From NCBI GenBank assembly GCA_024278755.1, contig JAJRSO010000023.1:1-64000 (forward strand): a DNA stretch of 64,000 nucleotides, read 5' to 3'. The notes below the pieces were generated by a model that was not told the DNA's origin, did no database searches, and was given only the letters and a program-made list of their open reading frames with translations. Source of the DNA: Calditrichota bacterium. Lineage in GTDB: Bacteria > Calditrichota > Calditrichia > Calditrichales > Calditrichaceae. Every line of letters starts with the position of its first letter. Positions within the stretch are counted from its first letter, which is position 1. A program made the position numbers and the translations under genes. Of this stretch, positions 1 through 64,000 are shown piece after piece.

Positions 1-2
1 AC

Positions 3-161
3 ACCATTTTTCATTATAACGGTTCTACATGGTATAAGTTTTCGCAGTTAACTGGAAGCGGTATTTGGTTTGGCTTGGGCTTAACCGAGGAATTTGTTAT
101 AGCAGTTGGAGCAGAATATCAAACCAGCCGGGCGGTTATTGTGCTTGGACGCAGAAATTAA
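3..161 (+). CDS. C-terminal end of an exported repeat protein (partial)
   Basis: An open frame enters from the left edge and stops with TAA at 159-161. Its 52 residues begin TIFHYNGSTW and end in a basic tail (VLGRRN). The G-T-I-x-H-Y-(D/N)-G-S-T-W pattern followed by a W-F-G-L-G...F-V-I-A-V-G-A-E-Y unit is typical of tandem beta-propeller-like repeats in secreted proteins of this kind of bacterium. The start and any signal peptide lie outside the window. The stop falls 14 bases before the next start. No specific function can be given. Confidence 0.6.
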   Translation, partial: TIFHYNGSTWYKFSQLTGSGIWFGLGLTEEFVIAVGAEYQTSRAVIVLGRRN

Positions 162-175
162 AAAATGGAGATATT

Positions 176-1990
176 ATGAATATTCGATTTGTTATCGTTG
201 TAGTTTTTTTATTTGATTTAAGCAGTTCTTTAATGGCATTTGGTTGTAATTTTAAAAGCGAATATGGGACTGTTGAAGCACGAGAGAATAAATATGGCGA
301 ACTTGTGGGATTTATTGATACAGATCAATTTGAATATGATGATGATTATGTCTTGGGTATCGCTATACATGTTATTGACGAATGTATCAGTGATGAAAAA
401 ATCAATGAACATATTGAGATCTTAAAAAATGGTTTTAATCCGGGAAAGATAGATTTTTATGTTGTGTATAAAGATGCGATAGAAAATACAATAGGAGCTT
501 ACGATACGGATACTATTGTTGGAAAAGACGAATTAGCCGGTGACTATAATATTGACAATGTTATCAATGTTTATTATGTGCCTGATCTAGAAGCAAGAGG
601 TATTTCGACTTTTAGCGATAAACAGCAAACCTGGTACAATGAAATCTATGAAATTGATTGCAACCGCACTAAGCAAAGTATATTTATACGCGGTAGTAAT
701 AAATCCACAACAACATTGGCTCATGAAATGGGACATTTTTTTGATTTGTTTCATGTCTATGAAGAGATTTTCTTTGGCCCTGGTAATTCATGGAGTGACG
801 GCGATTTGTTAATGGATACGCCACAAGCCTTGGAAACTGATAACTATGACTGTGTCAATACAGATATTTTAAGTCGAAATTTTATGCGTGCTTCTATACC
901 TGAATATGATGAAGGTGACGATTGCAGATCAAAATTTTCGTATCAGCAATTTGGAAGAATGCGTTATACAATTAAAAATTATCGAGCTGATTATTTATTC
1001 GATACGATAACGGTTGCAAATATAATTAATCAGCAGAATTCATTAGGCCAATTAATGGTTTATCAGGGGGCGCTAAGCCAAACTGTAGAGTCAGGTGATG
1101 AAGCCGCGCTTCTTCGCGGCACGAACGCGGGCGTTAGAACATTGCAGGAACGCGTATATAATTGGAATGGAAGCTCTGAAGATTATAAACATCACCATTG
1201 GAATTCAGACAAAACAAAGTTTAAGTTAAGCAAGACAATTAGTCCGGGCGAATTAGGGATTCACAATGCGCAATTAACTAAAATAGTCCCTGCAACAGTG
1301 AGTATTGAAGTTCAGCCTTATTTAGAAAATCCGGATATTTCATTAGAGATTCTAGACCCCTGGCATGTACATGAAAATGGTGTTCAGGAAGACGATTATT
1401 ATTCAATTTCTGTATATCCTTTTAACATTACCGGCCACTATAATGAAACCGAAGGCGGCGTGTTTTTGGATCAAGGTGATTTAGCTAATCTTCAACCACC
1501 CTACTATTCCGTAAACGCTCCCGAGGTTCAAACTCTAACCGTCCACGGCGATCAGGAAATTTTGGTTTATTTCCGTAACTGGAGCGCAACGGATGCGGAT
1601 TTGCAGCATCCCGAACAAAACGAAACCCCGGTAATTTTCCGCCAGCCCAACGCTTCTGTAACCGCAAATTACAAGGGCCACATGGCCTCCGGCAATGAAC
1701 GGGCCAGCGGCTATAATAACGGCCGGGTTCTTACAAAAACTTCGGACGGCACGCTGCATCTCGTGTATGAAGACAATAATGAAATTTATTATGCTGCCTC
1801 TACGGATAACGGCGGCGAGTGGACAGATGAAGTTGAACTTTCAACCGGAAATGATAATATAAATCCGTCCATCGCCTCTTTAGGGAATTCCGTTTTTGTA
1901 ACCTGGGGCATTGGCGATCACGAAATCTGGTTTCGCCAAAAAAAAGAAAATGACTTATCCCAATACAATTTATTTGTTCATAAAATATGA
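176..1990 (+). CDS. Secreted M43-type metalloprotease with truncated propeller-like C-terminus
   Basis: 604 residues from ATG 176, chosen because GGAG lies just upstream and a signal peptide follows at once (MNIRFVIVVVFLF...LMAFG). The zinc site is HEMGHFFDLFH (His183, Glu184, His187, His193), the HExxHxxxxxH arrangement of pappalysin-like M43 proteases, with a later LMDTP that fits the Met-turn. The last ~100 residues contain an Asp-box-like STDNGGEWTDE unit as in sialidase/BNR propellers, but only about one to two blades remain before the protein ends in a Lys-rich tail after an A8 run. Bases 176-1500 look much more AT-rich than the rest of the window, while the C-terminal part has the usual composition, which suggests a transferred or recombined gene. 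Likely an exported endopeptidase; substrate unknown. Confidence 0.7.
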   Translation: MNIRFVIVVVFLFDLSSSLMAFGCNFKSEYGTVEARENKYGELVGFIDTDQFEYDDDYVLGIAIHVIDECISDEKINEHIEILKNGFNPGKIDFYVVYKDAIENTIGAYDTDTIVGKDELAGDYNIDNVINVYYVPDLEARGISTFSDKQQTWYNEIYEIDCNRTKQSIFIRGSNKSTTTLAHEMGHFFDLFHVYEEIFFGPGNSWSDGDLLMDTPQALETDNYDCVNTDILSRNFMRASIPEYDEGDDCRSKFSYQQFGRMRYTIKNYRADYLFDTITVANIINQQNSLGQLMVYQGALSQTVESGDEAALLRGTNAGVRTLQERVYNWNGSSEDYKHHHWNSDKTKFKLSKTISPGELGIHNAQLTKIVPATVSIEVQPYLENPDISLEILDPWHVHENGVQEDDYYSISVYPFNITGHYNETEGGVFLDQGDLANLQPPYYSVNAPEVQTLTVHGDQEILVYFRNWSATDADLQHPEQNETPVIFRQPNASVTANYKGHMASGNERASGYNNGRVLTKTSDGTLHLVYEDNNEIYYAASTDNGGEWTDEVELSTGNDNINPSIASLGNSVFVTWGIGDHEIWFRQKKENDLSQYNLFVHKI

Positions 1991-2024
1991 AAGCAGTATT
2001 TTATTTAAAAAAAAGAGGGAAACG

Positions 2025-2957
2025 ATGCGTTATACACAATTAGGAAAAAGAGGGCCGCGGGTTTCCACCGTAGGGTTTGGCGCCTGGGCGATTGGCGGGA
2101 TGAACTGGGGTAAAACCGATGATGCGGTTTCGAAAAAAGCGCTGCACAAGGCGCTGGCCCTCGGCGTTACGTTAATCGATACGGCCGATGTTTACGGCTT
2201 TGGCCATTCGGAGGAACTGGTGGCTCAGGTATTGAAAGAACGAGGTAAAGGCGATGTTATTGTTGCCACCAAAGCAGGCAACGATTTTTATAATGCCGAT
2301 GATAAAGACGATCAGGGGTATGGCGCTATTCGTCAAACCTATACGAAAGAATATATTATCTTTGCCGCTGAGCAGAGTTTGAAACGCTTGCAGGTGGATG
2401 CGCTGGATATTCTGCAATTGCACAGCCCGGATTTGGAGAAACTGGAACGGGACGAACCTTGGGAAGCGCTGCGTAAACTTAAGGAAGAGGGCAAAATAAA
2501 ACACGCCGGACTCAGCATCCAGTCGTTTCAGGAGACGAACCAGGCGCATTTATTAGATAAACATCACGATTTGCTGGATGTGATTCAGGTGCGTTACAAT
2601 CTGCTGGAACGCGAAGCGGAAAAGATCCTTTTTCCTAAAGCGTTGGAATATGGAATAGGTGTGATTGTACGCATTCCGCTGTTGTTTGGGTTTTTAACCG
2701 GAAAGTTTGATGGCAACAGTACCTTTGGAGAAGACGACCACCGCAAGATGAATCTTTCTAAGGAAAAACTTAGTCAGTATCTAAAGCAGTTAGATGATTA
2801 CAAAGAGTTGTATGAAAAATACCCCGATCAGACAAAGGCTCAGGTGAGTCTGCGTTTCTGCACAAGCCATCCGGCCTGTCATGTTTCCATTCCCGGCGCC
2901 AAAACAGAACAGCAGGTAGCCGATAATTGCGCCGCTTCGGATTTTGGAGATTTGTAA
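2025..2957 (+). CDS. Aldo/keto reductase
   Basis: 310 residues; start ATG 2025 after GAGGGAAACG, preferred over an in-frame upstream start inside the previous gene. NADPH-dependent carbonyl reductase of the TIM-barrel AKR superfamily. The catalytic tetrad is visible: Asp52 and Tyr57 in IDTADVYG, Lys83 in VATKAG, His133 in LQLHSP. The C-terminal SIPGAKTEQQVADN segment is the usual phosphate/cofactor-binding end of the bacterial YajO/IolS-like branch. It is cytoplasmic with no operon partner on its strand; the next genes run leftward. Substrate cannot be told from sequence. Confidence 0.88.
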   Translation: MRYTQLGKRGPRVSTVGFGAWAIGGMNWGKTDDAVSKKALHKALALGVTLIDTADVYGFGHSEELVAQVLKERGKGDVIVATKAGNDFYNADDKDDQGYGAIRQTYTKEYIIFAAEQSLKRLQVDALDILQLHSPDLEKLERDEPWEALRKLKEEGKIKHAGLSIQSFQETNQAHLLDKHHDLLDVIQVRYNLLEREAEKILFPKALEYGIGVIVRIPLLFGFLTGKFDGNSTFGEDDHRKMNLSKEKLSQYLKQLDDYKELYEKYPDQTKAQVSLRFCTSHPACHVSIPGAKTEQQVADNCAASDFGDL

Positions 2958-2964
2958 AGTATTC

Positions 2965-3012
2965 GCAAGCTCAGACATCGCTCAATAACAAAGGAGAGCT
3001 ATCTGAGCTTGC
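2965..3012. repeat. 11-bp inverted repeat between convergent genes
   Basis: GCAAGCTCAGA at 2965-2975 is perfectly complemented by TCTGAGCTTGC at 3002-3012, with a 26-nt spacer. It sits in the 70-bp gap between the converging reductase and exporter genes, where a bidirectional terminator is expected. It has a long loop and no T-run, so a classical intrinsic terminator is uncertain. Confidence 0.5.
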
Positions 3013-3027
3013 ATAATACGTTTCTGT

Positions 3028-3495
3028 TTAAATCAATTTAATTATGCCCATCGCTGCGAATAAAAAAATTATACAGCCGATAACCGATCCTATTCCCGTT
3101 AACCAGTATGCCTGTTTATTGGATAGCTGAAGAATTTTTGCCAAAGCTATTCCACTCCAAACGCCGCCCGCAAAAGGAATTGCCGTTACAATGAGAGTGC
3201 CGGCCTGACCAACCCTGATTAATTTGTCACCCCATGTGCTTGCTTTTAATTTTTCTTCTGCTTTAATCGCCTTGTTCCGGAGTACGGTAAAGGGGAAAAC
3301 CCGGTTCATCGTTACCTGAAGTAACCTGTTCACAAAAACCATCAGCAGCAGATCGCTGGCAACAATGACCACCGAAACCAAGTACAGATTCATTCCTAAA
3401 AAAACAGCGTATAGGAAGGCCCCTTTTTTTCCCAGCGCAAGCTGTATGAACAACAACAGACCATAATTAGTAAGAATGTGAAACCACTCATTCAT
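3028..3495 (-). CDS. Small multidrug-export-family membrane protein
   Basis: 155 residues, with hydrophobic stretches near residues 9-25, 34-55, 98-118 and 132-153, separated by a charged loop (RNKAIKAEEKLKASTWGDKL). The GQAGTLIVTAIPFAGGVWSG region and the overall plan match the Sm_multidrug_ex (COG2426) family of putative small exporters, whose substrate is not established. It starts 11 bp after the inositol-phosphate synthase stop and has no obvious Shine-Dalgarno sequence, so it is probably the last, translationally coupled gene of the leftward inositol-lipid operon. The role in that operon is unknown. Confidence 0.75.
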   Translation of the reverse strand: MNEWFHILTNYGLLLFIQLALGKKGAFLYAVFLGMNLYLVSVVIVASDLLLMVFVNRLLQVTMNRVFPFTVLRNKAIKAEEKLKASTWGDKLIRVGQAGTLIVTAIPFAGGVWSGIALAKILQLSNKQAYWLTGIGSVIGCIIFLFAAMGIIKLI

Positions 3496-3506
3496 AAAAG
3501 TACAGA

Positions 3507-4838
3507 TCAGTTGTCGAGATAATAATCGAGCCCGAGATGTGTGATTTGCTCTTCTCCGGCCATGAAACGCAGGGTGTTTTTAAGTTTCATCAACTGAATG
3601 AACAGATCGTGTTCCGGGTAAAGGTTTGCTGCATGAATGGGACTTTTAAAATAGAATGACAACCATTCCTGGATTCCTTTGAAATCGGTTCTGCCGGCAA
3701 GGTCCAGCAATAAGACGAGATCCAGAATAATAGGCGCGGCCAGAATGCTGTCACGACAGAGAAAATCAATTTTTATCTGCATGGGGTAGCCCAGCCAGCC
3801 GAAGATATCAATATTATCCCATCCTTCTTTGTTGTCTTTACGCGGGGGATAATAGTTGATGCGTACTTTATGATATAAATCTTTGTAAAGTTCCGGGTAG
3901 AGTTCCGGTTGTAAAATATGTTCCAGTACCGAAAGCTTGCTCTCTTCTTTTGTTTTAAAAGATTCCGGATCATCCAAAACTTCGCCGTCCCGGTTGCCTA
4001 AAATATTGGTGGAGAACCAGCCCTCAATTCCCAGCATCCGTGCTTTTAGACCGGGAGCCAGAATGGTTTTCATCAGCGTCTGTCCGGTTTTGAAATCTTT
4101 TCCGGCCAGTGGTACGCGCATTTCATCGGCAAATTCGTAAGCGGCCGGGAAATCTGCCGAAAGATTCGGTGCGCCGTTTGCATAAGGAATGCCTTCCGCA
4201 ATTGCGGCCCAGGCATAAATCATGCTTGGTGCTATATCCGGATGGTTTTCTTTCATGGCCTGCTCAAACGCGGCTTTGGTTTCGTGAATGGCAGAGCGCT
4301 GTAAAAATATTTCGGTACTGCCGGTCCAAATCATCACCAGGCGGTCCAATCCGTTTTTCTTTTTAAAATTTCGTATATCTTCGCGCAACATCTGGAAATA
4401 TTCATACCAGTTTGCCGCTTGTTTTACATGGGGGCCGTCCAGTTTTTTTACATATTTTTGATTGAAAACAGCTTTCATGGGCTTAATGGCAGACAATTCA
4501 TCTTTTACCTGTTCCAATAATTCTTTTTCCAGAACGCCGGCATTTAAAGCGGATTCATACGCGTCATCTTCAAAAATATCCCAGGCGCCAAAGGATAAAT
4601 TATCCAGTTCAACCAGTGAAATAAAGTCTTTGATCAGCGGGTTTTGATTATTATCCCGCCGGCCGAGCCGGATATGATTCATTTGTGTAAGCGAACCGAT
4701 TGGTGCTGCCAACCCTTTACGAATGGCCAATACACCGGCAATAAATGTGGTCGACACGGCGCCAAGACCGGGAAGTAAGACACCTAGTTTACCTTTTACA
4801 TCTTTTATTTTAATCTCTTTATCAGCTGAGGATAACAT
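3507..4838 (-). CDS. Myo-inositol-1-phosphate synthase
   Basis: 443 residues; ATG 4838 follows AAGGAG at 7-bp spacing. The NAD-dependent enzyme isomerises glucose-6-phosphate to inositol-1(3)-phosphate, the entry step to all inositol compounds. Family hallmarks: the N-terminal GVLLPGLGAVSTT nucleotide-binding loop, the WTGSTE segment near residue 170, and the conserved C-terminal half with STNILGNRDGE and KTKEESK. It begins one base after the stop of the CDP-alcohol phosphatidyltransferase, so the two are almost certainly cotranscribed and the product likely feeds that enzyme. Length fits the prokaryotic/archaeal-type synthases rather than the longer eukaryotic form. Confidence 0.92.
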   Translation of the reverse strand: MLSSADKEIKIKDVKGKLGVLLPGLGAVSTTFIAGVLAIRKGLAAPIGSLTQMNHIRLGRRDNNQNPLIKDFISLVELDNLSFGAWDIFEDDAYESALNAGVLEKELLEQVKDELSAIKPMKAVFNQKYVKKLDGPHVKQAANWYEYFQMLREDIRNFKKKNGLDRLVMIWTGSTEIFLQRSAIHETKAAFEQAMKENHPDIAPSMIYAWAAIAEGIPYANGAPNLSADFPAAYEFADEMRVPLAGKDFKTGQTLMKTILAPGLKARMLGIEGWFSTNILGNRDGEVLDDPESFKTKEESKLSVLEHILQPELYPELYKDLYHKVRINYYPPRKDNKEGWDNIDIFGWLGYPMQIKIDFLCRDSILAAPIILDLVLLLDLAGRTDFKGIQEWLSFYFKSPIHAANLYPEHDLFIQLMKLKNTLRFMAGEEQITHLGLDYYLDN

Positions 4839-4839
4839 T

Positions 4840-5505
4840 TTAAAACTCCTTGTTTAAACTTTGTTTATGAACATAAATTATACGTTGAATAGCCGTGATA
4901 TTAGCAAAAATTGCCACGGCCCAGACGGCAATATCAAGTAATGTAACTGGGAAATTGACAACCTGAAAGAGGGTTATAGAAAACAATGGATAGTGCAGTA
5001 GGGCGCCAAATCCAATAAACACGACACGCTCCGGACGCTGCATGAAACCGACTTTAGCATCAAAGCCGAGGCCTTCGGCCCGGGCGCGAACATAACTGAC
5101 CATTGTGGAGCCTCCCAGTGCTGCAAAGGTAACGACGGATAATAGAAAATTATCACGCATTACATAAAAGGCGGCGATGCCAAAAAACATAACGACCTCG
5201 GAATACCGGTCGATACTCGAATCGAACAGGGCGCCAAACTTCGTTACCCTCCCCGAGAGACGCGCTAATTTCCCATCCAGGATATCGCAGATTCCGCCTA
5301 AAAGTATAAACAGACCGGCATAATGAATCCTGGACTGACCCCAAATTAATATGGCGGTTCCGAAAGTTGTCAGTATTAAACCCAGTACCGTATATGTGTT
5401 GGGACTCATATTAAGCCGTGACGAAATTTTTATCAACGGCGTAAGCAGGTTTACAAAACTATCCTGCAGCCATTTGGGTAATAATCTGGAATTATTTTTA
5501 GGCAT
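4840..5505 (-). CDS. CDP-alcohol phosphatidyltransferase (probable phosphatidylinositol-phosphate synthase)
   Basis: 221 residues from ATG 5505, chosen because AAGGA lies 8 bp upstream; an in-frame TTG at 5520 would swallow that ribosome site. The full family motif D-x2-D-G-x2-A-R-x8-G-x3-D-x3-D is present: Asp74, Asp77, Gly78, Ala81, Arg82, Gly91, Asp95, Asp99. The rest is several membrane helices. The family moves a phosphatidyl group from CDP-diacylglycerol to an alcohol. Because the next gene makes inositol-1-phosphate, the likely acceptor is inositol phosphate, giving phosphatidylinositol phosphate as in actinobacterial and archaeal enzymes. That substrate is inferred from context; glycerol-phosphate or another polar head remains possible. 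Confidence 0.87.
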   Translation of the reverse strand: MPKNNSRLLPKWLQDSFVNLLTPLIKISSRLNMSPNTYTVLGLILTTFGTAILIWGQSRIHYAGLFILLGGICDILDGKLARLSGRVTKFGALFDSSIDRYSEVVMFFGIAAFYVMRDNFLLSVVTFAALGGSTMVSYVRARAEGLGFDAKVGFMQRPERVVFIGFGALLHYPLFSITLFQVVNFPVTLLDIAVWAVAIFANITAIQRIIYVHKQSLNKEF

Positions 5506-5539
5506 TTTATTTTCCTTCAAAAATCATTTATTAAAGAAC

Positions 5540-6493
5540 CTATTTGAGCTGGGGTGTATGTACCTGTTGTAAATGCTTTCTGGTTTTGTTCCACCAGGAA
5601 TCGATATGTGGCGCAATAAAGTAGACGGTAATTGCAAGCGCAAACCCGCCGATTATGTCGATTACATAGTGGTGCCGCAGGTAAACCGTCGCCAGTACCA
5701 GACTGATGCCCGGAATTAATAAAATATAAAACAGTTTACGGCTGAATTTAAAAGCATAGAGCAGACTCATCAGTGTAACAGCGCAGTGCAGGCTGGGAAA
5801 CGCAGCCCTCGAAGAGGAGGGGTTTATGGAAATAAGGCGCCTTTGAGCATCCATTATCCAACTGCCCGAGAAACTGCGGGTAAACTGATTGGCCAGGGTA
5901 AGGCGCGGCGGGGCAGCCGGGAAAATGACATACAGAAAATAACCGAAATAGAACGTTAAGATGGTACCTACCAATACAACGCGCACTTGTTCCGGTCTTT
6001 TTTTGAACATAAGATAAAGCACCACCACCACTGCGATGATAAAATAATTCATATAGCTGATGCTAAAATAATTTGTTAGCCAAGGGTGGTAAAACTGTTG
6101 TGCCCAGACAACCGGCTGAACGCCGAACAGGGTCTGGTCAATTTTAATTAGAGTATCGTGTACATCGTTAGAATTTACAAAGCCGATGGTGTCATGCATA
6201 TTTGTATAGATAGCGATGCAAAATAAAAAAGGCATTATGGAGCGCACTATATGAGTACCTTTCCATTTGGGCCATTTTTTAATTACATAAAAATAGATAA
6301 TCATTAAAATAAGGGTTACGGCGAGGCGTGTAAGTCCGCCGTAAAACCGCCTGGGAATGGTAATTCCGCCATGATAAAAATATAAATTGGCTTTAATTGT
6401 GATTAATAAAGAAGGGATAAAGAATAAAAGACCCAAAATCTCTTCCAGGCGTAATCCGGAGACTTGCCGGATAAACCAGTTGTATATTCGCAT
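5540..6493 (-). CDS. PAP2-superfamily membrane enzyme, Aur1/IPC-synthase-like
   Basis: 317 residues with about six membrane helices. The phosphatase/phosphotransferase site is visible as FPAAPPR (191-197), FPSLH (His236) and YLRHHYVID (Arg273, His274/275, Asp279). This RHHYxxD version with an upstream xPxxPPR is that of the PAP2_3 branch, which includes fungal Aur1 inositol-phosphorylceramide synthase, rather than plain lipid phosphatases. First gene of the leftward operon with the phosphatidyltransferase and inositol-phosphate synthase. It could remove the phosphate from phosphatidylinositol phosphate or transfer the inositol-phosphate head to another lipid; sequence alone does not decide. 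Confidence 0.8.
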   Translation of the reverse strand: MRIYNWFIRQVSGLRLEEILGLLFFIPSLLITIKANLYFYHGGITIPRRFYGGLTRLAVTLILMIIYFYVIKKWPKWKGTHIVRSIMPFLFCIAIYTNMHDTIGFVNSNDVHDTLIKIDQTLFGVQPVVWAQQFYHPWLTNYFSISYMNYFIIAVVVVLYLMFKKRPEQVRVVLVGTILTFYFGYFLYVIFPAAPPRLTLANQFTRSFSGSWIMDAQRRLISINPSSSRAAFPSLHCAVTLMSLLYAFKFSRKLFYILLIPGISLVLATVYLRHHYVIDIIGGFALAITVYFIAPHIDSWWNKTRKHLQQVHTPQLK

Positions 6494-6564
6494 AATATAA
6501 TCAATCCTCTGTAAACCCTATTTTTCTATTTTATTAACAGGAGGCTCTTTAAATGTTAAATATT

Positions 6565-6604
6565 AAGATATGAAGATTTCAACAAATCTTCATATCTTTT
6601 TTTT
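6565..6604 (+). terminator. Strong hairpin with T-run
   Basis: A perfect 15-bp stem, 6565-6579 with 6584-6598 and loop CAAC, runs into an unbroken T-run to 6604 on the plus strand. The minus strand lacks a matching T-run. It lies between leftward tRNA-Thr and the leftward inositol operon, with no rightward gene before it, so it may insulate against antisense transcription or act in both directions. The rest of the 6494-6710 gap shows no gene. Confidence 0.7.
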
Positions 6605-6710
6605 GGGGATACCGGAAATACAACTCTTCGGAAGGTTGTGATTGCTTTATATGCTTGATAGGCTCGGTTTGGAATGCACCACTTTTAAGAGCAAAAAAGG
6701 GGAAAACAAG

Positions 6711-6784
6711 AGCCAGCGACCAGAATTGAACTGGTGACCTGATCATTACGAGTGAACTGCTCTACCAAGCTGAGCTACGCTGGC
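6711..6784 (-). tRNA. tRNA-Thr, anticodon CGU
   Basis: Read on the minus strand, a 7-bp acceptor stem GCCAGCG/CGCTGGC encloses a D-arm (GCTC...GAGC), an anticodon loop CTCGTAA (anticodon CGT, decoding ACG) and a perfect T-arm ACCAG-TTCAATT-CTGGT. The discriminator is T and CCA is not encoded. The anticodon stem GTTCA/TGATC has one U-U mismatch at the second pair, unusual for a conserved tRNA but tolerable. All other arms pair. Confidence 0.93.
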
Positions 6785-6837
6785 TTATTTTCAAAGGCGC
6801 CAAATGTAATTAAATTTGACGCCCAAAGCAATATGTT

Positions 6838-7179
6838 TTAACCGAATGGCCCCTGTAACCGAATCACATTTCCGGTACAAATATCACACTGGCATAGGTC
6901 CCGTAAAATTTCATAACGGTAAATGCCGGTGTTGTGCCCATCGCTAAATGAAAAACCGACAGCATAACGTCCCATTTTCTCCCAGGAAGTAATTTTTACA
7001 TCTTTTAGAAAGGGAAAGGCTTTGTCGCCCAGTTTACTGCGTTTGGTATCACAGTCGGCACAGGGACAGTTTTTGCGCAGGTGATCCGCAAAATAAAGAC
7101 TTTCGTGGTTATCATCCCATTTAATGGTGATAACCGTGTCGCTTATTTGCTGAATATCTACAGGCTGAATATTTTCCAT
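6838..7179 (-). CDS. DUF971 (GBBH-like N-terminal domain) protein
   Basis: 113 residues, start ATG 7179 behind GGAGC. It matches the small DUF971/GBBH-like_N domain: KWDDNHESLYFADHLRKNC followed by a CPCADC cluster, and LRDLCQCDICTGN near the end. The two cysteine pairs resemble the metal-binding cysteines of the N-terminal domain of gamma-butyrobetaine hydroxylase. In bacteria the domain occurs alone or fused to Mrp/ApbC iron-sulfur proteins, and its job is not known. It stands between tRNA-Thr and pepT on the same strand, about 80 bp from pepT. Confidence 0.85.
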   Translation of the reverse strand: MENIQPVDIQQISDTVITIKWDDNHESLYFADHLRKNCPCADCDTKRSKLGDKAFPFLKDVKITSWEKMGRYAVGFSFSDGHNTGIYRYEILRDLCQCDICTGNVIRLQGPFG

Positions 7180-7261
7180 ATTTTAGCTCCTACCCTTCGG
7201 CCCCAAATAACAGGGGCAAGCTTCGCTCAGGGTAAAGTTCCCAGTTCCCGGTCTTCGTTCC

Positions 7262-8512
7262 TTATCTGTTCTTTTCTTCCCAGATTTGTACCAGGTTTAC
7301 AATGGTTTCCACGGCTTTTTCCATATCCTGAATGGAAATCCATTCGCGCTGACTGTGGAAATTATGTCCACCGGTAAAAATATTCGGCGTCGGCAGACCC
7401 ATATACGAAAGACGTGCACCGTCCGTACCGCCGCGAATCAGGTTTTTAATGGGTTTAACACCGCTGCGTTTTACTGCTTCGAGGGCATATTCAACCACTT
7501 CGGGATGCTCGTCGATTTTATATTTCATATTGCGGTAGGATTCTTTAATTTCCATGTTTACTTCCACTTTCGGGTGTTTTTGATTCATTTCATCAACAAT
7601 ACCCTGCAAAATTTTTTCATTCTCTTCCAGGCCTTCCACGGTAAAATCCCGGACTAAAAAGACGATTTCCGAATATTCCACGGCACCTTTAAAGGCATGC
7701 GGATGCAGATAGCCTTCCCGCTTTTCGGTCGTTTCGGGAGAGAGGGAATCTTTCGGCAGGCGGGTAATAATCTCGGCGGCAACCTTCATTCCGTTTACCA
7801 TGCGGTCTTTGGCGTAACCGGGATGCACATTAACGCCTTTAACCGTAATAATGGCTGTATCCGCGCAAAAAGTTTCGTCTTCGATTTCGCCCAGGGTTTC
7901 GCCGTCCATTGTATAAGCGAAATCTGCGCCAAACTGTTTTACGTCAAAATGGTCCGTACCGGTGCCCACTTCTTCATCCACGGTAAAGGCCACCCGAATT
8001 TTGCCGTGTTTAATTTCCGGGTTTTCAATTAAATAGGCCATGGCGCCCATAATTTCGGCGATACCCGCTTTATCGTCGGCGCCGAGGAGGGTGGTGCCGT
8101 CGGTGGTAATAATATCATGCCCGATGCAGTTGTGCAGCGCGGGGTTCATCTCCCAGGTAATCACCTGATCGTCTACCTTTGGCAGAGCAATATCGCCGCC
8201 CTGGTAGTTTTCGTGGATAATGGGATTCACGTTTTCGCCGCTCACTTCGGGCGAGGTGTCCACATGCGAAAGGAAACCGATAACGGGAACATCGTGATCC
8301 ACATTACCCGGCAGGGTGCCGAATACATAGCCGTGCTCGGTCTGTTCAATGTCCGTAAGTCCCAGTTCTTCCATCTCTTTCATTAACTGTTTGGATAAGT
8401 TCAGTTGTTTCATGGTGCTGGGATACGTATCCGATTCTTCGCTGGATTGTGTATCGACTTTTACATAACTTAAAAAGCGGTCTAAAAACAGACGCCGTTC
8501 AATAGCTTTCAT
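7262..8512 (-). CDS. pepT: Peptidase T (tripeptide aminopeptidase)
   Basis: 416 residues, close to the ~410 of known PepT. Cytoplasmic M20B zinc aminopeptidase that removes the N-terminal residue of tripeptides. Metal and catalytic residues are visible: His83 and Asp85 in SHVDTSPEVSG, Asp146 in LLGADDKAG, Glu180/Glu181 in VDEEVGTG, Asp203 in YTMDGE, and a late His in FTGGHNFHS. The substrate-binding RGGTDGARLSYMGLPTPN stretch is typical. ATG 8512 follows GAGAGG. Monocistronic in appearance, divergent from the oligopeptidase B locus across a 334-bp gap. Confidence 0.95.
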   Translation of the reverse strand: MKAIERRLFLDRFLSYVKVDTQSSEESDTYPSTMKQLNLSKQLMKEMEELGLTDIEQTEHGYVFGTLPGNVDHDVPVIGFLSHVDTSPEVSGENVNPIIHENYQGGDIALPKVDDQVITWEMNPALHNCIGHDIITTDGTTLLGADDKAGIAEIMGAMAYLIENPEIKHGKIRVAFTVDEEVGTGTDHFDVKQFGADFAYTMDGETLGEIEDETFCADTAIITVKGVNVHPGYAKDRMVNGMKVAAEIITRLPKDSLSPETTEKREGYLHPHAFKGAVEYSEIVFLVRDFTVEGLEENEKILQGIVDEMNQKHPKVEVNMEIKESYRNMKYKIDEHPEVVEYALEAVKRSGVKPIKNLIRGGTDGARLSYMGLPTPNIFTGGHNFHSQREWISIQDMEKAVETIVNLVQIWEEKNR

Positions 8513-8846
8513 GATGACCTCTCTATTTTATTGTATACAAAAAAACGGATATTATAAATTTTTACTATCGTTTTAAAAATCTAAAATAATACATTTTACT
8601 CAATAAAAGCAAAGTTTAATCCCGCCTGGATTATTTTTTTAATGTCTGCTTTGTTGTATCCTGATAAAAGAGATTTGCAATCACAGGCTCCTTCTGTGCT
8701 TCCGTCAACAACTGTTCAATTCGGTTTTAAATAAAGTTTATTCAAAAAGTTCCCGTGGCTTTTGGAATTGGAATAAAGATTTGTTAGTTTTGAAATCGGG
8801 TTTGGGGCAATCAGAGCCGGAAAATATTTTCTGAAAGGAAGAGACG
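8513..8846. other. Divergent intergenic region
   Basis: AT-rich 334-bp gap between leftward pepT and the rightward oligopeptidase locus. It must carry both promoters, but I see no convincing -35/-10 pair, operator palindrome, hairpin or small gene. A good ribosome site (GAAAGGAAGAG) ends it just before ATG 8847. Confidence 0.6.
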
Positions 8847-9185
8847 ATGAAACATGTTATATATAGTCTGGTTTTAATAACAGGGTTGATTTTTATGACC
8901 AATTGCAGCAAACAAACAGTAAATCCGCCAAAGGCAAAAATAATTATGCACAGGGATACGACTTTTTCCGATCTGCGCGTTGATAATTATTTCTGGCTCC
9001 GGGAGCGGGAAAATCCGGCAGTGCGCCAGTATCTCGAAGCCGAGAATACATATACCGAAGAAATGATGCGGCATACGAAACCGTTGCAGGAAACCCTGTA
9101 CCGGGAGATGGTGGGCCGTATAAAAGAAACCGACGCGTCGGCGCCCTATCGTTTAGGGAATTATTTTTATTATACACGCACGTAA
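8847..9185 (+). CDS. Oligopeptidase B, N-terminal fragment
   Basis: 112 residues up to the in-frame TAA. It carries the likely lipoprotein signal peptide (lipobox-like MTNC) and the segment DLRVDNYFWLRERENPAVRQYLEAEN, which in the family wraps the propeller onto the catalytic domain. It has no catalytic residues and would be useless alone unless the stop is read through. Confidence 0.7.
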   Translation: MKHVIYSLVLITGLIFMTNCSKQTVNPPKAKIIMHRDTTFSDLRVDNYFWLRERENPAVRQYLEAENTYTEEMMRHTKPLQETLYREMVGRIKETDASAPYRLGNYFYYTRT

Positions 9186-9203
9186 GAAGGCAAACAGTAC
9201 CGC

Positions 9204-10958
9204 GTGCATTGCCGTAAAAAAGGCAGTTTAGAGGCGCCGGAAGAAATTCTGTTGGATGAAAACAAACTGGCCGAAGGACATAAGTATTTTAGAGTCGGCG
9301 TATTTCAGGTAAGTCCGGACCATAATATGCTGGCCTGGTCGGCGGATACCACAGGGGGAGAGAAATACACCCTCTATTTTAAAAATCTGAAAACGGGCAA
9401 AGCGCTGCCGGATCGGGTTCCCGATACCTATTATTCGCTTGCCTGGGCCAATGACAATCAAACGGTTTTTTACAATACGCTGGACGCCGCCATGCGCCCG
9501 TATCGATTATTTCGTCACACGCTCGGAACGGATGCGCAAAACGATCCGCTGGTGTATGAGGAAAAAGACGAAAAATTTTTCCTCGGAATTAAGCGCAGTA
9601 AGAGCGGCCGCTACCTGTTTATGGATCTGCGCAGCCAGATCACCTCAGAAATTCGTTTTTTAAATGCAGATACGCCGCGGGGAACGTTTAAAACGATTAC
9701 ACCGCGAAAAAACAAGGTGGAATATTTCGTCGGACATCGGGGAAAATACTTTTATATTCAAACCAACGACGGCGCTATCGATTTTAAACTGGTGCGCGCG
9801 CCGGCAAATCGAACGGCCAAAAAATACTGGCAAGAAATCATTCCCGGCAGGGAAAATGTTACCATCAGTAGTTTCGAATTGTTTAAAGATTATCTCGTTG
9901 TATTTGAGCGCGAAAATGGGCTGGATAAAATTCGCATTAAAAAATCGGGTCAGGCTGATTTCTCAACGATAACCTTTGACGAAGCCGATTATTCCGTCTG
10001 GCCGGTCGATAATTACGATTTTAATCTGCTTACTCTGCGTTTCGGGTTTTCTTCGCTTAAAACGCCGCGCTCGGTTTTCGATTACAACCTGAAAACCAAA
10101 CAGCGCCGCCTGAAAAAACAACAGGAGGTGCTGGACGGCTACGATCCGCAGAACTATGTAACCGAGCGCTTGTTTGCCACGGCAGCCGACGGCGCGCAGA
10201 TCCCTGTTTCCGTTATCTATAAAAAGGGGATGAATAAAGACGGAAACAATCCGCTGTACCTGTACGGATACGGCTCTTACGGTATCAACATCGAACCCTA
10301 TTTTTCGGTGAGCCGGGTCAGCCTTCTTGAACGCGGGTTTGTTTACGCCATTGCCCACATTCGCGGCAGCAGCGCCATGGGGCGCATGTGGTACGAAAAC
10401 GGAAAACTGTTGCACAAGAAAAACACCTTTACCGATTTTATCGCCTGTGCCGAATATTTAATCGATAAAAAATACACCAATCCCGAAAAACTGAGCATTG
10501 CAGGAGGCAGCGCGGGCGGCCTGTTGATGGGCGCTGTTTTGAATATGCGTCCCGATTTATTTAAAGCAGCCGCGGCGCATGTACCCTTTGTGGATGTAAT
10601 CAATACCATGCTCGATCCCACCCTGCCGCTGACGGTAATCGAATATGAAGAGTGGGGCAATCCGCATATTGAAAAATATTACCGCTATATGAAATCCTAT
10701 TCGCCTTACGACAATGTGGAAGCGAAAGCCTATCCGAATATTTTGATCACGGCCGGATTAAACGATCCGCGGGTGCAGTACTGGGAACCGGCCAAATGGA
10801 CGGCCAAATTACGCGCCCTGAAAACCGATAAAAATCTGCTGTTGCTGAAAACCAACATGGGCGCGGGGCACGGCGGCGCTTCGTGCAGGTACAGCCGGTT
10901 AAAAGAGGTCGCTTTCGAATACGCCTTTATTCTGGACCGATTGGGAATTGCAAAATGA
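9204..10958 (+). CDS. Oligopeptidase B, catalytic C-terminal fragment
   Basis: 584 residues if translation restarts at GTG 9204, which has no clear ribosome site. It holds the propeller part (SADTTGGEKYTLYFKNL, YEEKDEKFFLG) and the whole alpha/beta-hydrolase domain: YGYGSYG, GGSAGGLLMG (nucleophile Ser), WGNPHIEKYYRYMKSYSPYDN, TAGLNDPRVQYWEPAKW (Asp) and GAGHGG (His). Without the N-terminal segment and signal peptide it would stay in the cytoplasm and may not fold. The last bases overlap the next gene in ATGA. Confidence 0.75.
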   Translation: MHCRKKGSLEAPEEILLDENKLAEGHKYFRVGVFQVSPDHNMLAWSADTTGGEKYTLYFKNLKTGKALPDRVPDTYYSLAWANDNQTVFYNTLDAAMRPYRLFRHTLGTDAQNDPLVYEEKDEKFFLGIKRSKSGRYLFMDLRSQITSEIRFLNADTPRGTFKTITPRKNKVEYFVGHRGKYFYIQTNDGAIDFKLVRAPANRTAKKYWQEIIPGRENVTISSFELFKDYLVVFERENGLDKIRIKKSGQADFSTITFDEADYSVWPVDNYDFNLLTLRFGFSSLKTPRSVFDYNLKTKQRRLKKQQEVLDGYDPQNYVTERLFATAADGAQIPVSVIYKKGMNKDGNNPLYLYGYGSYGINIEPYFSVSRVSLLERGFVYAIAHIRGSSAMGRMWYENGKLLHKKNTFTDFIACAEYLIDKKYTNPEKLSIAGGSAGGLLMGAVLNMRPDLFKAAAAHVPFVDVINTMLDPTLPLTVIEYEEWGNPHIEKYYRYMKSYSPYDNVEAKAYPNILITAGLNDPRVQYWEPAKWTAKLRALKTDKNLLLLKTNMGAGHGGASCRYSRLKEVAFEYAFILDRLGIAK

Positions 10959-12076
10959 AATCTCTTTTCCTAAAGAGGCATTCCCGAATGCGTTTATCGG
11001 GAATCCGTAGCAAAATCTTTTTTAGTGAAAACGTTTCTAAACTTTTAAAGTTTGGAAAAATCGGAATGACGATCCTTTCTGCCGAAATCCTTTTTATCTC
11101 TTTTGCTCCGGTTTATCTTTCTGCCCAGTCTCGGCCGCAAACGACGCGTATCGGCGATTTTACCCTGGAGAACGGACAGATTATTCGGGATTGCAAAATT
11201 GTCTTTAGAACCTTTGGAACGCCGAATGCCGATTCGAGCAATATAATTTTGTATCCCACCTGGTTTGGCGGTACCACCGAACATCTGGGCCGTTTCTGCG
11301 CGCCCGGAAAAATTGTGGACAGTACGAAATATTTTATTATCGCCGTGGCCGCGTTGGGAAACGGCGAATCATCTTCGCCTTCCAACAGCGCACAGCAGCC
11401 GGGGAAAGTTTTCCCGCTATTTAATATCCGCGATATGGTGCATGCCGAGTATAAAATGCTGCAAAAGCAATTCCGCCTGACCCATATCAAAGCGGTGCTT
11501 GGCGGTTCCATGGGCAGTATGCAGGCCTTGGAATGGACGGTGCAGTATCCGGATTTTATGGATAAAGCCGTGGCCTATGTGGCAACGCCAAAACTCTCTT
11601 CCAGCGATCTGCTTTTAATGCGTATTCAGGAACAAATCATTCAAACGGCAGGCACGGATACCAGCGCCGCCTGGGTAACTTTATCCGCCTTAACCCGTTA
11701 TATGGCGCGGACGCCGGAGTATGTGACCCGGCATACAAAGCCGGAGGCGGTGGGCCGTCTGTGGCAGGTCTGGCAACAGGAGAAACATGCACCGTTTACA
11801 TTACAGAACTATCTTGCGCAGCTAAAAGCGATGCAGCGACACGATATTTTTAAAGCCTTTGGCGGCTCCCAACGGGAAACGGCAAAGCGTATAAACGCTT
11901 CTCTACTGCTTATCGTTTCCGAATCGGATCACCTGCTTAACCCGTTGCCGGCACAGGAATTTGCAAAATATCTGAACGCCGAAGTGCTACTTCTAAAGGG
12001 AAACTGCGGACACCTGGAGCCGGGCTGTCAGATGAAAAAAGTTTCACAGTCTATCCAAAACTTTCTTGAGAGATAA
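10955..12076 (+). CDS. MetX-like alpha/beta hydrolase with disturbed signal peptide
   Basis: 373 residues from ATG 10955, overlapping the upstream stop as ATGA; an alternative start is ATG 11066. Homoserine O-acetyltransferase-like fold: the oxyanion region near YPTWFGGTTEHLG, nucleophile Ser in GGSMGSMQALEW, acid in SESDHLLNP, and His in GNCGHLEP. Family members may be acyltransferases or plain hydrolases; exported ones like this are usually hydrolases of unknown substrate. An export signal ILFISFAPVYLSAQ is preceded by about 40 odd residues encoded by intergenic-repeat-like DNA with two palindromes (10979-11002, 11035-11057), suggesting an insertion into the signal peptide. trmO follows 2 bp later. 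Confidence 0.75.
   Translation: MKSLFLKRHSRMRLSGIRSKIFFSENVSKLLKFGKIGMTILSAEILFISFAPVYLSAQSRPQTTRIGDFTLENGQIIRDCKIVFRTFGTPNADSSNIILYPTWFGGTTEHLGRFCAPGKIVDSTKYFIIAVAALGNGESSSPSNSAQQPGKVFPLFNIRDMVHAEYKMLQKQFRLTHIKAVLGGSMGSMQALEWTVQYPDFMDKAVAYVATPKLSSSDLLLMRIQEQIIQTAGTDTSAAWVTLSALTRYMARTPEYVTRHTKPEAVGRLWQVWQQEKHAPFTLQNYLAQLKAMQRHDIFKAFGGSQRETAKRINASLLLIVSESDHLLNPLPAQEFAKYLNAEVLLLKGNCGHLEPGCQMKKVSQSIQNFLER
11035..11057. repeat. 23-nt palindromic repeat, copy 1
   Basis: TTCTAAACTT, central TTA, AAGTTTGGAA: a near-perfect palindrome also found at 21815-21837 and 28569-28591. This copy lies inside the reading frame of the MetX-like hydrolase, just before its export signal. Confidence 0.7.
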
Positions 12077-12078
12077 AT

Positions 12079-12558
12079 ATGCGCAAAGATATCTTGTTTA
12101 AGTCCATCGGCACGGTTCACAGCGATTTTAAAGATACGTCCAAAATTCCCATTCAGCCTGTTTTTGCCGATGAGGCAAAAGGCCGTATAATAATTTTTCC
12201 CGAATTTGTACAGGGCTTGCGCGATCTGGATGGATTTTCCCACATATTTTTGTTCTATTATTTACACAAAGTTCAAAACGCAAAGTTACTGGTGCAGCCG
12301 TTTATGCAGGATCATGAGCGGGGAATATTTGCAACCCGTGCGCCCTCCAGGCCCAATCCATTGGGGTTTAGTCTGGTAAAGCTGGATAAAATTATCGATC
12401 ATACAATTTATATTTCCCAGCTTGATGTTCTGGACGGTACACCGCTCATCGATATCAAACCGTTTATCCGGCGATTTGATTACCGGCAAAACAGCCGCGA
12501 GGGCTGGACGATGGAAGTGGACGATAAACAGGCGAATCGTCGCGGGCGCCGGGAATAA
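12079..12558 (+). CDS. trmO: tRNA (t6A37) N6-methyltransferase TrmO
   Basis: 159 residues. SAM-dependent enzyme that methylates N6-threonylcarbamoyladenosine at position 37 of tRNA-Thr, tuning ACC/ACG-type decoding. Family (UPF0066, YaeB/TsaA) signatures are clear: SIGTVHSDFKD at the N-terminus, LDGFSHIFLFYYLHK, GIFATRAPSRPNPLGFS and LDVLDGTPLIDIKPF. At 159 residues it has only the beta-barrel core and lacks most of the C-terminal domain of the 235-residue E. coli protein, as in many bacteria and archaea. ATG 12079 starts 2 bp after the hydrolase stop, so the pair is probably cotranscribed, without obvious functional link. Confidence 0.9.
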   Translation: MRKDILFKSIGTVHSDFKDTSKIPIQPVFADEAKGRIIIFPEFVQGLRDLDGFSHIFLFYYLHKVQNAKLLVQPFMQDHERGIFATRAPSRPNPLGFSLVKLDKIIDHTIYISQLDVLDGTPLIDIKPFIRRFDYRQNSREGWTMEVDDKQANRRGRRE

Positions 12559-12623
12559 AATTTCCTTTAAAATATTTTACTATAGTATTCATAAACCGGA
12601 CAATTTTTTAATTAAGGAATTAA

Positions 12624-13622
12624 ATGAACTACAAACCTTCCGAACAACGATACCAACAGATGCGGTACAAACGCTGCGGGAAAAGCGGCCTGTTGCTTCC
12701 GGCAATTTCCCTGGGACTGTGGCATAATTTTGGGGATACGGATAGCTTTGAAAACAGCCGAAATCTGATTTTTAGGGCGTTTGATATGGGGATTACCCAT
12801 TTTGATCTGGCTAATAACTACGGGCCGCCTCCCGGCGCGGCCGAACGTAATTTCGGTAAAATTTTAAAATCCGATTTGACGGCGCACCGTGACGAAATCA
12901 TTATTTCCACAAAAGCCGGCTGGGAGATGTGGCCGGGGCCTTACGGAAACTTTGGCTCCCGTAAACAACTGGTTGCCAGTCTGGACCAGAGCCTTAAACG
13001 GATGGGGCTGGATTACGTGGATATTTTTTACCATCACCGTCCCGATCCGGATACGCCGCTGGAAGAGACGATGGGCGCGCTGGATTATATCGTGCGCAGC
13101 GGCCGGGCGTTATATGTGGGCGTCTCACAGTACGACGCACAGCGAACATCCAAAGCCGTACATATTTTGAAAGAATTGGGGACGCCGCTACTTATCCATC
13201 AGCCGGTTTACAGTATGTTCCGACGCTGGGTGGAAGACGGACTGGGTGATGTGCTAATAAAAGAGGGCGTTGGCGCCACTGCATTTTCACCGTTGGCGCA
13301 GGGGCTGCTGACCGACCGTTACTTAGACGGTATTCCTGCCGATTCGCGTATGGCCAATCCACACGGTTTTCTGAAAAAAGACCAGCTTACCCCGGCTATT
13401 CTGAGTAAAATTCAGAAACTTAACCATCTGGCAGAGCAGAGAGGACAAACCCTCAGTCAGATGGCCATTGCCTGGGTTTTACGTCTGCCGGCTGTCACTT
13501 CGGCGCTGGTTGGCGCCAGCAAGGTTTCACAAATCGAAAACTCGGTGGCGGCTTTAAATCAATTGGATTTCAGCGAAGCGGAACTTGCAGCCATTGACGC
13601 TGTTCTTACAGAAAACGAATAA
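12624..13622 (+). CDS. Aldo/keto reductase, YghZ/L-glyceraldehyde-3-phosphate reductase-like
   Basis: 332 residues. The N-terminus YKRCGKSGLLLPAISLGLWHNFGD and HFDLANNYGPPPGAAERNFG are diagnostic of the YghZ (AKR14A) branch, which reduces L-glyceraldehyde-3-phosphate and detoxifies methylglyoxal. Catalytic residues: Asp in HFDLANNYG, Tyr in NNYG, Lys in STKAGWEM, His in YHHRPDP. The C-terminal VGASKVSQIENSV binds the NADPH phosphate. ATG 12624 is preceded by TAAGGAATTAA. It lies 65 bp after trmO on the same strand and is a cytoplasmic enzyme. Voltage-gated-channel beta-subunit homology is a property of the family and not evidence for a channel here. Confidence 0.9.
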   Translation: MNYKPSEQRYQQMRYKRCGKSGLLLPAISLGLWHNFGDTDSFENSRNLIFRAFDMGITHFDLANNYGPPPGAAERNFGKILKSDLTAHRDEIIISTKAGWEMWPGPYGNFGSRKQLVASLDQSLKRMGLDYVDIFYHHRPDPDTPLEETMGALDYIVRSGRALYVGVSQYDAQRTSKAVHILKELGTPLLIHQPVYSMFRRWVEDGLGDVLIKEGVGATAFSPLAQGLLTDRYLDGIPADSRMANPHGFLKKDQLTPAILSKIQKLNHLAEQRGQTLSQMAIAWVLRLPAVTSALVGASKVSQIENSVAALNQLDFSEAELAAIDAVLTENE

Positions 13623-13675
13623 CCGAACGGCTAATTATTTAAAAATATAACGGTGTTTTTTTAGGAGAAAAATTC

Positions 13676-15565
13676 ATGTATCAGGAATTCATTCGTACGC
13701 TTATCGTCTTGATTTTATTTACGGTTTCCGTTTTTGCCCAGCGTATTCCGGCGTCCTATTCCGGTATTCAGCGCGGAGCAGACGGAAAATTAATTCTTAA
13801 AACGGAACAGGTCACCTATCCTGAACGCATTTCAAAATCTTTCTATGGCTTACAAAATATGATTGGTAATCCGCAGGGTACGGAAAACGGTTTGCGATTT
13901 GATTTTAATGATCCGGAATTTACGGGCCTTATGTATTACGGGTTTATTCCCTACGGCGATTCCAAACATCCCCAGCCGGTGTTTTTTAAACGGACTTCCA
14001 AAATAAAAAACGGCAAGGCAACCATTAAAATAAAAAAGAAAATGGCCGGGAAATACGATATGATCGGCTGGGAAGCCGGCGGTAAGGGAACCATTGGCTA
14101 CCGTATCGCGGATACTAACGGCCGTATGATTTACGAAGGCCGGATTTCCTTTAAAGGAACGGGGCCCTTTGAGGTGGACGATACCATTGTGGAAGGCCCG
14201 TTTGTTAATTTGCTACACAGCCGGGGCGCTACCATTTCCTTGACAACCAACCGCGCGCTTATTGCAAAAGTTAAAATAAACGGTCAGGTTTTTAAAGACG
14301 CCAGCCCGGTTTTTTACCATGAAATTAAGATAAGCGGCCTGACGGCAGACCAGGTATATAAATACTCCGTTTATATTGGTGCAAATAGCCAAACCTATTC
14401 TTTACACACAGCGCCGGTTGCCGGTGCGCGTAAGCCGTTTACGTTTGCCTATGCCAGTGATTCCCGTGGCGGAAGCGGCGGCGGAGAGCGTAATTTTTTT
14501 GGCCCCAACGTATATATGATAAAAAAAATAATGGCATTAACCGGTTTTAAAAATTCCGCTTTTATGCAGTTTACCGGCGATTTAATCAGCGGTTACCGCA
14601 ATCATAAGGAAGAAATGAATTTACAGTACGCCAATTGGAAACGGGCGATAGAACCCTATGCCCATTATTTACCCGCCATTGCAACTATGGGTAACCATGA
14701 AGCGCTTATCCACTCGTTTAACGACGGTAACTCTTACGGGTATTCGGTGGACCGGTTCCCTTTTGTCACAGAATCTGCCGAAGCGGTTTTTGCCGCAAAT
14801 TTTGTAAATCCGCTTAACGGCCCGGAAAGTGAAGACGGCGCTGTTTACGATCCCGATAAATCGGCTGTTGATTTTCCATCATATAAAGAGAACGCTTTTT
14901 ATTATACCTATGATAATGTAGCCATGGTGGTGATGAATTCCAATTACTGGTACGCGCCCAGCCTCAAACACCACCCCGAAACAAGCGGTAATTTACACGG
15001 CTATATTATGGACAAACAGTTGCAATGGTTAAAAGAGACGCTGGCAAAATTAGAACAGGATACTAACATTGACCATATTTTTGTAACCGAGCACACGCCG
15101 TTTTTTCCCAACGGGGGTCACAGCGGTGACGACATGTGGTATGGCGGGAATAACAAACATCGCGCAGTGGTGGCGGGCAAACCGGTGGAAAAAGGCATTA
15201 TCGAACGGCGGGATCAACTGTTGGATATGATTGTGAACAAATCGGCTAAGGTTCGGGCAATACTAACCGGCGACGAACATAACTACTGCCGTATGGCAGT
15301 GGGGCCCCAAACGGTAATTTATCCGGAAAACTACGAAGGACCGAAATTAAAACTAACGCGCACCATCTGGCAAATAAACAACGGTTCCGCCGGCGCGCCT
15401 TACTACGCACAGGAAAAGCTTCCCTGGTCGGATATGGTAAAAGGGTTTACCACGCAAAATGTGGTGGTTTATTTTCATGTGAACGGTAAAGAGATAAAAG
15501 TGGAAGTACAAAATCCGGATACGCTGGAACCGGTGGATGAAATGGAGTTAACGTCACAGAAGTGA
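13676..15565 (+). CDS. Secreted calcineurin-like metallophosphoesterase
   Basis: 629 residues with an N-terminal signal peptide (MYQEFIRTLIVLILFTVSVFAQ, cleavage after AQ). A fibronectin-like N-domain (about 160-245, ending KYSVYIGANSQTYSLHTAP) precedes a metallophosphatase domain: FAYASDSRGG (first metal Asp), QFTGDLISG, MGNHEA (catalytic His), EHTPFFPNGG and LTGDEHNYCR. This plan resembles bacterial purple-acid-phosphatase-like enzymes, but the PAP metal set cannot be confirmed residue by residue. Probably a periplasmic or extracellular phosphoesterase. It starts after TTAGGAG with 8-bp spacing, and the SDR gene follows 60 bp later. Confidence 0.85.
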   Translation: MYQEFIRTLIVLILFTVSVFAQRIPASYSGIQRGADGKLILKTEQVTYPERISKSFYGLQNMIGNPQGTENGLRFDFNDPEFTGLMYYGFIPYGDSKHPQPVFFKRTSKIKNGKATIKIKKKMAGKYDMIGWEAGGKGTIGYRIADTNGRMIYEGRISFKGTGPFEVDDTIVEGPFVNLLHSRGATISLTTNRALIAKVKINGQVFKDASPVFYHEIKISGLTADQVYKYSVYIGANSQTYSLHTAPVAGARKPFTFAYASDSRGGSGGGERNFFGPNVYMIKKIMALTGFKNSAFMQFTGDLISGYRNHKEEMNLQYANWKRAIEPYAHYLPAIATMGNHEALIHSFNDGNSYGYSVDRFPFVTESAEAVFAANFVNPLNGPESEDGAVYDPDKSAVDFPSYKENAFYYTYDNVAMVVMNSNYWYAPSLKHHPETSGNLHGYIMDKQLQWLKETLAKLEQDTNIDHIFVTEHTPFFPNGGHSGDDMWYGGNNKHRAVVAGKPVEKGIIERRDQLLDMIVNKSAKVRAILTGDEHNYCRMAVGPQTVIYPENYEGPKLKLTRTIWQINNGSAGAPYYAQEKLPWSDMVKGFTTQNVVVYFHVNGKEIKVEVQNPDTLEPVDEMELTSQK

Positions 15566-15626
15566 CTTGTTTTGTGGAATTAAACTATGAGAGAAGCATT
15601 GAATTTTTAAATGTGAGATTAGGACG

Positions 15627-16472
15627 ATGTTTAAAGAAAATATTTTTAAAGATAAAACCATCCTTGTTACCGGCGGCGGTACCGGGCTGGGACGATCCAT
15701 GGCGACCTATTTTTCCGGACTGGGCGCCAATGTGGTTATCGCCAGCCGAAAATTGGAAGTTATTCAAAAAACGGCGCAAGAAATGGAAAAACAAACCGGG
15801 AATCCGGTTCTGGGCCTGCAGCATGATGTGCGTGACTACCGGAATATTAAAAATTTAATTGCAGAAATAACCAATCGTTTTGGCCAAATTGATGCGCTGG
15901 TCAATAATGCCGCCGGAAATTTTATCAGTCCCACGGAACACTTATCGTACAAGGCGTTTGATACCATTGTGGATATTGTGCTACGCGGCAGCTACTATTT
16001 AACGCTTGCCTTCGGTAAGTACTGGATTGAACATAAAATTCCGGGAACGGTTTTAAGCACGGTTACTACCTATGCTTCCACCGGCAGCGGTTATGTGGTG
16101 CCTTCTTCTATTGCAAAGGCCGGTGTATTGAATTTAACCCGCTCGCTCGCCGCGGAATGGGGCAAATATAAAATCCGTTTAAATGCCATTGCGCCGGGAC
16201 CCTTTCCAACCAAAGGCGCCTGGGATCGGCTTTTGCCGGATCCATCGATGGCTAAAGCGATGGAGCAGCGTATTCCGTTAAAGCGGGTGGGCAAGCACGA
16301 AGAGTTGTGTCATTTGGCTGCTTATCTGTTATCCGACTATTCCGCTTATATCACGGGTGATGTAATTACGATTGACGGCGGTGAAATGCTGGCCGGCGCC
16401 GGAGAGTTTAATTTTTTGGAACAGCTTTCAGAAGAAGAGTGGCAGGTTATGCTGGAAAAACGAAAACGGTAA
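15627..16472 (+). CDS. SDR oxidoreductase, 2,4-dienoyl-CoA-reductase-like
   Basis: 281 residues. NADPH-binding TGGGTGLGRSMA at residues 15-26, NNAAGNF motif, and a C-terminal half that lines up closely with mitochondrial 2,4-dienoyl-CoA reductase (GSGYVVPSSIAKAGV, AAEWGKYKIRLNAIAPGP, LSDYSAYITGDVITIDGGE, GEFNFL). As in that enzyme, the usual SDR catalytic Tyr of YxxxK is Ser (SxxxK). A role in beta-oxidation of unsaturated fatty acids is the likely one; no other fatty-acid gene is nearby. ATG 15627 follows TTAGGACG. Confidence 0.85.
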   Translation: MFKENIFKDKTILVTGGGTGLGRSMATYFSGLGANVVIASRKLEVIQKTAQEMEKQTGNPVLGLQHDVRDYRNIKNLIAEITNRFGQIDALVNNAAGNFISPTEHLSYKAFDTIVDIVLRGSYYLTLAFGKYWIEHKIPGTVLSTVTTYASTGSGYVVPSSIAKAGVLNLTRSLAAEWGKYKIRLNAIAPGPFPTKGAWDRLLPDPSMAKAMEQRIPLKRVGKHEELCHLAAYLLSDYSAYITGDVITIDGGEMLAGAGEFNFLEQLSEEEWQVMLEKRKR

Positions 16473-16754
16473 AAGAATCACCCTTAAATTCTAACGTACA
16501 AATAACAAAGACCAAATAAATATCAAAAAAAAATAATTTAAATCTCAAACAAGAATCACCTTGCAGAGGTATGTTTTAATTTTAGAATTTGGTGTTTCCT
16601 AAATTTTACTTTAGAAATTTGGGAGATAGTTTTTTTTAGAAAATTTAACCGGATTTTAAAATGCAAAATCCGTAGCTTTGATTTTCGGGGACTTTTATTT
16701 ATATTTCCCCCGTTTTAGTGTACAATTTAATCTATAGTAAAGGGGGCTTTAGTC
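16473..16754. other. AT-rich intergenic region with hairpin
   Basis: CCTAAATTT (16598-16606) pairs with AAATTTGGG (16615-16623), and a T8 run follows six bases later, a possible weak terminator for the SDR gene. No small gene seen. AAAGGGGG just before ATG 16755 is a strong ribosome site for the next gene. Confidence 0.4.
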
Positions 16755-17348
16755 ATGAAGGAAAGATACATTTCCAGAGTGGACAGCTCAAAAAGTAAAA
16801 TGTACGGATATTTATTACGGTTGTATAAGAATAAAAGCGTTCTTTTTCAGCAGTGGTTTCCGGATAAAAAATACGGTGGCAAAGAAACCGCCTTAAAAGA
16901 GGCGATAAGGGTTCGCAACGCTAAAATGGCCGAATATAATTATAATCCCGGAAGCGGTTTGTCCAATTTAAGCTGGAAACCGGTACAATTGGATCGTGAA
17001 CCAAAAAGCAACACCGGATATCTTGGCGTGTATGAGAGCCACGAATATAAAAAACTTAAAGACGGCAGTAAAAAGAAGAGCAGTTATATTGCCGCTTCCT
17101 ATGTGGAAGAAAAAGGGAAATCAAAACTAAAGAAATTTTATTTTGGTAATAAACGCACAAGAGAAGAGGCGTTGAAAGAAGCAGTAAGATTCCGAAGCGC
17201 CAAAGAATTGAGTTTACGCGCCGCTGCGGTTGAGTACAACCGGAAACTTCAGGAGCGTTTCATAGAAGCCGAGAATAAAATACTAGCCGAACAGAGAAAA
17301 CAAAAAAAAAGCGCAAAAGCGAGACACACTAATTCTGTTCAGAATTGA
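16755..17348 (+). CDS. Protein with two AP2-like DNA-binding units
   Basis: 197 residues, very basic. Two related units are visible: residues ~12-60 (YGYLLRLYKNKSVLFQQWF...KETALKEAIRVRNAKM) and ~84-155 (TGYLGVYESHEYKK...KKFYFGNKRTREEALKEAVRFRSAKEL). Each has the pattern of bacterial AP2/ERF domains: G-x-x-G-V/L-x-x-Y, a basic beta-sheet with an aromatic strand, then an E-A-L/A-x-x-A helix ending in R. A coiled, Lys/Gln-rich tail follows. No HNH nuclease or integrase part is attached, unlike most bacterial AP2 proteins. Stand-alone gene with a strong ribosome site; the MBL gene starts 15 bp later. Probably nucleic-acid binding; target unknown. Confidence 0.6.
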   Translation: MKERYISRVDSSKSKMYGYLLRLYKNKSVLFQQWFPDKKYGGKETALKEAIRVRNAKMAEYNYNPGSGLSNLSWKPVQLDREPKSNTGYLGVYESHEYKKLKDGSKKKSSYIAASYVEEKGKSKLKKFYFGNKRTREEALKEAVRFRSAKELSLRAAAVEYNRKLQERFIEAENKILAEQRKQKKSAKARHTNSVQN

Positions 17349-17363
17349 AACAGTAAGGAACGG

Positions 17364-18164
17364 ATGGATTCACCGTTACATATTCGTAATTTAGGCAGCA
17401 GCAGTTCCGGAAACAGTACGCTTATTTGGACAAATCAGGATGCGCTTCTGGTTGATATGGGGTTTAGCCAACGCTATATGAACGAACGTTTGGAAGAGAC
17501 GGGTGTCTTGTTTTCATCGCTTCGCGGAGTGCTGATTACCCATTTACATGCCGATCATGTAAATCGGGCCATGCTCAATAAAGTCCTGCGCGAAGGGATT
17601 CCCGTATTTGTACATAGGAACCTGCGTCCGCTGTTTTTAAAACGCTATAAAGTAAAAGACGCCCGGCACCTGCAAACATTTGACGGACTGCCCTTTAAAA
17701 TAAACGATTTCAATATTAAAGGATTTGAGGTACCGCATGACGCGCCCGGCGGCTGTTACGGATTTAATATCCGTTTGAAGAAAAAGAAGATTACCGTGGC
17801 CACCGATCTTAGCAGCGCAGAAAACGGTTTAAGTGAAAATTTTATGGATTCCGATTTGATTATTATCGAATCGAACCACGATGAGCATCTGCTGGAAACT
17901 TCCGGCCGCTCATTTGAGCTGATCGAACGCATTAAAAATACCGGACATCTTTCCAACGGACAGTGTGTCTCCTTTTTAGAAGATGTGCTGACCCGCTCTC
18001 AAAAAATGCCACAGGCGGTTGTTTTGGCACATTTGAGTGAGGATTGCAATTTACCGTCTCTGGCTAAAAAGGGCGTAAAAGAATTGCTAAGCAAGAAAAG
18101 CCTAACGAAAACCCGTCTTCAGATAAGTGAAAAGAATCAGCCGTCCGAAACCATCACAATTTGA
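17364..18164 (+). CDS. Metallo-beta-lactamase-fold hydrolase, WalJ/YycJ-like
   Basis: 266 residues. The N-terminus HIRNLGSSSSGNSTLI and the THLHADH metal site (His60, His62, Asp64, His65) mark the YycJ/WalJ branch of MBL-fold enzymes; VPHDAPGGCYGF, ATDLSSAENG and ESNHDEHLL supply the remaining metal ligands and LAHLSEDCNLP ends the core. In Firmicutes WalJ links wall metabolism with replication and is thought to be a 5'-3' exonuclease; elsewhere the role is open. ATG 17364 follows AAGGAACGG, 15 bp after the AP2-like gene, so they may be cotranscribed. Confidence 0.85.
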   Translation: MDSPLHIRNLGSSSSGNSTLIWTNQDALLVDMGFSQRYMNERLEETGVLFSSLRGVLITHLHADHVNRAMLNKVLREGIPVFVHRNLRPLFLKRYKVKDARHLQTFDGLPFKINDFNIKGFEVPHDAPGGCYGFNIRLKKKKITVATDLSSAENGLSENFMDSDLIIIESNHDEHLLETSGRSFELIERIKNTGHLSNGQCVSFLEDVLTRSQKMPQAVVLAHLSEDCNLPSLAKKGVKELLSKKSLTKTRLQISEKNQPSETITI

Positions 18165-18200
18165 GATAGCGCCAACTAACCCATTTTAATTCATATAACT

Positions 18201-19487
18201 ATGATACAACAAAAAGACAAAGATTTTCAAAGCCCGTTTTCCGTATACTTACGGAATATTTTTTTGGTTTTGTTTGTCCTGCCGCTGTTTCTTCCCGCCG
18301 CATCCGTTCCCTGGGGAGACGGCCGCAGCCACGGAGAGGATCTGCAAATAAAACTGGTAACCTTCGGACCCGGCGACGACATTCCATCGTACTGGGGGCA
18401 TGTGGGAATAGTGGTTGAAGATGTGCGTCTGCAGCGGGCAAAAATATATAATTACGGCCTGTTTTCCTTCAGCCCCGGAATGCCCGCTAATTTTCTAATG
18501 GGCCGGCTGATTTTTTCCGGCGGTTCCTTTTCGGTCCCGTCCTATTTAAATTTTTACCGCAAACAAAATCGTGAAATTCGTATTGCCACCCTGGATTTAC
18601 CGTCTCAAAAAAAAGAAGAATTGGCCGCCAAGTTAGCCAAAAGTGTGCTGCCCGAAAACCGCGAATATTTATACCATCATTACGACGATAACTGCGCCAC
18701 CCGTATCCGGGACTATCTTGATCAGGCGCTCGACGGCCAGTTGCACGCGGCCTATGCAAAAGCGGGACGGATGACGCTACGCGCGCATACGCGTCGTTAT
18801 ACGGGGCGCGATCCCTGGCTGGAAATGGGTCTGGATTTTTTAATGAATGATGAAATTGACCGTCCTGTTCGAATGTGGGATGAAATGTTCTTGCCCGATG
18901 AACTGGAACAGGATGTATTGCATTTTTCTTACGTGGATTCGGCCGGAAGAACTGATAAATTGGTTTCGGACTATTTTGTGTTTTATAAAGCGCAGCGGGA
19001 AAAAACGCCGCAAAAGGTTCCTCTGCACTGGCCCTGGGCTTTGCTGCTTGGCTTCCTTATTGCCGGAATAGGAATCGTTCTCTCTTTTTTAATTCGGAAG
19101 AATCCGGCTGGCGGGGCGGGGACATTGTTTGGCGCCTATCAGGCTTTGATCGGTCTGTTTTTTGGCATCCCCGGGACCATTTTGTTTTTGATGAGTACGC
19201 TTACCGAACACACGGTGACGTACTGGAATGAAAACCTCTTTTTTGCCCATCCGCTCTTTCTCGTTTTGGTTTATGCCGGCGGACGTTTTGCTTACGGGAA
19301 AATTAAAGCCCTTAAATTAATGAACTATTTTTGGAGCTTTCAGTTTGCTTTAACCCTCGCGGGCCTGCTGTTAAAATTTTTACCCGCCTTTAATCAGGAT
19401 AACGGCTATGTATTGGCGTTGTTGCTGCCGCTTATCTTCGGTTCCTCGCTTTCCGTATTTTTGTTAAATAGAAATCTTTCCCGATAA
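18201..19487 (+). CDS. DUF4105 (Lnb-like N-terminal domain) membrane protein
   Basis: 428 residues. A signal/anchor segment (residues 17-35) is followed by a periplasmic domain: LVTFGPGDDIPSYWGHVGIVVED, NYGLFSF, GRLIFSGG, and YHHYDDNCATRIRDYLD, where the Cys and the earlier His form a papain/NlpC-like pair as in DUF4105. After ~residue 275 come five or so membrane helices. DUF4105 proteins are predicted periplasmic thiol hydrolases or lipid-related enzymes, with no established substrate. ATG 18201 has no strong ribosome site. It stands alone, 37 bp after the MBL gene. Confidence 0.8.
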   Translation: MIQQKDKDFQSPFSVYLRNIFLVLFVLPLFLPAASVPWGDGRSHGEDLQIKLVTFGPGDDIPSYWGHVGIVVEDVRLQRAKIYNYGLFSFSPGMPANFLMGRLIFSGGSFSVPSYLNFYRKQNREIRIATLDLPSQKKEELAAKLAKSVLPENREYLYHHYDDNCATRIRDYLDQALDGQLHAAYAKAGRMTLRAHTRRYTGRDPWLEMGLDFLMNDEIDRPVRMWDEMFLPDELEQDVLHFSYVDSAGRTDKLVSDYFVFYKAQREKTPQKVPLHWPWALLLGFLIAGIGIVLSFLIRKNPAGGAGTLFGAYQALIGLFFGIPGTILFLMSTLTEHTVTYWNENLFFAHPLFLVLVYAGGRFAYGKIKALKLMNYFWSFQFALTLAGLLLKFLPAFNQDNGYVLALLLPLIFGSSLSVFLLNRNLSR

Positions 19488-19595
19488 ATCCTCCGCAAAC
19501 AGGGTTGCTCCGGTAAGATATCATTTACAAAAGTTTTACATTCTATTGAGAGATATGAGTTGTGAAATGCATTTAAATGTTCTATGTTTAAAAAA

Positions 19596-19610
19596 ATGAC
19601 TAATAGTCAT
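19596..19610. promoter_or_regulatory. Likely TetR-type operator
   Basis: ATGACTAATAGTCAT is a perfect 15-bp palindrome (7-bp arms, central A) ending 19 bp before the start codon of the TetR-family regulator. Position and form fit an autoregulatory operator of that family. No second copy was noticed in the window. Confidence 0.65.
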
Positions 19611-19629
19611 AAAGTAAGATGGAGTTAAG

Positions 19630-20265
19630 ATGGGTACAGCCGAACGCAGGGAACGGGAAAAGATCAGGCGAAAAAATGATATTGTTGATGCAGCCGAACG
19701 GATCTTTTTTTCCAAAGGACTGGAAACTGCGACGATGGACGATGTGGCCGCCGAGGCCGAATTAAGCAAAGGTACGCTCTATTTGTATTTTAAAAGTAAA
19801 GAGGAACTGTATTTAGCCATCAATGAACGTGGCTTTCATATCCTGCAAAAGCTATTTGCCGCAGCTATTTCCAATGAACAAAGCGGACTGGAAAAAGTGC
19901 GGGCCATTGGTCGGGCTTACTTTGAATTTGCACAGAAACATGCAGATTATTTTAATGCCATGCTTTATTATGAATCCCGTAAAATGGATGTTTCCGAGAA
20001 AAATTCCTGTGCCCGTGCCTGCGAACAAATGGGCAGCGAAACGTTAAAAATCGTTGCCCAGGCAATTCGGATCGGCATTGATGACGGTTCCATTCGTCCC
20101 GGTGTTCACCCGTTCAGAACCGCGGTTGTGCTTTGGGGACAATCATCGGGGATCGTGCAGGTCCATTCTCTAAAGGCAAAACACCTGAAAGAAAAGCATG
20201 ATGTTGATCCCGATGAAATAATGCGGCTGTCTTTGGAAATGATGGCCCGCTCATTGCAAAAATAA
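19630..20265 (+). CDS. TetR/AcrR-family transcriptional regulator
   Basis: 211 residues. The N-terminal helix-turn-helix is clear: RKNDIVDAAERIFFSKGLETATMDDVAAEAELSKGTLYLYFKSKEELY, residues ~13-60. The C-terminal ligand domain is of the usual length and carries no recognisable specificity. ATG 19630 follows GGAG. It heads a three-gene unit with an SDR and a hemolysin III-type protein and is preceded by the palindrome at 19596-19610, so autoregulation and control of the two downstream genes is likely. The dehydrogenase and PAQR-like partner hint at a lipid or membrane-stress inducer. Confidence 0.9.
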   Translation: MGTAERREREKIRRKNDIVDAAERIFFSKGLETATMDDVAAEAELSKGTLYLYFKSKEELYLAINERGFHILQKLFAAAISNEQSGLEKVRAIGRAYFEFAQKHADYFNAMLYYESRKMDVSEKNSCARACEQMGSETLKIVAQAIRIGIDDGSIRPGVHPFRTAVVLWGQSSGIVQVHSLKAKHLKEKHDVDPDEIMRLSLEMMARSLQK

Positions 20266-20330
20266 AAATAGGATTTATCTTCCGCAGGTCTACAGTGGAA
20301 AAAGGTTTAAAATAACATAAGGGATAAAAA

Positions 20331-21122
20331 ATGAATGCCAAGACCGTACTTATTACCGGCGCGACGCAGGGAATCGGATTTGAACTGAGTAAATTATTTG
20401 CAAAGGATGGCTTTAATCTGATTCTTGTGGCCCGCAACGAGCAAAGACTCAATGAAATCCGCAAAGCTTTTAAATCGGATTATGATGCTGATGTCCGCAT
20501 TATTGCAAAGGATTTATCCAAAGCGGACAGCGCCATGGAAATATTTGAACAGTTGAAGCTGGAAAATATTATTGTAAATATTCTCATCAATAATGCGGGG
20601 TTTGGCCATTTCGGTAAATTTACTGAAACAGACTGGGATGTGGAGCAACGCATGATCCAGCTAAATATTACCACTCTTACTCAAATGACCAAACTGTTTT
20701 TACCGGATATGCTGGCCCTTAATCAGGGCGCGATAATGAATGTGGCTTCTACGGCGGCTTTTATGCCCGGGCCGCTGATGTCTGTTTATTATGCCACTAA
20801 AGCCTTTGTATTTTCCTTTTCTCAGGCCCTGGCCAATGAATTGAAAGATACGAATATTACGATAAACACCCTCTGTCCCGGCGCGACGGATACGGAATTT
20901 GCCCGGGTGGCGGAAATGGATAACAGCAAATTATTCAGCGGTTCTATGATGTCGGTAATGAATGCCGAAACTGTTGCGCGAATGGGGTATAACGATTTAA
21001 TGGATGGAAAAGAGCTGACCATAACCGGCACGATGAATAAAATGCTGGTGCAGTCCATTCGTGTTTCACCCCGTAAAATGGTGATGAACATTACCCGCTG
21101 GCTGATGGATAAGAGGAATTAA
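20331..21122 (+). CDS. Short-chain dehydrogenase (DltE/YqjQ-like)
   Basis: 263 residues. TGATQGIGFELSKLFA (cofactor loop), NNAGFGHFGKF, NVASTAAFMPGP and catalytic YYATKAF (Tyr-x3-Lys) are all present; NTLCPGATDTEF follows. This is the branch annotated DltE/YqjQ, general NAD(P)H oxidoreductases of unknown substrate. ATG 20331 follows AAGGGATAAAA. It ends one base before the hemolysin III-type gene, so the two are translationally coupled under the TetR regulator. Confidence 0.88.
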   Translation: MNAKTVLITGATQGIGFELSKLFAKDGFNLILVARNEQRLNEIRKAFKSDYDADVRIIAKDLSKADSAMEIFEQLKLENIIVNILINNAGFGHFGKFTETDWDVEQRMIQLNITTLTQMTKLFLPDMLALNQGAIMNVASTAAFMPGPLMSVYYATKAFVFSFSQALANELKDTNITINTLCPGATDTEFARVAEMDNSKLFSGSMMSVMNAETVARMGYNDLMDGKELTITGTMNKMLVQSIRVSPRKMVMNITRWLMDKRN

Positions 21123-21123
21123 A

Positions 21124-21765
21124 ATGAAATTAAAATTCAGAGAACCAATGAACGGGCTGACCCATTTTATCGGCATTATTTTTGGCATTACCGCATTGGC
21201 AATGTTGCTGACCCGCAATTTGCCACCCTTAACGATTAACCATGTCGTCTCATTCTCCATCTTCGGCAGCGCGATGATTTTACTTTACACATTTAGCACT
21301 TTATACCACTGGCTGAATGCTAAAGAGAGCACATTAAAAACGCTGCGTAAAATCGATCATATTATGATTTTTATCTTTATCGCGGCAACCTATACGCCGG
21401 TTTGTCTGGTAACCCTTGGCGGCGGCTGGGGTTGGTCCATGTTCGGGACGGTTTGGGGGGTAACCCTGGCCGGTTTCTTTTTAAAACTATTTTGGCTAAA
21501 TGCACCGCGCTGGCTGTACACGGGCATCTATTTAATGATGGGCTGGGTTATTGTTATCGGTATTTGGCCGCTGGTGCAGGCGCTGGCTTTCGGTGGATTG
21601 ATGTGGCTGGCAGCCGGCGGGGTGTTTTATAGCATCGGCGCGGTTATTTACGGTATAAAAAAACCCAATCCCTGGCCCGGTTTTTTTGGTTTTCACGAAA
21701 TATTTCACCTCTTTGTTTTAGCCGGTAGTTTTTCGCACTTTTGGCTGATGTACCGCTACGTGTAA
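21124..21765 (+). CDS. Hemolysin III / PAQR-family membrane protein
   Basis: 213 residues, seven membrane helices. PAQR/Hly-III signatures: N-terminal EPMNGLTHFIG, TFSTLYHWL (S-x3-H), KIDHIMIFIFIAATYTP, and C-terminal GFHEIFHLFVLAGSFSHF, whose His residues form the intramembrane metal site of the family. Bacterial members (YqfA, TrhA) affect membrane lipid homeostasis; haemolysis is only the historical name. The start lies one base after the SDR stop. Last gene of the TetR unit. Confidence 0.9.
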   Translation: MKLKFREPMNGLTHFIGIIFGITALAMLLTRNLPPLTINHVVSFSIFGSAMILLYTFSTLYHWLNAKESTLKTLRKIDHIMIFIFIAATYTPVCLVTLGGGWGWSMFGTVWGVTLAGFFLKLFWLNAPRWLYTGIYLMMGWVIVIGIWPLVQALAFGGLMWLAAGGVFYSIGAVIYGIKKPNPWPGFFGFHEIFHLFVLAGSFSHFWLMYRYV

Positions 21766-21814
21766 ATGATTGATTCCCCTTAATTCCGTGTTGAAAAATG
21801 AATATTATTTCTGC

Positions 21815-21837
21815 TTCTAAACTTTTATAGTTTAGAA
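21815..21837. repeat. 23-nt palindromic repeat, copy 2
   Basis: TTCTAAACTT, central TTA, TAGTTTAGAA in the gap after the hemolysin III-type gene: the best-conserved copy of the family also found at 11035 and 28569. No T-run follows, so it is not an intrinsic terminator here. Confidence 0.7.
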
Positions 21838-21929
21838 GCGATTACGCGTTTCAATCATTTCGTTTTCATTTAATCTTGGATACAAAACCATAATCTGTTA
21901 TATTCGGCTGCTTTAGAACCGGAGTTTAT

Positions 21930-22826
21930 ATGAATATCAAACGTATTTTGGTACCTACTGATTTTTCCGACACCGCAAACCTGGCTCTGCGGCAGGCTGT
22001 TATTTTAGCGGAAAAGTATAAGGCCGAATTACTGGTGCTGCACGCCCGTCTGATAAATGAAAACAGTGCGGTAAAACTGCCCAAAAAGCTGGCGCATCTG
22101 AAATTAGCCGAAGATCGAATAGACGCGGAAATCTCCAACTATATTAAAACATGTCTCCATCAAACAGGAGCAGAGAATATTGAACACGAAGTGATTCGTG
22201 GCCACTCGGCCTACTCGGCTATTTTGAGTTTTTTAAACGAACATCCCTTTGACCTGATCGTTATCGGTACCCATGGACGCAGTAATCTGGAACAGCTATT
22301 GCTGGGAAGCGTAACCGAAAAAGTAGTGCGTTATGCCGCCTGCCCGGTGCTGACTATTCCCCGTAACTATGATCTGAAAAATAAAATTCAAACGGTTACC
22401 GTTCCCTTTGATTTTAGTAAACAGGCGCTGTTAGCGCTGAAGACGGCCGTGGAAATAACCAATGAAACGGCTAAAATAGAACTCTTATATATTTTTGAGA
22501 AGGAAAAAAAGCCCGCCTTTCAACTACAGGGAGCCTATTCGAAACTGGATATTTTGCCTGAAATTCGCAGGCAGGCAACACAAAGAATTAAAGAACTAAT
22601 GGCGGAAATGAAAGGCGCTTCAAGAAAAATCAGCATCACCGTTTCCGAGGGCGTTCCCCATAAAAAAATTGCCGAATATGTAAATAAAAATCATTCGGAT
22701 TTGGTTATAATGGTTTCGCAGGGGCAGGTAGGGCTTGATCGCTTCCTCTTAGGCAGCACCACCGAACGGGTAATCCGTTCCGTGCACCGGCCTATTTTAA
22801 CCCTCAAACAAAAGCATTTAATTTAA
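21930..22826 (+). CDS. Universal stress protein, tandem UspA domains
   Basis: 298 residues made of two Usp domains: 1-150 and ~153-298. The first has ILVPTDFSD and the ATP-loop GTHGRSNLEQLLLGSVTE (G-x2-G-x9-G-S), so it probably binds ATP. In the second the loop is degenerate (VSQGQVGLDRFLLGSTTE), lacking the first Gly. Cytoplasmic stress-survival factor of unclear biochemical action. ATG 21930 follows GGAG. Monocistronic, upstream of the decaheme operon. Confidence 0.92.
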   Translation: MNIKRILVPTDFSDTANLALRQAVILAEKYKAELLVLHARLINENSAVKLPKKLAHLKLAEDRIDAEISNYIKTCLHQTGAENIEHEVIRGHSAYSAILSFLNEHPFDLIVIGTHGRSNLEQLLLGSVTEKVVRYAACPVLTIPRNYDLKNKIQTVTVPFDFSKQALLALKTAVEITNETAKIELLYIFEKEKKPAFQLQGAYSKLDILPEIRRQATQRIKELMAEMKGASRKISITVSEGVPHKKIAEYVNKNHSDLVIMVSQGQVGLDRFLLGSTTERVIRSVHRPILTLKQKHLI

Positions 22827-22919
22827 AAAGGGTTACAGTCATCGATAACAGTTTCCATTGCAAAATCTGTTAATGCCGGTGTAAACTAAATTATACTAAG
22901 AAAGGATGGGAAAGGGTTT

Positions 22920-23705
22920 TTGAAAATTATTCAATTGCTGTTGTTTTGTGCTTTTTTTAGCGGGCTTCAGGCCCAGGAGAGTCCGCATAAAAATATGCCG
23001 TTGGATTGCGAAACCTGTCATAATCCCGATAGCTGGAATGAGGTTACGTTTAGTCATGAGCAGACCGGGTTTTTATTGCAAGGGCAACATTTCGGCCGCA
23101 ATTGTCGGGAGTGCCATACGCTGGTTGATTTCTGGAAAGCGGAGCCTGCCTGTAACTCCTGTCATACCGATGTACATCAGTCACGGTTAGGAACAGAATG
23201 CGAATCCTGCCATGTCCCGGTCAGTTGGTCGGTTTTCGATCCGTTGCGCGCCCACGCCAATACCATGTTTCCATTAATAGGAAAGCACGCCCGGCTGGAT
23301 TGCGCCTCTTGCCATTATCGGGAAGTAGAAGGGGAATTTTTAAGACTTTCATCGGACTGTATTTCCTGCCATCGCGAAGAATACCGGACAACCGATACTC
23401 CGGTGCATACCGCTATTGGTTTTGGCCCGCGCTGCGAAGCTTGTCATTCACTGTTTAGCTGGCAGCCTGCCTTCTTTTCTGCACATGATACCTATTTTCC
23501 AATATTTTCCGGTAGCCATTCCGGCGCCTGGGATACTTGTGACGACTGCCATTTGGTAAAAGGGAATTATACCGAGTTTAGCTGTTTGGAATGCCATCCG
23601 CATCGTCAATCTAAAATGGATGATGAACATCGTGGGAAATCGGGTTACGTATATGAAAGCCAGGCCTGCTATAATTGTCATCCGAGAGGGAGTGAGGGTG
23701 ATTAA
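22920..23705 (+). CDS. Exported decaheme c-type cytochrome
   Basis: 261 residues from TTG 22920, the only start that keeps the signal peptide (MKIIQLLLFCAFFSGLQAQ); AGGATGGGAAAGGG precedes it. Ten CxxCH haem-attachment motifs are present: CETCH, CRECH, CNSCH, CESCH, CASCH, CISCH, CEACH, CDDCH, CLECH, CYNCH, with many further His residues for bis-His ligation. About 24 residues per haem makes it a compact electron wire. Ten haems and a downstream outer-membrane barrel recall MtrA of porin-cytochrome conduits. Coupled to the barrel gene by an 8-bp overlap. Likely periplasmic; the electron partner is not visible. Confidence 0.88.
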   Translation: MKIIQLLLFCAFFSGLQAQESPHKNMPLDCETCHNPDSWNEVTFSHEQTGFLLQGQHFGRNCRECHTLVDFWKAEPACNSCHTDVHQSRLGTECESCHVPVSWSVFDPLRAHANTMFPLIGKHARLDCASCHYREVEGEFLRLSSDCISCHREEYRTTDTPVHTAIGFGPRCEACHSLFSWQPAFFSAHDTYFPIFSGSHSGAWDTCDDCHLVKGNYTEFSCLECHPHRQSKMDDEHRGKSGYVYESQACYNCHPRGSEGD

Positions 23706-25290
23706 AAAAATACAAATCTTTTTCATGGTAATCATACTTATTTCTGTTGCATTTGCCCGGGAAGAAAAATTCCGGATAAATTACATTAGTGCGGAAAATG
23801 TGTATATAGAGGCTGGAACGGAGAATGGTATTCGGGTAGGCGATCGGCTGACCGTTCGCCAGAACGGGGAAATTATTGCCGAATTAGAGGTGGTTTATAC
23901 GGCTCGGGAATCTTCCTCTTGCAGAATTATAAAAAAAGAACATGTGCTTCGGATCGGTGATTTTGCCATTTCGGATAAAGTTGCGGAAGCCGATTCACCC
24001 GAATCTATTTTAGCTATGCGACGTTCGCGTACTATCCGGGCGCCGAAAGGACGGCATGAAAATAATCGGCCAATCAAAATCGACGGCAGTATCTCCTTAC
24101 AATGGTACCGTTTTAAAGATTTATCTGCATCAAAACGGGATTTCAGTCAGCCTGCTCTGCGGGTTGCATTGCGCGGCCGCCGTTTATGGGGTGGCGATTT
24201 TACGATATACATTCGTTTTCGCAGTAAATACAATCAACGACAACGTCACTATAACAGCATCATCCCGGCAAATGAATGGCGTAACCGCTTGTACGAGTTT
24301 TCTCTTTCCTACAATCCGGAAAAGGCCTTTTTTCAATATCGCATCGGACGGATTAATTCTGCCCGATTCGGTGGAGTGGGCTATATCGATGGCATGTCGC
24401 TTCAAATTAACACTGCAAAGGGCCTGTATTTGGGTGTTTTTGCAGGTACACAACCGGAATGGCAGTATTCCGGTTTCCAAACGTCAATTCAGAAATATGG
24501 TTTTTTTGCTTCGTATTCCAGAGGGCGTTTTGGCGGGCGGCGTTTTGCAAGCACACTCTCGGCTGTTGGCGCCTATCACGGTTCCATTGTCAGCAGGAAA
24601 TTTATGTACTGGCAAAATACATACAATGCGGGACGCACTCTTTCTTTTTACCAAAGTCTGGAAATCGATTTCAATCAGGGTTGGAGGAAAAACCGGACAA
24701 AAGAAACAGTCTCTCTGACCGGTCTCTATTTTTCGAGTCGTTATCGGCCTTTTAAATGGCTTTCCGCAGGACTCAGTTACGATAATCGAAAAAACTATTT
24801 TACCTATGAGATGCGGTCTTTGGCCGACAGCCTGTTTAATGCCGCGTTTCGCCAGGGAGTGCGTACTCATGTGGCTGTTCGTTTGCCGCGAAATTACCGC
24901 ATTAGCGCAAACTTTGGACTGAGAACCAGACAATTTGACAAACAATACCTATATTCTTATGGATTGGTTGTTCAGAAATATCCTTTCTTACAACGTGGAA
25001 TTTCCATATCGGGACGTTTTTCAGGCTTTGCCAATTCTTTTACGCAGGGCTATAACCCATCGTTGCGACTGGGAAAAATTTTTGACCATGGACATGCCCT
25101 CTACCTTTCTTACGGAAATTATTGGTATCGGCTAAACAGTATCAACACAACCCGAATAAACCAATGGCTGCGGCTTAGCGGACAATTGGAACTACCGAAG
25201 AGTTTATTTTTTTCCGCTCAGTATAAATACGACTGGGGTACGGATGTTTTGGGACATCATTATCTTGTAGAACTGGGTTACCGTTTCTAA
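23698..25290 (+). CDS. Outer-membrane beta-barrel protein coupled to the decaheme cytochrome
   Basis: 530 residues from GTG 23698, behind GGGAGTGAGG and inside the end of the cytochrome gene. Signal peptide [20 protein letters not shown], then a small beta domain ([37 protein letters not shown]) of the FlgT-C/SH3-like kind, a charged linker, and from ~residue 120 many alternating amphipathic strands rich in Tyr, Arg and Gly, ending in [10 protein letters not shown] with the terminal Phe of barrel proteins. No family name is certain. The tight coupling suggests that it houses or docks the cytochrome, MtrB-like in role, not in visible sequence. Confidence 0.75.
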
Positions 25291-25379
25291 AAATATTTTT
25301 TCTGCGGGAATTTTATATAGAGGAAAATGATTTTAATCAGTTTATAAAACATAACCGCTTTAAAACCAATAACGAACGT

Positions 25380-26129
25380 ATGTCAAAAAAAAATACTATT
25401 TTTATAAAGGGCGCGCGCGAACACAACCTTAAAAACATCGACGTGGAAATCCCGCGCGATAAATTTGTTGTAATCACCGGCCTGTCCGGTTCCGGGAAAT
25501 CCAGCCTGGCGTTTGATACGATTTATGCCGAAGGGCAGCGCCGCTATGTGGAATCGCTGAATGCCTATGCCCGTCAGTTTTTAGGACTTATGGAAAAACC
25601 GGATGTGGATTATATCGACGGCCTGTCGCCGGCCATTTCCATCGAACAGAAATCCACCAGCCGCAATCCCCGCTCCACTGTGGGAACGGTGACCGAAATT
25701 TACGATTATTTTAGATTGCTGTTTGCGCGCATCGGCACTCCGCACTGTCCCAAATGCGGACGGGTAGTGGAACGGCAGACCGTACAGCAAATGGTGGATA
25801 CCATTTTATCCTGGCCGGAAGGAACAAAACTTCTATTGCTGGCGCCGGTGATTCGCGGACGGAAAGGCGAGTATAAAGAACTGTTCAACCAGTTCCGCAA
25901 AGACGGATTTGTACGTGTCCGTGTAGACGGCAAAACGTATCAATTAGAAGATGAAATTCCGCTGGATAAAAACAAAAAACACGATTTGGAACTGGTGGTC
26001 GATCGTCTGGTTGTGGGCCCGGACATGCAAAAGCGTTTGACCGATTCGGTGGAACTGGCCCTGAAACAGGCTTCGGGTTTGCTGTTTGTGAATCGCATGG
26101 ATACAAAGGAAGATATTCTGTTCAGCTAG
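25380..26129 (+). CDS. UvrA N-terminal fragment
   Basis: 249 residues: N-terminal INVEIP-type start ([18 protein letters not shown]), Walker [15 protein letters not shown]-loop region, [11 protein letters not shown], and most of the UvrB-binding domain. It ends at the in-frame TAG. No complete ATPase site (signature and Walker B are in the other fragment). Confidence 0.8.
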
Positions 26130-26279
26130 CAGTTTGCCTGTGCGCATTGCAATCTTTCCTTTGAAGAACCGGCGCCGCGAACGTTTTCATTTAACAGCCC
26201 TTTTGGGGCCTGCCCCAACTGCGACGGCCTCGGAGCGCTCACGGAAATCGATCCGCATCTCATTGTTCCCAACGAGAAC

Positions 26280-28211
26280 TTGTCTATCAATCAGGGCGCC
26301 ATTTCCATTTTAAACAACCGCCGCGAGGGTTGGCTATACGATTTAATTGCCAGTCTGGCTGCAGAACTGAACTTTAATCTGAGCACACCCTGGAAAGATA
26401 TTCCCAAAGAGATTCGTCATATTGTTTTATATGGTCTGGGGGAGAAAAAAATCCGCTTTAAATACCGTCGCGAAAACGCCAATCTGGAATGGGACAGTAA
26501 TTATGAAGGGGTCATTAACAACCTGCTGCGCCGCTATAAGCAGACCAGTTCTAATCACGTACGGCGCTGGATCGAAGGGTATATGAATACGGTGACATGC
26601 ACCGTGTGTAGGGGAGCGCGTTTAAAACCCGAGGCTCTGGCAGTAACGATTAATGGTAAGAATATTGCCCAGCTAACCGATATGGCCATTAAAGACGCCG
26701 CAGCTTTCTTTGAGAATATCGAATTAACTAATCAACAGCGGCAGATTGCCCGCCAGATCTTAAAAGAAACCAATCAGCGTTTAAGCTTTTTAAACAATGT
26801 GGGACTGGAATATCTTTCTTTAAGCCGGGCGGCGGGAACCCTTTCAGGCGGCGAAGCGCAGCGCATCCGTTTGGCCACGCAAATCGGTTCGCAGTTGGTG
26901 GGCGTGCTCTATATTTTAGATGAACCCAGTATCGGGCTACACCAGCGCGATAACCAACGTTTGATTAAAACTTTACGTCACCTGCGTGATTTGGGCAATA
27001 CGGTACTGGTGGTGGAACATGATAAAGAAACCATCGAAATGGCGGATTATGTAATCGATTTGGGTCCGCGCGCCGGACGGCATGGCGGGGAGATTGTGGC
27101 TGCGGGAACGCCGAAAAAAATTGCCGCTCATAAAAAGAGTTTAACAGGTTTGTACCTCTCCGGTAAAAAATGCATTTCCGTACCGAGTCAGCGTAGGAAA
27201 GGTAACGGCAAATCACTGGAAATTATCGGCGCGCGCGGCAATAATCTAAAAAATCTAAATGTAAAATTTCCTCTGGGAAAACTGATTTGCGTAACCGGCG
27301 TTTCCGGTTCCGGTAAAAGCAGCCTGGTCAATGAAACCCTGTACGCGGCTCTGGCCCGGCATTTTTATTCATCAAAAAAGACGCCGCTGGCCTACAAAGA
27401 GATTCTGGGACTCGAGTACCTCGATAAAGTAATCGATTTAGATCAATCGCCCATCGGCCGGACGCCGCGTTCCAATCCGGCTACTTACACCGGTCTGTTT
27501 ACGCCGCTGCGGGATCTGTTCAGTCAGTTGCCGGAGTCAAAAATTCGCGGCTACAAACCGGGACGTTTCAGCTTTAATGTAAAAGGGGGGCGCTGTGAAG
27601 CCTGCGAAGGCGACGGGGTTAAAAAAATTGAAATGCACTTTTTGCCGGATGTGTATGTGCAGTGCGAAGTATGTAAGGGCAGACGGTACAACCGCGAGAC
27701 CCTGCAAATAAAATACAAAGGGAAATCTGTTGCCGATATTCTGGATATGACTGTGAACCAGGCGTTGGAATTTATGACCAATATCCCGGTGGTCAAACGA
27801 CGATTGCAAACCCTGGCCGATGTGGGATTAGGCTATATTCATTTGGGACAGGCCGCAACGACGCTTTCCGGCGGGGAAGCGCAACGGGTAAAACTGGCTA
27901 CCGAACTATCCAAAGTGGGCACCGGCAATACCATGTATATTTTAGACGAACCCACCACCGGCCTGCATTTTGAAGATATCAATATGCTGTTGCAGGTATT
28001 GAATCGCCTGGTGGACAAGGGAAATACGGTCATCGTTATCGAACATAATCTGGACGTCATTAAAACCGCGGACTGGGTTATTGACATCGGTCCCGAAGGC
28101 GGCGACAAAGGCGGAAGAATTATTGCTCAGGGCAGCCCGGAACAGGTGGCGAAAAAGAAAAAATCCTATACCGGGCGGTTTTTGATTCCCGAGCTTGCAA
28201 AGAAGTTTTAA
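26280..28211 (+). CDS. UvrA C-terminal fragment
   Basis: 643 residues if translation restarts at TTG 26280; nothing convincing resembles a ribosome site. It contains the first ABC signature and Walker B ([17 protein letters not shown]...[14 protein letters not shown]), the second Walker A ([12 protein letters not shown]), the second zinc module (CEACEGDG...[14 protein letters not shown]) and the second signature/Walker B ([17 protein letters not shown]...[10 protein letters not shown]). The first zinc module, encoded at about 26133-26230, would be missing from both fragments. Confidence 0.8.
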
Positions 28212-28649
28212 ATTTCGATTTTGGATGCTAAATGCTTTGCCTGCAAAGCCTTGGAGGATTTGAATCGTTACCGATTGTTTTTTTACGAAGGGATACAAAG
28301 AACCACAAAATGTCATTCTGCTGATTAGCGCCAAGTTTTTTATCTCTTCCGTAACAGATTTTTTTCAGAATGCCAGGAGGCGTCATCGTACGCGCGGCAT
28401 AGTAATCCGTGCTCTAAACAACGGTTTCAGATTTTCGGACACCTACTTATCTTTCTGTAAGACTCTTTGAAATTAGAACAAATGGCTATTGTTTTCTGAA
28501 AAAGGTCTCTTCCCCGTCAGTGGCCGGATCCGGTCTTTGCCGAACAAAATGACAAATTTTGTTAACTGTTCTAAGCTTTCGAAGTTTAGAACAGTTTTTT
28601 ATCATCCCAAACCGGAGATGCGCGCATGAAAACAATTCCAATTTCATAA
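28212..28649. other. Intergenic region between converging genes
   Basis: 438 bp between uvrA and the leftward nucleotidase gene. Apart from the hairpin near its right end (28564-28600) I see no gene, tRNA or clear repeat. Confidence 0.6.
28564..28600 (+). terminator. Intrinsic terminator containing palindrome copy 3
   Basis: AACTGTTCTAAGCTT pairs with AAGTTTAGAACAGTT (28564-28596, one mismatch, loop TCG) and continues into a T-run to 28600. The core 28569-28591 is a third copy of the 23-nt palindrome. It lies between converging genes and could stop rightward transcription from uvrA; A-residues on the other side give weak bidirectional character. Confidence 0.75.
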
Positions 28650-30635
28650 TTAATAATTCGTAATTAATTTCCAGTTCCCATCCGTTTCCGGGCGTATAAT
28701 TTTTTGTTTCTTAATATATTCCGCCAGGATGGTGCGCATTTCCACATTGGATTTGGATAGAATCTTCGGTTTTTTGATTCCCGCCGCAGCGAGATGTCCG
28801 CCTCCTCCGGAAGCGCGGTAACTGTTCATCGCCACGGTGTATTTCGTATTCATTTTTAGCGGCTTACCTGTTTTGATAAAAATCAAGTCTTCAACCAAGT
28901 TCCCGGATATTATCTTACCGCTTGCTTCCTGATACTTTTTTTTCACCTCTTTTATCATTTGCCGAATATCTTTTCCCTTATTGCCCTTTTCTCTTTTCTC
29001 CTTATTCCCTTTTTTCCTGTTTACTTTTATGGTATAGCGAATCCCTTCGGCCATGTCATAATTATAACCCGGCATTTCGGTGGAAGCCGTTATCTGTCCG
29101 TTATCCAGAACAAAATAGCGGGCCGAGTATTTAAGAAAATCTTTAATCTGCTGTCCGGTCATTTCGATGGTGTACAAAAAATTTTCATAGCGGTACATTC
29201 CGTAAATATCTTTTATACGGATCGGACCGGCCGGCATCTTAAAATGCTCATTAAACGAAGCGGCAAACGAGATATCGGCGCCCGTGTAATCGAGCTGCGC
29301 CTTGTTGATTAATTCCACCGTCGCATTATCTTCAAAGCGGGAGCGGGCGGCGTCCAGGGGAGCGGTCAGGTCGGCGATTTTAGTGCGAATATAGTGTAAG
29401 GTTTTCCGATGATACGGTTTGATCAGACTTAAGATTTCAGGTGAGGGTGGCAGGGCTTTTGTGGATTTCAGCCAGCCTTTTTTGGCGGTTATGTGCCAAG
29501 TACTTCCTTTCGGCTCCCCGGCAGCGGTCTGTTCCGGCGTTTTTGCTTTGTTTTCCAGTGTCTTGTGCCTGCTGTCTTGCGCTTTACTGTCCGGCAACTT
29601 TACGGCTCTTTTTTTCCCTTCTGTCAGTATTCTTTTATCGCGGTTTTTTTGCATCGCCGCCCGCATTTTAGGGCTTAGTTCATATCTTCGCTTGTTTCTT
29701 ACTCTTGTCTTTTGTTTTAAATTTTTCGTCTTGAATTTTATGTCTGCGGTCTCTCTTTTTACAATAATCTCAGCCACACCCAAATTCCGTCCCCAGGAAC
29801 CGGCATTGATTAACAATGGTTCATTGGGGTTCTTAACGATTTCTTTTTGTCCCGGTTTTGGCTTTGGCCGATGCGAATGTCCGGCGAATACAACATCAAA
29901 ACCGGGTACCTGTTGCGCTACTAACCGAGAGGCGTTTTCGTTGGGCAATCCCAGCGCGTCCGTCTGTTTTTTACTGTATTCCGCTTCAAAGCCGGCGTGA
30001 AATAATCCAACTAAAACATCAACCTGAGGACGAAGTATTTTGACATATTTTTTTGCTGTCTTCACCATATCCGTCCACTCGATTCCCGGATACAGGGTTT
30101 TATCTAACCACATAGGGATGCCCGGGGTGGTCAGACCGATTATGCCGATACGGATGCCGTTACGTTCAATGATGGTATAGGGTTTAAAATAGGCGCTGCC
30201 GTCTCTCAAAAGCGAATTGGCGGAGAGCCAGGGAAAATGGGATTCTTTTCGGGCGCGGTTATACACAAGCGGCCCCTGTTCGATATCGTGATTGCCGACA
30301 GCGAAAGCGTCGTATTGCATTGTATTTAATGTAAGAATCATAGGATTAGGCACGTCCGTTTCGATTTGGTTAAAATAGTAAATCATTGGTGTGCCTTGCA
30401 GCAGATCGCCTCCGTCTAAAAGGACGACATTTTTATGCTTTCGGCGCAGCCGGACAACTTCCGAATAAATCCGCGCCAAACCATAGTCTGCAGTTTTGTC
30501 GGTAAAGTAATTATAATCCTGAACATTGCCGTGTACATCGGTCGTTTGCAGAATATAAAGCGTATCCGTTTGCTGTGCGGTAGAAAAAGACAAAAGAAAA
30601 AAGATAAATGAAAAAAGAAAAAAAAGTTGACGCAT
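28650..30635 (-). CDS. Exported UshA-like 5'-nucleotidase / metallophosphatase with repeat-derived inserts
   Basis: 661 residues with signal peptide MRQLFFLFSFIFFLLSFSTAQ. Metallophosphatase domain: TTDVHGN, GGDLLQGTP, VGNHD, FAGHSHRP, NAGSWGR. C-terminal nucleotidase domain: NATVELINKAQL, FLYTIEMTGQQIKDFLKYSA, and the substrate-binding MNSYRASGGGGHLA. It hydrolyses nucleotides or similar phosphoesters in the periplasm. It is roughly 100 residues longer than usual: a Lys/Arg-rich linker between the domains and a KKGNKEKREKGNKGKD insert near the end are encoded by DNA with a 7-bp period (see the two repeat entries inside this gene). ATG 30635; monocistronic, leftward. Confidence 0.88.
   Translation of the reverse strand: MRQLFFLFSFIFFLLSFSTAQQTDTLYILQTTDVHGNVQDYNYFTDKTADYGLARIYSEVVRLRRKHKNVVLLDGGDLLQGTPMIYYFNQIETDVPNPMILTLNTMQYDAFAVGNHDIEQGPLVYNRARKESHFPWLSANSLLRDGSAYFKPYTIIERNGIRIGIIGLTTPGIPMWLDKTLYPGIEWTDMVKTAKKYVKILRPQVDVLVGLFHAGFEAEYSKKQTDALGLPNENASRLVAQQVPGFDVVFAGHSHRPKPKPGQKEIVKNPNEPLLINAGSWGRNLGVAEIIVKRETADIKFKTKNLKQKTRVRNKRRYELSPKMRAAMQKNRDKRILTEGKKRAVKLPDSKAQDSRHKTLENKAKTPEQTAAGEPKGSTWHITAKKGWLKSTKALPPSPEILSLIKPYHRKTLHYIRTKIADLTAPLDAARSRFEDNATVELINKAQLDYTGADISFAASFNEHFKMPAGPIRIKDIYGMYRYENFLYTIEMTGQQIKDFLKYSARYFVLDNGQITASTEMPGYNYDMAEGIRYTIKVNRKKGNKEKREKGNKGKDIRQMIKEVKKKYQEASGKIISGNLVEDLIFIKTGKPLKMNTKYTVAMNSYRASGGGGHLAAAGIKKPKILSKSNVEMRTILAEYIKKQKIIRPETDGNWKLITNY
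28970..29026. repeat. Degenerate 7-bp-period repeat within coding sequence
   Basis: Plus-strand units such as CCCTTTT CTCTTTT CTCCTTA TTCCCTT, a C/T-rich run with roughly 7-bp periodicity, encode the Lys/Gly/Glu-rich insert of the nucleotidase C-domain on the other strand. Confidence 0.5.
29559..29757. repeat. Degenerate 7-bp-period repeats within coding sequence
   Basis: TGTCTTG TGCCTGC TGTCTTG at 29559-29579 is a clear heptad row, and 29694-29757 continues with TGTCTTT, TGTTTTA, CGTCTTG, TGTCTGC in the same phase spacing. On the minus strand these encode the basic inter-domain linker of the nucleotidase. Similar heptads occur between genes at 30733-30800. Confidence 0.5.
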
Positions 30636-30732
30636 ATTGAATTCCCCGTTTAAAATATAGCGTATTGCGGTTATTTTTTTTAAGATAAAGAATATCCTTT
30701 TTTAAGTGCAATTTTAATTCTATATTATTTTC

Positions 30733-30800
30733 AACCAATAACCAATAACCAATAACCAAGAAAAACAGAAAGCAGATCGCTGTATGCTGACAACTGACAA
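30733..30800. repeat. Intergenic 7-bp tandem repeats
   Basis: AACCAAT is repeated three times exactly and a fourth time with one change (30733-30760); CTGACAA is repeated twice (30787-30800) followed by a partial unit. Both lie in the gap between the divergent nucleotidase and YraN genes, where a promoter is also expected. Confidence 0.8.
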
Positions 30801-30811
30801 CTGATCGCACA

Positions 30812-31198
30812 ATGCTAACCACAAAACAAAAATTGGGCAATAACGGGGAAGCCGCCGCCGTACAATTTCTAAAGAAAGACGGCCATACGATTATTTCCCG
30901 TAATTTCAGATACGGACGAAGTGAGCTGGATATTGTCAGTCTCAAGGATGAAATACTGGTGATCAGCGAAGTGAAAAGTTTTGTGTCGCCGCCGCTAAGC
31001 GCCGCCGAGTACCGGGTAAATCAAGCAAAACAGCGTCAGATCATTAAAGGCGCCTTTGGATTTTTGGCACAGTTTCCACAATATGAAAATAAGCCCGTAC
31101 GCTTCGACGTTATTATTGTTGATTTTTCCACCTTCCCGATTAAAATTACCCGGCACGAAGCCGCTTTTTGGGACGAGCAGGGCTGGGGCGATTTTTAA
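30812..31198 (+). CDS. YraN/UPF0102-family endonuclease-like protein
   Basis: 128 residues. N-terminal KLGNNGEAAAVQFLKKDGHTIISRNFRYGRSELDIVSL, then LVISEVKSF: this is the UPF0102 plan (GE..A..yL...G..il.rN.r...GEiDlia...lvFVEVK), a predicted restriction-endonuclease-like fold with Asp and the ExK pair. Here the usual Gly of GEID is Ser. Biological role is not established; proposed for DNA recombination or repair. ATG 30812 has no clear ribosome site and follows immediately after heptad repeats. Confidence 0.82.
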   Translation: MLTTKQKLGNNGEAAAVQFLKKDGHTIISRNFRYGRSELDIVSLKDEILVISEVKSFVSPPLSAAEYRVNQAKQRQIIKGAFGFLAQFPQYENKPVRFDVIIVDFSTFPIKITRHEAAFWDEQGWGDF

Positions 31199-31548
31199 TT
31201 ACGAATCCCATCCGGCTTCGCGCTGCGATCGGTTATATGAGACGATGAAACAATCCATGCACAGTCACAAGAGATCGCTTCGTCCTTCGTCCTTGTGAAG
31301 ACGGCGCAACCGGCCAATCTGTCAAAGGACGAAAGGCATTGGATGTATCGGAGGTTTGATTGTTCCGTCCGGCGTTAACCCAGCCTCCGCCATCGGGGGA
31401 GGGTAAGAAGAGCAAGCTGTTCACCGGATTCTTCTTTGGGAAATCTTGGATTTAATCGGACACGATTGATAAATGATGGCGGCTGAATTTTGAATGATGA
31501 AATAATTCTTTTACATTGTTCGCTGTTAGTGAATCATTGGATCTTATT
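31199..31548. other. Intergenic region with repeat-like debris
   Basis: 350 bp without a convincing gene. On the minus strand it contains GGACGAAGGACGAAGCG, two 7-bp units, inside a CACAAG...CTTGTG inverted pair, and an imperfect palindrome CCTCCGCCATCGGGGGAGG near 31383-31401. It looks like degraded intergenic repeat material. The next gene's start is at its right end. Confidence 0.4.
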
Positions 31549-32676
31549 ATGTTTTCAAAATACCGTTCGCTTTTTCCCATAACATCGCAAAAAATCTATA
31601 TGAATCATGCCGCTATTTCGCCGCTATCCGTACGGGTGACCGACCGTCTCGAAGAATTTATCGATGAACGCAGCTTTGGCATTATTGACAGTTTTCGGAT
31701 GGGAGATGAACTGCGCAGCAAAACCCGTCAGATGCTGGCAAAAATGATCAATGCCCGGCCGGAACAGATTGCCTTTATTCAAAATACCTCCGAAGGATTT
31801 AACCATCTGGCAAATGGCCTGCACTGGCAGCCCGGCGATGAAATTATTCTGGCCGAAGGCGAATTTCCCAGCAATGTCTATCCCTTTCTGAATCTTAAAA
31901 AACGCTTTGGCGTAACCGTCAAATTTATCCCAAACAGGGACGGACAAATTTTAATAAATGATATTGAAACGCTTATTACGACCCGAACAAAACTCCTCTC
32001 CATCAGCTTTGTGGAATTCTCCAATGGGTTTCGAAACGATTTGCAGACCATCGGCCGCATCTGCGCAGAAAAAGGAATTGTTTTTTCGGTGGATGGCATT
32101 CAGGGGGTTGGCGCGCTGCCTATGGATGTGCAGAAATTTAATATCGATTTTCTATCTAATGGCGGTCATAAATGGCTAATGGGAACCATGGGCGCGGGTT
32201 TCATGTATGTGGCGCCCGGATTGATGCAGAAGATGAAACCCGCGTTCACCGGCTGGCTGGCCGTGGAAAACGCCTGGGATTTTTCCGAATACCGGCTGGA
32301 ACTGCTTCCGGACGCCCGCCGCTTTGAATACGCCACCGCTAATTTTATGGGGATTAGCGCTTTGTCCGCTTCGGTTGAACTGCTGCTTGAAGCGGACCCC
32401 GTGAATATCGAGCGGCACTTGTTATCGCTTGGAGAAGGCCTGAAAGCAGGTCTTGAAAATATGGGAATGCGCTTCACGGGCGCGGCGGATAAAACACACT
32501 GGTCGGGAATTTTTTCATTTTCAGGTAAAAAAACGGAGAAACTGTACGAGTATCTTGTAAATGAAAATATTAGCGTCTCTTTACGAAACGGAATGATCCG
32601 TGTTGCGCCGCATTTTTATAATACGGCGGAAGAGATTGAGGAAGTTGTTTCGCTAATAAAAGAGTTTTATAAATAG
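31549..32676 (+). CDS. Class V aminotransferase-fold PLP enzyme
   Basis: 375 residues from ATG 31549; an upstream in-frame start would add 11 residues unlike the family. Fold type I PLP enzyme of the NifS/CsdA-like class V group: YMNHAAISPLS at the N-terminus, QNTSEGFNHLA (cofactor phosphate), SFVEFSNGFRNDL, SVDGIQGVGALPMD (PLP Asp) and NGGHKWLMG with the Schiff-base Lys. No obvious active-site Cys loop of cysteine desulfurases is seen, so another lyase or epimerase activity is as likely. Ribosome site weak. No functional neighbour. Confidence 0.85.
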   Translation: MFSKYRSLFPITSQKIYMNHAAISPLSVRVTDRLEEFIDERSFGIIDSFRMGDELRSKTRQMLAKMINARPEQIAFIQNTSEGFNHLANGLHWQPGDEIILAEGEFPSNVYPFLNLKKRFGVTVKFIPNRDGQILINDIETLITTRTKLLSISFVEFSNGFRNDLQTIGRICAEKGIVFSVDGIQGVGALPMDVQKFNIDFLSNGGHKWLMGTMGAGFMYVAPGLMQKMKPAFTGWLAVENAWDFSEYRLELLPDARRFEYATANFMGISALSASVELLLEADPVNIERHLLSLGEGLKAGLENMGMRFTGAADKTHWSGIFSFSGKKTEKLYEYLVNENISVSLRNGMIRVAPHFYNTAEEIEEVVSLIKEFYK

Positions 32677-32745
32677 TGATAAAACATATTCGTGCGGTTG
32701 CCGTTTTGGCTGAAAGCTGACCGCAAAAAGACACCCGGAGGTAAA

Positions 32746-34899
32746 ATGAAAAAACATCTCACTAAAATGTTCAGCGGCGCCCTGCTTGGTATTGCCGCAG
32801 CTCTGGCCGTCTGGATTCTGGCAAAATACCTCGCGCCGGATCTGTTTTATACGTATGAGGCCAAAACTTATGATTGGCGAATGAAAAAGAATTTTGATGA
32901 ACATATGCCTACCATCGAAGATATTATCATTGTGGATGTTGATGCGCGCAGCAATCATGAATTGGGGAAATATTCTCAGTGGCCGCGTGATTATCATGCC
33001 AAATTAGTGAAATTCTTGCACGAGGCCGGCGCCCTCGCGGTGGGCCTCGATATTTTATACGATAAAGATACCTATCATCCGGAACAGGATAAGGATTTTA
33101 TCCGCACGGTAAAACAGGCCGGAAATGTGTACACCGCCCTCTATTTTGCCCAGGCCGATTCCGATAACTGGCTGCCGGTGATGAATGAAGAACCGGTTCA
33201 GTTTGACGCTAAGAAATTTTACTACGACCTTCCCGTTGTGGAAAAACAACGTTTCTTCAGCGAAGAGCGTTTGGAGGGTGAGTTTTTCGATCTGATTAAT
33301 GCCAGCGCCGGGGCGGGGCATGTAAATTTTAACGCCGATGTGGACGGAGTGGTGCGCAGTATTAATTTATTCAAAAAATTTAACAACCATCTTTATCCCT
33401 CTTTGTCGTTTAAAATATTTATGGATTTGTTGGGCAGCGATTCTCTGGGATTGGATTCGGACCAAAATCTGGCGCTCTATGCCGGCGGACAAGCGCTTAC
33501 AAAAATTCCGGTGGATGCCCATGGAAATATGTTGATCAATTACGCAGGGCCGTTTAAATCCTTTCGCTATATTAGTTTTTACGATGTGCTGAATGCTGAA
33601 AAACGGGGACTTCCTAAGGAATTTTTTGCCAATAAAATCGTATTTGTGGGCACTTCTCTCGCCGGGTTGTTCGATTTGCGGAATGTGCCTTTTATGCAGG
33701 CCTTCCCCGGGGTGGAAATCCATGCTAATATTTTATATACCCTTTTGGGGGAGCGTTTTATTCATAAACAATCTGCGTTTAATGTGCTACTGGCGATGTT
33801 GGCCATTGGCGCTTTGGTCGGTATTCTGTTTAGTTTTATGGGGCCTTTTCTGAGCATGTTGGTTTTTGTGTTTGCCGGCCTGGCCTACGTGGTGGTTGCG
33901 GCGTTAATGTTTATGAATAACAATCAGTGGATCGAAATTCTGGCCCCGCTACTGACCCTCTTTTTAACCTTTACTTTTGTGTACATTTACCGCTATATGA
34001 CGGAAGAAAAAAGTAAGCGGTTCATCCGAACTACATTTTCTCATTTTGTTACCAAATCGGTGGTGGACGAACTACTGGCCAATCCCGATAAAATTAAACT
34101 GGGCGGGGAGAAAAAAGAGTGTACGGTGATTTTTAGCGATGTGGCCGGGTTTACAACCATTTCCGAAAAGCTTACGCCGGAAGCGCTTGTTAAACTATTA
34201 AATGAATATCTTACCGAAATGACCAATATCGTTTTTAAATATGACGGTATGCTTGACAAGTATGAAGGCGACGCTATCATGGCTGTTTTCGGCGCGCCCA
34301 TTGATCACGGGAACCATGCCTATAACGCCTGCGCCGCCGCATTGGATATGCAAGAGCAGTTATCCCGGATGCGCGCGATGTGGCGTAAATTAGGCAAACC
34401 GGAACTGGCCGCCCGTGTGGGTATTAATACCGGGCCGATGGTGGTGGGCAATATGGGCTCCGAAACCCGCTTCGATTATACCGTGATGGGAGACGCTGTA
34501 AATCTCGGCGCCCGTTTGGAACCGGCGAACAAAGAATACAGCACCCTCGTTATGATTGGCGAAGTAACGTATCAAAAGGCCGGTGATTTAATTATCGCCC
34601 GGCAGTTGGACCTGCTGCGTGTAAAAGGGAAGAACGAACCGGTTAAAGTCTATGAATTAATGGCTACGGCAGAGCGGGGACTTTCCGATGAAATGACCCG
34701 GGTCGTGGAATTGTTTAATAAAGGATTCGAAAACTACCTGCAGCAAAATTGGGACTGGGCTATTAAATATTTTCAGCAGGCGCTTTCCATCAATGGAAAA
34801 GATGGTCCTTCGTTACGTTACCTGCAGCGTTGCCAGGATTTTCGCGAAAATCCTCCCGGAGACGGCTGGGACGGCGTCTACACCATGACAACCAAATAA
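32746..34899 (+). CDS. CHASE2-domain adenylate/guanylate cyclase
   Basis: 717 residues from ATG 32746, behind GGAGG. An N-terminal helix (8-27) leads into an extracytoplasmic CHASE2 sensor (about 40-340: IIIVDVDARSNHELGKYSQWPRDYHAKLV, GLDILYDKD, KIVFVGTSLAGLFDLRNVP, FPGVEIHANIL), then three membrane helices (~345-420) and a class III cyclase domain. Metal Asp465 (IFSDVAGFTT) and Asp509 (KYEGD) are present, with MGDAVNLGARLE further on. A short C-terminal TPR-like tail follows. It makes a cyclic nucleotide in response to an external signal; ATP is more likely than GTP but not proven. Confidence 0.92.
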   Translation: MKKHLTKMFSGALLGIAAALAVWILAKYLAPDLFYTYEAKTYDWRMKKNFDEHMPTIEDIIIVDVDARSNHELGKYSQWPRDYHAKLVKFLHEAGALAVGLDILYDKDTYHPEQDKDFIRTVKQAGNVYTALYFAQADSDNWLPVMNEEPVQFDAKKFYYDLPVVEKQRFFSEERLEGEFFDLINASAGAGHVNFNADVDGVVRSINLFKKFNNHLYPSLSFKIFMDLLGSDSLGLDSDQNLALYAGGQALTKIPVDAHGNMLINYAGPFKSFRYISFYDVLNAEKRGLPKEFFANKIVFVGTSLAGLFDLRNVPFMQAFPGVEIHANILYTLLGERFIHKQSAFNVLLAMLAIGALVGILFSFMGPFLSMLVFVFAGLAYVVVAALMFMNNNQWIEILAPLLTLFLTFTFVYIYRYMTEEKSKRFIRTTFSHFVTKSVVDELLANPDKIKLGGEKKECTVIFSDVAGFTTISEKLTPEALVKLLNEYLTEMTNIVFKYDGMLDKYEGDAIMAVFGAPIDHGNHAYNACAAALDMQEQLSRMRAMWRKLGKPELAARVGINTGPMVVGNMGSETRFDYTVMGDAVNLGARLEPANKEYSTLVMIGEVTYQKAGDLIIARQLDLLRVKGKNEPVKVYELMATAERGLSDEMTRVVELFNKGFENYLQQNWDWAIKYFQQALSINGKDGPSLRYLQRCQDFRENPPGDGWDGVYTMTTK

Positions 34900-34908
34900 A
34901 CAAGCACA

Positions 34909-34938
34909 AAGCCTCTGTATTTGCAGGGGCTTTTTTTT
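34909..34938 (+). terminator. Intrinsic terminator after the cyclase gene
   Basis: AAGCCTCTG (34909-34917) pairs with CAGGGGCTT (34924-34932, one G-T pair), loop TATTTG, and T-run to 34938. It lies 10 bp behind the cyclase stop codon and separates it from the response regulator. Confidence 0.9.
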
Positions 34939-35010
34939 GATTTGTTCAGATTGAATACAGCTCTATAAAAAAGACTCACATATTTTTTAAAATAACCGAT
35001 TACAGAAACT

Positions 35011-36135
35011 ATGAAATATAAAATTATCGCCGCGGATGATAATCCCATAAATATCAAATTACTGGTTCGGGCTCTGGTTAATCCGGAATATCAAATTTTA
35101 ACCGCCTCTTCCGGCAGGGAAGCGCTGGAAATCGCCAACCGGGAATTACCGGATCTGATTTTATTAGACGTCATGATGGACGATATGGACGGATATGAGG
35201 TTTGTATGCGGCTGCAAAGTTCACAGCATACCCGAGATATTCCGGTCATCTTTATTTCCGCTAAAAACGATGCGGAAGACAAAGCCCGCGGTTTGGCCGC
35301 CGGCGCTGTGGATTATCTGACCAAACCCTTTGACCCGCAGGAAATTAACGCTCGGGTTAGCGGCCACCTGGCCATTCGTAAAAATATGATCCGCCTGCAG
35401 CGAGAAAACCAGGAGCTACGAACCCGAATGAAAACTGCGGATGGACAGGTTACCGATTTTCTTAACCGGGTAAACACAAATTATATATTTGAAAATGCCT
35501 CCTTCTTTTGCGCCGCCCGTGTGAAAAGCAAAAAACCACCGCAAACGCTGGGATTTGTGCCTCTTATTCAAAATGAACGGCAATTTGTTTTTTTGATTTT
35601 AAACGGATTTAAAAAAGATTTTGCCACCCTGGCGGTAGAATTGCTTTTTGAACAATATGCCGCCGGATATCTGGAGGCGACTCAAAAATATCGAAACAAT
35701 TCTTTTCCGGTCCAGTCCCTTCTGGAAAAATTAATGGAGCGCTTTTCCCCGGATATTTACAAGGTCGCTTTTTCATTCGCTTTGGGCCGGATCTGTTTTG
35801 AAGAGCGTAGGCTGGATTTTTACGGCATTCGTCAGGAACGGCCTTCTGTAATTCATCATTCAGGGAATTGGATGCGGCCGGAGGCCCGGGTACTTGAGTT
35901 TAGCGGTAAATTTGCCAATTTGATTAAAGCCGAATCGGTTCCGCTTTCCCGGGGAGCCTCCTTTTGTATCTATCGCAAAGGAATTGAAACCATTTCGGAT
36001 ACTACTTGCCAAAATACGTTTATCCCTTCTTTTGAAGCCCATAAAACGGTCTCTTCATCTTTGATAACGGATATTTTTACCCGGCTTCCCGAAAGTGAAG
36101 AGGATCAACTTATCAGCGTCCTGCATATAAAATAA
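35011..36135 (+). CDS. Response regulator with degenerate SpoIIE/PP2C-like output domain
   Basis: 374 residues. Receiver domain 1-120 is intact: Asp9/Asp10, phosphoacceptor Asp53 (LLDVMMDDMDG), Ser83, Lys105 (YLTKPFDP). A coiled stretch (~125-150) links to a C-domain whose layout recalls SpoIIE/RsbU PP2C phosphatases: GFVPLIQNERQFVFLILNGFKKDFATLAVELLFEQY, SLLEKLMERFS, VAFSFALGRICFEERRLDFYGIRQERPSVIH. But where those enzymes have GD-SGHG with metal Asp, this has LNGFKKDF, so it is probably catalytically dead and a binding module. No kinase or anti-sigma gene adjoins. The fold assignment is my reading, moderately sure. Confidence 0.75.
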   Translation: MKYKIIAADDNPINIKLLVRALVNPEYQILTASSGREALEIANRELPDLILLDVMMDDMDGYEVCMRLQSSQHTRDIPVIFISAKNDAEDKARGLAAGAVDYLTKPFDPQEINARVSGHLAIRKNMIRLQRENQELRTRMKTADGQVTDFLNRVNTNYIFENASFFCAARVKSKKPPQTLGFVPLIQNERQFVFLILNGFKKDFATLAVELLFEQYAAGYLEATQKYRNNSFPVQSLLEKLMERFSPDIYKVAFSFALGRICFEERRLDFYGIRQERPSVIHHSGNWMRPEARVLEFSGKFANLIKAESVPLSRGASFCIYRKGIETISDTTCQNTFIPSFEAHKTVSSSLITDIFTRLPESEEDQLISVLHIK

Positions 36136-36505
36136 TTTCCGGATAGAATTAACCACTGCAATAAAAAATAATCCGCGCGCATCCGCGGCTAAAAAAGGAA
36201 CCGCAAAAGACTGCGCTCGGCAAGGTGGTTTTGTTACCTAAATTGAGCGATTCTTGAGTTGTCGTCGCGAGTGAGCGAAGCGAACGTGGCGAACGGATTT
36301 TAAGAAACGCGCAGTTTAGGCGATAATTTCCTATCGGAAATTGGATATTGAAGAAAACGGTTAACCGCATCTGGCCGAAGATGACTATTCTTGCTTTTGC
36401 CCGGCCCGCTCTTTAAATTCGCCTTGCTTTTTATAACCCTAACAAGCAGCCGTATGCGGACTGCTTTCAGCCGCAATAACACACTCGGACTGGTCTTCAT
36501 CTTTT
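36136..36505. other. Intergenic region without recognisable gene
   Basis: 370 bp between the response regulator and the DUF512 gene. A GC-rich stretch around 36260-36300 (GTCGCGAGTGAGCGAAGCGA and neighbours) looks like intergenic repeat material. No credible small gene, tRNA or terminator. Confidence 0.5.
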
Positions 36506-37849
36506 ATGGTTAAAATTATCAATATAGAATCCGGAAGCATCGCAGAGGAGCTTGGCCTTAAACCGGGTTTTTCGTTAATCAAAATTAACGGCCGGGAGAT
36601 TAATGACCGTCTGGACTATCGCTATTATATAACGGACGAAAAAGTGGAACTGCTGGTGCGCCGGGAGGACGAAGAGACCCTCTATGAAATCGAAAAAGAC
36701 GCGGACGATCAGCTGGGCATCACCCTGGAAGATATGAAACTGAAATCATGCGGCAATAACTGCGTGTTTTGTTTTGTCTATCAAAATCCGAAAGGAATGC
36801 GCAAACCGCTCTACTTTAAGGACGAAGACTATCGTTTTTCATTTTTATACGGACACTATGTGACCATGACCACGGTAAAACAAAAGGATCTGAACCGTAT
36901 CGTGGAGCAGCGCCTGAGTCCGTTGTATATATCCGTCCATGCCACCGAAGAAAAGGTGCGCAAGCTACTGCTTGGCATCAACTTTGATGATCATCTGCTG
37001 GAGAAGATCAAATTTCTTACATCCTACGGAATTGAATTGCATGCGCAGATTGTATTGTGTCCCGAAATTAACGACGGGCCGGTTTTCCGTAAAACCGTAA
37101 ACGATCTGAAAGAATTTTATCCAAAGGTGCGGTCGATTGCCGTAGTACCGCTGGGCTTAACCCGCTACCGCAACAACTTAATGGAAATGCGCATGCATTC
37201 GAAACAGGAGCTCGGCGAAGCGCTCGATACGATAAATATGTTTCGGGAAGAGCTAAGGGCGGAACTGGGCGATCCTTTTGTCTACCCGGCCGATGAGTTT
37301 TTTATCCGCGCGGGAAGAGCTTTGCCGCAGGCGGATTATTACGGCGCCTTTTATCAAATAGAAAACGGGGTGGGTGAATTCCGGGACATGATTGACGCCT
37401 TTGAAACAGAAAAAACGGAATTAGCCGGTAAACTAAATAAGACGGCGGACATCACCTGGGTGAGCGGAGAACTGGCCGCGCCGCTTCTGGATGAATATAT
37501 TATTGAACCGTTACGCCGCATGGGGAATTTTAATATTAATCTGATCCCCGTAAAAAATGAATTTTACGGCCCGTCCATTCAGGTATCCGGTCTATTGACC
37601 GCGCAGGATATATTTGATCAGTTAAAGGAGCGTTCACTCGGCGATATGGTGTTTTTGCCTCCCCGCGTGCTGAATGAGGACGGCTTTTTCCTCGATGACT
37701 GGACGGTGGAAAAGCTGGAACAAAAGCTGGGCGTCATCTGTTATGTGTACACCGAGTCGTTTAGTGCATTGCCGCAGGTTATTGAATCATTGCTGCAGGG
37801 AAGGCATTCAAAACGTTCCGAAAACAAACGAATATTGATTGACGATTAA
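36506..37849 (+). CDS. DUF512 PDZ-radical SAM protein
   Basis: 447 residues. An N-terminal PDZ-like domain (1-40: IESGSIAEELGLKPGFSLIKINGREI) is followed by a radical-SAM CxxxCxxC cluster (Cys82, Cys86, Cys89 in SCGNNCVFCF), the region FLYGHYVTMTT, YISVHATEE, PLGLTRYRNN and the DUF512 C-domain. These proteins very often sit beside der, as here; an activity has not been established to my knowledge. ATG 36506 is chosen as first in frame with family-like sequence; the ribosome site is weak. It ends 25 bp before der, so it is cotranscribed. Confidence 0.9.
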   Translation: MVKIINIESGSIAEELGLKPGFSLIKINGREINDRLDYRYYITDEKVELLVRREDEETLYEIEKDADDQLGITLEDMKLKSCGNNCVFCFVYQNPKGMRKPLYFKDEDYRFSFLYGHYVTMTTVKQKDLNRIVEQRLSPLYISVHATEEKVRKLLLGINFDDHLLEKIKFLTSYGIELHAQIVLCPEINDGPVFRKTVNDLKEFYPKVRSIAVVPLGLTRYRNNLMEMRMHSKQELGEALDTINMFREELRAELGDPFVYPADEFFIRAGRALPQADYYGAFYQIENGVGEFRDMIDAFETEKTELAGKLNKTADITWVSGELAAPLLDEYIIEPLRRMGNFNINLIPVKNEFYGPSIQVSGLLTAQDIFDQLKERSLGDMVFLPPRVLNEDGFFLDDWTVEKLEQKLGVICYVYTESFSALPQVIESLLQGRHSKRSENKRILIDD

Positions 37850-37874
37850 CGATTTTAGAATAGAGATAAAGAAT

Positions 37875-39185
37875 ATGAGCAAACCATTAGTAGCGATTGT
37901 CGGCCGGCCAAATGTGGGCAAATCCACCCTGTTTAACCGATTGATCGGAAAACGTAAAGCCATTGTGGACGACGCCCCCGGCATTACCCGCGACCGTAAT
38001 TACGATACGGTTAGCTGGGCCGGACAACAATTTGAATTAATCGACACGGGCGGCTATCTGCCCGAAGCAAAACATCAGATTGACCTGGCCATCCGGGAAC
38101 AGGTGGAAATTGCCGTGGATGAGGCCGATGTTTTATTATTTGTGGTGGATTGCAAAACGGGTATTACCGATGTGGACGACTGGCTGGCCGGCTATTTGCG
38201 CAAATCAAAAAAAGATGTTATCCTTGCAATTAATAAAGTGGACGATCCGCGCGATGATATGGAAGTGGGGCAGTTTTATAAACTGGGCCTGGGCGCTCCC
38301 GTACCCGTTTCGGCTATGGGCGGAAGGCAAAGTGGTGATTTGCTGGACGTGGTGGTGGAACATATAAAAAAATACGAAATGCAGGATGAAGATTCCGACC
38401 AGATAAAGCTGGCCATTGTAGGCCGCGAAAATGTGGGCAAATCGTCGCTGGCCAATATGCTTTTGGAACAATCCCGTTCCATTGTTTCCAGTATTCCGGG
38501 CACCACCCGCGACCCGGTGGATATGGAATTAAAATATAAAAAACGGAAATATCTGCTGATTGATACGGCCGGTTTAAAACGTAAAAGCCGCATTAAAGAA
38601 AACGTATTGTTTTACAGTAATCTGCGTACCTTCCGCAGTATCGAACGGGCTGATGTGGTTCTGTTTATGGTCGATGCCGCCGAAGGGCTTAGCCGTCAGG
38701 ATGTGGGGATTTTAAACGAAGCGGCCAGTCAGCGCAAGGGAATTGTTCTGGTGATAAATAAATGGGATCTGGTATCAAAAGACCATAAAACAATCGATAC
38801 CTATAAAAAAATATATACCGAAAAACTGGGCGTCCTCCGTTATATTCCGCAAATTTATATTTCGGTGCTTAACAAGCAGCGTCTTTATAAAATGCTGGAT
38901 TTGGCTACGGATGTGTATGAAGAACGCAAAAAACGAATTCAGACATCCGATTTAAACGATTTCTTTTTACCGCTGATTCAGGAAAAAACGCCGCCTGCGG
39001 AAAAAGGGAAAGAGATAAAAATAAATTATATAACACAGGTACAGGCCGAGCCGCCCGTATTTTCTTTTTATTCCAACTATCCGGATTTAATTGTGGAAAG
39101 TTACCGCCGTTTTCTGGAAAACCGTTTGCGTAAGCAGTACGGATTTAAGGGCGTCCCCGTGCTGCTTTCTTTTCGTAAAAAATAG
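37875..39185 (+). CDS. der: Ribosome biogenesis GTPase Der (EngA)
   Basis: 436 residues from ATG 37875; an upstream in-frame ATG would add 12 unrelated residues. Two tandem GTPase domains: GRPNVGKST, DTGG, NKVD in the first (2-165) and GRENVGKSS, DTAGL, NKWD in the second (~175-355), then the KH-like C-domain (TQVQAEPPVFSFYSNYPDLIVESYRRFLENRLRKQYGFKGVPVLLSFRKK region). Essential factor for 50S subunit assembly. Length is typical. Downstream partner of the DUF512 gene. Confidence 0.96.
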   Translation: MSKPLVAIVGRPNVGKSTLFNRLIGKRKAIVDDAPGITRDRNYDTVSWAGQQFELIDTGGYLPEAKHQIDLAIREQVEIAVDEADVLLFVVDCKTGITDVDDWLAGYLRKSKKDVILAINKVDDPRDDMEVGQFYKLGLGAPVPVSAMGGRQSGDLLDVVVEHIKKYEMQDEDSDQIKLAIVGRENVGKSSLANMLLEQSRSIVSSIPGTTRDPVDMELKYKKRKYLLIDTAGLKRKSRIKENVLFYSNLRTFRSIERADVVLFMVDAAEGLSRQDVGILNEAASQRKGIVLVINKWDLVSKDHKTIDTYKKIYTEKLGVLRYIPQIYISVLNKQRLYKMLDLATDVYEERKKRIQTSDLNDFFLPLIQEKTPPAEKGKEIKINYITQVQAEPPVFSFYSNYPDLIVESYRRFLENRLRKQYGFKGVPVLLSFRKK

Positions 39186-39237
39186 ATTCAGTAAAAGGGC
39201 CTTCTTTTTTGAAAGAAAAGATTATTAAATCGCGAAG

Positions 39238-39281
39238 AACACAAAGGTTGTAAAAAGGGAACTGATTGAAACCTTTGTGTT
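39238..39281. repeat. 12-bp inverted repeat downstream of der
   Basis: AACACAAAGGTT at 39238-39249 is perfectly complemented by AACCTTTGTGTT at 39270-39281, spacer 20 nt, followed by TTTCC. It may act as a weak terminator for der or be intergenic repeat debris. Confidence 0.5.
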
Positions 39282-39348
39282 TTCCAAAACTTTTGGATTA
39301 CAAGAGTCGATAAAACATTTAATTAAACAAAGCGGACTATTAAACGAA

Positions 39349-40932
39349 ATGATGAAAATAAAACCTGCTTTTCCGCTCCTCTGGTTTGTTTTTATAATCA
39401 CCCGTGCTTTTTCGGCGAACAGCCTGGAATCGGTGCAACAATATCTGCAGGACCGGATGCATCCCGAAGAAATACAAATAATTGAACACTGCGGATTCCG
39501 GGCGCAACTGGAACTGCAACAGTCTTTTAATCAGCTTGAACCGCAAATGCAGGCCTTCGCCAAAACGCTTCTTTCGGAACCGGTACGTTCTTTTTCAATT
39601 ACGAGCCCTTCCGGCCATTTTATCCTTCATTATGATACCAGCGGTTTTCATGCGGTTGATCCGACAGATTTATCCGGCAACGGGGTTCCCGATTATATTG
39701 ATTCGGCCGCCGTTATTTTTGATCATGTCTGGGAAACGGAAATAGAGCAACTGAGGTTCAAAGCGCCGCCCGACGCCAACGGCAATCCGGTTTCGGACTA
39801 TCCCATCTATTTTACCAACTTCGGCTATTACGGGATGACCTGGTTTGGAACAAGTCTTCCGCAAAACAGATATACTTCCTATATCGAGATTCACCGTAAT
39901 TTTGCCGGCGGCGGCTTTTATACCCACGGCCTCCAAGCCTTAAAAGTAACGGCAGCCCACGAGTTTAACCATGCCATTCAATTGGGATACCGGTTCGAGA
40001 CAAATAGCGATATCTTTTTTATGGAAATGACCTCCACCTGGCTGGAAGATTATGTGTATGAAGATGTAAACGATTACTTGCAGTACCTGCCCTCGTTTTT
40101 CAGTACGATGACCGACCGCAAGTTTAATGCGACAAGCGGAGAATACGCCAATTCGCTCTATCTGCATATGATTGAAAAAAATTACGGTCCCCAAGCGGTG
40201 GTAAAAATATGGGAGAATATTATATCCGATCCGCCGATAAAGTCTTTGGATTTATATTTAAAACAGAAGGGGGCGTCGTTTGCCCAAAGCCAGAACAACT
40301 ATGCCGTCTGGCTCTATTTTACCGGAAACAGAGCGCAGGGCGGTGATTTTTTTCCGGAGGCGGCGGATTACCCGCAGCTGCACCCCTCTTCCGGAACGGA
40401 TAATGCGGAACGATCGCTGCCGAATATGAGTATGCGTTTTGTTTATCTTCAGGCGGATTCGGGACTCATATACAAAGGTCGGATAAATGGCGCCCAATCC
40501 GGCGGGCGGTTTAACTTTTTGGGCAGCGGACGTTTACAAAAAGAATCGCAGGCGTTTGGGCGCTGGCAAACCTTTCGGCAGTTCGATCAAAATCCGTTAT
40601 TACTGGTGATGACCAATTCGGAAACGGAAACAAATATCACTAGTATTTCTTTAGCTTTAAAAATAGCTCCAACGGCGCTGGCGACAAATCCGGTTATTGT
40701 GGAACAGAATGAAGGCACGGCTGTATTTTATAATGTTCCGTCAAAATCGGAGATTACTATTTTTACCGTTAACGGTCGCCCCGTGCGTACCATCCGTTTT
40801 CAGCAGGAGACGCCGGGTTCCGTCGAATGGAATTTAGAGGATCGTTACGGGCATCGCGTTTCAAGCGGCATTTATTTGTATTATATAAACAGCCCGGAGC
40901 CGGTGTTGGGGAAATTTGCCATTGTTCGTTAA
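39349..40932 (+). CDS. Secreted MXAN_6640-type metalloprotease with sorting domain
   Basis: 527 residues from ATG 39349 (signal peptide MMKIKPAFPLLWFVFIITRAFSAN). The catalytic zinc motif is AAHEFNHAIQ (HExxH), preceded by FGTSLPQNRYTSYIEIHRNF and followed by FMEMTSTWLEDYVYEDVNDYL, the pattern of the putative MXAN_6640-family metalloproteases. The last ~80 residues (ITIFTVNGRPVRTIRFQQE...VEWNLEDRYGHRVSSGIYLYYI...GKFAIVR) form a FlgD-like/Por-type C-terminal domain as used for type IX-like sorting to the surface. No type IX gene lies nearby. The next gene begins inside its last codons. Confidence 0.82.
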   Translation: MMKIKPAFPLLWFVFIITRAFSANSLESVQQYLQDRMHPEEIQIIEHCGFRAQLELQQSFNQLEPQMQAFAKTLLSEPVRSFSITSPSGHFILHYDTSGFHAVDPTDLSGNGVPDYIDSAAVIFDHVWETEIEQLRFKAPPDANGNPVSDYPIYFTNFGYYGMTWFGTSLPQNRYTSYIEIHRNFAGGGFYTHGLQALKVTAAHEFNHAIQLGYRFETNSDIFFMEMTSTWLEDYVYEDVNDYLQYLPSFFSTMTDRKFNATSGEYANSLYLHMIEKNYGPQAVVKIWENIISDPPIKSLDLYLKQKGASFAQSQNNYAVWLYFTGNRAQGGDFFPEAADYPQLHPSSGTDNAERSLPNMSMRFVYLQADSGLIYKGRINGAQSGGRFNFLGSGRLQKESQAFGRWQTFRQFDQNPLLLVMTNSETETNITSISLALKIAPTALATNPVIVEQNEGTAVFYNVPSKSEITIFTVNGRPVRTIRFQQETPGSVEWNLEDRYGHRVSSGIYLYYINSPEPVLGKFAIVR

Positions 40933-41941
40933 ACGCGCGTTTATCCGGTTTTTGCCGTTGATTCTTGTTTTCTCCCTTCTTTATCCGCTTTCGTCCCAGG
41001 CGGATGATGCGCAGGATTGGATTAAACGGAGTATTGATTTAACCATAAACACTCATTTTGCCGCAGCCGAGTCCCTGCTTACCGCCAGAATTGCCGCCGG
41101 AGATTCCAGTGCAAGAGTCTATTTTTACCTCGCTTCCGTACTCAATTCCAAAATGACCCATTTCGAAAATCAGGCGGACGAAGCGCTGTTTTTATATGCG
41201 CTAAACCGAGTGATTTCTACAACAGCTCCGGAACAATTGGGGAACGGGAAAGAAGCGCGCGCGCGCGCATTCTTTTTCCGGGGCAGCGCGTTTGGTTACA
41301 AAGCCTTTTATGAAGGCCAAAACGGAAACTGGCTGGATGCGGTAAAAGATGGTTTGAAGTCGGTGGACAATTTAAAGCAGGCGGTCGAACTCGACTCTAC
41401 TTTGTACGATGCATATCTCGGCATAGGTGTGTATCAGTACTGGCGCAGTACCAAACTAAAATATCTGCTCTGGATGCCGTTTATCGAGGATACCCGTTTA
41501 CAGGGGATTGAGAATATTCGTAAGGCCGCTGCAAAAAGTGAGCACAGCCGCTATATGGCCATGCATCAGTTGATTTATATTCTGCTGAATTATGGCAATA
41601 AAGACGAAGCGTTGGGATATGCGCGGGAAGTTATCCGGACCTATCCCAAGAGTACCTTTATGTGGTGGGCCTATGCCCATACCTGGTATATGCGTCACGA
41701 ATATCCCAAAGCGATTGCAGCATACCGGCATTTGCTAACGATGTTAAAAACGCTGCCGGAACAAAACCCTTCGCATGTGGTGTCTTGTTACGCCCGGCTG
41801 GCCGAAATATATGATAAAATGGGAAGAATCACAGACGCTCACCGCGAAGCAATGCAGGCGGTGCAGGCGGCAAAAGGACTTAAGTTAAGCACTCAGGGGC
41901 AAAAAAGCATAAAAAAAGCAGAAGTGATTTTGGCTAAATGA
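40916..41941 (+). CDS. Exported TPR-like protein
   Basis: 341 residues from TTG 40916 (or TTG 40922); no ATG fits. It overlaps the protease gene by 17 bp, with GGGGA upstream. A signal peptide (RFLPLILVFSLLYPLSSQA) precedes all-helical sequence with TPR character: VYFYLASVLNS, AVELDSTLYDAYLGIGVYQYW, EALGYAREVIRTYPKSTFMWWAYAHTWYMRHEYPKAIAAYRHLL, AEIYDKMGRITDAHREAMQAV. Probably a periplasmic scaffold working with the upstream exported protease. No specific family recognised. Confidence 0.8.
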   Translation: MPLFVKRAFIRFLPLILVFSLLYPLSSQADDAQDWIKRSIDLTINTHFAAAESLLTARIAAGDSSARVYFYLASVLNSKMTHFENQADEALFLYALNRVISTTAPEQLGNGKEARARAFFFRGSAFGYKAFYEGQNGNWLDAVKDGLKSVDNLKQAVELDSTLYDAYLGIGVYQYWRSTKLKYLLWMPFIEDTRLQGIENIRKAAAKSEHSRYMAMHQLIYILLNYGNKDEALGYAREVIRTYPKSTFMWWAYAHTWYMRHEYPKAIAAYRHLLTMLKTLPEQNPSHVVSCYARLAEIYDKMGRITDAHREAMQAVQAAKGLKLSTQGQKSIKKAEVILAK

Positions 41942-42047
41942 TCTGCCTGAGAATCAATCTATCTTGATTTGAAATAAGAATTAGTCTAAATTAAACGATT
42001 CAGTTTTAATCGGATCTTGAATACGAAGAATTAGTTGGTCGGGGATT

Positions 42048-42815
42048 ATGGGTAAAATAATTGCAATTGCAAACCAAAAAGGCGGGGTTGGTAAAACCAC
42101 CACGGCTATAAATTTATCAAGCTGTATCGCGGTTGCCGAAAAGAGTGTGCTGCTGGTGGATATCGATCCGCAGGCTAATGCTACAAGCGGCCTGGGCATC
42201 AATCCCGAAGATCAGCGGGAATCCAGTTACGAAGTACTGTTAAGCGATGCGGAAATTGACGAAGCGGTAATAAAAACCAGCGTTCCTTTTCTGGATATTT
42301 TACCTTCGCATATCCGTCTTGTCGGCGCCGAGGTGGAGCTTGTGGATATGCTGGAGCGGGAGCACCGTTTGCGCCGCCAGCTTTTAAAGGTAAAAGCAAA
42401 ATACGATTATATTATTATCGATTGTCCGCCGTCGCTTGGTCTGCTTACCCTAAATGCGCTCAGCGCTTCCGACTCTGTTCTGATTCCCATTAAGTGCGAA
42501 TACTATGCGCTGGAAGGACTTTCTCAGTTACTGAATACCATCCATCTGGTTCAGAAAAATTTAAATAGTGATTTGAGCGTAGAAGGTGTTTTACTGACCA
42601 TGTACGATAATCGTTTGAATTTATGCAACCAGGTGGCCAGCGAAGTGCGCAGCTATTTCAATGAAAAAGTATATAATACGGTTATCAACCGGAATGTCCG
42701 TCTGGGGGAGGCGCCGAGTTTTGGCAAGCCGATTATTATGTACGATGCGGTTTGTATCGGCAGTCAAAATTACATTAACCTTGCTGAGGAAGTAATCGGT
42801 GAAAAAAACAAGTAG
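42048..42815 (+). CDS. parA: Chromosome-partitioning ATPase ParA (Soj)
   Basis: 255 residues. Deviant Walker [16 protein letters not shown] (residues 11-25), [27 protein letters not shown] (Walker B) and [18 protein letters not shown] place it firmly in chromosomal ParA/Soj. With ParB it moves replication origins apart. ATG 42048 has GGGGATT upstream. First gene of a rightward string that continues through parB, an M23 peptidase and a bactofilin into the ATP synthase operon; a promoter must lie in 41942-42047, though none is clear. Confidence 0.95.
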
Positions 42816-43665
42816 GCTGGGCCGCGGGCTAAATGCCCTTATTCCGGAACATCAGGATGCGTCTTCCGCAGGCGATAGCCAAATTTCTCAAATCAGTGTT
42901 GGGTTGATAAAAGCGAATCCATTTCAGCCCCGGCTCGAATTTGACAGCCAGGCGTTGGAAGAACTGAAAATCTCTATCCAAGAAAAGGGGATTATTCAGC
43001 CGCTGACCGTACGCAAGAAGAATGAACATTACGAGCTAATTGCCGGTGAACGGCGGCTGCGCGCCGTTATGCAGCTGGGTATCGAAAAGGTTCCCGCCTA
43101 TGTAATTAAGGTCGATTCCAAAGAAGAGATGTTGGAGTTGGCTATCATCGAGAATGTGCAGCGCGAAAAACTAAATCCCATCGAACAGGCCACCGCCTAT
43201 CAGCGTCTCATTGACGAATGCAGCCTTACACAAGAAGATGTCGCCAAAAAGATCGGCAAAGAACGTACAACGATTACCAATATTTTAAGGTTGTTAAAAC
43301 TTCCCGAAAAAATTCAGGAAAGCGTTAAAAAAGAAGAAATTTCAATGGGGCATGCCCGGGCTCTGCTTTCTATTGACGATGCCGATGTTCAGCATGAAGT
43401 CTGGAAAAAAACCATTAAAGAGTCTTTGTCGGTGCGCAAGGCAGAACAACTGGCGAAGCAGCAAAACAACCATCCTAAAAAAGAAAAACACGCAAAGCCA
43501 AAGCGCTCTGTCTTTTTACAGAAGGTAGAACAGGAACTGCGTGAAATACTGGGTACGAAAGTAGTGGTGCATTCCCGCAAAGAGGGCGGCAGCATTGAAG
43601 TGGAATTCTATTCTCCCGAAGATTTAAACCGCCTAATCGAAATTTTTGATAAACTGAAGGATTAA
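42799..43665 (+). CDS. parB: Chromosome-partitioning protein ParB (Spo0J)
   Basis: 288 residues from GTG 42799, 17 bp inside parA. CTP-dependent clamp that loads at parS. ParB/Srx domain: [41 protein letters not shown]; helix-turn-helix [37 protein letters not shown]; and a C-terminal dimerisation domain ([41 protein letters not shown]). No copy of the canonical parS palindrome was seen in this window. Confidence 0.95.
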
Positions 43666-43675
43666 ACCGTACAGA

Positions 43676-44485
43676 ATGGCACGTAAAAAACGTAGGTCAA
43701 AATATCTTTCGTTTGTTATCGTATCGGAAAATCAGCAGGAGCCCAAGAATTTTCGTATTCGCACCGGCCTGATTAAAGCCTTTACAATATTAGCGCTGAC
43801 CCTGCTGGTCTTAATTGTGATCGGATTCTCCACCTATTGGAAAGTCGCCTCTCTGGCGCTGGATAATAATCGTCTGCAGGAAGAAAACTACAAACTGGTG
43901 CAAAGCCTTAAAAAGATGGATGCCATAAAGGAACAGCTCTTTCGGGTAAAAGACTTTGAAAAACAGCTAAAGAGCTCGCTTAGCGGGTATATTACAATCG
44001 AAAAAGAAACCGTTTCGGATTCGTCGGTCAATGACAACTTTGATTTTGCCAATCTCAATAATACGCAAAAGCGTACCTTCTTCCGTAATATCCCGTCGCT
44101 TCGTCCCGCCGAAGGGTTTATGGCCCGCGGTTACGATACGAGCCTGCTTTTGGCGGAGCCGCACTTCGGGCTTGACATTGCCGCTCCGGTCGGAACGCCT
44201 GTAAAAGCGCCGGCAGACGGCGTTGTGTTCTTTTCGGGCTGGACGGTTGAGGGCGGGAATGTGTTGATTTTGCAACACGGGTACGGTTTTATGACGCTAT
44301 ACAAGCATAACGAACGAAATCTGGTAAAACGTATGGAAAAGGTAACGCAAGGGCAGATAATCGCCCTAACGGGCAATACGGGTAAAATTTCTTCCGGCCC
44401 CCATCTTCACTACGAGGTTTGGCGGAATGGTAAACCGGTTGACCCTGTAGATTATATGAATAAAGAAAAAAACAATAACGGCTAA
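43676..44485 (+). CDS. Membrane-anchored M23 (LytM) peptidase
   Basis: 269 residues. Basic N-terminus, one membrane helix (~37-58: AFTILALTLLVLIVIGFSTYW), a coiled-coil stretch (LDNNRLQEENYKLVQSLKKMDAIKEQL), then the LytM domain with HFGLD (His and Asp ligands), GTPVKAPADGVV, HGYGFMTLYKHN and the catalytic HLHYEVW. Both metal-ligand motifs are intact, so it is likely an active cell-wall endopeptidase. Its position directly before a bactofilin matches bactofilin-peptidase pairs in which the filament guides wall cutting. 10 bp after parB. Confidence 0.92.
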   Translation: MARKKRRSKYLSFVIVSENQQEPKNFRIRTGLIKAFTILALTLLVLIVIGFSTYWKVASLALDNNRLQEENYKLVQSLKKMDAIKEQLFRVKDFEKQLKSSLSGYITIEKETVSDSSVNDNFDFANLNNTQKRTFFRNIPSLRPAEGFMARGYDTSLLLAEPHFGLDIAAPVGTPVKAPADGVVFFSGWTVEGGNVLILQHGYGFMTLYKHNERNLVKRMEKVTQGQIIALTGNTGKISSGPHLHYEVWRNGKPVDPVDYMNKEKNNNG

Positions 44486-44495
44486 GGGGTAAATT

Positions 44496-44882
44496 GTGGG
44501 ATTAAAAAGCGGAGCATCCGATATATCGGCGGCAGAACTTAATATCTTTGGAAAAGGCACCGTAATCGAAGGCGATATCACGGCGCAAAGCAGCATCCGG
44601 ATTGACGGTAAGCTAAAAGGAAAACTAATTTGCCGACAAACCCTTACTGTTGGGCCCGGTGGCGTAATCGAAGGTGAACTGGAAGCGGAAAACGCCATTG
44701 TGGGCGGTTCGGTAAAGGGCAAGCTGCATGTAAAACAAAAATTAGTGCTCGAGGCCGGCTCTTCGATGACCGGGGAAATCCGGGCGTCAAAACTAATCGT
44801 TGACGAAGGGGCGGTGTTCGACGGCATGTCATCGATGGCTTTAAAAACAGAATCGGTTACAGGTGAAAAAACAAAAGCTTAA
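44496..44882 (+). CDS. Bactofilin
   Basis: 128 residues from GTG 44496, with AAGGGG upstream. The DUF583 beta-helix core is unmistakable: IFGKGTVIEGDITAQSSIRIDGKLKGKLICRQTLTVGPGGVIEGELEAENAIVGGSVKGKL... with Ser/Gly-rich turns. Polymerises without nucleotide into filaments that organise wall enzymes and, in some bacteria, ParAB. Short disordered tails flank it. Pairing with the preceding M23 peptidase and parAB suggests a common job in cell shape and origin positioning. Overlaps atpZ by 20 bp. Confidence 0.95.
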   Translation: MGLKSGASDISAAELNIFGKGTVIEGDITAQSSIRIDGKLKGKLICRQTLTVGPGGVIEGELEAENAIVGGSVKGKLHVKQKLVLEAGSSMTGEIRASKLIVDEGAVFDGMSSMALKTESVTGEKTKA

Positions 44883-45099
44883 TCTGGGAAGCGAAACCAC
44901 TTCTGCTTTTCAGAAAGCCGCTCCCTATCTGAATATTGTCTATTCGTTTTTTGGCGGTATTATTCTGTTCGGATACGGAGGGTATGTTTTGGACGGGTAT
45001 TTAGATAGGCGTCCGCTCTTTTTGATAATTGGTGTTTTTACAGGGTTTATACTCGGTTTTTATCGTTTAATTAAAGTTGTAAAAGATTTGGATCGATAG
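44863..45099 (+). CDS. atpZ: AtpZ-like ATP synthase assembly protein
   Basis: 78 residues from GTG 44863, inside the bactofilin gene. Two membrane helices (PYLNIVYSFFGGIILFGYGGYVLDGYL and PLFLIIGVFTGFILGFYRLIKVV) joined by an Asp/Arg turn: the AtpZ/AtpI family. With AtpI such proteins help ring assembly and cation uptake. It opens the ATP synthase operon and links it translationally to the bactofilin. Confidence 0.85.
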   Translation: MKKQKLNLGSETTSAFQKAAPYLNIVYSFFGGIILFGYGGYVLDGYLDRRPLFLIIGVFTGFILGFYRLIKVVKDLDR

Positions 45100-45104
45100 T
45101 CGGA

Positions 45105-45476
45105 ATGGTCAAAAAGTTTTTTGTTGGCACGGCTGTTATTTTATTGTTTTACATACTTGCTGCATGGGCTGTTTCTATTGTGGCAGGTTTTGTTAACGAA
45201 CAAAATTCAGCGCTTTTTATTTCGGGAATAATTGCCACTGTAAATATCGTTGTGGCTTTTCTTATAATATATTTTTCTAAAGATAAAAAACAGTCAGAAT
45301 TTGCCAAAATCTTCTTAGGAGGAATGGTCGTTCGATTGCTGGCCATGCTGGCCACTATCTTTATGGTTTTTAAATATTCGGATGCGGATCATTTTGTTTT
45401 TATTGGCTCGCTCTTTATATTATATTTTCTTTATCAAATATGGGAAGTTCTGACGCTGAATAGTAAAAATAAGTAA
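45105..45476 (+). CDS. Probable ATP synthase subunit I-like membrane protein
   Basis: 123 residues with four hydrophobic helices (about 6-28, 36-56, 68-88, 95-115) and little else. Sequence is not diagnostic, but place (between atpZ and atpB), size and helix count match the AtpI slot. Likely aids c-ring assembly. ATG 45105, 5 bp after atpZ. Confidence 0.65.
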   Translation: MVKKFFVGTAVILLFYILAAWAVSIVAGFVNEQNSALFISGIIATVNIVVAFLIIYFSKDKKQSEFAKIFLGGMVVRLLAMLATIFMVFKYSDADHFVFIGSLFILYFLYQIWEVLTLNSKNK

Positions 45477-45491
45477 GGAATTTTTGATTTT

Positions 45492-46343
45492 ATGACAATG
45501 GTCAGCACAACAGAAGCTGTGGCGGATTCTGCAGCGGAGCATAGTGAGAGTCTGGGTGGCTGGATTACCCACCATCTGCAAAATGGGCCGGAATGGCACC
45601 CGTTTCCGGGTGTACATATCCATCTTCCGCATATACCACCGTTTGATATTTTGGGAATGCATATAGATTTATCGATTACGAATCATGTGGTAATGTTGTG
45701 GTTTGCCGCTCTGTTTCTTCTTATCATGTTTCTGCTCTCTTTAAAACCCGCAAAAAAGGTACAAACCGGATTTGGCGCTCTGCTGGAAATGCTGGTTATT
45801 TTTATCCGTGACGAAGTGGCCATTGCCAATATGGGCGAAAAAGAGGGTCGGCGTTTTACGCCTTTTCTGGTCACCGCTTTTTTCTTTGTTCTCGTCAGTA
45901 ACCTGATGGGACTGATTCCCATGTTTTCCACTTCTACGGCTAATATCAATGTTACGGCGGGGTTGGCTTTAACCACTTTTGGCGCCACGCAGTATTTTGG
46001 CGTAAAAGAGCAGGGTTTGATCGGCTATTATAAAAACCTGGTGCCGCATGGCGTACCGGTTTTATTGTGGCCACTGATGTTTGTAATCGAAATTATGGGG
46101 CTTATTGCCAAGCATGTCGCCTTAACCATTCGTTTGTTTGCCAATATGAATGCCGGGCATATCGTTTTGTTTGCTTTTTTAGGGCTGACAATTTTATTTA
46201 AAAGTTATATGGTTTCCCCTGTTTCTGTGGGGTTTGGTGTATTCGTGTATTTTCTGGAATTGTTGGTGGCCCTGATTCAGGCCTATATTTTTACCGTTTT
46301 ATCGTCATTGTTTATCGGGATGAGCGTGAATCCCGAGCATTAA
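45492..46343 (+). CDS. atpB: F-type ATP synthase subunit a
   Basis: 283 residues. An N-terminal His-rich extension (LGGWITHHLQNGPEWHPFPGVHIHLPHIPPF) precedes the membrane core with FFFVLVSNLMGLIPMF, the half-channel Arg in AKHVALTIRLFANMNAGHIV, and FLELLVALIQAYIFTVLSSLFIG. Together with the c-ring it forms the ion channel of the rotor. 15 bp after the I-like gene. Confidence 0.95.
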   Translation: MTMVSTTEAVADSAAEHSESLGGWITHHLQNGPEWHPFPGVHIHLPHIPPFDILGMHIDLSITNHVVMLWFAALFLLIMFLLSLKPAKKVQTGFGALLEMLVIFIRDEVAIANMGEKEGRRFTPFLVTAFFFVLVSNLMGLIPMFSTSTANINVTAGLALTTFGATQYFGVKEQGLIGYYKNLVPHGVPVLLWPLMFVIEIMGLIAKHVALTIRLFANMNAGHIVLFAFLGLTILFKSYMVSPVSVGFGVFVYFLELLVALIQAYIFTVLSSLFIGMSVNPEH

Positions 46344-46400
46344 GGATGTAAATAATAAATAAATCGTTTAACAAAAGAAATAATTTAAGGAGGTCCAGAA

Positions 46401-46637
46401 ATGGGTGAATTGGCATTAGGTTTAGCATACTTGGCAGCCGGACTCGGAGCGGGTATTGTAACGGTTGGCGCTGGAATAGGTATTGGTAAAATTGCAGCTT
46501 CTGCAATGGACGGAACGGCGCGTCAGCCGGAAGCGGGCGGAGCGATTCGTATTACGATGATTATCGCTGCGGCGATGATCGAAGGCGTTGCTTTGTTTGG
46601 CGCTGTAATTTGTTTCCTTTTGGCAAGTATTAAATAA
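46401..46637 (+). CDS. atpE: F-type ATP synthase subunit c
   Basis: 78 residues, two helices, with the ion carboxylate Glu in AAAMIEGVALFGAV and the conserved loop DGTARQPE. The Gln and the Ser/Thr after Glu used by sodium-type c subunits are not seen (GIGIGKIAA; E-G-V), so a proton-driven ring is likely. Very strong ribosome site TAAGGAGG, as expected for the most abundant subunit. Confidence 0.95.
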   Translation: MGELALGLAYLAAGLGAGIVTVGAGIGIGKIAASAMDGTARQPEAGGAIRITMIIAAAMIEGVALFGAVICFLLASIK

Positions 46638-46649
46638 CAGGATAAAACT

Positions 46650-47144
46650 ATGCTTGATATAGATCCCGGAATGATACTCTGGACATGGATCACCTTTGGT
46701 ATCGTGCTGGCTCTTTTGTCCAAATTAGCGCTTAAGCCCATATTGGCAGCGATTGAAAACCGCGAGAGTTCCATCCGCAGTGATATCGAAAAAGCGCAGC
46801 AACAGCGGGATGAAGCCGAGGCGTTGATTGCCCAGCATAAAGAAAAAATGGCAGCCGCCGAGGCCGAAGCGCAGGCTTTGCTGAAAGAAAGCCGCAAGCT
46901 GGCGGATAAAGCCCGTGACGAGCTGCTGGAAAAAACACGTTCCGAATCGGCCAAGCTGCTGGAAAAGGCCAAAGAAGAAATTGAACAGCAAAAAGAAAGC
47001 GCGCTTGCTTCGTTGCGTACAGAGGTTGCCGATCTCGCCGTGGGAGCGGCCGAGAAGATAATTTTGCAGAATCTGGACAAAGAGAAGCAAAAGGCGGTCG
47101 TTGATGAATATATCAAGGCCATGCCCGATACGCTTAAGAATTAA
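46650..47144 (+). CDS. atpF: F-type ATP synthase subunit b
   Basis: 164 residues: one N-terminal membrane helix (MILWTWITFGIVLALLSKLALKP), a long Ala/Glu/Lys coiled coil and the delta-binding end (LRTEVADLAVGAAEKII). Forms the peripheral stalk. Only one b gene, so the stalk is a b2 homodimer. Confidence 0.95.
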   Translation: MLDIDPGMILWTWITFGIVLALLSKLALKPILAAIENRESSIRSDIEKAQQQRDEAEALIAQHKEKMAAAEAEAQALLKESRKLADKARDELLEKTRSESAKLLEKAKEEIEQQKESALASLRTEVADLAVGAAEKIILQNLDKEKQKAVVDEYIKAMPDTLKN

Positions 47145-47158
47145 AAAGGATAAATCAG

Positions 47159-47692
47159 TTGAGCCGAGTAGCAAAACGATACGCAAAAGCGCTTTTCGCG
47201 CTGGCAAAAGAAGAATCCCTTTTAAATGAAGTCGGGAAGGATCTCGCCCTGATCTCCGCGTTTAACCAACAGAGCGCTGATTTTAGTACGTTTTTATCAA
47301 ATCCGATTATTAATGAAAAGGATAAGATTAAAGTGTTGCGAGAAATGTTTCGGGGTAAAGTGCAGGCGCTGACGCTGAATTTTTTGAGCCTGCTTTCCGA
47401 AAAAAGACGTATTCCTTTTTTGCCACAAGCTGCCGAAGAATTCCGCCTGATGATGCTGGATTATGCCGGCGAGGTAGAGGGAGAATTGATTAGCGCTCAA
47501 AAGTTAAGTCCTGAGCAAATCGATAAGATTAAAGCAAAGGTAGAGCGTATTACCGGAAAAACGGTATTCCTTGCGGAAAAAGTAGATAAAACGGTTCTCG
47601 GCGGGTTTATTGTGAAAGTGGAAGACTGGGTTTTGGATAACAGTATCCGGTATCAGCTGGCGAAGCTTCGTGAACAGCTGGCCGCCCGCTAA
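47159..47692 (+). CDS. atpH: F-type ATP synthase subunit delta
   Basis: 177 residues from TTG 47159, chosen because AAAAGGA lies 8 bp upstream and the product begins with family-typical [16 protein letters not shown]. Ends with [28 protein letters not shown]. Couples the peripheral stalk to the alpha3beta3 head. Confidence 0.93.
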
Positions 47693-47715
47693 CAACAAAT
47701 AAAGAGGTAATATCG

Positions 47716-49236
47716 ATGGGTAATGCAGTAAGACCAGATGAAGTCTCTGCAATTCTGAAGAAACAGTTAAAAGATTTCGAAAAAGAAACAGACGTCTATG
47801 AAGTTGGCACTGTCTTGTATGTGGGGGACGGAATTGCCCGCGTACATGGCCTGGAAAAGGTGATGGCCGGTGAGCTGGTTGAATTTCCGAGTGAAGTAAT
47901 GGGTATGGTGCTTAACTTAGAAGAAGACAACGTGGGTGTTGTTTTATTTGGCGATGATACGCTGATTAAAGAAGGCGACACCGTTAAACGTACACAAAAG
48001 GTTGTACAAGTTCCCACCGGCGACGCCATGGTTGGCCGCGTGGTCGATCCACTGGGGCGTCCTATTGACGGGAAAGGCGCCATTGATACCGACCAGTTTA
48101 TTTTACTGGAACGTAAAGCAACGGGTGTCGTTACACGGCATCCCGTGGATCAGCCCCTGGCTACCGGTATTAAGCCGATTGATTCCATGATTCCTATCGG
48201 AAGAGGACAGCGTGAATTGATTATTGGCGACCGGCAAACGGGTAAAACGGCCGTGGCAATCGACACTATTATTAATCAAAAAGGCAAAGATGTAATTTGC
48301 ATCTATGTGGCCATTGGTCAAAAGGCCTCAACCGTAGCCAAAGTGGTTAAAACGCTGGAAGAATACGGCGCCATGGAACACACGGTTGTTGTAGCCGCAA
48401 ATGCCAGTGACCCAGCGCCAATGCAGTTTATCGCCCCGTATGCCGGAGCGGCAATCGGCGAATTCTTTCGCGATAACGGACGGCACGCATTGGTTGTTTA
48501 TGATGATTTAACCAAACACGCCTGGGCCTATCGTCAGGTATCACTGCTTCTGCGCAGGCCTCCGGGGCGCGAAGCCTATCCGGGCGATGTGTTTTACCTG
48601 CATTCACGCCTTTTGGAACGTGCCGCGAAACTCAATGAAAAATTAGGCGGCGGGTCTTTAACCGCGCTGCCCATAATTGAAACGCAGGCGGGTGATGTTT
48701 CCGCCTATATTCCGACCAATGTAATTTCCATTACGGACGGACAGATTTTCCTGGAATCGAATTTATTTTATTCCGGTGTGCGTCCGGCGATTAATGTGGG
48801 TATTTCGGTTTCCCGCGTGGGGGGGAGTGCGCAGATTAAAGCGATGAAACAGGTTGCCGGACGTCTGCGTCTGGATTTGGCCCAGTATCGTGAAATGGAA
48901 GCCTTTGCCAAATTCGGTTCCGATTTGGACGAAGCTACACAAAAACAGTTACGTCGCGGCGAACGCCTCGTGGAAATTTTAAAACAGGGGCAATATGTGC
49001 CCATGCCGTTTGAAAAACAGATTGTAATCATTTATGCCGGTACAAACGGCTATTTGGACGCCCTTCCGGTTAACTCTTTGGGACAGTTTGAACAAGAGTT
49101 TATCGAACATATTGAGTTAAAATATTCCGATATTTTAACAGAAATTGCCGACAAAAAAGTTTTTTCGGATGAATTGAAAGAGAAGTTAAATACGGTGATC
49201 GAAAGCTTCCTGTCCGGTTTCAAGGTTGAGGAATAA
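47716..49236 (+). CDS. atpA: F-type ATP synthase subunit alpha
   Basis: 506 residues, standard length. P-loop [39 protein letters not shown], and [34 protein letters not shown]. Non-catalytic nucleotide-binding subunit of F1. ATG 47716, AGAGGTAA upstream. Confidence 0.97.
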
Positions 49237-49238
49237 GC

Positions 49239-50108
49239 ATGGCTACTTTACGGGAAATACGGGATCGCATTTCTTCGGTAACCAGTACGCAGCAAATTAC
49301 CAAAGCAATGAAAATGGTTGCAGCGGCCAAGTTGCGCCGGGCGCAGGAGAATATTTTAGCATTCCTGCCATATTCATATGAACTACGGGGAATGATTGGG
49401 CATCTTGTAGCGCTATCGGGTGATTTAACCGAAATTCCTCTGCTGGAAAAACGTCCGGTTGAAAAAGTGTTGATCGTGGTTGTTACTTCCGATCGGGGGT
49501 TGTGCGGCGCTTTTAACGGAAATATTATCCGTCATGCCGTACAACGTATTGCCGAGTATTCCAATCGTGAAGTTGCTGTGTTTGCAGTAGGTCGTAAAGC
49601 GTATGAATTTTTCAGCAAAAGGGATTACACCGTACACGATCATGTGATCAATATATTCAACCATTTGCATTTCGAAAGCGCCGCGGATATTTCCGGGCGG
49701 CTGGTAGCGCTATATCTTGCCGAAGAATTTGATCGAATTGAAATCATCTATAATGAATTTAAATCGGCCATTCAGCAGACGCTGCGTGCAGAACAATTTT
49801 TGCCCTTTGTGCCCGATGAAGAAATGGAAAAAGCCGGCGAAGAAATAGATTTTATTTATGAGCCGGGTAAAGAAGAAATTCTGAATCAGCTCATTCCGAA
49901 ACATCTGAATGTTCAGATTTGGCGGACACTGCTGGAAAGTAACGCAGCCGAACAGGGTGCGCGGATGACGGCTATGGAAAGCGCGACCGAAAATGCGCAG
50001 GAATTGATCGAACGACTGACCATCTTTTACAATCGTTCCCGTCAGGCGGCCATTACAACCGAAATTTCGGAAATTGTCAGCGGCTCTGAAGCTTTGAAAG
50101 AAAATTAG
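49239..50108 (+). CDS. atpG: F-type ATP synthase subunit gamma
   Basis: 289 residues. N-terminal IRDRISSVTSTQQITKAMKMVAAAKLRRAQ and C-terminal ESNAAEQGARMTAMESATENAQELIERLTIFYNRSRQAAITTEISEIVSG are the paired helices of the central shaft. Starts 2 bp after atpA. Confidence 0.97.
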   Translation: MATLREIRDRISSVTSTQQITKAMKMVAAAKLRRAQENILAFLPYSYELRGMIGHLVALSGDLTEIPLLEKRPVEKVLIVVVTSDRGLCGAFNGNIIRHAVQRIAEYSNREVAVFAVGRKAYEFFSKRDYTVHDHVINIFNHLHFESAADISGRLVALYLAEEFDRIEIIYNEFKSAIQQTLRAEQFLPFVPDEEMEKAGEEIDFIYEPGKEEILNQLIPKHLNVQIWRTLLESNAAEQGARMTAMESATENAQELIERLTIFYNRSRQAAITTEISEIVSGSEALKEN

Positions 50109-50114
50109 CATTAG

Positions 50115-51527
<1,413 letters not shown>

Positions 51528-51560
51528 AAATCATCCCTCTCCGGGAGAACAGAAAAAAAT

Positions 51561-51592
51561 AAAGATGGCAGGTTCCTGTCATCTTTTTATTT
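51561..51592 (+). terminator. Hairpin/attenuator between atpD and atpC
   Basis: AAAGATGGCA (51561-51570) pairs with TGTCATCTTT (51577-51586, one G-T pair), loop GGTTCC, followed by TTTATTT. It has the form of a leaky intrinsic terminator inside the operon, 34 bp after the atpD stop; atpC starts 42 bp later. Confidence 0.7.
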
Positions 51593-51633
51593 AAGTTTAT
51601 CTCTTAATAGTCGAGCATAATAAGGAAAGTTAA

Positions 51634-52041
51634 ATGGCATCCGAACTCATTTTGGAAATTGTTACACCTTTTGGGGAAATTTTTAACGAACCAATTGTCC
51701 GTTGTACATTACCAGGGGCCGAAGGTCAGTTTCAGGTATTAAAAGGTCATGCGGCTCTGATGTCTACCATTGAAATAGGTTCAGTAAAAATTGAATTTGC
51801 GGATGCAAAGCCGGCTTACGCTGCGGTAAGTAGCGGGTTCTGTGAAATAAAAGACAACCGGGTAAAAATTATTGTCGAATCGGCAGAGTTTTCCGGTAAT
51901 ATTGATGTGGAACGTGCGGAATCATCTAAAAAACGAGCTGAAGAGAGACTTTCCTTGAAGAGCGCTGATTTTGATACTGACAGAGCAAAAGCTTCCCTAA
52001 TGCGTGCCCTCAACAGGTTAAAGGTCTCTAATTTTAAGTAA
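51634..52041 (+). CDS. atpC: F-type ATP synthase subunit epsilon
   Basis: 135 residues. The N-terminal beta-sandwich (LILEIVTPFGEIFNEPIVRCTLPGAEGQFQVLKGHAALMSTIEIGSVKI) is typical and the C-terminal helical hairpin follows (VERAESSKKRAEERL...RAKASLMRALNRLKV). Rotor subunit with possible inhibitory C-domain. Separated from atpD by 106 bp and a hairpin; a separate expression level is likely. ATG 51634 after AAGGAAAG. Confidence 0.93.
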   Translation: MASELILEIVTPFGEIFNEPIVRCTLPGAEGQFQVLKGHAALMSTIEIGSVKIEFADAKPAYAAVSSGFCEIKDNRVKIIVESAEFSGNIDVERAESSKKRAEERLSLKSADFDTDRAKASLMRALNRLKVSNFK

Positions 52042-52106
52042 TTACAACTCGTTCTTGTTTTTAAACTGACCCGGTTTTGTTGACATTTTTCAATTTTTAA
52101 TTGATC

Positions 52107-52134
52107 TTGACTCAGATAGAAATATTGTTAAATT
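52107..52134 (+). promoter_or_regulatory. Possible promoter of the TPR-ExbBD-AgmX cluster
   Basis: TTGACT (52107-52112) is followed at 16 bp by TAAATT (52129-52134), about 45 bp before the first start codon of the cluster. A second TTGACA at 52080 has no good partner. Only a consensus-based suggestion. Confidence 0.3.
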
Positions 52135-52178
52135 AAGTCAAACAAATAGCTTAGGGTTAATAAACTTAGGTTGCAAAT

Positions 52179-54779
52179 ATGAAATCAAGAACCCTTCTCA
52201 GAAGTACTCTTTTCATCGTATTAATCTTATTCTCAAATTCTTTCGCAACCGGTGTTACCGATCAGAAACTGTTCGATTCGGCGCTTAAGTCGTATGTGAA
52301 TGATTTGGTGATCCGTCATGGTAAAAGTACCATGGACAGGGAGCGTTTTTTAGTTCAGCAGCTACGGATGATAAATGATGAAATGAAATCACGCATTACC
52401 GGTATTTCGGATATTCGCGACAACTATTTTAAGCGGCTCGACAAGCTTTTATCCGAAGTTCAGGCGCTTAAACAACGCTTATCCGGAGCAGGCACAGGCC
52501 GGTTAGCTGTTTTTGCCTCTGATGTGGAACAGAAAATTCAGGACATCATCGACAGCGGTAAGCTGAATTATAAAAAGCAAAAAGCCATCGAAGATGCCGT
52601 GCAACTATTGCATGTTGCGGAAGAAATGGTACAGCTCGACCCCAATGCCCACCTGGAATCCAATCCCGGGTTTTCTGATAACCTAAGTAAAACACAAAGT
52701 AAATTGCAAAATACATTCGGCGGCGTAAAGAAAATTAGACCCGCAGTTAAAGAAACACCGGTCACCCAGGCGACGGTTTACAATATTTATAAAGAGTGGA
52801 AAAAGACGGAGTTAATTAAATATCAGGTACGCTGGACCGATGTGCAAATCCTTAAACGGCGTCTGTTTAAAAACGGTACATCCGCCCAGCAGGAGCAGAT
52901 GTTTAAGCGTGAATTACGCCAGGCTTCCGAAGCATTTAATTATGGAATGTACCGTTTAGCCGAACGGTCTTTCTCCGAAATCCTGCGTAGTTATAAACAG
53001 CTTGGGAACATGGATGACGTGCTTTTTTTTAAAGGTCAGTCCAATTATCTGCTGGGGCGTTACCATCAGGCGGAAGAAGATTTTAATAACTTTACCATCG
53101 ATTATCCATCCTCTCAATATCTTTCCGAAGCATATTTGAATCTGATGCATATCAGTTTTCATTTTAACCGTTATGCGGATGTACTGGCCAGTTATGACGC
53201 AATGCGTTCTATGTTGCCTGCCGGCGATCCCAAAATATATCAGATGACGTTTATGGCGTCTGTTGCCGCTTTAAAAGACAATCAGTTTGAAAAATGTATT
53301 GAACTTTCGTTCGAAATTCCGTCTTCTTCGACCCTGTACAGAGAAGCGCGCTATATTTTGGCAGAAGCGTATGCGGGTATCGGTAATTATGAAGAGTCGA
53401 AAAAGGTGTTTACTACATTGATTAACGATCGCAAAATGGAACCGGAATTTCGTTTTACAATTTTACTTAAACTGGGCTACCTGAGTTATGAAGAAATGGA
53501 TTATTACGGCGCCTTAAAATATTTTGATCAGATTGCAGGAGCCTTTAGCGAATATGACCGTGTTTTAATTGGGTACGGCTGGACCTTGTACAAGATGGAA
53601 CTGGCCAAAACCAAGGTATCGGAAAGAAACTTCAGTGAAACCCAAAAATACCTCGAAGCGCTGCTGGATAATTTTTACGGTTCCGATTATCTGCTGGAAG
53701 CGCGAACGCTGTTGGCTTATACAGAACAGTTACAGGAAAATGTAGACGCCGCTCTGGAAGATTTTGAATATGTTTTTGCCGCTCGTGACGTAAAACTGTT
53801 TTCAGATAGCCTGAATTCGGAATATGATCAGTTGAGAAGCGCGATGAAAAGTGCGAAAAGTCTGCAGAACAAAGCTTTGCAGAAAAATAACCCCGCTGCA
53901 TTTGGCAAGGCGTATTCCATTGTAAAACGGTTACGCAGGCCGCTAACCCGTTTGGGGTATATGGATATGAGCGCTAGCGGAGTTGCCGTAAAAAGCGAAG
54001 TGTCCCGTTTAAACAAGCAGCTTGCCGAACTTGCCTCTCTTAAGAAAAAAGCGGAAGCGCGCGGTAAAAAAGCGCTGGTTAGACGTATTGAAGATATGCA
54101 ACTTAAAATATATCGTGCTGTTAATTCGGTTTCGGTAACACGGCAATCATCCATTGGTATGAATTATTTCGATGCCCATCCTCTGGCGCGAAAAGAGAGT
54201 GTTGTCGAAAATAATAATAAAAAAATAACGGAGTTACGGGCGGATACGCAAAAACAACGCCAGGATATTACAAGCCGGCTGACTGCGCTGGATTTTGAAA
54301 TTCAAAATGCTCGCGCCCAAAAAGATTACCGTAAAATGGTTCGTCTGGAGTTAAGCAGGGAGCGCCTGGCGGATTTTGCAAAGAAACTGGATTTTCTTGA
54401 TACACGCGTATATGCTTCAAATCCTATTAATACGGGTATTAATTTAGAATACTGGAGTAATTACAGCGCTTTTGGAATGACCAATGTCCGTTTTTCCGTC
54501 CGTTTGAAAAAGGCGGGGCAAATCGCCAGCTTCCAGAAACAAATCGAACAAATAAACGATTTTCTCGAAATTCGTAAACGGAATATAGAACATAAAATTG
54601 AGCAGATAGATGATGAGATAACTTTGATGACGCGCCGCGTTCGCCGGCAAGAACGTATACGCGAACGGGAAGAATTAAAACGTCAGTTCGAAGAAAGTTA
54701 TTTTGATACACACGATACCGAATTGAATTATGATCAGGGTACCACGCAGCCGCCTAAACTGCGTGATGAAGAAAATTAG
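52179..54779 (+). CDS. Exported TPR/coiled-coil protein of the envelope-motor cluster
   Basis: 866 residues with signal peptide MKSRTLLRSTLFIVLILFSNSFA. After a helical N-part come TPR repeats at ~245-520 (FNYGMYRLAERSFSEILRSYKQ, LLGRYHQAEEDFNNFTIDYPSSQYLSEAYLNLMHISF, GIGNYEESKKVFTTLINDR, EEMDYYGALKYFDQIAGAF), then a long Arg/Lys/Glu coiled coil to the C-terminus ending in a Tyr-rich acidic tail. Probably a periplasmic scaffold. First of seven closely spaced genes of the ExbBD/AgmX-type machine; the giant TPR gene follows 28 bp later. No individual family recognised. Confidence 0.8.
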   Translation: MKSRTLLRSTLFIVLILFSNSFATGVTDQKLFDSALKSYVNDLVIRHGKSTMDRERFLVQQLRMINDEMKSRITGISDIRDNYFKRLDKLLSEVQALKQRLSGAGTGRLAVFASDVEQKIQDIIDSGKLNYKKQKAIEDAVQLLHVAEEMVQLDPNAHLESNPGFSDNLSKTQSKLQNTFGGVKKIRPAVKETPVTQATVYNIYKEWKKTELIKYQVRWTDVQILKRRLFKNGTSAQQEQMFKRELRQASEAFNYGMYRLAERSFSEILRSYKQLGNMDDVLFFKGQSNYLLGRYHQAEEDFNNFTIDYPSSQYLSEAYLNLMHISFHFNRYADVLASYDAMRSMLPAGDPKIYQMTFMASVAALKDNQFEKCIELSFEIPSSSTLYREARYILAEAYAGIGNYEESKKVFTTLINDRKMEPEFRFTILLKLGYLSYEEMDYYGALKYFDQIAGAFSEYDRVLIGYGWTLYKMELAKTKVSERNFSETQKYLEALLDNFYGSDYLLEARTLLAYTEQLQENVDAALEDFEYVFAARDVKLFSDSLNSEYDQLRSAMKSAKSLQNKALQKNNPAAFGKAYSIVKRLRRPLTRLGYMDMSASGVAVKSEVSRLNKQLAELASLKKKAEARGKKALVRRIEDMQLKIYRAVNSVSVTRQSSIGMNYFDAHPLARKESVVENNNKKITELRADTQKQRQDITSRLTALDFEIQNARAQKDYRKMVRLELSRERLADFAKKLDFLDTRVYASNPINTGINLEYWSNYSAFGMTNVRFSVRLKKAGQIASFQKQIEQINDFLEIRKRNIEHKIEQIDDEITLMTRRVRRQERIREREELKRQFEESYFDTHDTELNYDQGTTQPPKLRDEEN

Positions 54780-54807
54780 AAAATCGTAAACCAAGTTTTA
54801 AAAGCGG

Positions 54808-57800
54808 ATGACTGCTATGATATTTCAATCAAAAAATATAAAACAGAATGCGAAATTTATCCTGCTAGCATTTTTATTTGTTATGTTCACGCAGTCTGGC
54901 ATTTTTGCTCAGGCAGCTAAAACGAACGGCGGTACGGATACCCTGTTTAATAAAATTTCGATTGAAGATTTATTGAAGATTAAACAACATTACAAAGAAA
55001 AAGTTAACGATCTGCGTAAGGAAGAGGAATCTTATCGTCTTAAGGGGATGGACTGGAGCGCTAATTTTCTTAAAGAAAAAGGTGTAAATATTGCCGATCG
55101 GGATAAGATATATATCCGTCTTGCCGAATACTATATAGAAGACGCCGAAAAAAAATATGATGCCGAAGTGGATGAGTATGACATAAAATATGATGAATAT
55201 GATAAACAACTGGCTCTCTTTGATAAAAAGCAAATTGAACAGGAACCCGTGGAACCGCAGTTTCCGAAATTTGATTATTCAAAAGCCATCGATATTTATG
55301 ATAAGTTACTAAATGAATATCCTTCCAGTGATTACGCGGACGATGCGTTGTATGGAAAGGCATGGCTTTCGGAAAAGATGAATCTGGGCGCCAAAAGCCG
55401 GCAGCTTTACCGTGAAGTAATAGATAAATATCCGGACAGCCCTTTTGCCCCGGAATCGTATATGCGGCTTGCGGAATACTATTTTGCGCCCCGTCTTGAT
55501 AAAACGGACGAAGAGCAAACCGTTTTGGAAACCAGAAAAGCCATTCAGTTATATAAAAACGTATTAAAATACAAGGGTTCAAAAAAGTACGATGAAGCGC
55601 TGTATAAGCTGGGCTGGAGTTATTATAAGTTAGCGGCGCGTGAGCCAAAATACTATAACGATGCCATTACCTATTTTATTCTTACGGCAGATGATATTGA
55701 ACGTTCTCAGAAGCTGGATCCGGCCAAAAAAATATCCAACCCGGATGTACGTAACGAAGCGATTGAATACATTGGCATCAGTTTTACCGATGACGCCTAT
55801 ACCAAGCAGGGTGTGGATAAAGCGCGGCATCTGTTGGAGCGTATAAACGATCGTCCCTACGGACCGGAAATAATGGAATCCATCGGCTCTACTTATAAAA
55901 AAATAGATGAACCCGAAAAAGCCATTTATGCTTACGAAACTTTGTTGGATATGTATCCGCAATTCGAACGTGCTCCGGAAATACAACATAATATTGCCAT
56001 GTCGCTTTATAGCGCCGGCAAAGACGCCGAGGCCTATGTGGCCCGTCAAACATTATATGAGAGTTACCGACCGTCCACCCTGTGGTATTCCGAGCTTGAA
56101 AATTCAGACAATCCCGATAAAGTGAAATACTTAAAGTCGGCTTATAAATTAAGCGAAGCGGCTTTGCGAACCAATCTGCTTTTGGATTTGGAAGCGGCTG
56201 AAGAGATGGATTCCCAAAAGCAGGACGGAACCGTTTATTATTCCAAGGTTGCGGATGAGTGTAAACTGTACCTTGACATTTTTCCGGCAGATTCTAATGC
56301 GTACGATGTGAACTGGTCCTATGCATTGCTGTTAGACAGTCGCTTGGGTCGGTTTGAACAGGCCTTTGAAGAATATATAAAAGTTAGTAATGATTATCTG
56401 GAAGACAGCCATCAGGAAAATGCGGCAATTAATGCGGTTGGCGTTGCCGATACACTGGTAAAAATGAAATATGGAACCAATGACAGCATTTCAATAAATA
56501 TTGCTGATGTCGCCAAGCTAAGTCCGGAAGAATTAACGCCCGAAGAAACGCGTTTAATAGAAGCGTATGATAACTACATTCGGCTTTTTCCGGCAGGTGA
56601 ATACACGCCAAATTTTTTAGCTTCTGCCGGCGGCATCTATTACAATCATAAAAAATTCGCCGAATCAAAAGTGTACTTTCAAACTTTGGTACGGCGTTTT
56701 CCGGGCGCCGAGCAGAAAAGTTTAGCGATGCGTTCTATTATGGATTCGTATTTTGCGCTGGGTAAGTTTAAAGATAGTGAAATGGTCGCTAAGCGCATAA
56801 TGAGCGAAAGCGCCATACCGGAAGAACAAAAGAAATTTGCCCGGACACGTATGGGGCAGGCTATTTTTAAGAACGCCGAATATTTAGAAGAGCAGGGCGA
56901 TTATTTTACAGCCGCTACAGAATATTTCCGGGTTTTTACAGAAGCCCCCGGCGAAACGAAGATGGTTGAGCGGGCGCTCTTAAACAGTGGGCTTAATTTC
57001 CAAAAATCAAAAGACTGGGTTCGTGCGGTTAGCGTTTACGATACTCTGGTAACCCGTTTCCCGAATTCCAAACTGGCCGTTCCCGCTTTGCAGAATATGG
57101 CTGAAGATTACAAAGAACTGGAACAGTATTCCAAAGCGGCGGGCGCCTACGAACGTATTTTTACCGATTTCGGTACTTCCGAAAATGTGGATGCCGCATT
57201 GTATAATGCCAGCTTCTACTATAAAAAAGGAAAAGACTGGAATAATGCTATTCGTGTAAATAATCTGTATATAAAAACCTTTCCGAAACAAAGTTTTGCC
57301 ACCGATTTATTTTTTACCAATGCCGAGCTGTATTTAAAACTAAACAATGTTGCGGAAGCTAACAAGATTTACGAGCAATTTGCAAAACGTTTCCCGGATG
57401 ATCCGCGTACGGTATCCGCTTACTATGAACGCGGTAAATATTATCTCGAGAATGGACAAACAGCACTGGCTAAGGTAGAGTTTAATAAGGCAATTGCCCA
57501 AAGCGAAAATTTTAAGAAAAAGGGAAAAGACCCCAATCCTTTCATAGCGGGAGAAGCTGTGAATTCACTGGCAGAAATTCTGCATAAAGAATTTATTTCC
57601 AATAGGCTCACGCAACCGCCAAGTAATATAAAAGCAAAGCTGGCTTCAATGCGTTCTACGATGAAAAAACTGAACTCAAATTATAGTAAAGTGCTTTCCT
57701 TTGGTTCGCCACGCAGCTTTGAAGCGGTTTTTAATATTGCCCGTTCCTATGAAGAATTCGCGAAAATCTTTACCATGCAGGAAATCAATCCGGATTTAAA

Positions 57801-59607
57801 TGAAACCAAGGCTTTCGTAGAAAAAAAGAAAATAAACGAACAATCTGCCGGTTTATACGAAAAAGCGGTTGAACAATATAAAAAGGCTATCGAAAATATT
57901 CCTGTAATTGCTCAGAAGCTGGGCGTGAATATGGAAGCGCCTGAAGTTGCCGAACCGTCACAGGTCGATACCGTAGCTTCGGAAGATGAAGTAAAACGTG
58001 CGGTTGAAACCGATTCCACACGGGAGTTGGCGCATAAATGGTATTCCAAAGCCAAAGATAAAATATCGGAATTGCTTTATACAGAGGCCTCTTTAACCTC
58101 CGAAAACGTACAGCAGGCTATTCAGATGAAAGCGCCCCAAAAAGATCCGGTACAGCGTATTATTTTCCGTCGCGCAATTCTTTCGAAGGTTGCGGCGCCA
58201 GCCGTTAAACAGACCATTGCCGCCCATATCCGAAATATTCAGGAAGCGGAGGCGCTTGGCTTATCTAATAAATATGTGGAAGAATCGAAACGTCAGGTGT
58301 TACTTACTTCCAATATAATCGGCAGCGAGTTGGAAGTAATTGCTACCTCTGCATTTACCGAATATCAACGTTTAACAGCCGAAACGGCGAACCTGGTAGA
58401 AAAAGAATTCGGCTCCAAAACCGCCCGGGGACTGGATTATTACGGACTCGATAACGATGCCAACCAAATGCTGGATTACGTAAAGATTTTATCGCAGGAT
58501 GTATTAAATGCCTACGCAAAAACACTGATTCTGGCTGAAGAAAACAACATTAAAAATGATTTGGTGAAAAATACGCAGGAACGTCTGGTACGTTATGCGG
58601 TTGAAAAAGCGGATATGTTATCGGCAGAAGCTGAAAAGGCAAAAGAAAAGAGCGCCTACTATCAGGTGCGGTTCGACAGCACCGAAAACTACAATTACGA
58701 TGATGCGGCCGGTTTCTTCGAAAACTATATGTTTTCTCTGACCGATAATGCAAAAAGTATTATGGAACAGGCTTTTGAATATCAGCAGCAGTATGCTATA
58801 AACAACTTGTGGGCAAATAAATTGTTATTGCGTCTGATCCGGCTCGACCCGATTACCTATTCGGCAAATATCGAAAAAGAACGGGTTGAAATCTATTCGG
58901 ATGAAGACTGGAAATACTCCACTACCTATTTTGCCGAACAGTGGACAAAACCCGATTTTGATGACAGTAACTGGAAATATGCGGTGGTAATTCCCAGTAC
59001 CGATAACCCGTTTGCTATCCTAAATGTGAATCCTCAGGCAATCTGGACGCTTCAGCCGCAGGCGGAAGCCACATTACCCGTTGCCGACAGCACCTACCGG
59101 GATTCGAGTGTTTTTGCCGATTCTACGGTTGCCGACAGTATGATGTCTGCTTCGGCCGATTCCGCCGCGGGAATTACAGACACAGTCGCATTCGTTAACA
59201 CGGATAGTCTGGTCTTCTTCAGACGAACATTTGATTTGTCCGGTACGCCGTTGGGAGGCTCTATTTATATCACTGCCGACGACGACTACCGCGTATACCT
59301 GAACGGCGAATATCTGATGGATGATGAATCCAATGCGTACGCCGTGCTTGATTCGCTGGATTTTTACACACTGGAAGTGTATCTTAAAAAAGGAAAGAAT
59401 GTAATAACCATTGATGTTGAAGATAAAAACCTGACGGCAGGCGGTCTTAAATTCTATTCGTATTTTGAACTTTTACCGGCCGATGTGACAGCCGCAGCAG
59501 AAGAAAAAGCTAAAGTGAAGAAGGTATTTGTCGAACCTGATCTACTCAGAAAAGTCAACATCCTAAATAAAAATCGCATATCCCTTAGCAAAGGAAACAA
59601 AAAATGA
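54808..59607 (+). CDS. Giant exported TPR protein with C-terminal beta-sandwich
   Basis: 1599 residues, the largest gene here. Signal peptide at ~10-35 (FILLAFLFVMFTQSGIFAQ). From ~100 to ~1000 runs a long series of TPR repeats (AIDIYDKLLNEYPSSDYADDALYGKAWL, AIYAYETLLDMYPQFERAPEIQHNIAMSLY, RAVSVYDTLVTRFPNSKLAVPALQNMAEDY, EANKIYEQFAKRFPDDPRTVSAYYERGKYYL and others), like YbgF/CpoB and BamD but far longer. A helical part follows, then at ~1370-1570 a domain with FAEQWTKPDFDDSNWKYAVV and IYITADDDYRVYLNGEYL, resembling galactose-binding-like beta-sandwiches. Likely the main periplasmic adaptor of the motor complex. Start could also be ATG 54817. Confidence 0.8.
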   Translation: MTAMIFQSKNIKQNAKFILLAFLFVMFTQSGIFAQAAKTNGGTDTLFNKISIEDLLKIKQHYKEKVNDLRKEEESYRLKGMDWSANFLKEKGVNIADRDKIYIRLAEYYIEDAEKKYDAEVDEYDIKYDEYDKQLALFDKKQIEQEPVEPQFPKFDYSKAIDIYDKLLNEYPSSDYADDALYGKAWLSEKMNLGAKSRQLYREVIDKYPDSPFAPESYMRLAEYYFAPRLDKTDEEQTVLETRKAIQLYKNVLKYKGSKKYDEALYKLGWSYYKLAAREPKYYNDAITYFILTADDIERSQKLDPAKKISNPDVRNEAIEYIGISFTDDAYTKQGVDKARHLLERINDRPYGPEIMESIGSTYKKIDEPEKAIYAYETLLDMYPQFERAPEIQHNIAMSLYSAGKDAEAYVARQTLYESYRPSTLWYSELENSDNPDKVKYLKSAYKLSEAALRTNLLLDLEAAEEMDSQKQDGTVYYSKVADECKLYLDIFPADSNAYDVNWSYALLLDSRLGRFEQAFEEYIKVSNDYLEDSHQENAAINAVGVADTLVKMKYGTNDSISINIADVAKLSPEELTPEETRLIEAYDNYIRLFPAGEYTPNFLASAGGIYYNHKKFAESKVYFQTLVRRFPGAEQKSLAMRSIMDSYFALGKFKDSEMVAKRIMSESAIPEEQKKFARTRMGQAIFKNAEYLEEQGDYFTAATEYFRVFTEAPGETKMVERALLNSGLNFQKSKDWVRAVSVYDTLVTRFPNSKLAVPALQNMAEDYKELEQYSKAAGAYERIFTDFGTSENVDAALYNASFYYKKGKDWNNAIRVNNLYIKTFPKQSFATDLFFTNAELYLKLNNVAEANKIYEQFAKRFPDDPRTVSAYYERGKYYLENGQTALAKVEFNKAIAQSENFKKKGKDPNPFIAGEAVNSLAEILHKEFISNRLTQPPSNIKAKLASMRSTMKKLNSNYSKVLSFGSPRSFEAVFNIARSYEEFAKIFTMQEINPDLNETKAFVEKKKINEQSAGLYEKAVEQYKKAIENIPVIAQKLGVNMEAPEVAEPSQVDTVASEDEVKRAVETDSTRELAHKWYSKAKDKISELLYTEASLTSENVQQAIQMKAPQKDPVQRIIFRRAILSKVAAPAVKQTIAAHIRNIQEAEALGLSNKYVEESKRQVLLTSNIIGSELEVIATSAFTEYQRLTAETANLVEKEFGSKTARGLDYYGLDNDANQMLDYVKILSQDVLNAYAKTLILAEENNIKNDLVKNTQERLVRYAVEKADMLSAEAEKAKEKSAYYQVRFDSTENYNYDDAAGFFENYMFSLTDNAKSIMEQAFEYQQQYAINNLWANKLLLRLIRLDPITYSANIEKERVEIYSDEDWKYSTTYFAEQWTKPDFDDSNWKYAVVIPSTDNPFAILNVNPQAIWTLQPQAEATLPVADSTYRDSSVFADSTVADSMMSASADSAAGITDTVAFVNTDSLVFFRRTFDLSGTPLGGSIYITADDDYRVYLNGEYLMDDESNAYAVLDSLDFYTLEVYLKKGKNVITIDVEDKNLTAGGLKFYSYFELLPADVTAAAEEKAKVKKVFVEPDLLRKVNILNKNRISLSKGNKK

Positions 59608-59915
59608 AAAAAGGAATAGCGCTGTTTTTAGCAGTTTCCGGGGTTTTGATATTTAGTTCCAAAGCGACAATCGCTCAGGATGTGGGCAATAATGTAATCG
59701 AATTAAAAACCGCCGAAATTAAGGTAAAAATCGAAACGCCGCAGGTAAAACTGTACAGCAGTCGTATCAAACCCGAATTTGATGATGTGAATCTCGAAAA
59801 ATCATTTAAAAAAGAAATCATTGGTCTTGGCGAAACCTTTGAAATAAAAAAAACAATTCGACCTAATACAACAAAGCGAATTAATATAGATAAGCTATTA
59901 AAGAAATTACGATAA
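59604..59915 (+). CDS. Small exported protein of unknown function
   Basis: 103 residues overlapping the giant TPR gene in ATGA, so translationally coupled. Signal peptide MKKGIALFLAVSGVLIFSSKATIAQ; the mature ~78 residues are charged (20-odd Lys), with repeats of K-x-E-T/I-K type and no cysteine or known motif. I do not recognise it. Being within the motor operon, it may be a small periplasmic partner. Confidence 0.7.
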   Translation: MKKGIALFLAVSGVLIFSSKATIAQDVGNNVIELKTAEIKVKIETPQVKLYSSRIKPEFDDVNLEKSFKKEIIGLGETFEIKKTIRPNTTKRINIDKLLKKLR

Positions 59916-59938
59916 TTAATTAGTGGAGGGATTCTTCT

Positions 59939-60595
59939 ATGTTTTTAGTGCAGTTTGGTAAATCATTTGCCTGGTCAGCGGAAGGTGCGGTGTTTATGTA
60001 CGCCATCGCTTTATTTGCAGCTTTAGCGGTTGCAATTGCTGCTGAAAGGATTTATTACATTGTTGTACGCTCCAATGTGAACGCTGATAAATTTATGGCT
60101 GAAATTAGAAAACTGGTTGCCGGTGGAAATATGGAACGTGCCATTCAGCTCTGTGAAAAGGGGAAAATGAAAGCGCTTCCGTTTGTTGTACTTCGCGGTC
60201 TTAAAAGAGCAAATGAAAGTGAAGAACTTGATTTCAGAGCTATTCAGAATGCCGTTGACGAAGGCACACTGGAAGTAATTCCGAAACTAAAAGAACGAAC
60301 AAACTATCTTTCTATGCTGGCAAACGTTGCAACATTGACCGGTTTAATGGGAACGATTTACGGCCTTATCTTATCATTCCAGGCGGTTGGTAGCGACTCC
60401 GTTTCCGAAGCCGATAAAAGCCGGATGCTGGCAGCCGGTATCGCTGCTGCCATGAATACGACTATCTTTGGTCTGATGGTCGCGATTCCCACATTGATTA
60501 TTTATACCTACATTGCAAATCGTACCAGTAAAATTATTGATGAGCTGGACGAGCATCTTGTTAAATTAATCAACCTAATTACCGGCAACCGTTAA
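59939..60595 (+). CDS. MotA/TolQ/ExbB-family proton channel protein
   Basis: 218 residues, three membrane helices (about 18-36, 120-150, 160-185). TolQ/ExbB signatures: a cytoplasmic loop with IRKLVAGGNMERAIQLCEKG and the pore region LSMLANVATLTGLMGTIYGLILSFQAVG...LAAGIAAAMNTTIFGLMVAIPTLIIYTYI. Forms the ring of a proton-driven motor around an ExbD/TolR dimer. Strong GTGGAGGG ribosome site. Two ExbD-like genes and an AgmX-like gene follow at once. In this arrangement AglR of Myxococcus gliding is the closest concept, by context and not by measured similarity. Confidence 0.93.
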   Translation: MFLVQFGKSFAWSAEGAVFMYAIALFAALAVAIAAERIYYIVVRSNVNADKFMAEIRKLVAGGNMERAIQLCEKGKMKALPFVVLRGLKRANESEELDFRAIQNAVDEGTLEVIPKLKERTNYLSMLANVATLTGLMGTIYGLILSFQAVGSDSVSEADKSRMLAAGIAAAMNTTIFGLMVAIPTLIIYTYIANRTSKIIDELDEHLVKLINLITGNR

Positions 60596-60618
60596 GCACT
60601 TTCCGAAGGAATTAAATT

Positions 60619-61170
60619 ATGGCTTATAAACCTTCATTACGCCGCAAAAGTGATGAACTGGACATGGAACTGGATATTCGTCCGGTCATGAACCTGATGG
60701 TTGTGCTGATTCCGTTGCTCATCGCGGGTGCGGAGTGGGTAAAATTAGGCATAATCGAAATTAATGTACCGCCGGCAAAAACAGGCGGCCCCGGAACCGG
60801 TGACGATCAGAATGAACAAAAGGAACAAGCCAAAAAACTTGGTTTAACCATTGCCGTTTCTGAAACAGGTATTACCATTGGAAATGCCGGTATGATTCTT
60901 TCCGGTGAAAAAGGGGAAGGCCCTACCGTCGAGAGAAAAGAAGACGGCAGTTACGATTATGCAGTATTCAGAGAAAAACTTATCGAAATCAAAAAGAAAA
61001 TAATTGGCCAGGGATTTGTCGATGAAAATCGGGCGGTACTTACGGCTTCGGCAGATATTGAGTACCAGATTATCGTGGATATTATGGACAACCTTCAGAC
61101 CTATAAAGACGATGAAGAAAAAGTTCATGCCCTGTTTCCCGAAATAAACTTCAGTAAAATACTACAATAA
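60619..61170 (+). CDS. ExbD/TolR-like protein with Asn in place of the channel Asp
   Basis: 183 residues. One membrane helix (~23-40), then a periplasmic domain with IEINVPPA and an end of ExbD type (ADIEYQIIVDIMDNL). In TolR and ExbD the helix carries an essential Asp (PLLDVLLVL in TolR); here the matching stretch is DIRPVMNLMVVLIPLL, with Asn25 at that place. It therefore probably cannot carry protons by itself. Ribosome site AAGGA. The next gene is a second ExbD-like protein that keeps the Asp. Confidence 0.88.
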   Translation: MAYKPSLRRKSDELDMELDIRPVMNLMVVLIPLLIAGAEWVKLGIIEINVPPAKTGGPGTGDDQNEQKEQAKKLGLTIAVSETGITIGNAGMILSGEKGEGPTVERKEDGSYDYAVFREKLIEIKKKIIGQGFVDENRAVLTASADIEYQIIVDIMDNLQTYKDDEEKVHALFPEINFSKILQ

Positions 61171-61195
61171 TTGCTGAATGACGGAGTAAAGTTCA

Positions 61196-61684
61196 ATGGC
61201 GTTTCAACCATCAAAATCCAAAAAGAATCTTAAAGAAGAAGAGGGTGCATTAAATATGAACTCGATGATGGATATGATGACCATCATCCTATTGTTCCTG
61301 CTTAAATCTTTTTCTACCGAAGGCGCATTAATTACCCCTTCGGAACAGCTACGACTTCCTGTTTCACAGCAGGGCGAAAAACCAAAAAAGGAACTGACGG
61401 TTTCCATTGCTAAAAACAGTTTAATGGTAAACGATGCAGTGATTATGGACGTGGCTGATATTGGAAAAGAGGTAATGCTCATACCGCCGCTTGCCAGCAG
61501 ATTATCGGACTATGCGGCTCAGGAACATGAACTGGAAATTGATGTGGGTAAAGAGTTTACACATGAAGTAATTATAGAGGGTGATGAAAAGATCCCTTTT
61601 GAACTTCTCTTTAAAGTGATGTACACCTGCAGCAAAACCGAGTTCTATAAAATGAGGCTCTTAACCGTAAAAAAGGGCTCTTGA
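61196..61684 (+). CDS. ExbD/TolR-like protein with the channel Asp
   Basis: 162 residues. Membrane helix ~24-40 with Asp26 in LNMNSMMDMMTIILLFLL, the protonatable residue of ExbD/TolR. Periplasmic domain with VSIAKNSLMVNDAVIMDVADIG and HEVIIEGDEKIPFELLFKVMYTCSKTEFYKMRLLTVKKGS, typical ExbD ending. Likely pairs with the Asn-bearing paralogue upstream inside the TolQ/ExbB-like ring. GGAG upstream of ATG 61196; 25 bp after the first paralogue. Confidence 0.9.
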   Translation: MAFQPSKSKKNLKEEEGALNMNSMMDMMTIILLFLLKSFSTEGALITPSEQLRLPVSQQGEKPKKELTVSIAKNSLMVNDAVIMDVADIGKEVMLIPPLASRLSDYAAQEHELEIDVGKEFTHEVIIEGDEKIPFELLFKVMYTCSKTEFYKMRLLTVKKGS

Positions 61685-61725
61685 CCAGTTAGTTAAATTC
61701 TGTCAATAAAGAAAGAGTTGTGAAC

Positions 61726-62805
61726 ATGCCAAATGTACAACATGCCCAAAGGGGATCCGGAGGTTTTAAGTTAGTTTCTTTCCCAAAAGAATTCGAACGG
61801 AATTTCTGGGAAGAACTGGATCGGCGTTTTTATATTATTCTGTTAAGTTCTCTGGCAATTGTTTATGGAATTATTATTTTTATGGCCAATACAGAATATT
61901 CTTCAGATTTTGTAGAAAACCAGATCCGGGAGAAATACTTAAAAAAGTTTTATGAGGCCGAATTCGTTACCGAAACACCGGTTGAAAAAGTAGATGAAAC
62001 CGGTCCCGGAATGGGAGAAGAAGAAAAGAAAGAAGAACCGAAAAAAGATGAGCGTGCCGTAAAAGATCAGGGAAAACGGGCCGAGGTAAAGGGCCAGTCG
62101 GCTGCCGAACGTCGGGCTGCTGCTCGTGCAAAAGCTAAGAGAAGAGGACGTCAGAGAAATAGTATGGAACAATCCATTGCCGGGCAGGGCGTATTTGCCG
62201 AGTTATCTGCCGGCGGCGGTGGCGGTTCAGGAGAAGCGGTGGCCGATGTACTTGGTGACGACGCGGCAGGCGGTTTCGGAAATCTGGACGAAGTTCTTAG
62301 CGGAGTTGGCGGATTGCAAACGGCGACTTCATCTTCGAGACGTTCACAGATGGGCGCCCGTAAGCTGGGTGGCGGCGCATCCGGTACAGCCGGGATTGAC
62401 GACCTGATTAAAGGCGGTATCGGTCAGACCACTTCTAAGAGTATTGCACGCCGCGGTGATTTTTCTATTCGTTTCGAAAAAGGAAGCGTAAGTGGAAAAG
62501 CGTCAAAATCCACGTCCCGTTCGGCAGAAGCTATCGGTCGGGTTGTTACGCAGCATCAGGATGCTGTAGAGAATTGTTATCGTAAAGAAGCGCGTTTAAA
62601 TCCAAATCTTAAGGGAAGTATTGCCATACAGTTTACCATTCAGCCAAACGGTCGGGTCGCCCGTGTTAAAATCACCCGGTCTACGCTGAAGAACAGAAAA
62701 GTAGAATCCTGCGTAAAACGACGCGTAAGTAGCTGGCGTTTTCAGGCAATCAATCCCAAAGAGGGCAGCGTTACCTTTAGCCAAAAATTTGTATTTAGTA
62801 GTTAA
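61726..62805 (+). CDS. TonB-like protein with AgmX/PglI C-terminal domain
   Basis: 359 residues from ATG 61726 (spacing from GAAAGAG fits better than GTG 61720). Cytoplasmic N-terminus, one membrane helix (~35-53: FYIILLSSLAIVYGIIIFM), an acidic/basic Lys-Glu-Pro stretch (~80-130), a Gly-rich low-complexity region (~155-240), and a C-terminal domain with VENCYRKEARLNPNLKGSIAIQFTIQPNGRVARVKI...VESCVKRRVSSWRF, two conserved Cys. This is the AgmX/PglI tail domain, related in role to TonB: it carries motor force across the periplasm. Last gene of the cluster; a perfect terminator follows. Confidence 0.88.
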   Translation: MPNVQHAQRGSGGFKLVSFPKEFERNFWEELDRRFYIILLSSLAIVYGIIIFMANTEYSSDFVENQIREKYLKKFYEAEFVTETPVEKVDETGPGMGEEEKKEEPKKDERAVKDQGKRAEVKGQSAAERRAAARAKAKRRGRQRNSMEQSIAGQGVFAELSAGGGGGSGEAVADVLGDDAAGGFGNLDEVLSGVGGLQTATSSSRRSQMGARKLGGGASGTAGIDDLIKGGIGQTTSKSIARRGDFSIRFEKGSVSGKASKSTSRSAEAIGRVVTQHQDAVENCYRKEARLNPNLKGSIAIQFTIQPNGRVARVKITRSTLKNRKVESCVKRRVSSWRFQAINPKEGSVTFSQKFVFSS

Positions 62806-62827
62806 TAGAATCTCTCTTCTAATACTT

Positions 62828-62856
62828 AAAGCCGCATTTTTGCGGCTTTTTTTTTT
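62828..62856 (+). terminator. Perfect intrinsic terminator closing the motor cluster
   Basis: AAAGCCGCA (62828-62836), loop TTTT, TGCGGCTTT (62841-62849), then T-run to 62856. GC-rich 9-bp perfect stem, 23 bp after the AgmX-like stop codon, separating the cluster from aspS. Confidence 0.96.
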
Positions 62857-62908
62857 GTATCCTACTCAATTACTAAGTAGATTGTGCGCCGTTTTATGGA
62901 GAAAAAAT

Positions 62909-64000
62909 ATGACCCGAACACATACCTGTGGTGCCTTAAACAAAAAAAACCTGGGACAAAAAGTTGTTTTGACCGGATGGGTAAATAAATGGCGAGACCT
63001 GGGCGGTTTGATTTTTATTGATTTGCGCGACCGTTACGGCAAAGTGCAAACGGTGTTTAATCCGGAAGAAAACGCGGAGGTCTATGAACAGGCCAAAGCG
63101 TTGCGCAGCGAAGATGTAGTTGAAATTAAGGGAACCGTTTCCGCCCGTCCGGACACTATGATTAACCAAGAAATGAAAACCGGCGAAATCGAAATTGCCG
63201 CTTCTTCCTTTCGTATTTTAAATAAAGCGAAAACTACACCGTTTGAAATTTTAGATGATATCGAGATAAATGAAGAATTGCGTTTAAAATACCGTTATCT
63301 GGATTTGCGACGTAGCAGCCTGCAGCGAAATTTACTGGTTCGCAGCAACGTGTATCATATTATCCGCGATTATTTTTATAAGAATGAATTTTTAGAAATT
63401 GAAACGCCTATCCTGATGAAAAGTACGCCGGAAGGCGCTCGCGATTTTTTAGTGCCTAGCCGAAACTATCCCGGGCGGTTTTATGCTTTGCCACAATCAC
63501 CCCAAACCTATAAACAATTATTAATGGTAGCCGGATTTGACCGCTATTTCCAGGTGGTGAAGTGTTTCAGGGATGAAGATTTACGTCGTGACCGTCAGCC
63601 GGAGTTTACGCAGAGAGATGTGGAGATGTCCTTCGTTGATGAAAATGATATTATTCGGATCGGTAGCGAACTGGTACAAAAGGTATTTAAAGAGGTTCTC
63701 GATATTTCCATGGAGATGCCTATCAAACGCCTGACTTTTAAAGAAGCATTTGAACGGTTTGGTTCGGATAAACCCGACTTACGTTTTGGGATGGAAATTC
63801 ACCGCTTAAATGAAGTGTTTACAAATTCCGATTTTAACGTTTTTAGCAGTGTGCTTGCATCTGACGGGGAAATAGCAGCGCTTGTGGTAAAAAACGGCGC
63901 CGATTTTAGTCGTAAAAAAATTGATAAATTAATCGACCGTGCCAAAGAATTAGGCGCAAAAGGGTTGGCCTATTGGAAATATCAGCAGGGAGAATTTTCT
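62909..64000 (+). CDS. aspS: Aspartyl-tRNA synthetase (partial, 3' end outside)
   Basis: 364 residues visible from ATG 62909, with GGAG 9 bp upstream. Class II synthetase charging tRNA-Asp. The N-terminal anticodon-binding OB domain (VVLTGWVNKWRDLGGLIFIDLRDRYGKVQTVF) leads to motif 1 region (RSNVYHIIRDYFYKNEFLEIETPILMKSTPEGARDFLVPSR), QSPQTYKQLLMVAGFDRYFQ, and motif 2 (FRDEDLRRDRQPEFTQRDVEMSF). The bacterial insertion domain starts near residue 285. Motif 3 is beyond the edge. Whether it is the discriminating or Asn-mischarging type cannot be told. Confidence 0.96.
   Translation, partial: MTRTHTCGALNKKNLGQKVVLTGWVNKWRDLGGLIFIDLRDRYGKVQTVFNPEENAEVYEQAKALRSEDVVEIKGTVSARPDTMINQEMKTGEIEIAASSFRILNKAKTTPFEILDDIEINEELRLKYRYLDLRRSSLQRNLLVRSNVYHIIRDYFYKNEFLEIETPILMKSTPEGARDFLVPSRNYPGRFYALPQSPQTYKQLLMVAGFDRYFQVVKCFRDEDLRRDRQPEFTQRDVEMSFVDENDIIRIGSELVQKVFKEVLDISMEMPIKRLTFKEAFERFGSDKPDLRFGMEIHRLNEVFTNSDFNVFSSVLASDGEIAALVVKNGADFSRKKIDKLIDRAKELGAKGLAYWKYQQGEFS

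Follow-up and report, generated by a model that had tools for sequence, protein, structure and literature searches.

The window, a 64,000-nucleotide stretch of a Calditrichota genome, holds seven tightly packed rightward genes (52179–62805, + strand) in the order T1-T2-S3-ExbB (Q4)-ExbD (D5)-ExbD (D6)-transducer (G7). ORF calling leaves gaps of 28, -4, 23, 23, 25 and 35 bp between successive genes, and a hairpin terminator follows the last of them, bearing out the seven-gene operon and terminator proposed in a sequence-only reading of this DNA. Pfam and NCBIfam matches likewise upheld its account of the parts as TPR, ExbB-like, two ExbD-like and AgmX-type proteins. The features of the region are:

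47716..52041, + strand: atpA-atpG-atpD-atpC, conserved upstream neighbours, ending 137 bp before T1
52179..54779, + strand: T1, all-helical exported TPR protein of 866 aa (GltC-like through bridging homologues)
54808..59607, + strand: T2, exported 1599-aa TPR scaffold in a GltD-like position (TIGR02795, 117 bits against a cut-off of 90)
57979..58860, + strand: T2 residues ~1058-1351, long antiparallel helices in a bundle (AlphaFold2 model, mean pLDDT 81)
58879..59475, + strand: T2 residues ~1358-1556, beta jelly-roll (predicted fold, structure comparison)
59604..59915, + strand: S3, small exported protein of 103 aa, its gene always following T2 and preceding the ring gene
59939..60595, + strand: Q4, ExbB/TolQ/AglR-type ring protein (MotA_ExbB, 85 bits)
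60619..61170, + strand: D5, first ExbD-like protein, AglQ orthologue
60691..60693, + strand: codon for Asn25 of D5, which corresponds to ExbD Asp25, TolR Asp23 and AglQ Asp28
61196..61684, + strand: D6, second ExbD-like protein, AglS orthologue
61271..61273, + strand: codon for Asp26 of D6, where the proton-binding Asp is kept, aligned to ExbD Asp25
61720..62805, + strand: G7, GltG/TonB-like transducer (alternative ATG start possible at 61726)
62828..62849, + strand: intrinsic terminator 3' of the operon, a hairpin with a 9-bp stem and a T run, rated strong
62870..64000, + strand: aspS, conserved downstream neighbour (start approximate; continues beyond the window)

The operon lies directly between atpC and aspS. 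This placement, like the Asp-less first ExbD described below, had gone unremarked in the earlier reading. The location is conserved: atpAGDC, the operon and aspS follow each other in the same order and with the same neighbours in all 24 Calditrichota loci with a reachable upstream flank and in all 22 with a reachable downstream flank, so that the gene order, whose conservation in relatives had been proposed as a check, is held across the Calditrichota loci. The ring gene was recovered from 36 of 40 member genomes, including every genome that is at least 90% complete, and the operon is single-copy. It is, in short, a housekeeping-like locus found phylum-wide in Calditrichota; the same neighbours are also seen in KSB1 and further phylum-level lineages. 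No tolB, pal or receptor gene lies beside it.

The operon belongs to the family of the Agl-Glt “core complex” and is neither a Tol-Pal nor a TonB system. The claimed kinship to the Agl/Glt world is supported by the ring tree, the ExbD tree and the AgmX tail of the transducer. In the ring tree, Q4 groups with the rings of Agl-type operons, including those from genomes with a bona fide GltG, and apart from the TolQ-like and ExbB rings of its own genome. Its channel residues Thr139 and Thr175 are conserved, the Glu of the TolQ-like GIS-E motif is replaced, and it scores below the TolQ equivalog cut-off (60 bits vs. 221) and far below that of ExbB (43.6 bits vs. 206); thus, the motor does not fall squarely into TolQ/TolR. 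G7 comprises a short N-terminus, one transmembrane segment (~37-57), a Gly-rich linker and an AgmX/TonB_C tail (62521-62799) with two invariant Cys, which matches the AgmX/PglI model NF033768 with 103 bits (cut-off 40). Against the GltG model NF033760 it reaches 99 bits, below the equivalog cut-off of 650, and matches only the second half of the model; it aligns to GltG 322-646 only, and hence the cytosolic N-terminal half of GltG is missing. At the SxxxH docking motif of TonB and TolA, the Calditrichota G7 proteins have SxxxY in the transmembrane segment, while locus L062 keeps SxxxH.

The core complex, as defined by Luciano et al. in 2011, comprises gltC, gltD, gltE, gltG, aglR, aglQ, aglS and one extra gene (PMC3169522). 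The Calditrichota operon resembles it in combining, in one cluster, one ring gene, two ExbD genes, a GltG-type transducer, TPR proteins and an extra gene; S3, which has no Pfam or NCBIfam family match, would be a candidate for the latter. It differs in having no GltE gene in the cluster, an Asn at the AglQ position, a longer T2 with a helical bundle and a jelly-roll, and a single-copy locus fixed between atpC and aspS. The gene for the GltE TPR lipoprotein was not found in the Calditrichota operons, with weak TPR matches elsewhere in the genome; a GltE-like ORF is present in locus L062 (NF033758, 69 bits). A comparable order, namely TPR, TPR, one unlisted gene, ExbB, ExbD, ExbD and a TonB-family protein, is found in FSU_2397-2403 of Fibrobacter succinogenes, a set whose members are more abundant on cellulose and which its authors read as a TonB uptake system (PMC6851124). 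TPR-TolQ-TolR-TolR-vWA clusters also combine a TPR gene, a ring, two unlike TolR genes and then a transducer, but their transducer tail is vWA rather than TonB/AgmX-like (PMC12204202). The distinct machine suggested by the sequence-only reading does stand apart from Tol-Pal; however, it is not of a new kind, being the core complex of 2011 (PMC3169522), seen also in Fibrobacter (PMC6851124).

T1, T2 and S3 all begin with signal-peptide-like stretches. T1 is predicted to fold as a TPR solenoid (~235-520) followed by a long helical bundle with an 85-residue helix at its end; it does not itself match the GltC model NF033756, and the bridge is provided by its homologues in loci L111, L107 and L134, which match with 37-46 bits. 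The N-terminal two thirds of T2 are homologous to a ~1100-aa TPR protein in the same position in GltE-bearing loci. Its predicted jelly-roll resembles domains that bind sugars in GH2 glucuronidases, in rhamnosidases and in PA14 (probability 1.00, best E ~1e-3, a local match), and the same region has a weak Bac_rhamnosid_N match. We rejected the C-terminal part of T2 as a fused GltE: its profiles do not match the GltE-like ORF of L062, and the model shows a helical bundle and jelly-roll, not TPR.

The most unusual and unexpected feature of the operon is that D5 lacks the presumed proton-carrying residue. D5 and D6 gave two ExbD family matches (37.5 and 56 bits), and in the ExbD tree the D5 family forms one side (support 94) with the AglQ-type proteins inside it. 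The D5 Asn25, invariant in 17 aligned homologues, was placed at the site of the proton-binding Asp by aligning profiles with ExbD and TolR chains of solved structure; the D6 Asp26 is likewise invariant in 17 homologues. The Asn/Asp pair occurs in 24 of 24 Calditrichota operons. Among 84 operons outside the phylum, 69 have a non-Asp residue in the first partner and Asp in the second, 11 have Asp in both, and four, all deltaproteobacterial, show swapped roles with Asp in D5 and a non-Asp residue in D6; none is without any Asp. In a Myxococcus-type genome whose GltG is bona fide (1033 bits against a cut-off of 650), both ExbD partners have Asp. A Glu near residue 41 of D5 was considered as an acid that might compensate within the membrane helix, and discarded, as it is not conserved. 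Co-variation of ring residues (loss of Glu170, Thr174) with the D5 residue gave striking counts but only a single independent pair with good support, and we make no claim for it.

Rotary models of MotAB, ExbBD, TolQR and AglRQS assume that two equivalent Asp sites work in turn, with 36 degrees per proton (PMC12215075), and the AglQ-D28N substitution in Myxococcus abolishes both proton conductance and motility (PMC3858216); whether AglQ and AglS form mixed or like pairs has been stated to be unknown (PMC9389320). Our literature search found no demonstration of a 5:2 motor running on a single site and, in open-access papers, nothing decisive on one-site MotB dimers or ExbD with Asn, which is weak evidence of novelty. 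The Calditrichota motor looks like a 5:2 type whose shaft is obligately mixed and has a single proton site. More generally, we lean slightly towards the view that the 5:2 envelope motors include a large and ancient class built in this way, with only one proton-binding Asp in the mixed shaft. Loss of the other would be the rule and could fall on either partner, never on both; Asp in both would be the gliding-motor state, and the Calditrichota shaft a natural AglQ-D28N. It is doubtful that D5 is instead a regulator or plug, with a D6 homodimer carrying the usual two Asp as the working shaft: D5 is indeed unable to carry protons and D6 is complete, but the swapped Asp in the four deltaproteobacterial operons is easier to reconcile with a mixed shaft than with fixed roles, and the D5 and D6 genes co-occur side by side.

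With respect to the cellular job, the operon shares with Tol-Pal the 5:2-type ring and shaft families and a CpoB-like TPR protein, and differs from it in the absence of TolB and Pal, in the ring score given above and in its large scaffolds (866 and 1599 aa). A substitute for Tol-Pal, in which the outer membrane is pulled in at division and T1 and T2 replace CpoB, TolB and Pal, would accord with the universal operon beside the atp genes, with T2 scoring above the YbgF/CpoB cut-off and with a profile search that placed TolB and Pal over the cut-off in 0 of 39 genomes (2 of 14 control genomes for each family). We nonetheless regard this as rather unlikely: the YbgF score may reflect a general likeness among TPR proteins, there are still many OmpA/Pal-like and TolB-propeller-like proteins, and a Tol-like job may already be filled, because the same genome has a separate TolQR/TonB-like trio (locus L036).

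Still less probable is a true gliding motor, with which Calditrichota would move over surfaces in the way that Myxococcus xanthus does with AglRQS-Glt. The operon and AglRQS-Glt have in common a ring, two unlike ExbD proteins and an AgmX-tail transducer. With regard to the group A genes of the Myxococcus motor (gltA, B, F, H, I, J, K), our search covered AgmX-tail proteins and recovered a second such transducer, a ring-less orphan paralogue conserved in the phylum, which recalls the GltG and GltJ pair. However, the Myxococcus system has a GltG of ~650 aa with a cytosolic part and many further Glt proteins, and core complexes are not sufficient for gliding, occur in non-gliders and are without established function (PMC3169522). 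Moreover, the operon has neither a GltE nor the cytosolic GltG module, and its AglQ orthologue bears the exchange that disables the motor in Myxococcus (PMC3858216). Flagellar genes are present in the same genome, and Caldithrix abyssi, which only tumbles occasionally, has flagellar genes and no gliding genes of the Bacteroidetes type (PMC5317091). Thus, of the roles put forward in the sequence-only reading (motility, cargo transport or outer-membrane assembly), motility is the weaker one given the locus type, the missing GltE and cytosolic module, the Asp-less AglQ orthologue and the flagellar genes; the operon is an old relative of the Myxococcus gliding motor and not that motor itself. A TonB-type energiser of outer-membrane receptors is highly improbable despite the TonB_C match of the G7 tail, as the genome has its own ExbB-ExbD-ExbD-TonB locus elsewhere, no receptor gene lies close by, Ton systems do not have large TPR partners and the ring score is far under the ExbB cut-off.

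We consider it probable that the operon encodes a one-Asp, mixed-shaft, proton-driven trans-envelope machine of the Agl-Glt family that serves a constant envelope need. From the parts, their order and conservation, the Asp/Asn pattern and the predicted folds, we infer its stoichiometry, force direction, partners, cargo and role as follows. Five Q4 subunits would form the ring, and one D5 and one D6 helix the obligate mixed shaft. The proton would be bound and released by D6 Asp26 only, with D5 Asn25 as a permanently uncharged partner, and proton flow would make the shaft turn or rock against the ring. G7 would dock on the ring via its transmembrane helix; its flexible linker and TonB-like tail would relay the pull to T1 and T2, the periplasmic scaffolds close to the outer membrane. 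The jelly-roll end of T2 may hold a sugar polymer of the surface or the periplasm. Gliding is a less likely job than envelope maintenance or the handling of surface polymers, and the machine may meet a constant need of the phylum for one of these, be it outer-membrane upkeep or polymer handling.

Taken together, a whole phylum without recognisable TolB and Pal has kept this motor beside its ATP synthase genes. A widespread relative with one proton site makes the equivalence of the two sites and the pairing of the shaft testable through nature's own mutants.

Seven rightward ORFs span 52179-62805, with intergenic gaps of 28, -4, 23, 23, 25 and 35 bp, and a strong hairpin followed by a T run (62828-62849) lies downstream of the seventh. 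This layout, together with the terminator and the profile matches, confirms the operon of TPR, ring, ExbD, ExbD and AgmX genes that had been described in the sequence-only reading.

Products of the operon at 52179-62805, in gene order, with the results of profile scans
T1, + strand, 866 aa, TPR repeats
T2, + strand, 1599 aa, TPR repeats
S3, + strand, 103 aa, no family matched
Q4, + strand, 218 aa, ring protein, MotA/TolQ/ExbB
D5, + strand, 183 aa, first ExbD-like protein, ExbD
D6, + strand, 162 aa, second ExbD-like protein, ExbD
G7, + strand, 361 aa, transducer, AgmX/PglI (TonB-like) tail

T2 homologues are found in nearly all Calditrichota genomes and the ring gene in 36 of 40, the four genomes without it being 72-88% complete. 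The T1-T2-S3-Q4-D5-D6-G7 order is invariant across the fetched Calditrichota loci, and the arrangement first read from one sequence thus stands in its relatives. Counting the window, which is Calditrichota DNA, atpC lies directly upstream in 24/24 loci whose contig reaches that far and aspS downstream in 22/22 with the flank in reach. Both flanks recur around the operon in further lineages of phylum rank (L061, L098, L100, L101) and in records named KSB1 or unclassified (e.g., L168, L170, L176, L177). Such a stable, single and universal locus looks like a vertically inherited housekeeping system. Elsewhere in the window, an 11-pair hairpin with a T-rich tail between atpD and atpC (51561-51586) may act within the atp operon as an attenuator, and the split of uvrA (25380-28211) into two ORFs, 25380-26129 and 26280-28211, suggests a frame break or an assembly error.

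A search of 385 genomes with a Q4 profile, from which 60 loci were fetched, revealed that T1-T2-S3-ring-ExbD-ExbD-transducer operons form a large clan in many lineages, including Myxococcota and other deltaproteobacteria. Many loci with a shorter T2 have an extra gene of roughly 330-600 aa between T2 and S3. The L062 copy encodes 394 aa and scores 69 bits with the GltE model, and GltC-model scores of 37-46 bits are reached by T1 of L111, L107 and L134. This clan is the core complex of seven genes plus one extra that Luciano et al. 2011 described in Gammaproteobacteria, Geobacter and Fibrobacter (PMC3169522). The Fibrobacter version appears to be FSU_2397-2403, some of whose members are more abundant during growth on cellulose (PMC6851124). 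Hence, the proposed kinship with the Agl-Glt gliding machinery of Myxococcus was upheld, whereas the idea of a distinct machine was not. The window operon is a differing member of the clan: unlike the core complex, it has a longer T2 and no GltE gene, and G7 spans only the second half of GltG. Tol-Pal is excluded, as first supposed, by scores against the Tol families and by the lack of any TolB or Pal over cut-off in 39 genomes; TonB is excluded by a separate TonB locus in the genome. A further ring system of this genome is a tonB/tolA-like, tolQ-like and tolR-like trio next to a gene of the homoserine-dehydrogenase type, where neither tolB nor pal is present (L036; G000:C6:44000-61000).

In ExbD-family shafts a single membrane-helix Asp binds the transported proton. 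D6 retains it as Asp26, invariant in 17 homologues, and D5 has Asn25, likewise invariant in 17 aligned homologues and opposite the Asp of solved ExbD and TolR chains. We read this position in every operon fetched, 24 from Calditrichota and 84 from elsewhere. All 24 are Asn/Asp (first/second ExbD); outside the phylum, 69/84 are non-Asp/Asp, the D5 residue being mostly Asn with some Ser, Gly and Ala, 11 are Asp/Asp, four are Asp/non-Asp and none of the 84 lacks Asp altogether. The four swapped cases are deltaproteobacterial core complexes (L187, L189, L196, L199) with Gly or Ala in the second ExbD; the chance that all four belong to the minority of operons whose D5 carries Asp is 0.0007 if loci are independent and 0.03 if they represent two events. 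Mapped on the ring tree, non-Asp operons are scattered over the clan and the label needs five changes; either state may be ancestral. A branch with support 94 sets all D5 proteins apart in the ExbD tree, and AglQ-type proteins fall on the D5 side; D5 is therefore the AglQ orthologue. One genome whose GltG is bona fide (1033 bits against a cut-off of 650) has a single ring gene and, after it, two ExbD proteins (162 and 194 aa) that both carry Asp; AglQ and AglS are given as 162 and 194 aa (PMC3169522). The D28N exchange in Myxococcus AglQ abolishes proton conductance and movement (PMC3858216); with Asn25 at the same place, Calditrichota bear that exchange as their normal state.

From these sequence facts we infer a stoichiometry and force path in which a Q4 pentamer would enclose one D5 and one D6 helix, D6 only would cycle the proton, and T1/T2, at the outer membrane, would receive force through G7. 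Current rotary models, built on two Asp, turn by 36 degrees for each proton (PMC12215075); a one-site shaft would double the step per proton or rock instead. A review states that the pairing of AglQ/AglS as like or unlike dimers is unknown (PMC9389320). Judging from its residue, a D5:D5 pair could not work, leaving as choices a regulatory D5 or an unlike D5:D6 pair; the swapped operons favour the unlike pair over a D5 that is a regulator rather than half of the shaft.

T1 is predicted to be all helix, a TPR solenoid with an 85-residue end helix long enough that it could bridge much of the periplasm. For the C-terminal 560 residues of T2, AlphaFold2 (pLDDT 81) predicts long bundled helices and a beta jelly roll. 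In Foldseek the jelly roll resembles sugar-binding ones known from GH2 glucuronidases, rhamnosidases and PA14 domains (probability 1.00), a match limited to about 100 residues at E about 1e-3. In L114 (4567-5385) and L115 (3064-3780) a similar end is encoded on its own, by a small gene that lies between those for the TPR protein and the ring. About 34/40 member genomes have a second AgmX-tail transducer at a separate place with no adjoining ring genes (e.g., G000:C77:4607-5602, L214:793-1791; 332 aa, one TM). Given this conservation, two transducers may share the motor, in the way that GltG and NfsG share AglR (PMC3858216). One member genome (G027) has two successive G7-like genes after D6 (L058 12360-14706).

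While the complex itself has been known since 2011, three features are new within the open literature searched: its fixation next to the atp genes across the phylum, the rule of a one-Asp shaft with its swapped cases, and the jelly-roll end of T2. Gliding, an option in the sequence-only reading, is an unlikely role, as D5 bears the exchange that stops Myxococcus AglQ (PMC3858216), and we infer that a constant task in the envelope is likelier. Two candidates, neither ranked above the other, are maintenance of the outer membrane in a phylum where neither TolB nor Pal is recognisable, and, by analogy with Agl-Nfs, which moves the spore-coat polymer (PMC3858216), the transport of a polymer, at the surface or in the periplasm, that the T2 jelly roll would hold.

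Follow-up and report, generated by a model that had tools for sequence, protein, structure and literature searches.

Tandem ExbD paralogues with a conserved Asn/Asp pair at the proton-carrying site in an AglRQS-like gene cluster of Calditrichota

Introduction

Can a proton-driven motor of the ExbB/TolQ class work with a proton-carrying acid in only one of its two ExbD-type chains? The question is raised by a locus of a Calditrichota bacterium in which two tandem ExbD-type genes, named ExbD1 and ExbD2 here, encode Asn and Asp, respectively, at this site. The locus lies in the window, which is the whole stretch of 64,000 nucleotides that was analysed (contig JAJRSO010000023.1). The need for two proton sites in 5:2 motors and the sharing of one ring by AglQ and AglS were stated as open questions in PMC9389320, according to which both proteins carry the conserved Asp and it is not known whether they form homo- or heterodimers. 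Core clusters with gltD/E/C-type TPR genes, gltG, and aglRQS gathered in one region were reported also outside the deltaproteobacteria (Luciano 2011, PMC3169522); an AglQ-AglS tree was built in that study, and the proton-site residue is not discussed there. A limited literature search found no mention of an Asn/Asp ExbD pair in the literature on such motors.

Gene cluster in the window

The motor genes form a same-strand cluster (positions 52179-62805, plus strand) comprising two TPR genes, a 103-aa ORF, ExbB, ExbD1, ExbD2, and a GltG/TonB-like gene. The first gene (52179-54779) encodes a secreted 866-aa protein with TPR/YbgF matches, which is a probable Glt-type periplasmic or outer-membrane partner and shares 22% identity with a 942-aa protein in the equivalent position of the distant locus L222. 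The second gene (54808-59607) encodes a secreted 1599-aa TPR protein, which is GltD-like by its YbgF/TPR matches and by BLASTP (E=3e-27 to a TPR frame adjoining gltG in a myxobacterial genome, L219; E=3e-47 to L221; E=0 to L222). GltE and GltC were not separately identified beside these two large TPR genes of the cluster. The 103-aa protein (59604-59915), located directly 5' of ExbB, has an apparent signal peptide, no Pfam match, and a homologue in L220 (E=2e-23), and short ORFs of similar length hold its place before ExbB in most loci of the class. An extra core gene is absent from Myxococcales according to PMC3169522, and the 103-aa protein may be that gene product.

The ring subunit, an ExbB/TolQ/AglR-like protein (59939-60595; Pfam MotA_ExbB, 3.7e-24, 85.3 bits), has the pore motif GLMGT(139) and AMNT(174)T(175), in which T139 and T175 aligned with T145 and T178 of E. 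coli TolQ, indicating that the pore threonines are kept. ExbD1 (60619-61170; 183 aa, LDIRPVMNLMVVLIP) and ExbD2 (61196-61684; 162 aa, LNMNSMMDMMTIILL) matched Pfam ExbD (PF02472) with 37.5 bits (3e-9) and 56.0 bits (5.4e-15), respectively, both above the curated cut-off of 25.4. Single-chain models of low confidence (pLDDT 63 and 69) predicted transmembrane helices at residues 21-38 of ExbD1 and 21-39 of ExbD2. The best Foldseek match of both models was the ExbD periplasmic domain, which was weak, as was the sequence search of ExbD1 against PDB (E about 0.1). The last gene (61720-62805) encodes a GltG/TonB-like transducer with one transmembrane segment and an AgmX/PglI C-terminal domain (NCBIfam myxo_SS_tail, 103.1 bits, cut-off 40; TonB_C, 25.1 bits). 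Its score against NCBIfam GltG was 98.9 bits, far below the cut-off of 650, and covered model positions 322-646 only, with the FHA region missing.

The cluster is flanked by F-type ATP synthase genes (a, c, b, delta, alpha, gamma, beta, epsilon; 45492-52041) and an aspartyl-tRNA synthetase gene (62909-64000). The distant locus L222 (G229) likewise lies between F-type ATP synthase genes and aspartyl-tRNA synthetase.

Residues at the proton-carrying site

The preliminary description had claimed that the two paralogues differ exactly at the proton-carrying site, with Asn25 in ExbD1 and Asp26 in ExbD2, and this was borne out by the two tandem ORFs (codons AAC, 60691-60693, and GAT, 61271-61273, respectively). 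In HMMER alignments with solved ExbD (E. coli/Serratia) and TolR as references, both residues fell without gaps on the Asp of INVTPFIDVML and INIVPLLDVLL. The proton-carrying transmembrane Asp of PF02472 is therefore absent from ExbD1 and present in ExbD2, and a misalignment of the acid was ruled out by the ungapped alignments to ExbD and TolR.

ExbD1 was found in 37 of the 40 genomes of the class that were searched. Asn25 was invariant among the class orthologues (30/30), as was Asp26 (29/29); no Asp was found elsewhere on the ExbD1 helix, nor any class orthologue with Asp in both chains, so the claim stood on both counts. Decay or an assembly error at Asn25 was ruled out by the 30/30 conservation together with the use of two Asn codons. 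Ordinary ExbD/TolR controls had Asp in all cases (16/16). The genome itself contains five ExbD genes, namely the pair in the window, a single gene, and a second tandem pair, and the last three all encode Asp. This second pair (L002/L003, contig C12), which was included in the controls, has Asp in both chains in an unusual context (LSDIVF and MPDIIF).

Survey of homologous loci

A scan of 385 genomes with an ExbD1 profile detected homologous trios in many distant genomes. The ExbD1/ExbD2 states of the fetched loci were N/D in 85, D/D in 8, G/D in 3, and S/D in 2, with some loci counted twice. Because a search with an ExbD1 profile favours Asn, the scan was repeated in named genomes with ExbD2 as the sole seed. 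All 80 loci obtained had Asp in ExbD2. The neighbouring ExbD1, which was lost at a contig end in two loci and readable in 78, had Asn in 73, Ser in 1, Gly in 1, and Asp in 3, and thus a residue other than Asp in 75 of 78. Search bias as the source of the Asn excess was ruled out by this result. The source genomes included Calditrichota, candidate division KSB1, Chitinispirillaceae and Chitinivibrionales (Fibrobacterota), Raymondbacteria, Nitrospinae, Deltaproteobacteria, and Myxococcales, and both Asn-type and Asp-type ExbD1 were present in Myxococcota.

The Asp of ExbD2 was the only invariant column among 61 aligned homologues (61/61). The Asn of ExbD1 in the ExbD2-seeded loci was encoded by AAT in 41 cases and by AAC in 32, which argues that Asn was held by selection while its codon drifted. 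As judged from these alignments, conservation in ExbD1 is for a small residue without charge, which is Asn in nearly all cases, and the asymmetry at the proton site is genuine, holds across phyla, and has been preserved by selection.

ExbD1 and ExbD2 were almost always adjacent, downstream of one ExbB. In three cases, an N-type ExbD1 gene had no ExbD2 next to it within the sequence fetched (L079/G072, L086/G166, and L095/G143), and each of these genomes has an Asp-type ExbD2 elsewhere, in G072 about 2.4 kb away. The Asp-type ExbD1 genes of one family (L059, L060, and L061) were solitary, with no ExbB or ExbD2 nearby; in the two genomes checked among them (G379 and G109), ExbD2 was on a different contig.

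Phylogenetic analysis and counterparts of AglQ and AglS

A tree of 63 ExbD1, 61 ExbD2, and 16 general ExbD/TolR sequences resolved three groups with SH-aLRT values of 99, 99, and 95, and ExbD2 and the general group still held together after removal of the site columns (96 and 98). On this tree, ExbD1 and ExbD2 constitute two ancient clades separate from general ExbD/TolR. Since Asp is present in all general ExbD and ExbD2, it is likely ancestral, with a loss in ExbD1. Six state changes inside ExbD1 were counted by parsimony on the quick tree. The tree in which all non-Asp ExbD1 were placed in one clade had a log-likelihood 38 higher than that of the free quick tree and a p-AU of 0.82; a single non-Asp clade is thus not rejected, and one loss of Asp is sufficient. 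Gly and Ser in ExbD1 are probably later changes inside this clade.

A gliding-type myxobacterium, identified by its GltG match (G067; 1033 bits, cut-off 650), provided the comparison with AglQ and AglS. Its locus (L106) contains a ring ORF followed by ORFs of 162 and 194 aa, which match in length the AglQ and AglS of PMC3169522. The 162-aa protein fell in the ExbD1 clade on a long branch and the 194-aa protein in the ExbD2 clade, and both have Asp; in the AglQ-type protein it is found at residue 29 of the ORF as called, which differs by one from the published D28. The grouping of the window pair with AglQ and AglS thus held for the clades, ExbD1 with AglQ and ExbD2 with AglS, but not for the site, and the window pair is not simply another AglQ/AglS. 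AglS as the Asn-type relative was ruled out, because the counterpart of ExbD1 in the tree is AglQ, which has Asp.

In M. xanthus, proton conductance is lost and the machinery is paralysed when AglQ carries the D28N substitution (PMC3858216). The requirement of this Asp for conductance places the AglQ chain in the ring in M. xanthus, and since D28N paralyses the motor with the Asp of AglS still in place, a single Asp does not suffice there. The state that paralyses the M. xanthus motor is thus the normal one in the AglQ counterparts elsewhere.

Positions linked to the ExbD1 state

Two positions were associated with the residue at the ExbD1 site. The first is Pro32 of ExbD1 (60712-60714, plus strand), seven residues after Asn25; Pro at this position marks nearly all non-Asp ExbD1 (52/53) and was found in none of the 87 Asp-bearing chains. 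The second is T174 of ExbB (60458-60460, plus strand), immediately before the pore threonine T175. The equivalent TT was present in all 84 loci with Asn, Gly, or Ser in ExbD1 and in none of the Asp-type loci. When all locus records were counted, with some genomes in both collections, TT accompanied a neutral ExbD1 in 161 of 161, and the residue before the pore threonine in the 32 Asp-type ExbD1 records of the family was Asn in 29, Cys in 2, and Ala in 1, never Thr.

The correspondence between this pore residue of ExbB and the state of ExbD1 suggests a lumen-facing position of the ExbD1 site within the ExbB ring, which speaks against a location of ExbD1 outside the ring. Repeated independent covariation of the ExbD1 state with Pro and the ExbB Thr was dropped as an explanation, with one well-supported independent pair only. 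Pro(+7) and the ExbB Thr are best described, from the distribution of these residues, as subfamily signatures, and their links to the ExbD1 state rest on one or a few evolutionary events.

Proposed motor

Set beside the observed genes, the alignment of the site, the conservation of Asn and Asp across phyla, the two clades, and the association with Pro(+7) and the ExbB Thr, our preferred reading is a proton-driven 5:(1+1) motor of the ExbB/TolQ class and the Agl-Glt type, whose heterodimeric axle is fixed and has one site for protons, to which we assign a probability of about 0.6. A heterodimer is the simplest reading because each locus has one ExbB, the two ExbD clades are co-inherited, and the ExbB residue tracks the ExbD1 state. 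The ring would consist of five ExbB, enclosing a single ExbD1 helix and a single ExbD2 helix. Protons would be taken up and released only by Asp26 of ExbD2 through a single path, and Asn25 of ExbD1, permanently neutral and level with Asp26, would mimic a protonated Asp. An a:b motor uses a x b ions per turn (PMC9389320), and with one active site this rule gives five ions per turn and 72 degrees per ion. The single Asp would accordingly meet five ExbB per turn, using about five protons in net steps of 72 degrees, compared with ten protons per turn and 36-degree steps for two Asp. Rotation or displacement of the helices would be passed to the GltG/TonB-like protein and from there to the TPR proteins and the outer membrane.

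The turnstile model of PMC9389320 requires protonation to be exchanged between the two sites. Asn cannot take part in such an exchange; a cycle other than the turnstile would be needed, which counts against the one-site motor, as do the few N-type ExbD1 genes not adjacent to ExbD2 and the paralysis caused by AglQ D28N in M. xanthus. In an alternative cycle, the Asn chain would perhaps always be 'protonated', with rotation waiting on Asp26 alone.

The leading alternative is a homodimer of ExbD2, in which ExbB5-ExbD2(2) with two Asp is the motor and ExbD1 lies outside, either at the ring edge like the TonB and TolA helices or as a separate adaptor, its Asp lost as no longer needed. Ton and Tol motors are known to contain helices that bind at the edge (PMC12204202), and a chain so placed would be consistent with the Gly or Ser that takes the place of Asn in some few lineages, with the few ExbD1 genes that lie away from ExbB, and with Pro32 in a helix unlike axle helices; however, it would hardly account for an Asn kept exactly at the proton level through synonymous codon turnover, or for the correspondence of an ExbB pore residue to the state of ExbD1. 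The counterpart AglQ conducts protons through the equivalent residue (PMC3858216), and the locus already has an edge-type transducer in its GltG-like protein. We therefore regard this arrangement as unlikely, while taking it seriously.

Two separate homodimers, an active ExbB5-ExbD2(2) and an inactive or regulatory ExbB5-ExbD1(2) competing for ExbB, are less probable still. Both chains are ExbD-like and each could self-pair, and for AglQ and AglS themselves the choice is not settled (PMC9389320), but an inactive complex conserved 1:1 in one operon across about 40 family-level groups would be improbable, and no N/N motor lacking an Asp-type ExbD2 in the genome was found among the genomes checked. 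It is very improbable that a two-site motor is retained with Asp19 of ExbD1, the sole nearby acid (six residues before Asn25) and nearly invariant in Calditrichota, as the replacement carrier, because this position is often Asn outside the class (Asn in 27 and Asp in 20 of 53 non-Asp ExbD1) and corresponds in the alignment to Asn20 of E. coli ExbD, ahead of the helix predicted at 21-38.

Comparison with known motors

The window cluster resembles AglR-AglQ-AglS/Glt, which serves Myxococcus xanthus in gliding and in forming the spore coat, in its one ExbB-type and two ExbD-type genes, in the order of ring, clade-1, and clade-2 genes, in the GltG-type TonB-like transducer with the AgmX/PglI tail, and in the TPR partners. 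It differs in the Asn and Pro(+7) of ExbD1, in the TT of ExbB against CT in the myxobacterial protein, and in a GltG-like protein without the FHA part. The trio with two ExbD clades is thus present, whereas the AglQ-type Asp is replaced by Asn in all class members. Accordingly, the window system belongs with AglRQS/ExbBD by its architecture but lacks the two-Asp feature.

With ExbB-ExbD (Ton) and TolQ-TolR (Tol-Pal), the window proteins share the Pfam families, the helix position of the site, and the pore threonines; unlike these homodimeric systems with two Asp, the window has two diverged paralogues, one of them without the acid. A ring-and-axle proton motor, as proposed for the window, is also the design of MotA-MotB in the 5:2 rotary model (PMC9389320). 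MotB D22N, which is treated there as a protonation mimic, is engineered and present in both chains, whereas the neutral residue of the window is natural and confined to one chain. The TPH-vWA systems likewise have two different axle genes per TolQ-type ring gene, but both chains keep Asp (PMC12204202). For C. abyssi, the genome paper (PMC5317091) describes genes for flagella and type IV pili but no gliding machinery of the Bacteroidetes type.

The conserved Asn/Asp pair, with its ring and helix signatures, offers a natural experiment on the need for two sites in 5:2 motors, and it points to heterodimers for motors of the AglQ/AglS type. The few linked positions, Pro(+7) and the Thr before the ExbB pore Thr, are candidates for making the change that is lethal to the M. 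xanthus machinery tolerable. A broader reading, which we hold tentatively and at slightly less than even odds, is that natural 5:(1+1) rotary motors, in which each axle has a single proton site and a permanently neutral partner chain and a turn consumes about five protons, would be widespread, and the much-studied myxobacterial two-Asp motor would be the exception.

In one surveyed locus (L062, G260), two tandem ExbB-type genes were located upstream of the ExbD1-ExbD2 pair, so that the ring could be a mixed one.
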